A stretch of DNA of 38,594 nucleotides from Actinomycetota bacterium (lineage in GTDB: Bacteria > Actinomycetota > Actinomycetes > Nanopelagicales > Nanopelagicaceae), in the NCBI GenBank assembly GCA_947451045.1, contig CANFXM010000009.1, positions 1 to 38,594 on the forward strand, written 5' to 3'. The position numbers were made by a program, and so were the translations under genes. The notes below the pieces were generated by a model. It had not been told where the DNA came from. It made no database searches and worked only from the letters and a program-made list of their open reading frames with translations. This document shows, piece by piece, positions 1 through 38,594 of this stretch (positions are counted from its first letter, which is position 1; each line of letters begins with the position of its first letter).

Positions 1-798
1 GAGAGCGGCGTGCGCATTGATCACCGCTTCATTTCATCGGCAACAGCTGATCTACCGATTCGAATCTACACACCAGAGGGTCCGGGGCCATTCAATGCCT
101 TTATTTATTACCACGGTGGCGGCTGGGTATTTGGTCATATTGATCGATATGACGCACAACTAGTTTCCTTAGCCAAGAAAACTAATTCAGTAGTTGTATC
201 TGTCAATTATCAAAAATCACCTGAACATAAATTTCCGATTCCACATGATGATTGCTATGAAACTTTGGAATGGGTTGCCGCAAATGGTAAATACCTCAAC
301 ATCAATGTAAATAAAATTGGAGTGGGTGGAGATAGCGCTGGTGGAAATTTAGCGTCAGGTGTTGCATTACGTGCCCGCGATGAAGGCAAAATCAAATTGG
401 CATATCAGTTGTTGATCTACCCTGCTAACGGATTAGATTTTGAAGCACCTTCGTATATCAATAATGCAGAAGGCTATGGACTCACACGTCGCGGCATGAT
501 GTGGTTCTGGGAACAGTATTTGAATGAAAAAGACAAAAATAATCCTTATGCATTGCCACATACAGCAAAGTCATTAGCTGGTCTTGCACCTGTTGTCATT
601 ATTACCGCCGAATACGATGTGCTTCGCGATGATGGATTGCTCTATGCGAAAAAGCTCAAAGAGGCTGGTAACTATGTTGTTCATAAAGATTACGAAGGAC
701 ACATTCACGGCTTCTTTAGCCACGGTAAATATGTAGATGAAGGCATTGCCGTTCGTGACTTCTTTGCAGCCGAAATCAATAAAATACTTGCGAGCTAA
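1..798 (+). CDS. alpha/beta-hydrolase, HSL/acetylesterase type (5' partial)
   Basis: This is a serine hydrolase of the hormone-sensitive-lipase branch of alpha/beta-hydrolases, a family that cleaves short-chain esters and sometimes lactones. Numbered from a GTG at position 10, it shows the oxyanion-hole motif HGGGW (35-39), the nucleophile elbow GDSAGG (Ser109), Asp203 in EYDVLRDDG and His233 in HIHGF, a complete catalytic triad. The frame stays open to the first base of the window, and the family usually has more N-terminal sequence, so the true start probably lies upstream. There is no signal peptide in the visible part, so it is likely cytoplasmic. It is 3 bp from the RraA-like gene, in an operon with fucose-type catabolic enzymes. 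Removing O-acetyl groups from imported fucosyl sugars, or opening a sugar lactone, are both plausible jobs; this is inference. Confidence 0.88.
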   Translation, partial: ESGVRIDHRFISSATADLPIRIYTPEGPGPFNAFIYYHGGGWVFGHIDRYDAQLVSLAKKTNSVVVSVNYQKSPEHKFPIPHDDCYETLEWVAANGKYLNINVNKIGVGGDSAGGNLASGVALRARDEGKIKLAYQLLIYPANGLDFEAPSYINNAEGYGLTRRGMMWFWEQYLNEKDKNNPYALPHTAKSLAGLAPVVIITAEYDVLRDDGLLYAKKLKEAGNYVVHKDYEGHIHGFFSHGKYVDEGIAVRDFFAAEINKILAS

Positions 799-801
799 TT
801 A

Positions 802-1473
802 ATGTCAGCTCAACCATTTGTATTGCGAAGCGGATTAGAAGTTGACCTGCGAGTACGAAGCGCATTGGTCTCTGATTCACTTGACCTCATCGGAATCCGA
901 AACAATGTCATGTCGCGCGCAGTCACCCCGCTTATTTCTTCAATGAAAATTATGGGCTATGCATCCACTATTGAGTTTGTTGAAGGCAATGACTTTGATG
1001 CTCAAGATCCATATGGTCCTGCCATTGATTATCTGGATACTTTGAATTCAGGAGATGTTGCAGTGGTTGCAACAGGACATTCAACAAAGTCAGCCTTTTG
1101 GGGCGAACTATTTTCAACAGCTGCTAAGGGTCGAGGCGCGCTCGGGGTTGTCACCGATGGGCCACTTCGCGATACTCAAGAAATATTGCCTGTTGGATTT
1201 AGTGCATTTGGAATCGGAACCCTTCCCTTTGATTACAAGGGCCGCATGAAGGTGAGCAATGTGCATTCACGTGTGAATTGTGGGGGAGTCGAGATCGATC
1301 AGGGCGATTTCATCGTGGCTGATAATGACGGAGTTGCTGTTGTACCAGCTTCGAATATTGATGAAGTTATTACTCTGGCCAATGAGCGAGCACGTCGCGA
1401 AAGCACAGTGCTCAAGGAATTACTTGAAGGAAAAAGCGTTCGATCAGTATGGGATACCTATCGTGTGTTGTAA
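802..1473 (+). CDS. RraA-like family aldolase (candidate 2-keto-3-deoxyfuconate aldolase)
   Basis: This 223-residue protein belongs to the RraA / HMG (4-hydroxy-4-methyl-2-oxoglutarate) aldolase fold, a class of divalent-metal-dependent pyruvate aldolases and decarboxylases. The signature is visible as GEL (101-103) followed by GVVTDG (115-120) and Arg123-Asp124, which in the family form the pyruvate and metal site. The length is normal. Between a hydrolase and a fuconolactonase in one operon, the likely substrate is a 2-keto-3-deoxy sugar acid, giving pyruvate plus lactaldehyde. The family is functionally mixed (RNase E inhibitor-like and oxaloacetate decarboxylase members exist), so the family call is firm and the substrate is inferred. 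No strong Shine-Dalgarno sequence precedes the ATG; translation is probably coupled to the upstream gene. Confidence 0.85.
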   Translation: MSAQPFVLRSGLEVDLRVRSALVSDSLDLIGIRNNVMSRAVTPLISSMKIMGYASTIEFVEGNDFDAQDPYGPAIDYLDTLNSGDVAVVATGHSTKSAFWGELFSTAAKGRGALGVVTDGPLRDTQEILPVGFSAFGIGTLPFDYKGRMKVSNVHSRVNCGGVEIDQGDFIVADNDGVAVVPASNIDEVITLANERARRESTVLKELLEGKSVRSVWDTYRVL

Positions 1474-1494
1474 AAGAACAGTGGAGAAATCGCT

Positions 1495-2361
1495 ATGAGT
1501 CAAAAACCATTCATTGATGCACATCAGCATGTGTGGAAATATTCAGAACGTGAATATTCGTGGATTACCCCAGATATCACTGATTTGTTAGGACATGACT
1601 ATGTACAAGAACAAGTCAATCCTTCAATAGCTAAATTTGGCATTACGGGAACTGTCTATGTTCAGGCAGCCGATACCTATGATGACACTTTCTATATGTT
1701 CGCATCAGCATCAAAAAATCCACAGATCACTGGAATAGTGGGATGGGTCCCCCTAGATCGTACAGAAGAATCTATTGCCGCATTAGAAATTTTCACTAAG
1801 AATTCAATCTTCAAGGGTGTGCGAAACCTGACACATGATTACAGCAATTCAAAATATGAGTCAGATGATGCTTGGGTCTTACGCGAACCAGTGCTTAAGA
1901 CCTTAGGTGAAGTGGCTGCTCGCAACCTCTCATTTGATTATGTAGCAATCAAACCTGAACACACCCGTAATGTTCCTACAATTGCCAAGCGTTTCCCCAA
2001 CCTAACAATAATTGTTGATCACTTTGCAAAGCCAGATATCAAAGGTGGGCAATGGGAAGAATGGTTAGTGGAATTGAAAAAAGCTGCCGCATTTCCAAAT
2101 GTCTATACAAAATTTTCTGGACTCAATGTCTTATCTGATTGGAAGAAATGGACGATTGAAGATTGGCGTCCATATGTTATGGCGATGAAAGAAGCATTCG
2201 GAACTAATCGAATGATGATGGGAAGTGACTGGCCCTTTTCAAGTATGGCTAATGATTACGACACAATATGGAATGCACAGCTCGAACTCATCAAAGATTT
2301 TTCAGAAGAAGAGATTGATGATCTGAAGTATAAAACTGCAATCAAGGCATATCGCCTTTAA
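1495..2361 (+). CDS. amidohydrolase 2 family, L-fuconolactonase-like
   Basis: This 288-residue TIM-barrel metal hydrolase belongs to the fuconolactonase-like group (COG3618), which hydrolyses L-fucono-lactone or related sugar lactones to the open acid. The DAHQHVW motif at residues 8-14 supplies the N-terminal metal ligands. A His follows in a VDHFAKPD strand near residue 174, and the C-terminal catalytic Asp is in GSDWPFS near residue 245. GGAG lies about 8 nt before the ATG. Its flanking genes are an RraA-like aldolase and a sugar mutarotase, and a transport operon with five alpha-fucosidases lies 1.3 kb downstream. That makes L-fucono-1,5- or 1,4-lactone the best substrate guess. L-rhamnonolactone or another 6-deoxy-sugar lactone remains possible. 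Confidence 0.85.
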   Translation: MSQKPFIDAHQHVWKYSEREYSWITPDITDLLGHDYVQEQVNPSIAKFGITGTVYVQAADTYDDTFYMFASASKNPQITGIVGWVPLDRTEESIAALEIFTKNSIFKGVRNLTHDYSNSKYESDDAWVLREPVLKTLGEVAARNLSFDYVAIKPEHTRNVPTIAKRFPNLTIIVDHFAKPDIKGGQWEEWLVELKKAAAFPNVYTKFSGLNVLSDWKKWTIEDWRPYVMAMKEAFGTNRMMMGSDWPFSSMANDYDTIWNAQLELIKDFSEEEIDDLKYKTAIKAYRL

Positions 2362-2374
2362 GGATGGAGTAGTT

Positions 2375-2698
2375 ATGAAAAGAGTCGGTTCAGTAATCGG
2401 AATTGCAGATGGTGCTCGCGCGGAATACGAGCGCATTCACGCAGCTGTTTGGCCAGAAATCCTTGAACAAATTCGCAAAAGCCACATTCAGAACTATTCC
2501 ATTTATCGCCACGGCGATCTTCTCTTCTCCTATTTTGAATATGTAGGAAATGATTACGAAGGCGATATGAAAGCCATGGGAGATGATCCAAAGACGCAGG
2601 AATGGTGGTCACTTACTATTCCGATGCAAAAACCAATGGATGATCGCGCAGATGGTGAATGGTGGAAAACGCTACCTGAGGTATTCCATACAGACTGA
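2375..2698 (+). CDS. L-rhamnose/L-fucose mutarotase, RhaM family
   Basis: This 107-residue protein belongs to the L-rhamnose mutarotase family (COG3254, DUF718), small cytoplasmic dimers that interconvert alpha and beta anomers of 6-deoxyhexoses. His22, Tyr41 and the Trp77-Trp78 pair fall where RhaM enzymes carry their catalytic and ring-stacking residues. The gene begins 13 bp after the fuconolactonase. An anomer-specific dehydrogenase would need it, because alpha-fucosidases release one anomer. Linked GH29 genes suggest that L-fucose is the real substrate. Its 3' end overlaps the convergent FAH-family gene by 27 bp. Confidence 0.87.
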   Translation: MKRVGSVIGIADGARAEYERIHAAVWPEILEQIRKSHIQNYSIYRHGDLLFSYFEYVGNDYEGDMKAMGDDPKTQEWWSLTIPMQKPMDDRADGEWWKTLPEVFHTD

Positions 2699-3520
2699 TT
2701 CAATCTCTCCAATACCTTCAATACCGGTACGAACAACTTGTCCGGGCTGAAGATATTTTGTTGGATTCAATCCCATCGCAACACCAAATGGTGTACCTGT
2801 ATTAATGACATCTCCAGGAAATAACTCCATAAATTGGCTGATGTACCAAACAATGTGATTGATTCCAAAAAGTAAATCACTTGTACGTGAGTCTTGTCGC
2901 ATTTCGCCATCGACGCTGCACCATAAACGTAAGTCATGTGCATTTATTTCATCACCAGTAACAATGCATGGACCAATCGGATTAAATGTTGGAAAAGATT
3001 TCCCCTTCATCCATTGTCCAGATCGTTCAATTTGCCAATGACGCTCACTCACATCTTGCGAGATTGTGTATCCCAAAATATGTTGAGCTGATTCAGATTC
3101 ATCCTTTAAATAGAGTGCGCGCTTACCAATAACGATTGCAAGTTCGACTTCGTAATCTGTTTTTAAGCTCCCTGGCGGAATAACAATCGCATCATTAGGC
3201 CCAACAACGCTATCGGGGGCCTTCATGAAGATAATTGGTTCAGGGGGAGTCGCCGCATTTGTCTCTTTGATGTGCAACAAATAATTTAGGCCCACACAAA
3301 TAACTTTTGTGGGGTGAGCAATGGGTGAACCAATCCGTAACGATTTGTTATCAACTCGTGGCAGTACAGAAAGATCTGCACTTGCTACTTTCTGGTAACC
3401 CCCGTTGCTCAGTGTTTCGCGATCCCAATCTGGAATTAAAGAGTCAACAAAAATCGCTTCTGTGCCAACTAAAACGGCTGGCTTTTCATGGCCAGCTTCT
3501 CCCAATCGGGCTATACGCAT
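2672..3520 (-). CDS. fumarylacetoacetate hydrolase family protein (candidate 2,4-diketo-3-deoxy-L-fuconate hydrolase)
   Basis: This 282-residue protein has a short N-terminal domain and the C-terminal FAH beta-roll. Visible family motifs are VGLNYLLHIKE, PEPIIFMKAPDSVVGP, the metal-binding DYEVELAIVIG with its two Glu residues, SQDVSERHWQ with the third acidic ligand, and GKSFPTFNPIGP. FAH-family enzymes hydrolyse C-C bonds in acylpyruvates. In non-phosphorylative L-rhamnose and L-fucose catabolism, a member cleaves 2,4-diketo-3-deoxy-acids to pyruvate and lactate. The gene is transcribed against the mutarotase and diverges from the transporter operon. GAAAGG lies about 8 nt upstream of its ATG. 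The locus therefore carries both an RraA-type aldolase and this hydrolase, which could serve alternative endings of the pathway. The substrate is inferred from context. Confidence 0.85.
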   Translation of the reverse strand: MRIARLGEAGHEKPAVLVGTEAIFVDSLIPDWDRETLSNGGYQKVASADLSVLPRVDNKSLRIGSPIAHPTKVICVGLNYLLHIKETNAATPPEPIIFMKAPDSVVGPNDAIVIPPGSLKTDYEVELAIVIGKRALYLKDESESAQHILGYTISQDVSERHWQIERSGQWMKGKSFPTFNPIGPCIVTGDEINAHDLRLWCSVDGEMRQDSRTSDLLFGINHIVWYISQFMELFPGDVINTGTPFGVAMGLNPTKYLQPGQVVRTGIEGIGEIESVCMEYLR

Positions 3521-3689
3521 CTAAAAACCTTTCTCACGAATTATCCAATATCCTATAGACAAATCCCCAAAAATCCTCCAAGATTCCCTCTATGCAGTTC
3601 CAAGCCCTGGAGCTGTTCTTCTGCACTATGGATTCCTTCTCGTGGGGATTTTCTGGTGCGAGGTTACATTCGTTACAGAAGGAGTTTGA
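3521..3689. promoter_or_regulatory. divergent promoter region between FAH-family gene and fucoside operon
   Basis: This 169-bp region must drive both the leftward FAH-family gene and the rightward transport and fucosidase operon. A canonical AGAAGGAG sits about 7 nt before the binding-protein ATG. Nine bases at 3561-3569 (AAATCCCCA) recur as an exact inverted copy at 3643-3651, about 82 bp apart. No convincing -35/-10 pair stands out, and no regulator gene is adjacent. Confidence 0.5.
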
Positions 3690-5069
3690 ATGAAGTCATC
3701 GTTCCGAGTCTCCGGAAAGTCAGTAGTTGCAGTTAGTGCACTTACTTCGGCTTTTGCATTGGTCCTTAGTGGTCTCTCGATTACCCCAGCGAGTGCAGCC
3801 CTAGGAACAGCACCGGTAACACTCACAATTCAACATGAAACAACTGGAGATCGTCCAGAACTTGAATGGCATGCAGTAGCAGCAGCATTCGTTAAGTTGC
3901 ATCCAAACGTCACTATCAAGTATTCACCAATTACAAATGAAGCTAAGGGTGGAACAAACCTTCAGGTTATTACATCTGATGGAACTCCAGATATCGTCCT
4001 ACTTCCATTGAACTCAAATGTGTATACACAGGTTGTAAAAGGTAAAGGCATGGTTCCACTTGATGGAATTTTTGCTGCTGATAACACTGTAAAGCGCATT
4101 GGGCCACCAGCTGCTGCTTTGAAGCAAGCAGATGGTCACTACTATGCAACACCTCACTCTGTTGTTTATTACAACGTGCTTTGGACAAACCCAGATGCAA
4201 TCAAGAAGGCCGGTGCTAAGGCTCCAGCTAATGGACACTTTGCATCAGTTGCACAACTCATTGCATTCAGTAAGGCATGTAACAAAGCTGGTTATGCCGG
4301 ACTTGCAATTGGTGGAAAGACAAACTTCCAAGCTTCTTGGATGTTTGACTCAATGATGCCGTCAGCTGTCACAAAGAAGGCACTCAATAACTACATCAAT
4401 AGCTACAAGCCAGACGTTGCAATAACTGCTAACTGGACTGATCCAGGAATCATCAAGACTCTTGATGCACTTGGAGCAATTGCTAAGGGTGGCGTTTACC
4501 AAAATGGTTACCTAGGCATGGATCTAGATCAAGCAACTGCATACTTTACAGCTGGAAAATCATGCATGCTCCTTGGTGGAACATGGATGCCAGGTGGTGC
4601 TTTCAAGACTGAAACCGATAAAGGTGCTATGAAATTCACACCAGGTTTTGCAGTATTGCCAGGAGTAGTTGCTGGATCAAAGGCAACTCTTACTCCTTAT
4701 TACGGTGATGCCTACGGTGTACCAGTGAAGTCAAAGAACCAAGAATGGGCTTTGGAATTACTTCGCTTCTTCATCAGTGATACAGGACAGAAGATTGGCA
4801 GCGTTGACGCAGCCGGAAATCTTCCAGTGGTCAACACAGTGAAAGCATCTTCTGATCCTAAGGTCACACCACAGGCAGTCCAAGATGTGCTTGCATTTGT
4901 TGCAACAGATGGAGCTCAATCAGGATGGACTTCTGAAGTACCTGGCGCATACGGCCAGACCTTCCTAAATCCATTGATCCAGAAATTACAAGAAGGTGGC
5001 ACAACTTCTGCTGCAATCGCAGCGGCACAGCAGGCCAAACTTATGGACGTGCGCAAGAACGGTCTCTAA
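3690..5069 (+). CDS. extracellular sugar-binding protein of an ABC transporter
   Basis: This 459-residue family 1 solute-binding protein captures sugars outside the membrane for an ABC importer. Residues 1-36 form a Sec signal peptide: basic start, hydrophobic core, and a predicted ASA|ALG cleavage site. The mature protein opens with a beta strand (APVTLTIQHETTGDRPELEW) typical of this fold and has the normal length. There is no lipobox cysteine, although Gram-positive binding proteins are usually lipoproteins, so the mode of surface retention is unclear. It is the first gene of the operon, 71 bp ahead of the permeases. Five fucosidases downstream imply that the ligand is a fucose-containing oligosaccharide, by context only. 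Confidence 0.93.
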   Translation: MKSSFRVSGKSVVAVSALTSAFALVLSGLSITPASAALGTAPVTLTIQHETTGDRPELEWHAVAAAFVKLHPNVTIKYSPITNEAKGGTNLQVITSDGTPDIVLLPLNSNVYTQVVKGKGMVPLDGIFAADNTVKRIGPPAAALKQADGHYYATPHSVVYYNVLWTNPDAIKKAGAKAPANGHFASVAQLIAFSKACNKAGYAGLAIGGKTNFQASWMFDSMMPSAVTKKALNNYINSYKPDVAITANWTDPGIIKTLDALGAIAKGGVYQNGYLGMDLDQATAYFTAGKSCMLLGGTWMPGGAFKTETDKGAMKFTPGFAVLPGVVAGSKATLTPYYGDAYGVPVKSKNQEWALELLRFFISDTGQKIGSVDAAGNLPVVNTVKASSDPKVTPQAVQDVLAFVATDGAQSGWTSEVPGAYGQTFLNPLIQKLQEGGTTSAAIAAAQQAKLMDVRKNGL

Positions 5070-5112
5070 GCCGTACTTTCGCAAGTAGTAATTTCTGTTA
5101 GTAATTAAAGGC

Positions 5113-5210
5113 TTCGGCCCTGAGTTGAATTGAGGAAGAGATGTCAGTGAAGAACGAAAGTCCTTCAAAGCAAGTTTCAACCTCATCAGCTCAGGGCCGA
5201 AATCTTTTTT
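5113..5210 (+). promoter_or_regulatory. long RNA hairpin with T-tract overlapping the permease start (candidate attenuator)
   Basis: Bases 5113-5128 pair with 5186-5201 (16 pairs, one G-U). After a 2-nt bulge (5129-5130), 5131-5135 pair with 5181-5185. The 21-pair stem encloses a 45-nt loop holding the permease ATG (5141). Its inner arm includes GAGG of the permease ribosome site. The stem is followed at once by ATCTTTTTT (5202-5210), as in an intrinsic terminator. It could lower permease expression relative to the binding protein. Pairing is read directly; function is inferred. Confidence 0.55.
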
Positions 5211-6103
5211 CACGGAAGAAAAAAGCTCGCATCGGTTTAGATGCAATAAATATCCGAAGCGCCCGAATCACTTTGATTCCAGTTTTTCTCCTACTTTTTA
5301 TTTTTCTAGCACTTCCTATGTTCAATTCTTTCAAACTCAGCTTTTCTCGCTGGGGAGGTTTTGGACCGGTCGAATCTGCTGGGTGGACTAATTACCAACG
5401 ACTTATTTCTGATCCTCAGATGCATTACTCATCGAAGATCACAATTATTTACGCATTCACAGTTGCTTTTTTTGTAGTTGCTGTTGGAGTGTTGTTGGCA
5501 GCGGCCGTGAGCGCGAATGTGCGCGGCCACAAAGCCATGAAAATTATTTGGTTTTTCCCAGGTATTGCACCTCCCACTGCTGTTGCAATTTTCTGGAGCA
5601 GCAGCTTTCAGCCAGATAGTGGTGTCGTAAATATCTTTTTGAAAAGGATTGGCCTAGGTTCTAATCACGCATTGTTAGCCAGCTCCCATACCGCCCTTTT
5701 CCCGGTAATGTTTGTGGGAATATGGAGTGCGGTGGGATTCGCATTCTTGGTAATCCTTGGCGCAGTTGAACAAATTCCTGTTTCACTTCGTGAAGCTGCA
5801 CACGTTGATGGAGCAAATGTTTTCCAACAATTTACCAAAATAACTTTGCCACTTATTCGGCCAATCCTGATGACAATTTTTACGCTCGAAGTTATTTGGA
5901 CTTTCAATGGCTTTACCGTCGTATGGGCTATGACAAATGGTGGCCCGGCAGATTCAACATCGATTTTGCCAATATTGGCGTATAAAGAAGCATTTAGATA
6001 TGGCCGCTTTGGTACCGCCGCTGCAATGGCAGTTATCACTGGAATTTTCTTGATGATAGTTGGTGCTATTGGAATTCGCCTGAGTCGATCGGAGCAACAG
6101 TAA
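5141..6103 (+). CDS. sugar ABC transporter permease, MalF/UgpA type
   Basis: This 320-residue membrane permease has a cytoplasmic N-terminal tail of about 45 polar, basic residues and then roughly six hydrophobic segments. The ABC-permease EAA loop is visible as EAAHVDGANVFQQFTKITLP, where the cognate ATPase docks. It pairs with the next gene to form the transmembrane channel. GAGGAAGAG precedes the ATG, but part of it is buried in the predicted stem of the candidate attenuator. The stop codon overlaps the next start (TAATG). No ATPase gene is present in the cluster, so a shared MsiK/UgpC-like ATPase encoded elsewhere is expected, as is common for actinobacterial sugar importers. Confidence 0.93.
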   Translation: MSVKNESPSKQVSTSSAQGRNLFSRKKKARIGLDAINIRSARITLIPVFLLLFIFLALPMFNSFKLSFSRWGGFGPVESAGWTNYQRLISDPQMHYSSKITIIYAFTVAFFVVAVGVLLAAAVSANVRGHKAMKIIWFFPGIAPPTAVAIFWSSSFQPDSGVVNIFLKRIGLGSNHALLASSHTALFPVMFVGIWSAVGFAFLVILGAVEQIPVSLREAAHVDGANVFQQFTKITLPLIRPILMTIFTLEVIWTFNGFTVVWAMTNGGPADSTSILPILAYKEAFRYGRFGTAAAMAVITGIFLMIVGAIGIRLSRSEQQ

Positions 6104-6939
6104 TGAAAGCTCTTATTTCCAAATTTTTCGCGCAATTAGGTGTTTGGGGTTGGACCGCACTTGTCCTTGTTCCTTTTTTCTTTATCTTACTTTTTGGAAC
6201 AAAAGATACTTCTGATATTTATGGCAAACCATTAAGTTTGATTTACAAACCGCACTTTCAGAATTTCGCAAGTGCGTGGAACGTAGGTGGGGTTAATGGC
6301 GCAATTGGTAAATGGTTTATTAATACCGGATTACTGGTTACAGTCGCGCTCGTAGTCTCGCTCTGTGTGGCTGTACCTGCCGCATATTTCACAATCTTCT
6401 TGCCTCCTAAAGCAAATCGTCGAGTGATGGTTACGGTCTTGAGTGGCACAGTTGTGCCGACTATTTTGTTAGTGATCCCTTACTTCAAGGCGTATAACCA
6501 ATACCACATGCTCAATAAACCTATTTTTGCAGGTTTGGCATATGGCGTACTTGCAATCCCTACAACATTCTTATTGATGAATCGCTTCTTCTTAGATTTT
6601 CCACGTGAAGTTTTGGAAGCAGGATTACTCGATGGACTATCGAATTCAAAAATTTTTAGAAAACTGGTTCTGCCATTATCAGTTGGACAAATTGTCTCAG
6701 TTGGAATTCTTACACTGATCTGGGCTTGGGGCGATAGTCAGATTGCAATTGTGCTTTTACAAACTCAGGATTCGCAACCAATCTCCGTTGGAATGCTCTC
6801 ATTCGCTGCGGACTTCACCACAAATTTGGGTGCCACATTTGCTGGTCTTTCAATGGCAGCAATTCCACCAGTAATTCTCTACATCATTTTGAGCAAGTAC
6901 GTCACTAAGGGAATTGCCCTTGGTGGAATTACAAAGTAA
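6103..6939 (+). CDS. sugar ABC transporter permease, MalG/UgpE type
   Basis: This 278-residue second permease subunit of the carbohydrate importer has about six membrane segments. Its EAA-type loop reads EAGLLDGLSNSKIFRKLVLP, the docking site for the ATPase. Length is normal for MalG-like subunits. It overlaps the upstream permease by one base (TAATG), implying translational coupling and equal stoichiometry. It ends 11 bp before the first fucosidase, which ties transport and intracellular hydrolysis into one transcript. Confidence 0.93.
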   Translation: MKALISKFFAQLGVWGWTALVLVPFFFILLFGTKDTSDIYGKPLSLIYKPHFQNFASAWNVGGVNGAIGKWFINTGLLVTVALVVSLCVAVPAAYFTIFLPPKANRRVMVTVLSGTVVPTILLVIPYFKAYNQYHMLNKPIFAGLAYGVLAIPTTFLLMNRFFLDFPREVLEAGLLDGLSNSKIFRKLVLPLSVGQIVSVGILTLIWAWGDSQIAIVLLQTQDSQPISVGMLSFAADFTTNLGATFAGLSMAAIPPVILYIILSKYVTKGIALGGITK

Positions 6940-6950
6940 GGGAAAACCTC

Positions 6951-8321
6951 ATGGCGGAAGAGACAGTTTTTGATTTAGAAAAACTCGCTACACGCATGAA
7001 TGATTATTACCCACTTATCAATGGACACGAGAAACGTTGCAAGAATTGGTTTACAGGCGCTGGGCTTGGAATGTTTATTCATTGGGATCACACAAGTGCA
7101 CAGGGAATTGAAATCTCTTGGCCATTGGTGGGCGGAGTTTTTGCACTCCCAGGCGGCAAAAATGTCTCCGTTGATCAGTACCACTCAACTGAAACAACCT
7201 TTAATCCAACTCAGTGGGATCCCAAAGAGATTGCAAAGCTAGCAAAAGATGCAGGAATGGCTTACGTAGTATTTACATCTAAACATCACAACGGTTGGGC
7301 AACTTGGCCATCTAAAGTGGGAAATAGAAATATAACTTCGTCTCCATATGGAAAAGCTGGTGGAGATATCTTGCGCACCTACGTTGATGCAGTGCGCGCA
7401 GAGGGCTTGAAAGTTGGAGTGTATTACTCACTTTCTGACTGGGGACATGAAGATTATTTAGCATGGAAAGATGAATATCTCCCCTATGTATTTGGTGATA
7501 GCGCACCAATGGGAACACCAGAACAATGGCAGCGTTATAGAAAGTATCTAAAAGATCAACTCACTGAAATTCTTACAAACTATGGTCAAATCGATATGTT
7601 GTGGTTTGACGGCGCTTGGGAGCGCAGTGATGAAGATTGGAACTCGAAAGATATCGGGGACCACATTCGCTCACTATCACCAGATACTTTGATTAATGAT
7701 CGCCTCTTTACTCAAGGCGATTTCCGCACACCAGAACAATGGATTCCTGCTCAACCACTTCCTGAACCATGGGAATGTTGTATGACAATGAATTATTCAT
7801 GGGCCTACGTTCCATCAGATACAGCATTCAAATCACCATATGAAATCTTGCGTACTTTGATTGAAGTTGTATCTCGCGGTGGAAATCTCTTGCTCAATAT
7901 TGGGCCACGTGGAGATGGATCATTAGTTCCAGAAGAGCGCGACATAATGGTTGAACTTGCCAAGTGGATGAAGACAAATAAGGAGAGCGTTGTTGGTGTT
8001 ACTCCAGGTCTTGAACCATGGCAGTTCTATGGCCCAAGCACTCAAAATGGAAACCTTGTCTACCTACATCAATTTGCAATGCCAACTGAGTCAGTTGTTG
8101 CTCGTGGCATCAAAGTTGCTCGAGTGAAATCAGTAAAGATTCTTGGTAGCAATGAAGAATTGAAATTTACTCGCCGTACTGCAATAAACGACATTTCCCT
8201 CAAAGATCCAGATGGCGAGATCATTATTGATGTTAAGGGCAAGAACCTTTCAGGTCTCATTCCTGTCATTGTTCTTGACCTCAGTGCCAACCCCGAAGAT
8301 GTTTCACTTCGGAATTGGTAA
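6951..8321 (+). CDS. GH29 alpha-L-fucosidase, array member 1 (type A)
   Basis: This 456-residue glycoside hydrolase family 29 enzyme releases terminal alpha-L-fucose by a retaining double-displacement mechanism. The nucleophile is Asp220 in LWFDG. Glu262 in RTPEQW is the likely acid/base, 42 residues later, the same spacing as Asp224/Glu266 of the Thermotoga maritima enzyme. The fucose-binding His44 (FIHW) and His112-His113 are present, although the usual HHDGF reads HHNGW. A C-terminal beta-sandwich follows the barrel. There is no signal peptide, so it acts in the cytoplasm on imported oligosaccharides. It is clearly paralogous to the fourth array member and more distant from the other three. 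Its stop overlaps the next ATG. Confidence 0.95.
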   Translation: MAEETVFDLEKLATRMNDYYPLINGHEKRCKNWFTGAGLGMFIHWDHTSAQGIEISWPLVGGVFALPGGKNVSVDQYHSTETTFNPTQWDPKEIAKLAKDAGMAYVVFTSKHHNGWATWPSKVGNRNITSSPYGKAGGDILRTYVDAVRAEGLKVGVYYSLSDWGHEDYLAWKDEYLPYVFGDSAPMGTPEQWQRYRKYLKDQLTEILTNYGQIDMLWFDGAWERSDEDWNSKDIGDHIRSLSPDTLINDRLFTQGDFRTPEQWIPAQPLPEPWECCMTMNYSWAYVPSDTAFKSPYEILRTLIEVVSRGGNLLLNIGPRGDGSLVPEERDIMVELAKWMKTNKESVVGVTPGLEPWQFYGPSTQNGNLVYLHQFAMPTESVVARGIKVARVKSVKILGSNEELKFTRRTAINDISLKDPDGEIIIDVKGKNLSGLIPVIVLDLSANPEDVSLRNW

Positions 8322-9646
8322 TGGACGCATTCAAGCGCTTTGAGCGTGAAGTTCCAGAATGGTTCCTTGATGCCAAATTAGGTTTTATGGTTTCGTGGGG
8401 AGCTTTTTCTGTTCCAGCGTGGGGCGAGCCAATTGGTGAGCTTGGAACTATTGATGATTGGAAACATTGGTTTAAGCACAATCCTTACGCGGAGTGGTAT
8501 TACAACACCATTCGCATTGAAGGATCACCGGCAAGGGAATTTCATAAGAAGAATTTCAATGATTGTGATTATGACGACCTACTAGATATGTGGAAAGCAG
8601 AAAAATTTAATCCCGACGAGTGGGCGAAATTATTTGCGTACGCAGGCGCGCAATACATCGTGCCGCTTTCAAAACACCATGATGGGATCACGCTCTGGGA
8701 TGCTCCCGGGACGGGTACTCGTAACACAGTGCATCGCGGACCAAAGCGTGATCTCATCGGTGATATTGCAACTGCTGTTCGTAAGGCAGGTATTCGTTTT
8801 GCTGTGTATTACTCCGGTGGCTTGGACTGGGAAGTTACAAAAACACTTCCGGCTATTTCAGATACCAATCAGGGTGGCGAAGGCATGCAGCGTCCAGTTG
8901 ACGCCGCTTATTCGATGTACGCATATGAGCACGTCATTGATTTGATCGACCGTTATAAGCCAGATGTTTTATGGAATGACATTGAATGGCCCGATTTTGC
9001 AAAGCGCGACGGCGCATATTCACTCGCTGCACTTTTTGATTATTACTACAAAGTTGTGCCCCACGGTGTTGTCAATGATCGCTGGGGTAAGGAAACTCAT
9101 TCAGATTATGAAACGAGTGAATACCAGTACATGTCTGATAGCGAAGGTGCTGCTGCGTGGGAAAATTGTCGCGGAATCGGACTTTCATTTGGTTATAACC
9201 AAGTTGAATCAGAGCAGCACTCGCTCAATACCGAAAGCGCACTTCGTCATTTCTTAGATATTGTTTCGCGCGGTGGAAATTTTCTTCTCAATGTTGGTCC
9301 GACTGCATCAGGTGAAATTCCAGATATTCAAAAGAAAGTTCTTATGGGGCTGGGCGATTGGATGGCAATTAATTCTGGCGCCGTTTATGCAACCCGCGCC
9401 ATCAAGGAAATTCCTGCATCAGATACACCATGGGTGCGCTGGGCAAAGAAAGGCAATTCTGTATTTGCCTACATTGACGCTGAGGGAAGTGTTGAATTCA
9501 TTGCTCCTGCCAGCCTTGTCAATGATAAGAAAGCCACAATTTTTGGTGGCTCAGCGATAACTGCCACTCGCAATGGCGACAAAGTTTCAATGACAATTCC
9601 GACTCCAAAAGTGCCGGGACCAACTGTTATTGAATTTTCACACTAA
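8321..9646 (+). CDS. GH29 alpha-L-fucosidase-like, array member 2 (type B), fucose-binding His replaced
   Basis: The start is set at the ATG at 8321, which overlaps the previous stop (TAATG); an in-frame TTG at 8315 would extend into the upstream gene and adds nothing conserved. The 441-residue GH29 barrel has the nucleophile Asp220 in LWNDIEWP, Arg254 in NDRWG, Glu267 in TSEYQ as the likely acid/base, the Glu58-Trp59 pair and His119-His120. The normally invariant His in FIHWG is Ser25 here (FMVSWG), while members 3 and 5 keep it. The enzyme is probably folded, but its substrate preference or activity may differ. No signal peptide is present. It is paralogous to members 3 and 5. Confidence 0.93.
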   Translation: MDAFKRFEREVPEWFLDAKLGFMVSWGAFSVPAWGEPIGELGTIDDWKHWFKHNPYAEWYYNTIRIEGSPAREFHKKNFNDCDYDDLLDMWKAEKFNPDEWAKLFAYAGAQYIVPLSKHHDGITLWDAPGTGTRNTVHRGPKRDLIGDIATAVRKAGIRFAVYYSGGLDWEVTKTLPAISDTNQGGEGMQRPVDAAYSMYAYEHVIDLIDRYKPDVLWNDIEWPDFAKRDGAYSLAALFDYYYKVVPHGVVNDRWGKETHSDYETSEYQYMSDSEGAAAWENCRGIGLSFGYNQVESEQHSLNTESALRHFLDIVSRGGNFLLNVGPTASGEIPDIQKKVLMGLGDWMAINSGAVYATRAIKEIPASDTPWVRWAKKGNSVFAYIDAEGSVEFIAPASLVNDKKATIFGGSAITATRNGDKVSMTIPTPKVPGPTVIEFSH

Positions 9647-9666
9647 GCATCAATAAGGAGATAACC

Positions 9667-10980
9667 ATGGAATTTCAGAACTTCGAACGCTTCAATCGCC
9701 CAGTGCCAGCATGGTTCTCTGATGCCAAGTTTGGAATATTCATTCACTGGGGTGCTTACTCAGTACCTGCTTGGGCAGAACCAACCGGTGAATTGGGTGC
9801 TGTTGATGAAAGTGTATGGATGGCACATAACCCATATGCAGAGTGGTACTACAACACCATTCGCATTGAAGGATCACCAGCGCAAAAGCACCAACAAGAA
9901 GTTTATGGCGGCGCACCATATGACGATTTCCTAGATCAGTGGAAAGCAAGCAAGTTCAATCCAGATGATTGGGCCGCTCTATTTGCTAAAGCTGGGGCAC
10001 AGTATGTAATTCCAACTACTAAGCATCATGACGGAATTACTTTGTGGGATGCACCAGGTACAGGAACACGTAACACGGTTGCGCGTGGTCCAAAGCGTGA
10101 CTTGGTAGGTGCAATTGCTGAAGCAGTTCGCAAAGCTGGCATTAAGTTTGGCGTTTATTACTCAGGTGGTTTGGACTGGAGCGTTGATAACTTCCCTCCA
10201 ATGACAAAGAGCGAACACGTGCGCGGATACCGTCCAAGTGATGCTGCCTATGCAATGTATTGCTATGAGCACATTACGGACTTGATCAATCGCTATAAGC
10301 CAGATGTTTTATGGGATGACATTGAGTATCCAGATTTTGCAAAGCGTGAAGGCGCATATTCACTCGCTGCAATCTTTGATCAGTATTACAAGGCTGTTCC
10401 ACAAGGTGTCACAAATGACCGTTGGGGAGTTCCACATTCTGATTACAAGACAAGTGAGTACCAACATGGACTCGATAATGAGAGTGGAGCCGCTTGGGAA
10501 AACTGCCGCGGTATCGGACTCTCATTTGGTTACAACCAAATTGAGGACGAGAAGCACTACATGAGTATCAATGCCGCTCAGCACCACTTGATTGACATTG
10601 TTTCTCGTGGCGGAAATCTTCTGCTCAATGTTGGTCCAACTGCTGATGGTGAAATCCCTGCATTCCAACGCAAAGTTCTTGAAGGCATTGGCGCATGGAT
10701 GGCAGTCAATAAGGCAGCAATTTACGCCTCTCGCGTTGCAGAAGATGTGAAGCCATCTGATTCTCCTTGGGTTCGCTGGACTGCAAATGGCAAGAAGCGT
10801 TATGCAATCATTGATGCAACTGGTTCAGTTGAATTTGATGCACCAGAGAGTGCTGTTGATATCAAGAGTGCAACAGTTCTTGGTGGCGCAGCAATTGCAG
10901 TGACACGCAATGGTTCCAAAATATCAATGACTATCGCAGCGCCAAAGGTCGAAGGACCAACTGTCGTAGCTTTCAACTAG
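9667..10980 (+). CDS. GH29 alpha-L-fucosidase, array member 3 (type B)
   Basis: This 437-residue GH29 enzyme has every expected active-site element: His27 in FIHWG, Glu60 is replaced by context as Glu59-Trp60 in the PYAEW motif, His120-His121 in KHHDG, the nucleophile Asp218 in LWDDIEYP, Arg252 in NDRWG and Glu264 in TSEYQ. AAGGAG precedes the ATG at good spacing after a 20-bp gap, so it can be translated independently. It lacks a signal peptide and is cytoplasmic. It is very similar to members 2 and 5, evidence of repeated tandem duplication. It probably cuts a fucosyl linkage different from the type A enzymes, but the linkage cannot be read from sequence. Confidence 0.95.
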   Translation: MEFQNFERFNRPVPAWFSDAKFGIFIHWGAYSVPAWAEPTGELGAVDESVWMAHNPYAEWYYNTIRIEGSPAQKHQQEVYGGAPYDDFLDQWKASKFNPDDWAALFAKAGAQYVIPTTKHHDGITLWDAPGTGTRNTVARGPKRDLVGAIAEAVRKAGIKFGVYYSGGLDWSVDNFPPMTKSEHVRGYRPSDAAYAMYCYEHITDLINRYKPDVLWDDIEYPDFAKREGAYSLAAIFDQYYKAVPQGVTNDRWGVPHSDYKTSEYQHGLDNESGAAWENCRGIGLSFGYNQIEDEKHYMSINAAQHHLIDIVSRGGNLLLNVGPTADGEIPAFQRKVLEGIGAWMAVNKAAIYASRVAEDVKPSDSPWVRWTANGKKRYAIIDATGSVEFDAPESAVDIKSATVLGGAAIAVTRNGSKISMTIAAPKVEGPTVVAFN

Positions 10981-11001
10981 TCATACACGATTGATGTTGT
11001 G

Positions 11002-12378
11002 ATGGCCACTGAAACTACCGTTTTCGATAAGGAAGCGTTAGCCCCGAGGTTAAATGATTTTCATCCTCTTATCAGTGGTCATCAACAACGTTGTTCAGAG
11101 TGGTTTACAGGTGCTGGGTTAGGGCTTTTTATTTGCCTCGATCATGCAAGTCAACAAGGAATTGAAATGTCATGGCCGATGCTAGGCGATGTTAACTTTG
11201 CGCTACCTCTTGGTGGCCTTGTAACAGTTGAGATGTATCGTTCTACGGAAAGTACTTTCAATCCAACGAAGTGGAACCCAAAAGATTTTTTACAAAAAGC
11301 AAAAGATGCAGGTTGTAAATATGCAGTATTTACTGCAAAACATCACAGTGGTTGGGCAATTTGGCCTTCAAAATTTGGTGATAAAAATATTTCAACCTCT
11401 ATTTTTCAAAGAACAGGTCGAGATATTTTACGGGAATATGTTGATGCCGCACGTGAAGTCGGAATAAAGGTAGGAATCTATTATTCGTTAGCAGACTGGG
11501 GTCATGAGGGTTATTTGGAATGGAAAGATGAATACCGTCCATACATTTTCGGCGAAAGCCCTCCTATAGGAACTGCGGAGCAATGGGAATCATTTCGTCA
11601 GTACACAAAAGATCAATTGACTGAATTATTGACTGAATATGGTCCAGTTGATCTTTTATGGTTTGACGGTGTGTGGGAACGCAGTGATGAGACATGGAAC
11701 TCGAAAGATTTTGGAGACCACATTCGCTCAATCTCACCAAACACTCTCATCAATGACAGACTTTTTACTCAAGGGGATTATCGAACTCCTGAGCAATGGA
11801 TTCCAGCAAAACCGATTGCGGAACCTTGGGAATGCTGCATGACCATCAATTATTCATGGGCATATGTTCCAACTGATAAGACATATAAATCAACATATGA
11901 AATCTTGCGCACTCTTATTGAAGTTGTCTCACGCGGTGGAAATCTACTTCTAAACGTTGGACCTAAACCAGATGGCACTTTGGCAACTGAAGAAGCACAA
12001 ACATTAGATGATTTGGCAATCTGGATGAAGGTCAATAAAGAGAGTATTGAAAACGTGAGACCGGGTCTTGAAGATTGGCAGTATTACGGACCTTCAACAC
12101 AGCGCGGAGAGATTGTTTATTTGCATAATTTTGCGCTTCCACAAGAAAGTGTTGTTGTCCGTGGCGTTAAGGTTGCTCGACTCAAGTCTGCCAAAGTGTT
12201 AGGAAGTAATGAAGAACTTACATTTACACGCAGGACAGCAATTCATGATGCAGAGATGCCTGATCCTGACGGAGAAATAATTATTGATGTTCGAGGCAAT
12301 AAAGTCGACGGTCTTATGCCCGTCATTGTTCTAGATTTTGGTGGCAATCCGTCATCTGTACAGATTCGTAATTGGTAG
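11002..12378 (+). CDS. GH29 alpha-L-fucosidase-like, array member 4 (type A), His-Trp motif replaced by Cys-Leu
   Basis: The ATG at 11002 gives MATETTVFD, aligning with the MAEETVFD start of member 1; a GTG one codon earlier (10999) is the alternative. Neither has a good Shine-Dalgarno sequence. The 458-residue protein keeps the nucleophile Asp222 (LWFDG), the likely acid/base Glu264 (RTPEQW, again 42 residues on) and His114-His115. The fucose-contacting His and following Trp of the FIHW motif are Cys45-Leu46 (FICLDH), and HHDGF reads HHSGW. It is a close paralogue of member 1, with codons that look more AT-rich than its neighbours by eye. It may have altered specificity or reduced activity. 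Confidence 0.93.
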   Translation: MATETTVFDKEALAPRLNDFHPLISGHQQRCSEWFTGAGLGLFICLDHASQQGIEMSWPMLGDVNFALPLGGLVTVEMYRSTESTFNPTKWNPKDFLQKAKDAGCKYAVFTAKHHSGWAIWPSKFGDKNISTSIFQRTGRDILREYVDAAREVGIKVGIYYSLADWGHEGYLEWKDEYRPYIFGESPPIGTAEQWESFRQYTKDQLTELLTEYGPVDLLWFDGVWERSDETWNSKDFGDHIRSISPNTLINDRLFTQGDYRTPEQWIPAKPIAEPWECCMTINYSWAYVPTDKTYKSTYEILRTLIEVVSRGGNLLLNVGPKPDGTLATEEAQTLDDLAIWMKVNKESIENVRPGLEDWQYYGPSTQRGEIVYLHNFALPQESVVVRGVKVARLKSAKVLGSNEELTFTRRTAIHDAEMPDPDGEIIIDVRGNKVDGLMPVIVLDFGGNPSSVQIRNW

Positions 12379-12401
12379 AACCAAACTAAAAGGAGAAGAA
12401 A

Positions 12402-13736
12402 ATGGCAGAGCACCGCAAGATCACTGACACTAATGTGAACTGGGATCGTTTCAAACGTGATGTCCCACAGTGGTACACCGAAGCAAAGTTCGGCATATTT
12501 ATTCACTGGGGCGCTTACTCGGTACCTGCATTTGGTGAACCTATTGGCGAGCTCGGAACAATGGAAGCCAAAACTTGGTTTCCACATAACCCATATGCCG
12601 AGTGGTACTTCAACACAATTCGCATTGAAGGCTCTCCTGCACAAGAATTCCATAAGAAGACATATGGCAATGCACCCTATGACGACTTTTTAGATCAATG
12701 GAAGGCAGAGAACTTCAATCCGGATCAATGGGCAGAGCTGTTCCAATATTCCGGCGCACAGTACGTTCTACCTACAACAAAGCACCATGATGGAATCGCA
12801 CTCTGGCCAGCTCCTGGAACTGGAACTCGTAACACGGTAGATCGTGGACCAAAGCGCGACCTCATTGGAGATATTGCAACCGCAGTTCGTAAAAAGGGAT
12901 TACATTTCGGTGTTTATTATTCAGGCGGCTTGGATTGGAGCATTACAGATCTTCCACCACACAATGATGGATATGAGTTAGCACGACCATCGGATGCTGC
13001 ATATTCAATGTATTGCTACGAACATGTAGTCGACATCATTGATCGTTATAAGCCAGAAGTTATTTTCAACGATATCAATTGGCCAGATTTCTCAAAGCGC
13101 GAAGGTGAATATTCACTTCCTGCCCTCTTTGATTATTACTATTCACATGTTCCAACAGGAGTAGTAAATGATCGTTGGGGAATTCCACACTGGGATTACA
13201 AGACAAGTGAATACAAGATGAACTTGCACGTTGAAGATGGGGGGGTTTGGGAAAATAATCGCGGTGTTGGTTACTCATTTGGATATAACAAACTTGAAAC
13301 TGATGAGCATTACCTCGATATCAGTGGTCTACTCCATCACTTACTCGACATTGTCTCTCGTGGTGGAAATCTACTTCTCAATGTTGGCCCAACTGCATCA
13401 GGTGAAATTCCTGAATTACAGCAGAAAGTTTTGCGCCAAATGGGTGATTGGATGAAGATTAATTCCAAGGCTATTTACGCTTCCCATGCTGTTCCAGAGT
13501 TCAAGGCATCTGATGCACCATGGATTCGTTGGACTGGTGTTGGCAAAGAAGTATTTGCTCACATCGAATCAAGTGGAAAAACTACTTTCGAAGTTCCAGA
13601 ATCGTTAGTGGATGATTCAAGTGCGCATTTCCTCAGTGGAGAAAAAGCAACAATTTCTCGTAGTGGAAATCAAATCACTGTTGATATCGATGCGAAGCAC
13701 TCACCAATGGCAGTTCTTGCTTTCAAGCGCCGCTAA
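12402..13736 (+). CDS. GH29 alpha-L-fucosidase, array member 5 (type B)
   Basis: This 444-residue GH29 enzyme numbers almost exactly like the Thermotoga maritima fucosidase: His35 (FIHWG), Glu67-Trp68, His128-His129 and nucleophile Asp224 (IFNDINWP). Glu270 in TSEYK is the likely acid/base and Arg258 lies in NDRWG. The Trp before the nucleophile is Phe222 here, unlike the other four. It has about eight more N-terminal residues than members 2 and 3. AAAGGAG stands 9 nt before the ATG. It is the last gene of the operon, followed within 15 bp by a strong terminator. It has no signal peptide. Confidence 0.95.
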   Translation: MAEHRKITDTNVNWDRFKRDVPQWYTEAKFGIFIHWGAYSVPAFGEPIGELGTMEAKTWFPHNPYAEWYFNTIRIEGSPAQEFHKKTYGNAPYDDFLDQWKAENFNPDQWAELFQYSGAQYVLPTTKHHDGIALWPAPGTGTRNTVDRGPKRDLIGDIATAVRKKGLHFGVYYSGGLDWSITDLPPHNDGYELARPSDAAYSMYCYEHVVDIIDRYKPEVIFNDINWPDFSKREGEYSLPALFDYYYSHVPTGVVNDRWGIPHWDYKTSEYKMNLHVEDGGVWENNRGVGYSFGYNKLETDEHYLDISGLLHHLLDIVSRGGNLLLNVGPTASGEIPELQQKVLRQMGDWMKINSKAIYASHAVPEFKASDAPWIRWTGVGKEVFAHIESSGKTTFEVPESLVDDSSAHFLSGEKATISRSGNQITVDIDAKHSPMAVLAFKRR

Positions 13737-13748
13737 TAAATTCTAAAT

Positions 13749-13788
13749 AAAAAGCGGGTCCCACTCTTACGAGTGAGACCCGCTTTTT
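13749..13788. terminator. bidirectional rho-independent terminator
   Basis: An 18-bp stem with one mismatch and a TTAC loop has A5 at its left foot and T5 at its right foot. It therefore works as an intrinsic terminator on both strands. It separates the fucosidase operon from the convergent aldo/keto reductase. Confidence 0.95.
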
Positions 13789-13798
13789 AGATTTTTAA

Positions 13799-14776
13799 TT
13801 AATCTCTAAACGGAGGCTGATCGAGTAGTTCTTCGTGAAGAGGACCAAGATCAGTTGAGAGTGAAGCGTTGAGCCCCGCTAGTTCATCTGCGCTCAATGT
13901 GATGCTGACGCCCTTGAATGAATCCAGAATTGACTCTGGACGTGTTGCACCAGGAATTGGAATTTCAACAGGTGAATTAGCAAGGTGCCATGCAATTGTT
14001 ATTGCATATGCAGATACACCTTTTGCTTTAGCTAATTCATCAAATGCATTGTACTTACCAGTTCCGACAGCGCCGGCATTACCAATTCCACCCATAGGTG
14101 ACCATGGTAAGAATGCGATTCCGTTTTCTTTACAGATCTCTAATACTTCTGCGCCGTGACGGTAGCGAGGACTCCATTCGTTTTGTACAGAGATGAGTCC
14201 ACCTTGTGCTGGAGTTCCACCAATTTTGATCGCCCGGCGAAGTTGTTCTGCATTGACGTTACTCACACCAACGTTGAGAACAATTCCGTGAGCTTTGAGT
14301 TTCATGACGTTTTCAAATTGTGTCTCATATGGCATGGTGTGATTCAAGCGATGATGTTGCCACAATTGAATCTTTTCTACACCGAGCTTTGCAGCTGATG
14401 CTTCAGCAGCACGATAGAGATAATGCTCTTCAGCGTTGCGACCTCCAGTACCAAACCAATCATTTCCTGGACCACGTGTGATTCCACCTTTAGTTGCGAT
14501 TACAACTTTGCTTTTCGCATCCGCCGAACCATTCCAAGTGCGAAATGCTTCGCCAACTAATTTTTCATTGTGACCGATTGTGTTCCATGTTGGAGCGTAA
14601 ATATCAGCAGTATCGAGCAAAGTGATACCAGCATCGAGTGCTGCATGAATCACGCTAATTGCTTGATCACGTTTTTCGAGAATCCATGCCTTTTCTGGCG
14701 GGAATCCTGACATTGGCATACAGCCAAGACCAATAGGAGAGACTTGATATGGACCGAGGGTTCTAGTTTGTGTCAT
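13799..14776 (-). CDS. aldo/keto reductase (candidate sugar dehydrogenase)
   Basis: This 325-residue NAD(P)-dependent TIM-barrel oxidoreductase belongs to the COG0667 group. The catalytic tetrad is visible: Asp and Tyr in LDTADIYAP, Lys in IATKGG and His in LWQHHR. The C-terminal cofactor-binding stretch reads IPIPGATRPESI. Some members of this superfamily oxidise L-fucose to the lactone. That would supply the step between the mutarotase and the fuconolactonase, and no other fucose dehydrogenase candidate adjoins the cluster. It is a separate transcription unit, convergent with the fucosidases, so the link is positional inference. GGAAAG lies about 8 nt before the ATG. Confidence 0.9.
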   Translation of the reverse strand: MTQTRTLGPYQVSPIGLGCMPMSGFPPEKAWILEKRDQAISVIHAALDAGITLLDTADIYAPTWNTIGHNEKLVGEAFRTWNGSADAKSKVVIATKGGITRGPGNDWFGTGGRNAEEHYLYRAAEASAAKLGVEKIQLWQHHRLNHTMPYETQFENVMKLKAHGIVLNVGVSNVNAEQLRRAIKIGGTPAQGGLISVQNEWSPRYRHGAEVLEICKENGIAFLPWSPMGGIGNAGAVGTGKYNAFDELAKAKGVSAYAITIAWHLANSPVEIPIPGATRPESILDSFKGVSITLSADELAGLNASLSTDLGPLHEELLDQPPFRD

Positions 14777-14861
14777 GCGTCTATCTTTCCATCTTTTTCC
14801 TTGAACACATATTGAACGAGGTAAATATTTTCACTTGAAGGGCTTTGTCTCATCTATTGGA

Positions 14862-14867
14862 TAAGGT
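14862..14867 (+). promoter_or_regulatory. probable -10 box of a leaderless dinG transcript
   Basis: TAAGGT fits the actinobacterial TANNNT -10 element and ends 6 nt before the ATG at 14874. There is no Shine-Dalgarno sequence, which suggests transcription starting at the start codon. Confidence 0.4.
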
Positions 14868-14873
14868 GCACCA

Positions 14874-16874
14874 ATGAGTGAGTTATCTGCCCAAGTTCGC
14901 AAAGCACTCGATGCTGCAGTTACTGCAATTGGTGGCTCACCTCGTGATGGTCAGATTGAAATGGCTGAAGCAGTTGCAAATGCGCTCACAGATCGCCACC
15001 ACCTTATGGTGCAAGCAGGAACCGGTACTGGAAAATCACTGGCATACATTGTTCCGGCGCTAGTACATGGTCGAAAAGTATTGGTAGCAACAGCGACACT
15101 GGCGCTTCAAAGACAGTTGGTAGAAAGAGATTTACCCGCTGTTGTACCGGCTCTTGAAAAAGTATTAGGTCGAGATATTACGTATGCAATATATAAAGGC
15201 GTAGGTAATTACATCTGTCTGCAAAAAATGAATAGCACTGACGAAGATCCCGATGGTGAAGTCTTACTTGAAGTCTCTTCCCTTGGAAAAGATGCGCAGC
15301 GCCTTCATGCATGGGCAAAAACCCCTGGGATTACTGGTGATCGCGATGATGCACCAGATGTAGATCGTCGGGTATGGCTAGCTAATTCCACATCGGGGCG
15401 TGAATGCGTAGGCGCGGATAACTGTAATTATGGCAGCCAATGTTTTGCAGCCAATGCCAAAGCAAAAGCACAAAGTGCTGATGTGGTCGTTACAAATCAC
15501 ACCTTATTAGCAATTGAAATTGTAGATTCGCATCCAATTTTGCCAGAGCGTGACGCAGTAATTTTGGATGAAGCACATGAGTTTATGGATCGCACTACGC
15601 AAGCGGTTACTGAAGAGCTCACCGCTGCTCGCGTTATTCGCGCAGCTGCAATGGCTCGAAAATATATGCCAGGAAAATTAGCGGACGCGTTTACAAAAGC
15701 TGCAGATAATTTTCACGATGCGATGGCCGATTACGGTGATCATGTCCGCGCTGATTTTTCCGCGCAAGGCAGGCTAGAAGAAATTCCATCGGTACTTGAA
15801 TCTCCTATTCGAAAGGTGCGTGAAGCGGCTCAAGCAATTACGCAATCACTGACTGCCGATGAAGAGGCAATAGGTACTGATGCAATGGCAGAGCGAGCTC
15901 GAGTAAAGGGCGCCGTAACGGAAGTTTCAACCACTGCTGCAAAAATCCTCAAACTAGGTAATGGTCAAGTGCTCTGGTATGAACCAACGTTTTCAACACT
16001 TCACCTCGCACCACTTTCGGTCTCACACGTGTTGCGTTCAAACCTGCTCACCCAAACTCCTGTCATAGCAACATCGGCAACACTGACCGTTGGAAATAAT
16101 TTTGATGCAATGGCCAAAAGCATTGGTTTTTTAGTAGGAAGTGATGCTGACGTTGCCGAAATTGCTGATGATGAAATAGATCCCGCCAATGTTCAAATGC
16201 TCGATGTGGGCTCTCCCTTTGATTTTGCTAACCAAGGTGTTCTCTATATGCCAAAACACTTGCCAGAACCTGGCCGCGATGGTCCTAGCGCCGAAGTCCT
16301 AACAGAACTTGGCGAACTCATCGATGCTGCCGGCGGTCGCACACTTGCACTCTTTAGTTCATGGCGCGGAGTCGAAGCTGCGGATTTACATTTGCGCAAA
16401 GTTTTAGCTGATCTTCCAATAAAAATTATTACCCAAAAACGTGGAGATTCTGTTGGCCCATTAGTTGAGCGTTTTGCAAAAGATGAAACTTCGGTACTCC
16501 TTGGAACTATGTCACTGTGGCAAGGCGTCGATGTTCCGGGGGATTCATGCATTCTCGTTGCAATAGATCGCATTCCTTTTCCCCGCCCCGATGAACCTGT
16601 CATGTCTGCTCGTGCATCACAAGCTGATGAGGCAGGTGGAAGCGGCTTTATGCAAGTTTCTTTGCCACGCGCAGCACTCTTATTGGCCCAAGGAACTGGT
16701 CGCCTCATTCGCTCAGTAGATGATCGGGGAGTAGTTGCAATATTAGATTCACGTATCGTGACAAAGCGTTACGGAAGTGTTTTGCTCAATTCAATGCCAC
16801 CTTTATGGCGAACATCCGATGGAGCAGTTGTTCGAGAATCTTTACGTCGATTAGCCCAAAAGAGTGGCGATTAA
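14874..16874 (+). CDS. dinG: ATP-dependent DNA helicase, DinG/XPD-like, with Fe-S cluster
   Basis: This 666-residue superfamily 2 helicase acts in DNA repair by unwinding forked or R-loop structures. Walker A is AGTGTGKS (48-55) and the Walker B box is DEAH (232-235). Four cysteines at 115, 178, 184 and 190 have the spacing of the 4Fe-4S domain of XPD/DinG helicases. The second motor domain contains TMSLWQGVDVPG and ends in the motif VI stretch QGTGRLIRS. Length matches actinobacterial DinG-like proteins. Its 3' end overlaps the convergent Nudix gene by 24 bp. Its exact duty (DinG versus YoaA-like) cannot be settled here. Confidence 0.92.
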   Translation: MSELSAQVRKALDAAVTAIGGSPRDGQIEMAEAVANALTDRHHLMVQAGTGTGKSLAYIVPALVHGRKVLVATATLALQRQLVERDLPAVVPALEKVLGRDITYAIYKGVGNYICLQKMNSTDEDPDGEVLLEVSSLGKDAQRLHAWAKTPGITGDRDDAPDVDRRVWLANSTSGRECVGADNCNYGSQCFAANAKAKAQSADVVVTNHTLLAIEIVDSHPILPERDAVILDEAHEFMDRTTQAVTEELTAARVIRAAAMARKYMPGKLADAFTKAADNFHDAMADYGDHVRADFSAQGRLEEIPSVLESPIRKVREAAQAITQSLTADEEAIGTDAMAERARVKGAVTEVSTTAAKILKLGNGQVLWYEPTFSTLHLAPLSVSHVLRSNLLTQTPVIATSATLTVGNNFDAMAKSIGFLVGSDADVAEIADDEIDPANVQMLDVGSPFDFANQGVLYMPKHLPEPGRDGPSAEVLTELGELIDAAGGRTLALFSSWRGVEAADLHLRKVLADLPIKIITQKRGDSVGPLVERFAKDETSVLLGTMSLWQGVDVPGDSCILVAIDRIPFPRPDEPVMSARASQADEAGGSGFMQVSLPRAALLLAQGTGRLIRSVDDRGVVAILDSRIVTKRYGSVLLNSMPPLWRTSDGAVVRESLRRLAQKSGD

Positions 16875-17312
16875 TTTCTTTACTTCTGGCCACGTCGCGC
16901 CAAAACTTGGATGCAGTAATTGCTGATCTATTTTTTCAATCTCAATCCAACGCACTTCGTGAGATTCATCATTGACTTCATGTGCGACTAATTCATCCGC
17001 CCCCTGTGCGATGACGGTGTCATAGCGCCAGTTACCGTGATTATCTTCAAAAATAGTCAGTGGTGTAATAAATTGTGGATCAATTCCAGTCTCTTCAATT
17101 GCTTCTCGAATTGCGCCTTCAGTAACGCTTTCATGTGAATCACGCGCACCACCTGGAATTCCCCATGTGTCGCCATTGTGAACCCAGGGAGCGCGGTGCT
17201 GCATAAGCACGCTGCCATTGCGAATAATAAGTAAACCCGCTGCACCATTTTTTCCCCAATGACGATTGCCACAATCGCAATCCATCCAACCATCTCCATC
17301 GCGGGCAACCAT
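16851..17312 (-). CDS. NUDIX hydrolase
   Basis: This 153-residue Nudix-fold pyrophosphohydrolase contains the full Nudix box GX5EX7REUXEEXGU at residues 55-77 (G55, E61, R69-E70, E73-E74, G76). An N-terminal CDCGNRHWG patch (12-20) resembles a short metal-binding knuckle. The likely substrates are damaged or excess nucleoside diphosphate derivatives; specificity cannot be assigned. It is convergent with, and overlaps, the dinG end. It may pair functionally with that repair helicase, but this is only neighbourhood. Confidence 0.92.
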   Translation of the reverse strand: MVARDGDGWMDCDCGNRHWGKNGAAGLLIIRNGSVLMQHRAPWVHNGDTWGIPGGARDSHESVTEGAIREAIEETGIDPQFITPLTIFEDNHGNWRYDTVIAQGADELVAHEVNDESHEVRWIEIEKIDQQLLHPSFGATWPEVKKLIATLLG

Positions 17313-17378
17313 GTTCCTAGAGTGTCACAACTATCCACAAGGTGCGAAGTCGAAAAGCCGTGTCATAAATGAGCGACA

Positions 17379-17384
17379 TAGCCT
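17379..17384 (+). promoter_or_regulatory. probable -10 box of a leaderless transcript (PKD protein)
   Basis: TAGCCT (TANNNT) ends 7 nt before the chosen ATG at 17392. No Shine-Dalgarno sequence is visible, and the same hexamer occurs before parE. Confidence 0.35.
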
Positions 17385-17391
17385 GCCTCGC

Positions 17392-18123
17392 ATGAATCTA
17401 AAAAAGTTTTTGCTCTGTATTCCTATTGCCTGCCTCATTCTTATTCCACAAGCACCATCCAATCTTTATGCAGCCGATTGCACGCTGAGCGCCTGCATCG
17501 ACGTCTATACAAAAAATGGCGAAATTATTATTGAAGGCCATAAAGGAAGTGGCCCGATTAAAAAGAAGATTGTGACAAAAGTTCCGAGTACTCCTAAACC
17601 GGCAGCCACAAAAAAAGCACCCATTCCTAAAAGTGTCGGGACTCCTAAACCCGTAGTCCATCGCACATACAGGCCACGCGCAGTCAAGAAAGTTGCAGCC
17701 CTTCCCGCAGTCTCACTCAGTGATCGCCTTATAAAACTATTACCAACTGCAGGTGTTGCCTATCAACCAGAAGTTGAACCACTGATAAATGTTCCAATTT
17801 ATTTTTGGTGTGATTTACCAGCAATATTTCAAAGCAGAGTCAATGTCATCGGAGAAATTGTAGACGTTGCACTTCGCCCAAGTTATACGTGGTCATTTGG
17901 AGATGGAACATTTTTAAGTTCTATCGACAATGGCGCACCATACCCATCAGGAAAAATTCGACACACCTATTCCCAGCCAGGTACATATGTTGTGACATTA
18001 CTTGCAACGTGGAATGGAAATTTTGTACACAACGGAGTGAGTCGAGCAATCACAGGAACCGTTAAGAAGACTTCAGTGGCAACAGTCACTGTCGTACGCG
18101 CATCAACTATGTTCGTGAATTGA
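17392..18123 (+). CDS. secreted PKD-domain protein of unknown function
   Basis: The start is placed at 17392 because the open frame upstream runs into the divergent Nudix gene and encodes no conserved sequence, whereas this ATG begins a signal peptide (MNLKKFLLCIP, hydrophobic to about 22, likely cut near YAA|DC). The mature protein has a Pro/Lys/Thr-rich linker (about 58-100) and a C-terminal PKD-like beta domain. That domain is marked by WSFGDGT (167-173) and HTYSQPGTY (191-199). PKD domains usually mediate extracellular binding to polysaccharide or protein. The basic linker may lie against the cell wall. No catalytic domain is seen. Confidence 0.75.
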   Translation: MNLKKFLLCIPIACLILIPQAPSNLYAADCTLSACIDVYTKNGEIIIEGHKGSGPIKKKIVTKVPSTPKPAATKKAPIPKSVGTPKPVVHRTYRPRAVKKVAALPAVSLSDRLIKLLPTAGVAYQPEVEPLINVPIYFWCDLPAIFQSRVNVIGEIVDVALRPSYTWSFGDGTFLSSIDNGAPYPSGKIRHTYSQPGTYVVTLLATWNGNFVHNGVSRAITGTVKKTSVATVTVVRASTMFVN

Positions 18124-18129
18124 GCAAAA

Positions 18130-18699
18130 ATGACAACATGCACACCAGCAGATGATCGTGGCAATATTTTCGCATCCCTCGATTCGATTGAATTAGCATT
18201 TGATTCAGATTTCATTGAATCGGTTTCACATTTCTTCGTAGACTCTGATTCGTTGGATCTCAACTCCATGCAACAAGATGGCGCCAATGCCATCATTGAT
18301 TTAGCTCTTGAATACGAGATCAATGGCTCTTGCGATGATGTAGATCTGCTCTCACAAGTCATTGGAAGACTTAGTGATATTCAAGTCCGAGATTTTGCGC
18401 TCGGCTCCCATAACGAAGAAAATCTGAGTACATATCTGGCAATGTGGCACTACCTCACCATTATTTCACCGATAGGTTTTATTGCCCCTGTCGCTTCCCT
18501 CTTTGCCGCCCTGGCATATGAAAATGGAAGTACGCCATTGGCGCTGCAAGCCCTTGATCGTGCTTTGGAAGATGATCCCTCGTATTCATTGGCAATTCTC
18601 TTGCGTCGAGTTTTCAAGGCAGGCTGGCCACCACGTTCGTTTTCTGCCATGCGAAGTGAATTACATCCAAGGATTGTGGCAACTATTTTTCCAAGCTAG
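18130..18699 (+). CDS. DUF4192-type protein, C-terminal half only
   Basis: This 189-residue protein resembles the C-terminal part of the actinobacterial DUF4192 family: a YLAMWHYL helix, then PVASLFAALAYENGSTPLAL, ALDRALEDDPSYSLAILLR and a terminal segment around GWPP. Family members usually run well beyond 300 residues with an N-terminal domain that is missing here. The ATG starts 6 bp after the PKD gene, so the short form looks native rather than the result of a frameshift. The function of the family is unknown. An acidic, low-Cys, soluble cytoplasmic protein is expected. Confidence 0.65.
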   Translation: MTTCTPADDRGNIFASLDSIELAFDSDFIESVSHFFVDSDSLDLNSMQQDGANAIIDLALEYEINGSCDDVDLLSQVIGRLSDIQVRDFALGSHNEENLSTYLAMWHYLTIISPIGFIAPVASLFAALAYENGSTPLALQALDRALEDDPSYSLAILLRRVFKAGWPPRSFSAMRSELHPRIVATIFPS

Positions 18700-18708
18700 A
18701 AAGTGCTT

Positions 18709-18714
18709 TAGAAT
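18709..18714 (+). promoter_or_regulatory. probable -10 box of a leaderless kinase transcript
   Basis: TAGAAT ends 6 nt before the ATG at 18721. No Shine-Dalgarno sequence is present. Confidence 0.4.
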
Positions 18715-18720
18715 CAGTAC

Positions 18721-19350
18721 ATGCCACAACAGATTGATTCATTAGAAGGCGCTCTTGCACATATTCAAGGAATTCTTGAATCTAGCCAGGAGCGTTTTTT
18801 ATTGGGAATTGTCGGTAAGCCAGGAAGTGGAAAATCAACTTTTACTAAAACACTTCTCAAATCACTAAAGTCAGATGAAGTTGCAATTATTAGTATGGAT
18901 GGATATCACATGAGCAATGAAATTTTGCTGATGCTAGATCGCCGTGAACGCAAAGGTGCACCAGATACATTTGATGTTTCTGATTTCGCGCAACTACTTG
19001 TAACAGTTCGCCAAGCCAAAGAGAGAGTATTTTTTCCTCGATTTGATCGAAGTATTGAAGCATCGATCCCAGATGGTGCATCTATTCCGGCTTCTGCCCG
19101 CGTCATCATTATTGAGGGCAACTACCTTTTACATGATTCCGATGGCTGGGACGTAATTGCACCATTGCTGGATCAAAGTTGGTTCTTAGATATTGATGAC
19201 TGGATGCGCCAAGCCCGATTGATTTCGCGTCATATTCGATATGGAAAATCACCTGAAGCCGCTCGCGAATGGGCACTTGGTAGCGATGAAAATAATGCAT
19301 TGCTCATTGAGCGTGGGCGTTCGCGGGCGGATTACATAGTCTCGGTCTAA
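18721..19350 (+). CDS. P-loop nucleoside/sugar kinase family protein (CoaA/YggC-like)
   Basis: This 209-residue kinase is of the phosphoribulokinase/uridine kinase/pantothenate kinase superfamily. Walker A GKPGSGKST covers 32-40. SMDGYHMSNEIL follows the second strand and supplies the catalytic Asp; FFPRFDR and the EGNYLL strand are also typical. The family phosphorylates small hydroxyl substrates such as nucleosides, pantothenate or fructose; this short YggC-like branch is poorly defined. It sits just upstream of the SAM-IV riboswitch of metX. It has no obvious metabolic partner in the neighbourhood. Confidence 0.85.
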   Translation: MPQQIDSLEGALAHIQGILESSQERFLLGIVGKPGSGKSTFTKTLLKSLKSDEVAIISMDGYHMSNEILLMLDRRERKGAPDTFDVSDFAQLLVTVRQAKERVFFPRFDRSIEASIPDGASIPASARVIIIEGNYLLHDSDGWDVIAPLLDQSWFLDIDDWMRQARLISRHIRYGKSPEAAREWALGSDENNALLIERGRSRADYIVSV

Positions 19351-19382
19351 CAGCTTTTATTGATGAGTTAGACTTGCCCCTA

Positions 19383-19466
19383 GGTCACGAGTTCTAGGTA
19401 TTAGCCCCGGCTTACTAGACGGCAACCCTCCACCGCGGCGGGGTGCTCCGGGTGACGACCAGGTCT
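19383..19466 (+). ncRNA. SAM-IV riboswitch
   Basis: The sequence closely follows the SAM-IV consensus: GGTCACGAGT opening, GCCCCGGCTT, GGCAACCCTCC, CCGCGGCGGGGTGCTCCGGG and a closing TGACGACC. P1 pairs GGTC (19383-19386) with GACC (19457-19460). SAM-IV aptamers are known mainly from Actinobacteria upstream of sulfur-metabolism genes. Here the next gene is metX, so binding of S-adenosylmethionine should turn methionine synthesis off. A 7-bp hairpin (CTTATGA/TCATAAG, 19471-19489) follows. It has no T-run after it, so control may act on translation. Confidence 0.88.
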
Positions 19467-19518
19467 TTTTCTTATGAATAAATCATAAGTATGAGACAAG
19501 TGTGGGTAAGGATTTATT

Positions 19519-20607
19519 GTGGCGAAGAAAAATATAAGTAGTGAAGTAACGGGTGCATGGTTGGAATATGTCGCACCAGGGGATCGCCAATTTATAAATA
19601 TTGGTTCACTATTACTTGAAAATGGCGAAATTCTTCCCGATATCACTATTGCTTATCAAAGTTGGGGCACACTCAATGCAGCAAAAGATAATGCAATTCT
19701 TGTCAATCACGCCCTGACTGGTTGGTCAGATGTACCTGGCTGGTGGCCTTCGATGGTTGGTCCGGGTCTGCCATTTGATACCGAAAAATATTTTGTTATT
19801 TGTCCCAATGTCATCGGCGGATGTCAGGGAAGTACTGGACCATCAAGCCTTGCACCCGATGGAAAGCGATGGGGATCGCGTTTTCCATCACTGACTATTC
19901 GCGACATGGTTAGCGCTGAAGTTAAATTTAGTGACAGCCTAGGAATTCAAAAATATAGGCTCGCTGTTGGACCATCACTGGGCGGAATGCGTTCACTGGA
20001 ATGGGCGGCGCAATTGCCTGATCGAGTCGGTGCAATCTGCACTATTGGTTCTTCAGCCGTTGCAACAGGTGATCAAATTGGCACAGCAGCCATTCAAATT
20101 CGTGCGATAAAGAGTGATCCAAATTTCAATGGTGGAGATTATTACGAGCAAGAGCGAGGCCCTATTGAAGGAATGGGTATTGCCAGGCGAATTGCTCATC
20201 TGACCTATCGAACAGAATCTGAGATGGATGTTCGCTTTGGTCGAGAGTTACAAGGAGATGAGACTGGTCGATATGCGGTGGAGTCATATTTAGATCATCA
20301 GGCACAAAAACTCAGCAAGAGATTTGATGCAAATACTTATATTTCACTTACCGAAGCGATGAATTCACACGATATTGGCCGAGATCGTGGGGGAGTTGCC
20401 AAGGCGCTTGCCGCAATAACTATTCCGGTTGTCGTTGTATCCATTGATACAGATCGCCTCTTCCCGCCCCGGCTACAGGCCGAAATTGCCGATCTAGTCC
20501 CTGCTGCTGCACCCCTTGTAACAATCTCTTCAGATTTTGGACACGATGGCTTCCTCATCGAAGTTGAATCAGTGGGAGATGCAATCAGGAGTGCGCTAGC
20601 TCTATAA
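19519..20607 (+). CDS. metX: homoserine O-acetyltransferase
   Basis: This 362-residue alpha/beta-hydrolase-fold enzyme transfers acetyl from acetyl-CoA to L-homoserine, the first committed step of methionine synthesis by sulfhydrylation. The nucleophile Ser153 lies in GPSLGGM, Asp312 in IDTDRLFPP and His342 in FGHDGF. NVIGGCQGSTGPSS and the early NHALTGWSD segment are typical of MetX. The GTG start at 19519 is supported by TAAGGA about 6 nt upstream. The SAM-IV riboswitch in its leader independently supports the methionine role. Some family members use succinyl-CoA or act on serine; sequence alone does not fully exclude that. Confidence 0.94.
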   Translation: MAKKNISSEVTGAWLEYVAPGDRQFINIGSLLLENGEILPDITIAYQSWGTLNAAKDNAILVNHALTGWSDVPGWWPSMVGPGLPFDTEKYFVICPNVIGGCQGSTGPSSLAPDGKRWGSRFPSLTIRDMVSAEVKFSDSLGIQKYRLAVGPSLGGMRSLEWAAQLPDRVGAICTIGSSAVATGDQIGTAAIQIRAIKSDPNFNGGDYYEQERGPIEGMGIARRIAHLTYRTESEMDVRFGRELQGDETGRYAVESYLDHQAQKLSKRFDANTYISLTEAMNSHDIGRDRGGVAKALAAITIPVVVVSIDTDRLFPPRLQAEIADLVPAAAPLVTISSDFGHDGFLIEVESVGDAIRSALAL

Positions 20608-20628
20608 AGGTCGCATTGAGCCTTTTGG

Positions 20629-20646
20629 GGGCGAAAAACGCCTTTT
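20629..20646 (+). terminator. weak terminator-like hairpin after metX
   Basis: GGCG and CGCC pair around an AAAAA loop and are followed by TTTT. The stem has only 4 bp plus wobble pairs, so it is marginal. The nonamer GCCTTTTGG-like flank occurs twice around it. Confidence 0.3.
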
Positions 20647-20651
20647 GGATG

Positions 20652-20680
20652 TGCATTTACCCCTGTGGATAAATTATAAT
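20652..20680 (+). promoter_or_regulatory. sigma-70 promoter of the primary sigma factor gene
   Basis: A perfect TATAAT (20675-20680) lies about 70 bp before the GTG of rpoD. At 17-18 bp upstream the -35 candidate is only TGCATT-like. The -10 match is strong for this AT-rich genome and suggests that the sigma gene is transcribed by its own holoenzyme. Confidence 0.6.
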
Positions 20681-20749
20681 ATACCTATCGCTTCACCGCG
20701 TTTGAGTCAGAGAGATTCAATCAGATGGTGAAAAAACAAAAGGACAATT

Positions 20750-22408
20750 GTGGCTGTATTTAGTGCGCTCAAAAATAAGGCGAAGACAAAAAAAGCTGCA
20801 CCTGCTAAAAAAGCACCTGCTAAAAAAGCACCTGCTAAAAAAGCGGTTGCGAAAAAAGTAGTTGCTAAGAAAGCGCCAGCGAAAAAAGTCCCTGCAAAAA
20901 AAGCGGTTGCTAAAAAGGCACCAGCAAAGATTGCTCTCAAAACCCTTCTTACAGAAAAAGATATCCATGTCATCGTTGATACAAAGAATGCAATAAGCCG
21001 CCAGAAAGAAGTTCTCGCTGAACTTGAATCACGTGGCGTTGCAAATATCAATCGAATTCCTAAAAAAGTAGATAAAGATTTAGTAGACGAAGCACGCGCG
21101 CTCGCAATTTCAGTTCCAACTATGGTTGAGAAAATGCGTAAAGCAGGTCTTGGATCACCATCACGAATTTTGAAAAAAACTGAACTAGCACTCATCACAC
21201 CTCCTCCTGCACCGGTTGTCCCAGTCCCTGCAGCAGCAAAAATAGATGCGAAGACAGGTAAAGCAACGGTTGCAAAAATTGATGGCGAAGAAGTTGAATT
21301 AGAGGAAGTTGAATTAGAAGATGTTGAAGCTCTCATAGCCGAAGCTGTTGAAATCATTGATTCAGAAGCAGAAGATAAAGGTAATCAACCTCGCGTTGTA
21401 AACCTTGCAGAAGAGGCTTCGGGTAACGAAGAAGATGCGTTTACTATCAAGGCATCTGAAGAAGATGATGCACCTGCGCAAACTGTTATGACTGCTGGAG
21501 CAACTGCGGATCCAGTAAAGGACTACCTCAAGCAAATTGGTCGCGTTGCACTTTTGAATGCTGAACTTGAAGTAGAACTAGCTACACGAATCGAAGCAGG
21601 GCTTTTCGCTGAATTCAAGATTACAACTGAAAAGAAGATGGAAAAGAAACTCAAGCGCGAACTCGACTGGATTGTTGAAGATGGAAAGCGCGCAAAGAAT
21701 CACTTACTAGAAGCTAACTTACGTCTTGTGGTATCCCTTGCAAAGCGTTACACGGGTCGTGGAATGTTATTTCTTGACTTGATTCAAGAAGGAAACCTTG
21801 GACTCATCCGTGCAGTTGAGAAATTCGATTACACAAAGGGTTATAAATTCTCAACCTATGCAACATGGTGGATTCGACAGGCGATTACTCGTGCGATGGC
21901 TGATCAGGCTCGCACAATCCGTATTCCAGTTCACATGGTCGAAGTCATCAACAAGTTGGCGCGTGTTCAGCGTCAGATGTTGCAAGACCTAGGTCGCGAA
22001 CCGACCCCAGAAGAGTTGGCAAAAGAACTAGATATGACACCTGAAAAAGTTGTCGAAGTTCAAAAGTATGGCCGCGAGCCAATCTCACTCCACACACCGT
22101 TAGGTGAAGAAGGAGACTCAGAGTTTGGTGATTTGATTGAAGATAGCGAAGCGGTTGTTCCTGCAGATGCAGTCTCATTCACATTACTTCAAGAACAATT
22201 GCACTCAGTGCTCGACACCTTGTCAGAGCGTGAAGCAGGTGTTGTTGCAATGCGCTTTGGACTAACAGATGGTCAACCAAAAACACTCGATGAGATCGGA
22301 AAAGTTTACGGCGTTACTCGTGAACGTATTCGTCAGATTGAATCAAAAACAATGTCAAAATTACGCCACCCATCACGAAGTCAAGTACTTCGCGACTACC
22401 TCGACTAA
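20750..22408 (+). CDS. rpoD: primary RNA polymerase sigma factor (RpoD/HrdB/SigA)
   Basis: This 552-residue housekeeping sigma factor directs RNA polymerase to -35/-10 promoters. The start is a GTG with AAAGGA 6 nt upstream. Residues 10-60 are Ala/Lys/Pro repeats, then comes an acidic stretch (about 180-245). Region 1.2 ([19 protein letters not shown]) and region 2 ([35 protein letters not shown]) follow, then region 3. Region 4 has the helix-turn-helix [20 protein letters not shown] and the strongly conserved tail [14 protein letters not shown]. The gene shares its neighbourhood with parE, DUF7455 and sepH, as in other Actinobacteria. Confidence 0.97.
20798..20929 (+). repeat. 15-bp tandem repeats encoding [10 protein letters not shown] in the sigma N-terminus
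   Basis: Eight consecutive 15-bp units plus a partial ninth begin at 20798, 20813, 20828, 20843, 20858, 20873, 20888, 20903 and 20918. The first three are identical (GCACCTGCTAAAAAA); later ones drift. Each encodes five residues rich in Lys and Ala. The A6-A7 runs make the array prone to copy-number slippage. Confidence 0.9.
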
Positions 22409-22417
22409 GGAATAGTA

Positions 22418-22615
22418 TTGAGCGAAAAAGTAACAATGCGCGTAAAGCCAAATGGTTCGATTGGTGTTACGGGATCTGTGGATTTTGTAGATAAAGAAGG
22501 AAATGTAGTCGAGACTAAATCTGACTTCTCACTGTGTCGATGCGGACATTCAGCAAATAAACCATTTTGTGATGGTGCGCATAAAGCAGCAAACTTTGAA
22601 GCAGAAGGAAACTAG
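22418..22615 (+). CDS. CDGSH iron-sulfur domain protein
   Basis: This 65-residue protein ends in the CDGSH-type 2Fe-2S motif CRCGHSANKPFCDGAH, with three Cys and one His as ligands. Such mitoNEET-like mini-proteins are redox or Fe-S carrier proteins; the function in bacteria is mostly unknown. The start is a TTG 9 bp after rpoD, with AAGGAA upstream, so it is likely cotranscribed with the sigma gene. Its 3' end overlaps the convergent DUF7455 gene by 4 bp. Confidence 0.85.
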   Translation: MSEKVTMRVKPNGSIGVTGSVDFVDKEGNVVETKSDFSLCRCGHSANKPFCDGAHKAANFEAEGN

Positions 22616-22827
22616 TTAGCTTTAGTTTCTACAAGCTTGTCAGTCTCATCTTGAATAAGTGAAGTAACAGGCTTGAGTTTTTCAGCATATTCCTTTGCAT
22701 GATGGCCACAGAAAAGTAGCTCGCCACCTGATAGCAGAACAGCGCGAACATAGGCTTGTGCTCCGCAGCGATCGCAACGATCTACTGCATTTAGAGGTGT
22801 GGTTTCGAGAATAAGTTGCTCGTTCAT
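22612..22827 (-). CDS. DUF7455-type small zinc-ribbon protein
   Basis: The start is set at 22827 (MNEQLILETT), 24 bp inside the longest open frame, because GGAGAG precedes this ATG by a few bases. The 71-residue product has CDRCGAQAYVRA and, about 20 residues later, LLFCGHHA, a predicted Cys3His zinc knuckle. Small proteins of this kind are found beside the primary sigma factor and parE in Actinobacteria. Their function is unknown. The C-terminal third is charged and helical. Confidence 0.75.
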   Translation of the reverse strand: MNEQLILETTPLNAVDRCDRCGAQAYVRAVLLSGGELLFCGHHAKEYAEKLKPVTSLIQDETDKLVETKAN

Positions 22828-22845
22828 CGCGCTCTCCGTTCGTTC

Positions 22846-22862
22846 AAGCACACAGTGTGCTT
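22846..22862. promoter_or_regulatory. 17-bp perfect palindrome upstream of the DUF7455 gene (candidate operator)
   Basis: AAGCACAC, a central A and GTGTGCTT form an exact inverted repeat, 19-35 bp upstream of the DUF7455 start and just downstream of a TATAGG that could be its -10 box. A repressor site or a short mRNA hairpin is possible. The rest of the 195-bp gap to parE holds no gene that I can see. Confidence 0.4.
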
Positions 22863-23008
22863 ACCTATAGGGAACATCAAACCATGCATTGGTTATTCCC
22901 CGCTCGTTAAAAAAGATTTTTTTGCTGTGAATTTGGAATTATTTCTCCCATTTTTCATTATGTGAGACCTTTTCGGCGCGTTTGCCCTAGAAAATCACCC
23001 TTGCCATA

Positions 23009-23014
23009 TAGCCT
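23009..23014 (+). promoter_or_regulatory. probable -10 box of a leaderless parE transcript
   Basis: TAGCCT (TANNNT) ends 8 nt before the GTG at 23023. There is no Shine-Dalgarno sequence in between. Confidence 0.35.
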
Positions 23015-23022
23015 TTGGCGCC

Positions 23023-25107
23023 GTGGCTACCAAAGATGATTCAACTGCAAAGATTTCGCAGGATAGCTACACCGCAAAAGATTTAGCCGTTCTTGAAGGC
23101 CTTGATGCTGTCCGCAAGCGCCCAGGTATGTATATCGGCTCCACTGATTCACGTGGCCTCATGCATTGCTTGTGGGAAATTATCGATAACTCTGTCGATG
23201 AATCTCTTGCTGGACACTGCAAAAATATTGAAATCAATCTTGAGTCAGATGGATCTGTTGAAGTCCATGACGATGGCCGTGGAATTCCGGTGGATAAAGA
23301 ACCAAAGACAGGTCTGACCGGTGTTGAAGTTGTACTGACAAAGTTACACGCAGGCGGAAAATTTGGTGGCGGTTCATATGCTGCATCAGGTGGGTTACAC
23401 GGAGTCGGTGCCTCAGTTGTAAACGCACTTGCTTCGCGACTAGATGCTGAAGTTGATCGTGATGGAAAAATTTATTGGATGTCTTTTCAGCGAGGTGTTG
23501 CTGGAATATTTGATGGCGATGGCCCTAAGGCTGAATTCGAACCAAAATCAGGGCTACGTGTCATTGGAAAAATTTCAAGCAAAGTAACAGGAACTCGCAT
23601 CAAATGGTGGAGTGATAAGCAGATCTTTCTCAAAGAGGCAGAGCTCGATATTGAAGATATCTACGCACGCGCACGCCAAACTTCCTATCTAGTTCCTGGC
23701 CTCACACTTACAGTTAACGATAACCGCACCAAGGCAAAAACCACTGAAACCTTTTTTCACAAGGGCGGAATTGCCGATTACTGTAACTACTTACAGCCAG
23801 ATGAAGCTGTTGGCGATGTTATTCGTATTTATGGAACAGGCCATTATCAAGAAACCGTTCCGGTCCTTGATGACAAAGGCCACATGGTCTCCACAGAAGT
23901 AGAGCGCGATATGGAAGTTGATATTGCGATGAAGTGGGGCAATGGCTTCGAGACAACGCAACGATCATTCGTAAATATCATTGCCACACCCAAGGGTGGA
24001 ACACATGTGGTCGGCTTCGAGAGAGCCCTTGTAAAGGTTGTCAACGAGGCTCTACGCGCAACGAAGACTCTCAATAACAAAGAGATAGACGTCATCAAAG
24101 ACGATATTTTAGAAGGAATGACAACGGTCGTAACCGTGCGAATGTCTGAGCCACAATTTGAAGGCCAGACAAAAGAAGTTCTAGGAACTGCCGCCGCCAC
24201 TCGCATCGTCTCTGCTGTAGTCGCTGAAAAAATGAAAGAATATTTCACAACTTCAAAGCGCATTGATAAAGCCAATGGCCGATTAGTTTTAGAAAAGATT
24301 GCAGCAGCGTCAAGGACTCGAATTTCTGCTCGTGCCCACAAAGACTTACAGCGCCGCAAGAATGCGCTGGAGTCATCATCGCTTCCAACAAAGTTATCGG
24401 ACTGCCGCTCCGAAGATGTGACCCGAACAGAACTATTTATCGTTGAAGGTGATTCTGCACTGGGAACCACCAAAGCGGCTCGCAATAGTGAATTTCAAGC
24501 AATCCTTCCTATTCGCGGAAAGATTCTCAATGTCCAAAAAGCATCGCTCTCACAGATGCTAGATGACAAAGAGTGTGGCTCAATTATTCAAGTGTTAGGC
24601 GCAGGATCTGGCAAGAATTTCGAACTCGATGAAGCTCGATATGGTCGTATTATTTTGATGTCAGATGCTGATGTCGATGGAGCGCACATTCGTTGTCTAT
24701 TGCTGACACTTCTCTATCGCTACATGCGCCCACTCATCGATGCAGGACGTGTATTTGCAGCAATTCCTCCATTGCACCGCATTGAAGTCATGGGTGGTGG
24801 TGGCAAAAAAGGCCAATACATCTACACCTATTCAGATGATGAGATGAAAAAAGTAACAGCTGATTTGAAGAAAACTGGTAAAAAGTGGAAAGAACCAATT
24901 CAGCGCTACAAAGGTCTTGGTGAAATGGATGCTGACCAACTCCGTGAAACCACAATGGATCCAGATGCACGCACGCTTCGCCGCATCACAGTTAAGGATG
25001 CATCAGCTGCTGAGGCTATGTTTGAGTTACTTATGGGAAGTGATGTTGCTCCGCGTAAAGAGTTTATTGCAACTGCTGAGATTGATCGCGAGCATATCGA
25101 CGCCTAA
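23023..25107 (+). CDS. parE: DNA topoisomerase IV subunit B (ParE/GyrB family)
   Basis: This 694-residue ATPase subunit of a type IIA topoisomerase decatenates or relaxes DNA. The GHKL ATPase motifs are EIIDNSVDE (53-60), DDGRGIP and GGLHGVGASVVNAL. The TOPRIM domain has EGDSALGTTKAARN near residue 475 and SDADVDGAHIR. The SALGT form and the IPPLHRIE segment match actinobacterial ParE rather than GyrB (SAGGS). Its place beside the primary sigma factor, with a subunit A gene 2.6 kb downstream, agrees. The start is GTG without a Shine-Dalgarno sequence. A true gyrB near dnaA is expected elsewhere. Confidence 0.92.
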   Translation: MATKDDSTAKISQDSYTAKDLAVLEGLDAVRKRPGMYIGSTDSRGLMHCLWEIIDNSVDESLAGHCKNIEINLESDGSVEVHDDGRGIPVDKEPKTGLTGVEVVLTKLHAGGKFGGGSYAASGGLHGVGASVVNALASRLDAEVDRDGKIYWMSFQRGVAGIFDGDGPKAEFEPKSGLRVIGKISSKVTGTRIKWWSDKQIFLKEAELDIEDIYARARQTSYLVPGLTLTVNDNRTKAKTTETFFHKGGIADYCNYLQPDEAVGDVIRIYGTGHYQETVPVLDDKGHMVSTEVERDMEVDIAMKWGNGFETTQRSFVNIIATPKGGTHVVGFERALVKVVNEALRATKTLNNKEIDVIKDDILEGMTTVVTVRMSEPQFEGQTKEVLGTAAATRIVSAVVAEKMKEYFTTSKRIDKANGRLVLEKIAAASRTRISARAHKDLQRRKNALESSSLPTKLSDCRSEDVTRTELFIVEGDSALGTTKAARNSEFQAILPIRGKILNVQKASLSQMLDDKECGSIIQVLGAGSGKNFELDEARYGRIILMSDADVDGAHIRCLLLTLLYRYMRPLIDAGRVFAAIPPLHRIEVMGGGGKKGQYIYTYSDDEMKKVTADLKKTGKKWKEPIQRYKGLGEMDADQLRETTMDPDARTLRRITVKDASAAEAMFELLMGSDVAPRKEFIATAEIDREHIDA

Positions 25108-25119
25108 TCGCTTTGTGAG

Positions 25120-25125
25120 TATGGT
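25120..25125 (+). promoter_or_regulatory. possible -10 box of a leaderless SDR-gene transcript
   Basis: TATGGT ends 6 nt before the ATG at 25132. It lies just after parE, so the downstream gene may also be read from parE. Confidence 0.3.
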
Positions 25126-25131
25126 TTTGGT

Positions 25132-26139
25132 ATGAAAATTCTCTATATCGGTGGCACCGGCACAATTAGCTCATCATGCGTTGCAGAATCACTTATCCAA
25201 GACCACGAAGTTTGGGTTCTCAATCGTAAACAAAGCACGCGCCGCCCTTTACCTGCTCAAGTTAAAGTCTTACAAGGCGATGTTACGGATAGAAAATTTC
25301 TTGAAAAACTTTTCAATGATCACACCTTTGATGTCGTCATTGATTTTCTAAGTTTTACCGCAAGCGATGCGCAAAAAATGGTGGAAATATTGACTGGCAA
25401 AGTTCGCCAATATATTCATATTAGTTCGGCATCTATTTATCAAAAGCCAGTCAAGCGCGTACCCGTAACTGAATCAACCCCCGTATTCAATCCATTTCTC
25501 ACGTATTCGCAAGACAAAATTGCAGGAGAACAAGTTCTCAACAATGCATATTTGAAAGCTGGCTTTCCTGTAACAATTGTTCGCCCATCTCATACTTACG
25601 ATGATGCAATGCCACCGCTACTCGGTGACTGGACGACATGGATGCGCATGATTGCGGGCACTCCAACTGTGGTCCATGGTGATGGAACTAGCTTATGGAC
25701 GGTTACACACGCACGCGATTTAGCAGTGGGATTAGTTGGTCTGATAGGTAATTCACCTGCAATAGGTGAGACCTTCCACATTACTTCTGATGAAGCTCAC
25801 ACCTGGAATGAGATTTATTCAACAATTGGGATGGCTCAAGGAGTAAAGCCAACGTTGCTTCATATGGCATCAGATCTTTATCCCATTATTAATCCAGATT
25901 GGTTCTGGTCACATTTAGTCGTTGGCGATCTCTCGCACTCTGCCGTATTTGATAATTCGAAGATTAGAAATTACGTTCCTAAATTTAATCCCACAATTAC
26001 ATGGTCAGAGGGTGCTCAGCGCCTGCAGAAGTGGTTCCTCAAGAATCAGAGCTCGGTTGTTTCAGATGCTGAAACCACAAAGATGCTGGATCGAATCCTA
26101 GCTGCGCAAATAAAGACAGTAGCTAGCGTTAGTCAATAG
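25132..26139 (+). CDS. NAD-dependent epimerase/dehydratase, extended SDR family
   Basis: This 335-residue Rossmann enzyme begins with the dinucleotide-binding GGTGTIS (8-14). The catalytic Tyr and Lys lie in YSQDKIAGEQ, preceded by SSASIYQKP with the catalytic Ser. Extended SDRs of this type act on nucleotide sugars or related substrates; members are also misannotated RNA-binding proteins, so the reaction is open. It follows parE by 24 bp and its 3' end overlaps the convergent ABC-F gene by 11 bp. No sugar-nucleotide genes are nearby to define the substrate. Confidence 0.85.
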   Translation: MKILYIGGTGTISSSCVAESLIQDHEVWVLNRKQSTRRPLPAQVKVLQGDVTDRKFLEKLFNDHTFDVVIDFLSFTASDAQKMVEILTGKVRQYIHISSASIYQKPVKRVPVTESTPVFNPFLTYSQDKIAGEQVLNNAYLKAGFPVTIVRPSHTYDDAMPPLLGDWTTWMRMIAGTPTVVHGDGTSLWTVTHARDLAVGLVGLIGNSPAIGETFHITSDEAHTWNEIYSTIGMAQGVKPTLLHMASDLYPIINPDWFWSHLVVGDLSHSAVFDNSKIRNYVPKFNPTITWSEGAQRLQKWFLKNQSSVVSDAETTKMLDRILAAQIKTVASVSQ

Positions 26140-27727
26140 AGACTAAGTCGAAGTATTCGTCTTTCCATAAGTCTTCATCACCATCTGGCAAGAGAATGAC
26201 GCGTTCTGGCTTCAAAGCTTGCACTGCGCCTTCATCGTGAGAGACCATGATGACGGAGCCTTGGTATTCACTCAGCGCCCCAAGAATTTCTGCACGTGAG
26301 GCTGGATCTAAGTTATTAGTTGGTTCGTCAAGCAGCAAAACATTGGCTGCTGAAACTACGAGGACTGCTAGCGCTAACCGAGTTCTTTCGCCACCGCTGA
26401 GAACTTTTACTGGCTTTTGAACATCGTCACCAACGAAAAGAAAAGAACCTAAGACGTTGCGTGCTTCTGGCTCACGAATATCAGGAGTCGCACTCATCAT
26501 ATTTTCCAGAACAGAACGCTCGAAATCTAAGGACTCATGCTCCTGTGCGTAGTAACCAATTTTTAGACCATGTCCTGAAACAACACTTCCAGTATCTGAT
26601 TCAAGTTCACCAGCCAAAATTCGAAGAAGCGTTGTTTTTCCTGCGCCATTGAGGCCCAAAATAACTACGCGAGATCCTTTATCGATGATGCAACTTACAT
26701 CTGTAAATATTTCAAGCGAACCATAAGATTTAGAAAGTTCTTCTCCAGAAAGTGGCGTCTTACCGCACGGAGCAGGTGTTGGGAAGCGAAGTTTTGCAAC
26801 TTTGTCACTAACACGAACATCTTCCAGACTGCTACGAAGTTTTTCAGCGCGACGCAACATTCCTTGAGCTGCAACGGCCTTACTTGCCTTTGCTCGCATC
26901 TTTTCACCTTGCTTTTGCAAGATCTCAGCTTTCTTTTCGGCATTTGCGCGTTCACGTTTGCGACGATGTTCATCTTGTTCGCGCTGCAATAAGTATTGTT
27001 TCCAACCCATGTTGTACACATCAATCACATTTCGGTTTCCATCTATATAGAAAACTTTATTTACGACAGTTTCAATCAAATTAACATCGTGGCTGATAAT
27101 GACTAATCCGCCTGAATATTTACTCAAATAATCACGGAGCCACATAATGGAATCAGCATCTAAGTGGTTAGTAGGTTCATCGAGTAGAAGAGTTTCTGCA
27201 CCAGAGAAAAGAATGCGAGCTAGTTCAATTCTTCGACGTTGACCGCCTGAAAGGGTACTTAACTCGTGGGCAAATACAGCTTCTGTGACACCGAGAGAGG
27301 TCGCAATTGCTTCGGCTTCAGCGGTAGCTGCATATCCACCTGCTGCGCTGAATTCGGCCTCGACTCGACCATATCGCTCCATTGCTTTTTCAAGTGCTTC
27401 ACCTTCAGTGGTCGACATTTCTTCTTCCACCATGCGCATGCGATGTGCAATTTGATCTAAATCTCGCGCAGAGAGAATGCGTTCGATAACGCTTCCCTGA
27501 TCTTCACCAGTGCGAGGATCTTGGGGGAGATATCCAATTTTTCCAGTTCGATTTACTGCGCCTCCAGCTGGCATATTTTCACCGGCGAGAACTTTTGCGA
27601 GAGTACTTTTACCGGCGCCATTGCGACCGACGAATCCAATGCGATCACCATGATTGATGCGGACAGTGACGCCAGATACTAAGAGTCTTGCCCCAGCACG
27701 CAATTCAAGAGCCTGTGTGGAGATCAT
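26129..27727 (-). CDS. ABC-F family ATPase (ribosome-associated translation factor)
   Basis: This 532-residue protein has two ABC ATPase domains and no membrane segments, the layout of the ABC-F family (EttA, Uup, resistance proteins) that acts at the ribosomal E site. The first Walker A is GRNGAGKS (35-41 region) with signature LSGGQRRRIELA. The second is GLNGAGKTTLL with LSGGERTRLALA. Both have DEPTNHLD/DEPTNNLD Walker B boxes. A basic helical linker (RREQDEHRRKRERANAEKK) joins them. Whether it is a housekeeping or a drug-resistance factor cannot be told. The gene is 37 bp downstream of parC on the same strand. Confidence 0.93.
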   Translation of the reverse strand: MISTQALELRAGARLLVSGVTVRINHGDRIGFVGRNGAGKSTLAKVLAGENMPAGGAVNRTGKIGYLPQDPRTGEDQGSVIERILSARDLDQIAHRMRMVEEEMSTTEGEALEKAMERYGRVEAEFSAAGGYAATAEAEAIATSLGVTEAVFAHELSTLSGGQRRRIELARILFSGAETLLLDEPTNHLDADSIMWLRDYLSKYSGGLVIISHDVNLIETVVNKVFYIDGNRNVIDVYNMGWKQYLLQREQDEHRRKRERANAEKKAEILQKQGEKMRAKASKAVAAQGMLRRAEKLRSSLEDVRVSDKVAKLRFPTPAPCGKTPLSGEELSKSYGSLEIFTDVSCIIDKGSRVVILGLNGAGKTTLLRILAGELESDTGSVVSGHGLKIGYYAQEHESLDFERSVLENMMSATPDIREPEARNVLGSFLFVGDDVQKPVKVLSGGERTRLALAVLVVSAANVLLLDEPTNNLDPASRAEILGALSEYQGSVIMVSHDEGAVQALKPERVILLPDGDEDLWKDEYFDLVSID

Positions 27728-27764
27728 TTGACGAAGTCTCCCACAGTGTAGAAGTTATACGAAA

Positions 27765-29306
27765 TTAGGCCTTGCCAATTAGCGTTCGACGAGGGATTGC
27801 AAACGATTTACCGACTGCGGTGAGTTCATCTGAGACCTGTTTCTTGATGTTCTCTTCGCTCTTGAGTAAAGCTAAGAGTGCAGCAATAGTTGAAGCAAGT
27901 TCTTTTTGTTCACTCTCAAGTTCGAGTTTGCTCATCTTTGTTAATCTGCGAAGTGGCATATCCAAGATATAGGTAGCTTGTTCATCATTGAGTTTGAAGC
28001 TCTTGATAAGTGCTTCTTTTGCTATCGATGCATCATCGCTGCCACGAATAATCTTGATTACTTTATCGATATCGATAATTGCTTTGAGCAAGCCATCGAC
28101 AAGAGTGAGGCGAGATTGCGCCTTCGCTTTACGAAATTCTGAACGACGACGCACTACTTCAATTCGATGCTCAATAAATACTTGTAAAAGTTCTTTCAAT
28201 CCAAGTGTCTGAGGCTTTCCTTTAACAAGGGCCACAGCATTGATCGAGAAGGCATCTTCCATCGGAGTGAGTTTGTAGAGCTGCTCTAACACGTTCTCTG
28301 GTTCAAAACCATTTTTGAGTTCGATGACCACATTGGTACCTGTTTGGCCATCAGAGAGATCAATGATGTCGCTGATGCCTTGAATTTTCTTAGCTTTTAC
28401 TAAATCGGCAATTCGTTCAACAACCTTTTCTGGCCCAATAGTAAATGGAAGTTCCTTGATGACAATTCCCATTTTTCGCGAGGTGACTTTACTAATTTCC
28501 ACTGTCGCGCGAACCTTAAATGAACCTTTACCTGTTGCATATGCTTCACGAACACCTTCGAGTCCAACAATTTCACCACCCGTTGGAAAATCAGGCCCTG
28601 GCACAAATTTCATTAATTGATTAATGGTGGCCTTTGGATTATCAATGAGGTGTTTTGTCGCAGCGATAACTTCACCTAAATTATGTGGTGCCATATTTGT
28701 TGCCATACCTACAGCGATTCCAGATCCGCCGTTGACAAGTAGATTCGGATAAGCGGCAGGTAATACAAGTGGTTCAAGAATTTGTCCGTCATAGTTTGGT
28801 CCAAAGTCGACAGTATCTTCATCGGCTTCGGCAACCATTGCCATTGCAGCTGTTGCTAATCGCGCTTCTGTGTAACGCATAGCTGCTGGACCTGCATCGA
28901 GTGAACCAAAGTTTCCGTGACCATCAATGAGTGGCAAACCCATTGAGAAAGATTGAGCCATACGAACGAGTGCGTCATAAATCGCACCATCACCATGTGG
29001 GTGCAACTTACCCATTACTTCACCGACAACTCGAGCACTCTTGACATGTCCACGTTCAGGACGAAGTCCCATATCTGCCATCTGATGCAAGATGCGACGG
29101 TGTACTGGTTTCAAACCATCGCGTGCATCAGGGAGGGCGCGTGAATAAATTACAGAGTATGCATATTCAAGAAAGGATTCAGACATTTCAGTTGATACAT
29201 CGATATCAACAATCTTTCCTGGAAATTCTCCAGGTTTAGGTCCGACTACTTTCTTACCTTTTGCCGAAGTGCTTGCGGGTGTCTTTGCAGTTGCCATGGA
29301 GGGCAT
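27765..29306 (-). CDS. parC: DNA topoisomerase IV subunit A, short form lacking the C-terminal domain
   Basis: This 513-residue type IIA topoisomerase cleavage subunit carries the catalytic Tyr145 in RYTEARLA, the QRDS-type region around residues 95-108 (GEVMGKLHPHGDGAIYDAL) and the IVDIDVSTEMSESFLEYAYS start. It ends after the coiled-coil tower segment, at ALLKSEENIKKQ and a short tail. The roughly 300-residue beta-pinwheel of normal ParC/GyrA is absent. Only 37 bp separate its stop from ABC-F, so no displaced C-terminal piece exists here. The start is MPSM at 29306; the ATG three codons on (29297) is equally good. Confidence 0.9.
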   Translation of the reverse strand: MPSMATAKTPASTSAKGKKVVGPKPGEFPGKIVDIDVSTEMSESFLEYAYSVIYSRALPDARDGLKPVHRRILHQMADMGLRPERGHVKSARVVGEVMGKLHPHGDGAIYDALVRMAQSFSMGLPLIDGHGNFGSLDAGPAAMRYTEARLATAAMAMVAEADEDTVDFGPNYDGQILEPLVLPAAYPNLLVNGGSGIAVGMATNMAPHNLGEVIAATKHLIDNPKATINQLMKFVPGPDFPTGGEIVGLEGVREAYATGKGSFKVRATVEISKVTSRKMGIVIKELPFTIGPEKVVERIADLVKAKKIQGISDIIDLSDGQTGTNVVIELKNGFEPENVLEQLYKLTPMEDAFSINAVALVKGKPQTLGLKELLQVFIEHRIEVVRRRSEFRKAKAQSRLTLVDGLLKAIIDIDKVIKIIRGSDDASIAKEALIKSFKLNDEQATYILDMPLRRLTKMSKLELESEQKELASTIAALLALLKSEENIKKQVSDELTAVGKSFAIPRRTLIGKA

Positions 29307-29330
29307 TCTGCCAAGAGGAGTAGCTAAATC

Positions 29331-29340
29331 TTGGTACCAA
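29331..29340. repeat. 10-bp palindrome between parC and the phosphodiesterase gene
   Basis: TTGGTACCAA is a perfect 10-bp palindrome in the 103-bp divergent intergenic region. It may be an operator, but one short palindrome is weak evidence. Confidence 0.25.
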
Positions 29341-29409
29341 CAGGTGGGCGCGCCTTGATTACTTCATCTCATTAGCACCCAAGAAGAATGATGGATTCAA
29401 TGAGAAGAT

Positions 29410-30522
29410 ATGCCCGTGCATTTATCGCAAATAACTCCATCGATATTTGCATCCTTGTCTTTAGATGGCGCACAGGATTTTCTTGGGATAGGCGAGAGTC
29501 CTGGGGGCCGTGAATTACTATTCTTAATCGATGGATTAGGCGCCGATGCAATTGAAAAATACGCAGAGTTTGCGCCTGCAATTTCTAGATTACATAAATT
29601 CGGGAAAGTTAGAACTTCGTTTCCTTCAACTACTGCAACGAGTTTGGCAACACTGACAACTGGAGAACTCCCAGGAGTTCATGGAATGTTGGGTTACACA
29701 GTACAAGTGCCCCGAAGCGGTGGCCGAATTCTTAACGCACTCAAGTGGGACGAACGAGTAGATCCCATCAATTGGCAATCTGTTCCTACGCTATTTGAAA
29801 AAGCTGCGCAGGCAGAGATTTCAGTTTCACATGTTGCGGCCAAGAGATATGAGAATTCTGGTTTTACTCGCGCCGTTTTCCGCGGTGCGCAATACCTTGG
29901 AGCAAATGTTGTGCCGGATTTGATTGCCCAGACGAAAGCGTCCCTCAAAGCAACACCTTCATTTACATACCTTTATGTCAACGATCTCGATGTCGCAGGT
30001 CATAGCGATGGAGTTGGCTCTGACAAATGGATTGCAGCACTCGCACTCATAGATTCGCTTTATGTGGCGCTAGTAAAAGAATTACCAAGCAAGACTCGAA
30101 TTTGGCTTACTGCTGATCACGGAATGATTAGCGCTGATAAAAAAATAGTTATTGGTGTTGACAACCCGCTAGCTGATGGCATTGCTGTGATTGCGGGTGA
30201 ACCTCGTGCTAGGCATCTCTATTTAGATTCTGCCCGCGATAGCGAATCCGCGCGTAATGATGTCGCTGAGCTCTGGCGTGAATTCTTGAAAGATGATGTT
30301 GAGGTTTTTACTCGAGAAGAGGCTATTGCTGCCTCACTTTTTGGTGAAGTAATTTCCCAAGAAGCATTCGATCGTATGGGTGAAGTAATAGTGATTGCGC
30401 AAAAGAATGTCGTACTCATTGATGCAGATAGAGAAGATAAAGAAGGCGCAATGGTTGGTCACCATGGCGGAAATAGTGAGATTGAAAGTCAAGTACTTTT
30501 ACTTACAACGACCTTAAATTAG
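29410..30522 (+). CDS. type I phosphodiesterase / nucleotide pyrophosphatase family (alkaline phosphatase superfamily)
   Basis: This 370-residue metal-dependent enzyme has the alkaline phosphatase superfamily ligand pattern: Asp41 in LIDGLG, the Thr nucleophile in FPSTTATS (about 74), an Asp and His in DLDVAGHSDG, ADHGM and the C-terminal GHHGG. There is no signal peptide, so a cytoplasmic phosphodiester or phosphonate substrate is likely. It is divergent from parC and its 3' end overlaps sepH by 4 bp, an arrangement also seen near sepH in other Actinobacteria. Substrate unknown. Confidence 0.85.
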   Translation: MPVHLSQITPSIFASLSLDGAQDFLGIGESPGGRELLFLIDGLGADAIEKYAEFAPAISRLHKFGKVRTSFPSTTATSLATLTTGELPGVHGMLGYTVQVPRSGGRILNALKWDERVDPINWQSVPTLFEKAAQAEISVSHVAAKRYENSGFTRAVFRGAQYLGANVVPDLIAQTKASLKATPSFTYLYVNDLDVAGHSDGVGSDKWIAALALIDSLYVALVKELPSKTRIWLTADHGMISADKKIVIGVDNPLADGIAVIAGEPRARHLYLDSARDSESARNDVAELWREFLKDDVEVFTREEAIAASLFGEVISQEAFDRMGEVIVIAQKNVVLIDADREDKEGAMVGHHGGNSEIESQVLLLTTTLN

Positions 30523-31304
30523 TTTTCTTCGTCGTCTTTCTTGATTCCGAACATAATTTCATCCCAACTTGGAACCTTTGCGCGAGCAGTGATGCCATCT
30601 TTGATTGCTTCATCATCTGGTTCTTCTCGAATGACAGCAAGGCGAGGTGTTTCACGAATAGGTTCAATCTGCTCGGGTGAGCGAGTTGGGTGAGGCGCTT
30701 CGGTGTGTACGAGTCCATGCTCTGGAGTTGTTCGAAGAGGAATTTCATCACCCATCATCCAGCGAGCATTTTCATCTAGTGAATTGAGAGTGCGTCTGGT
30801 TGGGTCAAATGTCCACTGAGCAATTCCAACACCACTTGAATTTGGGTAATGAAGTTCTAGTGTCCAGGTGCCATCTTCATGACGCCATGTGTTCCATTGA
30901 AGTTGAGCAACATCGATATTGCGGGGAGCGAGGCGCGAAATCACAACACCGAGTAGTCCAACAGGCTCGCGTCCGCTTTCTTTACGAATAACAATTTGTT
31001 GCGCTTGATCAATAATGTAAACACGTTCTTGAAGAATTGGACCAGAGAAACGTTCAATTTTTTCTATTGAAATATTATTTTCACGTGAGAGTGAATCCAT
31101 CGATTCACCTGCACGAAGTCTGCGTTGAATTTCAGCGATACTTATTTTTGGTTCATCTGCTTCTGGAACTGCAGCAAGTCTTGGCTGATTTATAGTTGAT
31201 CGAAGAGTGTCACTAATTCGTACAGAAAATTCGATTCCATCGGAATCTATAAGATTGAGGTAGAGGCCATCATCACTACGGCCATTGATACGAAGCTCAG
31301 TCAC
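30519..31304 (-). CDS. sepH: SepH, FtsZ-interacting septation protein (DUF3071)
   Basis: The start is taken as the GTG at 31304 (VTELRINGRSDDG), which matches family N-termini and overlaps the upstream MFS gene by 8 bp (translational coupling); a longer frame upstream only reads inside that gene. The 261-residue protein has the N-terminal DUF3071 domain with a helix-turn-helix-like ISIAEIQRRLRAGESMDSLS and a disordered middle. It ends with the conserved VPSWDEIMFG. In Streptomyces and mycobacteria SepH binds FtsZ and promotes ring assembly, so it places the genome in the Actinobacteria and acts in cell division. Confidence 0.9.
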   Translation of the reverse strand: MTELRINGRSDDGLYLNLIDSDGIEFSVRISDTLRSTINQPRLAAVPEADEPKISIAEIQRRLRAGESMDSLSRENNISIEKIERFSGPILQERVYIIDQAQQIVIRKESGREPVGLLGVVISRLAPRNIDVAQLQWNTWRHEDGTWTLELHYPNSSGVGIAQWTFDPTRRTLNSLDENARWMMGDEIPLRTTPEHGLVHTEAPHPTRSPEQIEPIRETPRLAVIREEPDDEAIKDGITARAKVPSWDEIMFGIKKDDEEN

Positions 31305-32517
31305 GGTGCTGAGGGTAACCGATGAGTGGCTTATAGGTTGTGAAATGTGCCAGCGTGGCACAAAGAGATGCAATCGTGAAGCCTAAGGGAACCCAGAATG
31401 CTGTTTCTACCCCGTGATGGTCAATAATCCAACCTGCTAATGCACTAGCCGTAGCACCTCCGATTGGCATTCCCGCTGTAACCCACGACAAAGTTTCAGT
31501 GAGTTGGGCCGATGGAACAGTTTTTTCAACAATTGCGTAGGCATTGATAATTATCGGAGCAATTGAAAGTCCATTGATAAATAGTGCGAGTGCAAGAAAA
31601 GGAACGCTTTTTACAAAAAGAAAAGGAATTGCCAAGAGGGCTAATGCCGCCAAATTGATCATATATCTCAGCGCAGGCGCAGATTTCCATTTGATTATTC
31701 CTGTGATTATTGCTGAGATCGCACTTCCACCTGCCCATATTGCCAACAAAATACCTGTTTGAGATTGCGCATGATGCACTTGGGAAAATCTCACAACGCA
31801 TAGACCCATCGAACTAAAAAAACCACCAACAATTGCGGCAGGAATTGCAACGGCACGAACTACTTTATTTCGAAGAACTGGCGGATGAGGTTCTCCCGCA
31901 ATTCGAGGCGAAGGAGGTGGCTCAGTATTTTTTTGTGAAGCAAGTATTGGTAAACCAGTGCAGAAGAAAATAAGAGCCGCAACCATTCCTGCTGCAGGAT
32001 GAATCGTTGTGGCACACAAAGTGGCAATCATCGGCCCAAAGATAAAGACGAATTCGTCGATGAGGGACTCATACGAATAAGCAGTATTTATCAGATGATG
32101 GTCTGCTTTGGTCTTATTCAAAACATAGAGCCACCGGATTCGAACCATACCGCCGGCATTAATGGTCGACATTTCGGCCAGGATAATTGCTAGAAACCAC
32201 GTCCATGTTGGAGTTGAGTTGAGAACACAGAGAATAAAAATTGTCATGAGCAAAGTACGTAGCGGGACAACCACATTGAGAATTTTGCGTTGCCCGTAAC
32301 GATCTGCTTGCCGTGACCAAAAAGGCGTTGCAAAAGATTTAGTAATTTCAGCCATGGCACTCATAAATCCAGCCAGTGCGTATGAATGACTTGCTGAAAC
32401 AACTACAAAAATAAGGGCTAAGCCTTCCATCGAAATTGGCATACGGCCGACAAAACCAGCCAAAGAAAATTTCATTCCTCCCGGTGTTCCAAAGAGAGTC
32501 TTATACGCCGAGAACAT
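31297..32517 (-). CDS. MFS transporter
   Basis: This 406-residue, highly hydrophobic major facilitator protein has about 11-12 membrane helices and a conserved cytoplasmic loop region around SRQADRYGQRK between helices 2 and 3. Its substrate cannot be read from sequence; drug or metabolite efflux are the usual defaults. It overlaps sepH by 8 bp, so the two are likely cotranscribed. The start is 29 bp from the divergent inositol-monophosphatase gene, so their promoters must overlap. Confidence 0.88.
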   Translation of the reverse strand: MFSAYKTLFGTPGGMKFSLAGFVGRMPISMEGLALIFVVVSASHSYALAGFMSAMAEITKSFATPFWSRQADRYGQRKILNVVVPLRTLLMTIFILCVLNSTPTWTWFLAIILAEMSTINAGGMVRIRWLYVLNKTKADHHLINTAYSYESLIDEFVFIFGPMIATLCATTIHPAAGMVAALIFFCTGLPILASQKNTEPPPSPRIAGEPHPPVLRNKVVRAVAIPAAIVGGFFSSMGLCVVRFSQVHHAQSQTGILLAIWAGGSAISAIITGIIKWKSAPALRYMINLAALALLAIPFLFVKSVPFLALALFINGLSIAPIIINAYAIVEKTVPSAQLTETLSWVTAGMPIGGATASALAGWIIDHHGVETAFWVPLGFTIASLCATLAHFTTYKPLIGYPQHRD

Positions 32518-32546
32518 GCCGTGATTCTATGTGAGGAGGTAGGGTT

Positions 32547-33317
32547 ATGGATATGTCTGAGACCAAAGAGTTACTTGACCTTGCGCTATCGATAGGCAAA
32601 TCAGCTGCTGACTATTTGATGAATCGGCCCGCTACCTTTGAATTAATATCAAAATCTACTGCCATAGATATTGCTACTCAGATGGATAAGGGAAGTGAAG
32701 ACTTAATTGTTTCTACCATCCTAAAAGCTCGGCCAGATGATGGAATTATCGCAGAAGAAGGTTCAGCTAAAGATTCAAAAAGTGGAATCACATGGGTGAT
32801 AGATCCACTTGATGGAACCGTTAATTATTTGTATGGTCTCCCTGGTTGGAATGTCAGCATCGCTGCAAAGGATGCCGACGGAACGATTGTTGGCGTGGTT
32901 GTTGCGCCCACAATCAATTCGTTGTGGCATGCCTCTCGAGGAGGCGGTGCATTTTTTAATAATCGTGCAATAACGTGCAATGACCCAATTGAATTAGATC
33001 GAGCATTACTGGCCACCGGATTTGCCTACGATGTTGAAGATCGAAAAATTCAAATTGAATATATGCAAAGACTGGTTCCAAATATTCGAGATATGCGACG
33101 CAATGGCGCTGCGGCAGTTGACTTATGTTTTGTGGCGATGGGCGCGATTGATGGATATTTCGAATCAGGACTAAAAGAATGGGATTTAGCAGCGGGGGCT
33201 TTGATTGCCTCTGAAGCTGGTGCCGTGGTTGTGACCTATTCAGCAATCTTGCCTGCTACATCGATAGCGGCTGGTCCGCGCCTGCATAAAGTACTCAAAG
33301 CTACGCTCGGCCTCTAG
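32547..33317 (+). CDS. inositol monophosphatase family protein
   Basis: This 256-residue Mg-dependent phosphatase has the IMPase metal sites: EEG in IIAEEGS, DPLDGT in WVIDPLDGTVNY and the third Asp in KEWDLAAGAL. Family members dephosphorylate inositol-1-phosphate, histidinol phosphate, fructose-1,6-bisphosphate or PAP. Family specificity is not settled; inositol phosphate is reasonable for an actinobacterium that could make mycothiol or phosphatidylinositol. A strong AGGAGGT stands 7 nt before the ATG at 32547; an in-frame ATG two codons later is possible. Confidence 0.92.
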   Translation: MDMSETKELLDLALSIGKSAADYLMNRPATFELISKSTAIDIATQMDKGSEDLIVSTILKARPDDGIIAEEGSAKDSKSGITWVIDPLDGTVNYLYGLPGWNVSIAAKDADGTIVGVVVAPTINSLWHASRGGGAFFNNRAITCNDPIELDRALLATGFAYDVEDRKIQIEYMQRLVPNIRDMRRNGAAAVDLCFVAMGAIDGYFESGLKEWDLAAGALIASEAGAVVVTYSAILPATSIAAGPRLHKVLKATLGL

Positions 33318-33419
33318 CCGATTTACGCTCAGAGGCCATCCTGTGGCAAGATACGCATTCTGCACGGCTCCACCGAGTCCGGGCTTTGAACCTAAATTAG
33401 TTTCGATTAGAGGACGACA

Positions 33420-33935
33420 ATGAACATTCTTGATGCCGTAGATGCTGCTTCGCTTCGCAAAGATATTCCGCAATTTCGTGCAGGAGATGAGCTCAAGATC
33501 CATGTTCGTGTTATTGAAGGTAGCAAAAGTCGTCTTCAGGTTTTCCAAGGAATCGTAATGCGCCGTCAAGGCGATGGAGTTCGTGAAACATTTACAGTTC
33601 GTAAAGTTTCTTACGGCGTCGGAGTAGAGCGCACATTCCCAGTACACACACCTGTTATTGAAAAGATTGAATTGGTAAAGAAGGGCGATGTACGTCGCGC
33701 AAAGCTTTACTACCTACGCGATCTTCGCGGTAAGGCTGCCAAGATTCGCGAAAAGCGCGATGGCGTTGAAGGTTACGGTGATGGAATTCTTTCAACTCCA
33801 GAACCTGTAGCTTCAGTAGTTCCAGTGGTTGAAGAAGTAATTGAGGCGCCAGTTGTTGAAGCGCCAGTGGTTGAAGCAGTTGTCGAAGCTCCAGTAGCTG
33901 AAGCAGTTGTTGAAGAAACACCAGCAGCCGAATAA
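33420..33935 (+). CDS. rplS: 50S ribosomal protein L19 with acidic C-terminal extension
   Basis: The first ~115 residues are a normal L19, with [34 protein letters not shown] and [20 protein letters not shown]19 lies at the 30S-50S interface. About 55 extra residues follow. From about residue 125 this tail is a near-repeat of Val, Glu, Ala and Pro ([20 protein letters not shown]) and very acidic, unlike standard L19. AGAGGA precedes the ATG. The 102-bp leader from 33318 holds the promoter, but no clear -10/-35 pair or known L19 leader structure was recognised. Confidence 0.96.
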
Positions 33936-33943
33936 CTTTCTCA

Positions 33944-34597
33944 ATGCGTCGCAAGGGTTCACTCCTTAAGGAGTTCCCAGTACTTGTCATTGTTGCTTTA
34001 GTCGTTTCGCTTTTAATAAAAACCTTCGTAGTTCAATTTTTCTATATTCCATCGGGGTCTATGGAAAATACACTCCAGGTAAGTGACCGAGTAGCTGTAA
34101 ATAAAATTCCATTTATTTCGCGCAGTATTCATCGCGGAGATATCGTCGTATTTCGCGATCCGGCCAATTGGTTGTCAGAGCCTTATCCGAGTCAGTCACC
34201 CATCGTTGTACAGAAATTTCGGGAAGGTTTAGTTGCAGTTGGAATTTTACCTAACCCTGCAAAGCAATACCTTGTAAAGAGAGTGGTGGGTATTGGCGGA
34301 GATCGAGTTATCTGTTGCGATGTGAATAAAAAACTCACAGTCAATGGAAAAGCGACTAATGAGCCTTATATTTTCGCAGGAAATAAGCCGAGTGATATGA
34401 ATTTTGATGTCACGGTACCGCAAGGAAAAATTTGGGTGATGGGTGACCACCGTGGTGCAAGTGCGGATTCTCGCTATCACCAAGACGACATCAATAAAGG
34501 GATGGTCCCATTGGATCGAATTACCGGCCGCGTAGTTGCAGTTATCTGGCCATTCAAAAGTATGAAAATTATTAGCGGTTTCAATTCCCTCAAGTAG
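33944..34597 (+). CDS. lepB: signal peptidase I
   Basis: This 217-residue membrane protease cleaves Sec and Tat signal peptides. One N-terminal membrane segment (about 12-30) is followed by the catalytic Ser39 in PSGSM and the general base Lys112 in YLVKRVVG. Box E, GDHRGASADSR, is present. The Ser-Lys dyad and single membrane anchor fit Gram-positive SipS-like enzymes. It begins 8 bp after rplS and is followed by rnhB, the common rplS-lepB-rnhB order of Actinobacteria. It would process exported proteins such as the sugar-binding protein in this window. Confidence 0.95.
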   Translation: MRRKGSLLKEFPVLVIVALVVSLLIKTFVVQFFYIPSGSMENTLQVSDRVAVNKIPFISRSIHRGDIVVFRDPANWLSEPYPSQSPIVVQKFREGLVAVGILPNPAKQYLVKRVVGIGGDRVICCDVNKKLTVNGKATNEPYIFAGNKPSDMNFDVTVPQGKIWVMGDHRGASADSRYHQDDINKGMVPLDRITGRVVAVIWPFKSMKIISGFNSLK

Positions 34598-34603
34598 TAT
34601 GTA

Positions 34604-35215
34604 ATGAAAGTTATCGAACAACTTTTGATCGAAGCAGGAATTTCACCTATTGCCGGAGTTGATGAAGCTGGACGTGGTGCGTGTGCTGGTCCATTAGTAA
34701 TTGCGAGTGTTATTTTGAAAGATCCATTTGCTCCTGAATTATCACTCGTACGGGATTCTAAAGAAGTTCCCGAAAATAAACGCGAGGCACTCTTTGATCT
34801 TATTACCTCTATCGCAGCATCAGTTAGCGTCATTATTGTGCCCGCAAAAGAAGTTGATATGCGCGGAGTCCATGCTGCAAATCTAGATGGCATGCGCCGC
34901 GCTGTTCAGGGTCTCAATCAAACTCCGGCCTATGTACTTACAGATGGATATGCGATTGAGGGACTTGGTTTACCCAATTTAGCTGTGTGGAAAGGTGATC
35001 AAGTAGTTGTTTCCATTAGCGCTGCATCAATAATTGCAAAAGTTACTCGTGACAAAATTATGCGAGAGATGGATAAGCAATACCCCGTGTATGGATTGTC
35101 TGGACATAAAGGCTACATAACGGCTGCTCATACCAAAGCACTCAACGAGCATGGTCCATGCATTGAGCATCGTCAATCTTTTTCAAATATTGCAGCCCTT
35201 ATCAACAAAGGCTAA
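34604..35215 (+). CDS. rnhB: ribonuclease HII
   Basis: This 203-residue enzyme removes ribonucleotides and RNA primers from RNA-DNA hybrids. The family signature GVDEAGRGACAGP starts at residue 18 and supplies acidic residues Asp20 and Glu21; the third Asp is in YVLTDGYAI. The C-terminal KVTRDKIM and SGHKGY stretches are typical. Length is normal. It lies 6 bp after lepB in the housekeeping operon. Confidence 0.96.
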   Translation: MKVIEQLLIEAGISPIAGVDEAGRGACAGPLVIASVILKDPFAPELSLVRDSKEVPENKREALFDLITSIAASVSVIIVPAKEVDMRGVHAANLDGMRRAVQGLNQTPAYVLTDGYAIEGLGLPNLAVWKGDQVVVSISAASIIAKVTRDKIMREMDKQYPVYGLSGHKGYITAAHTKALNEHGPCIEHRQSFSNIAALINKG

Positions 35216-35277
35216 TAACCCACACAACTTGTCGGTCGTAAAAGTATTTATTGGTAATTCCATATTCTGCATTTCAT

Positions 35278-35664
35278 ATGTCAATCCAAGAGAATTATCA
35301 AAGAAAAAGTAAGAACAAAATCACTGGAGCATTTGGTGAAAATATAATTGCACAGTTCCTCATCCAAAGAGGTTATGAAATACTTGAAAGAAATTGGCGC
35401 ATCCGTGAAGGTGAAATTGATATTGTTGCTCTGAGCCCAGCTGGAATTTTTACCTTTGTAGAAGTGAAAACTCGTTCAACTTTAGCTTTTGGGCACCCGC
35501 TGGAATCTATTGATAATGAAAAAGCCCATCGCTTACAAAGGCTGGCTTTAGCATGGCTGGCCACCCATAAATGTTTCGGTTGTGATTATCAAATAGATGG
35601 CGCAGCAGTCCTTATTGCTGGCGACCAATCCCATTCAATCGAGTACAGAGCAAACCTTTTATGA
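35278..35664 (+). CDS. YraN / UPF0102 family nuclease-fold protein
   Basis: The start is placed at the ATG at 35278, giving the usual family length (128 residues); a TTG at 35251 would add an unconserved stretch. The endonuclease-like core is visible: GAFGENIIAQFL, then GEIDIVAL and FVEVKTRS, the E-x-n-D-x-n-E-V-K pattern of restriction-enzyme folds. The biochemical role is unproven. It overlaps the next gene by 4 bp (ATGA), and sits between rnhB and the ComM-like ATPase as in most Actinobacteria. No Shine-Dalgarno sequence; TATTCT ends 9 nt before the ATG. Confidence 0.88.
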   Translation: MSIQENYQRKSKNKITGAFGENIIAQFLIQRGYEILERNWRIREGEIDIVALSPAGIFTFVEVKTRSTLAFGHPLESIDNEKAHRLQRLALAWLATHKCFGCDYQIDGAAVLIAGDQSHSIEYRANLL

Positions 35665-37181
35665 GTCTGGGCACAACTCTTGCAGTCTCGCTTCAGGGCT
35701 TATCAGGCAACCTAGTGACAGTTGAAGTAGATATTGCCGATGGAATTCCCTCCTATACATTGTTGGGGCTTCCAGATACTGCGCTTTCAGAATCGCGCGA
35801 TCGCATACGCGCCTCGTTAGTCAATTGCGCTGAGACCTGGCCACATCGCAAAGTTACTGTCTCACTTTCTCCGGCCTGGTTACCAAAGAGTGGTTCTAGT
35901 TTCGATTTGGCAATATGTGTTGCATTGGTGAGTGCACATAATCCACTTCCACCAGAGCGCTTAGAGGGAGTAGTTCTTTTAGGTGAACTATCACTAGACG
36001 GTGCCATTCGTTGTGTTCGTGGAGTATTACCGTCATTGATTGCTGCTTTTGAATCTGGAATAACTACTGCGATAGTCCCATTAGCAAATGCACAAGAAGC
36101 AGCGTTGATGACTGGGATGCATATTATTGCTTTGCCGCATTTGCGCGATGTCTTGCATTGGTTGCGAACTGGTGAGCGAAATATTGCGGAAGAAATTGAT
36201 TTGAAATGGCAAGAAAATTCTCCACTCCTGGATTTTTCTGATGTTGCAGGACAACCTCAAGCACGTTTGGCTGCAGAAATTGCTGCAACAGGTGGTCATC
36301 ATTTATTACTCGTAGGTCCACCAGGAGCTGGGAAGACAATGATTGCCGAACGCATTCCAACAATTATGCCGGCGCTTCGATTATCAGAAGCACTCGAAGT
36401 TACCTCAGTACATTCGATTGCTGGTTCACTCACCGATCGATCACCGTTATCGCTTGTAGCTCCGATTGTGGCACCACATCACACTGCAACACGTGTAGCA
36501 ATGGTGGGTGGTGGTGCACACGCAATAAAACCTGGCGCATGCTCACTTGCACATCATGGTGTCCTCTTTATTGATGAAGCACCTGAATGCGGAAACGGAG
36601 TCTTAGATTCTCTTCGCCAACCACTTGAATCAGGAACTATTACTATCGCGCGCAATAGTGGAAATCTCACATTGCCTGCTCGTTTTCTTTTAGTGCTGGC
36701 GGCAAATCCATGTCCTTGCGGCAAATTTGCCGGCCGAGGACTCGGCTGCGCATGTACTTCTATTCAGGTTCGGCGCTATTTAGGAAAACTGTCGGGCCCA
36801 CTCTTAGATCGAATTGATTTACGCGTACATGTTGATCCAGTTGGTCGAGTAGATATGGCACGTAATGATTTAGGCGAATCAAGTTCAGTAATTCGCGCTC
36901 GAGTTATTGCTGCTCGAGCAATTGCGGCAGAGCGTTTCAAAAATTTAGCATGGACCCTGAACTCTCAAATTCCTACGCGAGCTCTGCGCACGACTTTTCA
37001 GCTGGAGAAGAGTGCTATGAATTTTTTGCATGATGAATTAGATAGGGAAAGAATTACGGCTCGTGGACTTCATAAGATTTCGCGTGTTGCTTGGACACTT
37101 GCCGATCTAACTGGACATCTTCGCCCAACATTGGAAGATGTCCAAAAGGCATACGAATTGCGCGAAGGTAGCCAAGGATGA
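35661..37181 (+). CDS. YifB family Mg-chelatase-like AAA+ ATPase (ComM)
   Basis: This 506-residue AAA+ protein has an N-terminal Lon-protease-like fold (about 1-170), Walker A GPPGAGKT near residue 215, Walker B LFIDEAPE and a C-terminal Mg-chelatase domain with a Cys-rich CPCGKFAGRGLGCAC loop. ComM promotes branch migration during natural transformation. It overlaps both neighbours with ATGA junctions. The neighbouring dprA strengthens a DNA-uptake or recombination context. Confidence 0.93.
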   Translation: MSLGTTLAVSLQGLSGNLVTVEVDIADGIPSYTLLGLPDTALSESRDRIRASLVNCAETWPHRKVTVSLSPAWLPKSGSSFDLAICVALVSAHNPLPPERLEGVVLLGELSLDGAIRCVRGVLPSLIAAFESGITTAIVPLANAQEAALMTGMHIIALPHLRDVLHWLRTGERNIAEEIDLKWQENSPLLDFSDVAGQPQARLAAEIAATGGHHLLLVGPPGAGKTMIAERIPTIMPALRLSEALEVTSVHSIAGSLTDRSPLSLVAPIVAPHHTATRVAMVGGGAHAIKPGACSLAHHGVLFIDEAPECGNGVLDSLRQPLESGTITIARNSGNLTLPARFLLVLAANPCPCGKFAGRGLGCACTSIQVRRYLGKLSGPLLDRIDLRVHVDPVGRVDMARNDLGESSSVIRARVIAARAIAAERFKNLAWTLNSQIPTRALRTTFQLEKSAMNFLHDELDRERITARGLHKISRVAWTLADLTGHLRPTLEDVQKAYELREGSQG

Positions 37182-38038
37182 ATGAAAGGGAAGCGCGGGC
37201 AATACTTTTTGCCAACATCGAAGGTGGAACAACTTTTTGGGCAGATCAGATTTTTTCAGATAGTGCACTAGTCATCTATGAAAAAATCGTACATGGTTGC
37301 TACGACCCTATAAAATATCAAAAAACTATCGAAAGAGTTCGTAGCGCAACAGGCGCAGATATCTTGGAAAGCATTGAAAAAGCTAATTGTAGATTTATCA
37401 CACCTGAAGATGATGAATGGCCCATGCAGTTAGATGATTTAGCGGCTCCACCTATAGCTTTGACCCTCAAAGGTGATATCTCTGTATTGAATATTTCATC
37501 ACTTGCAATAGTGGGAACGCGTAATCCAACCCCTTATGGAAGTCGAATTGCAGAAGACTTTGCTGCCGGATTTGTAGATCGAGAATGGGCAATAGTGAGT
37601 GGGGGTGCTTATGGCATAGATTCCTTCGCTCATAAAGGCGCTGTAATTGCAGAAGGTCACACTATTGCTGTTGTCGCAACGGGGTTAGATATCAATTACC
37701 CCGCTGGCAATGCACGTCTTTTCGCACAGATTCTCGAAGCCGGTGCAATTATTAGTGAAGTTATGCCAGGAACTCATGCGATACCTGCACGATTTTTGAC
37801 TCGCAATAGATTGATTGCTGCACTTTCAAAAGCAACATTGGTTGTTGAAGCAGCATTTAGAAGCGGATCTCTTCGAACTGCTCGGGATGCAGCAGAACTC
37901 ATGCGCCCAGTAATGGCGATTCCTGGACCAATAAATTCTCCAACTAGTGAAGGATGCCATCGCCTCATTGGCGAGAGAGCTGCAGAAATCGTTACATCCG
38001 TGCCTGATGCGATGGAGTTTGTGACTAACTTTCAGTGA
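37178..38038 (+). CDS. dprA: DNA-processing protein DprA (short form)
   Basis: This 286-residue protein binds incoming single-stranded DNA and loads RecA during transformation. The Rossmann core is plain: LAIVGTRNPTPYGSR, VSGGAYGIDSFAH and the LVVEAAFRSGSLRTARDA stretch. It ends soon after the core (SVPDAMEFVTNF), so the C-terminal winged-helix domain of many DprA proteins seems to be missing. It is coupled to the ComM-like gene by an ATGA overlap. The start is ATG 37178, MNEREARAIL. Confidence 0.93.
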   Translation: MNEREARAILFANIEGGTTFWADQIFSDSALVIYEKIVHGCYDPIKYQKTIERVRSATGADILESIEKANCRFITPEDDEWPMQLDDLAAPPIALTLKGDISVLNISSLAIVGTRNPTPYGSRIAEDFAAGFVDREWAIVSGGAYGIDSFAHKGAVIAEGHTIAVVATGLDINYPAGNARLFAQILEAGAIISEVMPGTHAIPARFLTRNRLIAALSKATLVVEAAFRSGSLRTARDAAELMRPVMAIPGPINSPTSEGCHRLIGERAAEIVTSVPDAMEFVTNFQ

Positions 38039-38050
38039 GAGAATAACTCT

Positions 38051-38594
38051 ATGAGTGAATTCCGTTCGGGCTTTGTTGCAATTGTCGGTCGCCCAAACGT
38101 TGGAAAATCAACACTCATCAATGCCCTGGTTGGCAGCAAGATTGCAATTACATCTCATCATCCCAATACAACGCGTAATGCAATTCGTGGAATAGTGCAC
38201 CGCCCAGAATTTCAGGCTGTCCTTGTTGATACACCTGGAATTCACAAACCAAAAACCCTATTAGGTCATCGACTTAATGCAGTTGTTGGCGAGAGCATGG
38301 ATTCTGTAGACGTAGTTCTTATGTGCATTCCAGCCGATGAGACTTCTGGTGCTGGCGATGTATTCCTTGCTGCTGAAATAGCTAAACATCCTAAGGCTAA
38401 GAAATTTGCAGTAATTACAAAGGTGGATCTTTTATCGAAAGAAAAACTGGCGCTTCGACTCGCTGGAATTATGGAACTAGCAAAAGGCTTTACTTGGGAT
38501 GAAATTATTCCTGTTTCGGCTGCCATTCACGAACAGATTGATTTACTGAGTGAGCTCATTGGAAAGAATCTTCCCGAAGGTCCCGAGTATTACC
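38051..38594 (+). CDS. era: GTPase Era (3' end outside the window)
   Basis: The open frame from ATG 38051 encodes at least 181 residues and runs off the window. G1 is GRPNVGKS, G2 lies at TTRNAIRG, G3 is DTPG, G4 is TKVD and G5 is in VSAA. FVAIVGRPNVGKSTLINALV and DTPGIHKPKTLLG are typical of Era, which binds 16S rRNA and matures the 30S subunit through a C-terminal KH domain not reached here. It begins 12 bp after dprA. Confidence 0.93.
   Translation, partial: MSEFRSGFVAIVGRPNVGKSTLINALVGSKIAITSHHPNTTRNAIRGIVHRPEFQAVLVDTPGIHKPKTLLGHRLNAVVGESMDSVDVVLMCIPADETSGAGDVFLAAEIAKHPKAKKFAVITKVDLLSKEKLALRLAGIMELAKGFTWDEIIPVSAAIHEQIDLLSELIGKNLPEGPEYY

Follow-up and report, generated by a model that had tools for sequence, protein, structure and literature searches.

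An accessory gene island with a fixed-order array of five GH29 genes and a predicted L-fucose pathway in a small lake actinobacterial genome

Small-genomed lake actinobacteria are usually seen as users of small labile molecules. Among the closest known counterparts of the route considered here is the non-phosphorylating L-fucose pathway of X. campestris and H. huttiense (FucM-A-B-C-F-G). In the marine AEGEAN169 'Ca. Indicimonas' of nutrient-poor water, a non-phosphorylating fucose operon is accessory and lies in linkage with GH29; according to sections of PMC11366302, GH29 occurs in only 20% of the clade representatives and as a single copy. In fresh water, excerpts of PMC5615132 describe Verrucomicrobia as rich in GH29, and passages of PMC10108472 assign the expression of fucosidases to a MAG of Verrucomicrobiota and contain no tie to Nanopelagicales. 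No GH29 array from freshwater acI/Nanopelagicales is among the literature matches listed (titles and abstract starts of open-licence papers).

The window, the whole stretch of 38,594 nucleotides analysed here, makes up a complete contig of an actinobacterial genome of 1.39 Mb (G000); the accessory gene island is 23 kb in length and places five GH29 genes in this 1.4-Mb genome (Table 1). All genes named in a preliminary description of positions 1-13736 are found there with strong Pfam matches, including the FAH-family hydrolase, for which no strand had been given and which lies on the minus strand. Candidates for the fuconate dehydratase and the dehydrogenase which that description proposed to seek upstream are both located on the adjoining contig (C36), which carries an L-fuconate dehydratase, an SDR, an aldo-keto reductase (AKR), an FCD-GntR regulator and the start of the esterase; the locus therefore does not begin at base 1 of the window. 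The linkage is borne out by the contig ends, which overlap by 119 identical bases before a second haplotype follows, and by synteny in two congeneric genomes (G005 and G007), where the complete gene set is on a single contig with nrdJ and dinG on either side. C36 also encodes a second mandelate-racemase-type (enolase-superfamily) enzyme at 4797-5912, and the locus in G000, G003, G005 and G007 has genes for a 2-hydroxyacid dehydrogenase and for a glycerate kinase in linkage with it; fucose alone does not account for these three enzymes.

Table 1. Features of the window, with positions, strands and supporting observations.
Feature	Position	Strand	Evidence or remark
Esterase, hormone-sensitive-lipase type, C-terminal part	1..798	+	Abhydrolase_3 8e-71; start codon on C36
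RraA-like aldolase/decarboxylase family protein	802..1473	+	Pfam RraA-like 6e-31
Putative L-fucono-1,5-lactonase	1495..2361	+	Amidohydro_2 5e-37; NCBIfam L-fucono-1,5-lactonase 1e-39, below cut-off; best PDB 4dlf/4dnm
RhaM-type sugar mutarotase, putative L-fucose mutarotase (FucM role)	2375..2698	+	rhaM 4e-31
FAH-family hydrolase, putative 2,4-diketo-3-deoxy-L-fuconate hydrolase (FucG role)	2672..3520	-	FAA_hydrolase 3e-62
Divergent FAH/SBP intergenic region, with shared stretch TTATCCAATATCCTATAG	3521..3689	.	
ABC sugar-binding protein	3690..5069	+	SBP_bac_1 4e-21; N-terminus signal-peptide-like by eye
ABC permease 1	5141..6103	+	BPD_transp_1; best NCBIfam match UgpA, below cut-off
ABC permease 2	6103..6939	+	BPD_transp_1
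GH29 A1	6951..8321	+	His34 present; Ser at Glu66 position
GH29 B1, T. maritima-like	8315..9646	+	His34 to Ser, Phe32 to Met
GH29 B2	9667..10980	+	Checked pocket residues same as T. maritima
GH29 A2	10999..12378	+	His34 to Cys, Trp35 to Leu; Ser at Glu66 position
GH29 B3	12402..13736	+	Checked first-shell residues same as T. maritima; second-shell Trp222 to Phe
Strong hairpin, A/T runs on both sides, between converging B3 and AKR2	13749..13788	.	z -9.1
Aldo-keto reductase 2 (AKR2), island edge	13799..14776	-	Possibly lactaldehyde reduction; adjoins B3 in G005 and G007

The island is considered, with a probability of roughly four in five, to encode the non-phosphorylating L-fucose pathway already known, with an ABC importer and GH29 enzymes supplying the sugar; from sequence we infer the activities and substrates of the pathway enzymes, their regulation and the direction of flux. 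A binding-protein ABC importer with an ATPase from elsewhere in the genome would take up short fucosylated sugars, and five GH29 glycosidases inside the cell would liberate L-fucose or its variants. From there the sugar would pass through the RhaM-type mutarotase, an L-fucose 1-dehydrogenase (the AKR of C36), an L-fuconolactonase (Amidohydro_2), the L-fuconate dehydratase and a 2-keto-3-deoxy-L-fuconate 4-dehydrogenase (the SDR), both on C36, to the FAH-type hydrolase, giving pyruvate and L-lactate. Portions of PMC11199699 give the same order of non-phosphorylating fucose reactions, with BDH2 using L-KDF. If this reading is right, some species with tiny genomes devote much of their coding capacity to a single sugar of algal or plant origin.

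The importer parts are of the MalEFGK kind, with the binding protein and two permeases in the locus and a candidate ATPase on another contig; no ABC ATPase is present among the genes of the locus, the MalK-type candidate occupies G000:C4:25351-25473, and another match, on C3, stays under the family cut-off. Selfish import followed by internal hydrolysis, as had been predicted from the window, fits the N-termini as read by eye: that of the binding protein is signal-peptide-like, and those of the GH29 proteins have no hydrophobic signal.

The L-fuconate dehydratase candidate (C36 1955-3265, 436 aa) has its best PDB match in the L-fuconate dehydratase 1yey/2hne/2hxt (561 bits, E 1.1e-167), followed by 4ip4 (503 bits) and 4a35 (477 bits), and L-rhamnonate dehydratase chains reach only 66 bits; 1yey is, we take it, X. 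campestris FucD. Its substrate is putative by NCBIfam, where the best model, L-talarate/galactarate, scores 138.7 of 500 bits, far under the cut-off. The lactonase, mutarotase and diketo-acid hydrolase families all score above the Pfam gathering score; substrates are likewise putative for the lactonase (136.8 of 400 bits), the FAH hydrolase (248.6 of 500), the mutarotase (45.1 of 99.6) and the esterase (328.1 of 350), all of which miss the NCBIfam equivalog cut-offs. The SDR is nearest to 4dqx and then 2ag5 (DHRS6, presumably BDH2), with 8y4j within the best nine; of the three carboxylate Arg residues of 8y4j, Arg148 and Arg214 have aligned counterparts in the SDR and Arg192 is off by one column, and Trp252 is replaced by Met (numbering after PMC11199699, by the analyst's own count).

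The AKR on C36 is nearest to L-galactose dehydrogenases (E 4.6e-41), which raises the rather unlikely alternative that the island serves galacto-configured L-sugars generally, with both L-galactose and L-fucose as fuel and with the glycerate kinase and 2-hydroxyacid dehydrogenase taking glycerate from L-galactose. The L-fuconate dehydratases closest to the C36 enzyme presumably accept L-galactonate too, GH29 includes exo-alpha-L-galactosidases (7ljj is among the GH29 matches), and 7snk, with the same score as 7ljj and nearly the same length, keeps His34 in the alignment. The glycerate kinase is well over its cut-off (TIGR00045, 261.6 bits versus 168) and is linked with the 2-hydroxyacid dehydrogenase in the four genomes named above; however, these two genes may form a separate neighbouring unit, and the dehydratase itself is closest to L-fuconate dehydratases. 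A further departure from the fucose pathway as set out above concerns its last steps: the RraA-like protein would cleave 2-keto-3-deoxy-L-fuconate to pyruvate and L-lactaldehyde, AKR2 would reduce the lactaldehyde, and the SDR and FAH proteins would be secondary. Such an aldolase route (route 1) is known in other bacteria according to the available text of PMC11199699, and the catabolic module of G021, a distant genome, still has the RraA-like gene, with 60% identity. It is nonetheless improbable here, as SDR and FAH are both present in this locus and at many outside loci, RraA-like matches are found at only 2 of 72 outside loci (26-27% identity), and the protein is under the NCBIfam RraA and aldolase cut-offs. 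To treat the RraA-like protein of the preliminary description as an aldolase that the pathway needs would be too strong, the route through SDR and FAH being complete without it. O-acetyl removal by the esterase, which the preliminary description suggested, is likewise a putative role.

The probable regulator of the divergent AKR/dehydratase promoter is the FCD-GntR protein, acting at a 21-bp inverted repeat. This repeat, first seen by reading the sequences, marks the promoter of the dehydratase gene in six genomes out of 41, with one site each and none in the backward control; it was not found at the importer/GH29 promoter, and a search of ten short regions for GntR-type half-sites (TNGT-N-ACNA forms) returned none. 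This operator-like repeat would be a simple marker for finding the regulon in related genomes. The stretch TTATCCAATATCCTATAG between the FAH and SBP genes is identical in G000 and G007, and G005 and G021 each differ from it by a single change, a comparison of four sequences only and without a chance control. The hairpin downstream of B3 is a probable bidirectional terminator; a terminator scan reported none, although the hairpin folds strongly.

Besides the 21-bp repeat, what is new in this island is a five-copy GH29 array of fixed order, two members of which lack His34 (T. maritima numbering). All five proteins match Alpha_L_fucos (E 5e-76 to 1e-91), and the order A1-B1-B2-A2-B3 is constant in five congeneric genomes (G000, G003, G005, G007 and G021); none of 296 sampled Actinomycetota genomes has a GH29 count above five. 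A 904-914 aa open frame in the genome search suggested a B2-A2 fusion by stop read-through in the five genomes; this was rejected, as TAG ends B2 in all five and a second in-frame stop lies within the 18-nt spacer in G007 and G021. The nucleophile Asp and acid/base Glu are present in 5/5, the A-type acid/base column coming from a less sure alignment; B1, B2 and B3 align well with the T. maritima enzyme (1hl8/1odu) and keep Asp224 (nucleophile) and Glu266 (acid/base). Purifying selection acts on all five paralogs, with dN/dS of 0.02-0.08 for pairs with measurable dS.

His34 is presumed to contact or face O4 of the sugar. This near-invariant first-shell position is Ser in 8/8 B1 and Cys in 5/5 A2 proteins, and the remaining 110 of the 123 readable GH29s have His; within the five array genomes A1, B2 and B3 all keep it, and B1 and A2 are altered in every genome. 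That B1 and A2 are inactive paralogs, having a non-catalytic role or drifting to loss, is very unlikely: in its favour, a first-shell residue is lost, H36N/I variants of BiAfcB were made at the equivalent residue (as part of PMC7711723 states), and among four close genomes the dN/dS of A2 (0.049-0.074) is slightly above that of A1, B2 and B3 (0.020-0.054), but the nucleophile and acid/base are kept in every copy read, the change is fixed, and over all pairs B1 (0.018-0.069) and A2 (0.041-0.074) are far under 1, with A1 reaching higher (0.083). With the catalytic pair kept and dN/dS at 0.02-0.07 in spite of the missing His34, the preliminary count of five alpha-L-fucosidases is probably too simple; it holds for the GH29 domain and catalytic residues of all five, and B1 and A2, without the first-shell His34, are classed as GH29 proteins and not filed as alpha-L-fucosidases. 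We infer that the five are maintained together because they differ in specificity, His34 being present in three and altered in two. Such a fixed paralog set, with two altered sugar pockets, is a ready test of GH29 specificity evolution and may lead to natural substrates, either fucosides or fucose-like residues, on which known fucosidases do not act.

A tentative and rather unlikely extension joins these observations: B1 and A2 would be non-fucosidases, alpha-L-glycosidases for C4-altered residues, and the island a funnel into one pathway. The residues would be either fucose with a 4-O-acyl, methyl or sulfate group or a 6-deoxy-L-hexose that is its C4 epimer, for example L-quinovose; dehydration of the second sugar acid could fall to the linked second enolase-superfamily enzyme, and removal of acyl groups to the esterase. 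Because the SDR would oxidise C4, C4 epimers would meet in one 2,4-diketo intermediate, and parts of PMC11199699 report that fucose and rhamnose routes converge on one such intermediate. If true, one pathway would give a streamlined lake bacterium access to decorated deoxy-sugars of a whole family.

In comparison with known enzymes, B1 differs from the T. maritima alpha-L-fucosidase by Ser at His34 and Met at Phe32. The GH29 enzyme 7xsg, which we take to be the Cecembia lonarensis ClAgl29 enzyme, also lacks His34; it has Asp in the alignment, whereas B1 has Ser and A2 Cys, and B1 keeps an EW motif where 7xsg reads DW. ClAgl29A/B are alpha-glucosidases according to portions of PMC10154630. The idea that B1 is an alpha-L-glucosidase of the 7xsg kind was dropped, as position 34 is not Asp, and on present evidence neither B1 nor A2 appears to be a member of this type.

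Among 72 GH29 loci outside the clade, all five catabolic families lie beside GH29 in 14 and at least three of the five in 19, the families being called by analyst-set identity thresholds, for the lactonase only 24%. Clusters of Arthrobacter, Pseudarthrobacter, Agromyces and other Actinomycetota are alike in that a B-type GH29 is accompanied by relatives of the dehydratase, SDR, FAH, lactonase and AKR (the 14 loci), but the 72 loci mostly have a single GH29 (one copy in 52, two in 19, four in one, L060) and nearly always keep His34 (92 of 93 readable copies, all except a Ser34 B1 in L060). The AEGEAN169 'Ca. Indicimonas' is alike in its nutrient-poor-water host and accessory GH29-linked fucose operon; the present island differs in its five GH29s, two with an altered pocket, and in belonging to freshwater-lake Actinomycetota. 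With the pathway of X. campestris and H. huttiense it shares candidates for all six steps, in one locus spanning the window and C36, the dehydratase being very close to X. campestris FucD; to this the island adds an ABC importer, the five-copy GH29 array, an AKR as the fucose dehydrogenase candidate, and extra RraA-like, esterase and second enolase-superfamily genes.

All genes assigned in the preliminary description to a fuco-oligosaccharide utilisation locus are present by gene calls and family matches, and an aldo-keto reductase (AKR) gene converges on its last member directly after the GH29 array. The window spans contig C9 completely; the genome has 1,392,018 bases in 73 contigs (completeness 95.8%), with a GC content of 43-46%. 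The strong hairpin between array and AKR is predicted by folding; it is not among the sites listed by a consensus terminator scan. Further along the window, a SAM-IV riboswitch (93 bits) directly precedes an ORF that is homoserine acetyltransferase-like as judged by eye.

Coordinates of features in the window and on the adjoining contig C36 of the same genome
Feature	Contig	Position	Content
Fucoside locus	window	1-13736	esterase, RraA-like protein, putative L-fuconolactonase, RhaM mutarotase, FAH protein (minus strand), binding protein, two permeases, GH29 paralogs A1, B1, B2, A2, B3
Hairpin	window	13749-13788	
AKR	window	13799-14776 (-)	
SAM-IV riboswitch	window	19383-19508	
ORF	window	19519	
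Overlap	window; C36	1-747; 1-747	
Catabolic part	C36	beyond overlap	esterase start, AKR; divergently, 436-aa enolase-superfamily protein, SDR, FCD-GntR regulator, second enolase-superfamily protein
Linked genes	C36	4797-7913	second mandelate-racemase-type enzyme, 2-hydroxyacid dehydrogenase, glycerate kinase
Inverted repeat	C36	25 bases 5' of dehydratase gene	AATACTATTTCGTATAGTATT

A search upstream for a fuconate dehydratase and a dehydrogenase had been proposed, and candidates for both are found on C36; the 436-aa protein matches the L-fuconate dehydratase of X. campestris over nearly its full length (561 bits). The end of C36 overlaps the start of the window, with 119 bases identical and 73 differences in the remainder of the 747; of these, 66 are in third codon positions and one changes an amino acid, in the esterase gene. 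We interpret the overlap as an assembly break at which haplotypes of two strains meet; the differences in the esterase gene suggest that the sampled population contains strains that are close relatives and that purifying selection on them is strong. Linkage of C36 to the window is confirmed by the congeneric genomes G005 (contig C14) and G007 (contig C9), where the set from nrdJ to dinG is on one contig in unchanged order, the nrdJ of G007 being truncated by the contig end. The island flanks of G003 are on contigs C60 and C61 (the two parts examined for this genome). G021, which is more distant, has its importer-GH29 and catabolic parts on separate contigs. The linked genes on C36 may encode a second pathway for sugar acids; a 377-aa ORF, transporter-like by eye, is found between the 2-hydroxyacid dehydrogenase and glycerate kinase genes of G003, G005 and G007.

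The non-phosphorylating fucose route, as outlined in an excerpt of PMC11199699, proceeds through mutarotase, 1-dehydrogenase, lactonase and dehydratase, then branches either to an aldolase or to a 4-dehydrogenase and a hydrolase that yield pyruvate and L-lactate; the window and C36 together supply candidates for all steps. The nearest matches of the C36 AKR are L-galactose dehydrogenases. In the SDR, the equivalents of Arg148 and Arg214 of 8y4j align, Arg192 is off by one column and Trp252 is replaced by Met; by our own count, the residue spacing of 8y4j matches the numbering in the excerpt of PMC11199699 with an offset of five. The lactonase, mutarotase and FAH protein are all below NCBIfam equivalog cut-offs and are therefore named by family and context. 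Among 79 loci retained from 121 relatives of B1, seven belong to the clade itself; of the 72 others, 14 have relatives of all five catabolic genes next to a GH29 gene and 19 have three or more of them, at our own identity thresholds (dehydratase and SDR 50%, AKR and FAH 40%, lactonase 24%).

GH29 genes are present in 7/60 genomes searched, own genome counted. Within the genus they occur in four of 36 other genomes (G003, G005, G007, G021), many of the rest being incomplete, and each of the four has the five-gene array. A sixth match in G021 is on a contaminant-looking contig, C54, which encodes a long outer-membrane-receptor-like protein, a sulfatase-like protein (both by eye) and a distant GH29; although binned in an actinobacterial MAG, it is probably contamination from another phylum. 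In a sample of 296 Actinomycetota genomes that includes the present one, GH29 matches occur in 38 (37 above the family cut-off); the highest count per genome is five, and the next, four, is in a 9.2-Mb genome. In 10/37 genus genomes, own counted, there is a close fuconate dehydratase (63-100% identity), so use of free fucose may extend to more genomes than use of fucosides.

The island occupies 23.2 kb between nrdJ and dinG in G005 and G007; this interval is 0.1 kb in G024 (which has a second partial nrdJ elsewhere), 1.2 kb in G001 (nrdJ fragmented), 3.7 kb in G015, 4.3 kb in G014 and 15.0 kb in G036. These are the 7 of 13 genomes queried with both genes placeable on one contig; G013, whose sole nrdJ on the contig is a weak fragment, was left out. 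Three public MAG records titled 'Bifidobacterium breve' (L053, L055, L057) carry the island, with B1 93-94% identical to that of the window; these titles look wrong. Another lineage has a related locus with several GH29 genes: L060, whose MAG bears the title uncultured Micrococcales, has an importer, A1-like and B1-like (Ser34) GH29s, a fuconate dehydratase relative and, on the opposite strand, two further B-type GH29s.

The five paralogs of five genomes were aligned against the T. maritima fucosidase, whose numbering is used; the nucleophile and acid/base are retained in all. His34, a conserved first-shell residue according to an excerpt of PMC7711723, is Ser in B1 and Cys in A2, each in 5/5 genomes. 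Across the 79 loci, collected by likeness to B1, position 34 is His in 110 of 123 readable GH29s (2/125 unreadable, excluded), Ser in eight (all B1, one from L060, a different actinobacterium) and Cys in five (all A2); L053, L056, L057 and L058 appear to match contigs of G003, G005, G007 and G021, so these four loci are not independent of the five-genome alignment. A second, family-based sample gives His34 in 30 of 31 readable proteins (2/33 unreadable) and Asp in one, L157, in which the Glu66, Tyr171 and Arg254 columns differ too. His34 is kept in 7pls, a tissue alpha-L-fucosidase, and in 7snk, which is deposited as an alpha-L-fucosidase and scores the same as the exo-alpha-L-galactosidase 7ljj; Asp is found in 7xsg, which we take to be a ClAgl29 enzyme. 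The A type has Ser at the Glu66 position (Glu in most others), as does a relative, L145.

B1 with its L060 counterpart forms one clade (100/98), as does A2 (100/100). Locus L059 contains A1, B1, B2 and a B3 whose N-terminus is broken or misread; it has no N bases, and the space between B2 and B3 is too small for A2. This is consistent with A2 having arisen late by duplication, although resolution in the A tree is poor. All five paralogs have a dN/dS of 0.02-0.08 over the pairs with computable dS; among four close genomes, A2 (0.049-0.074) is slightly above A1, B2 and B3 (0.020-0.054). Most pairs with G021 have a dS close to saturation, and one yields none. Judged from sequence, B1 and A2 are probably functional, with differing binding specificity. 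The G021 array (L050) is 90-92% identical to the window in B2 and A2 and just 76-83% in A1, B1 and B3; this unevenness may reflect recombination.

The inverted repeat has two perfect arms of 8 bases around a spacer of 5. It occurs once per genome, always identical, in 6/41 genomes (G000, G003, G005, G007, G012, G021); with one mismatch and any spacer tolerated, none was found in the other 35, nor in the backward control. It is present in 6/6 sampled genomes with a dehydratase of at least 72% identity and 0/3 at 63% (G002, G018, G019), G027 (75%) being outside this sample. The linked GntR protein is, by inference, the obvious candidate for its reader. The importer/GH29 promoter lacks the repeat and has another stretch, which is alike among the genomes compared.

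The pathway and its pairing with GH29 are already known. Excerpts report that fucose improves growth of a SAR202 isolate (PMC10444878) and that freshwater Verrucomicrobia are GH29-rich (PMC5615132); among the open-licence matches listed, none describes a locus of this kind in acI-type actinobacteria of fresh water. To our knowledge, the new features are the five-GH29 array, the fixation across species of its two members that lack His34, the location of the island and the predicted operator. The accessory fucose operon of AEGEAN169, from nutrient-poor marine water, has one GH29 according to an excerpt of PMC11366302, whereas the window array has five.
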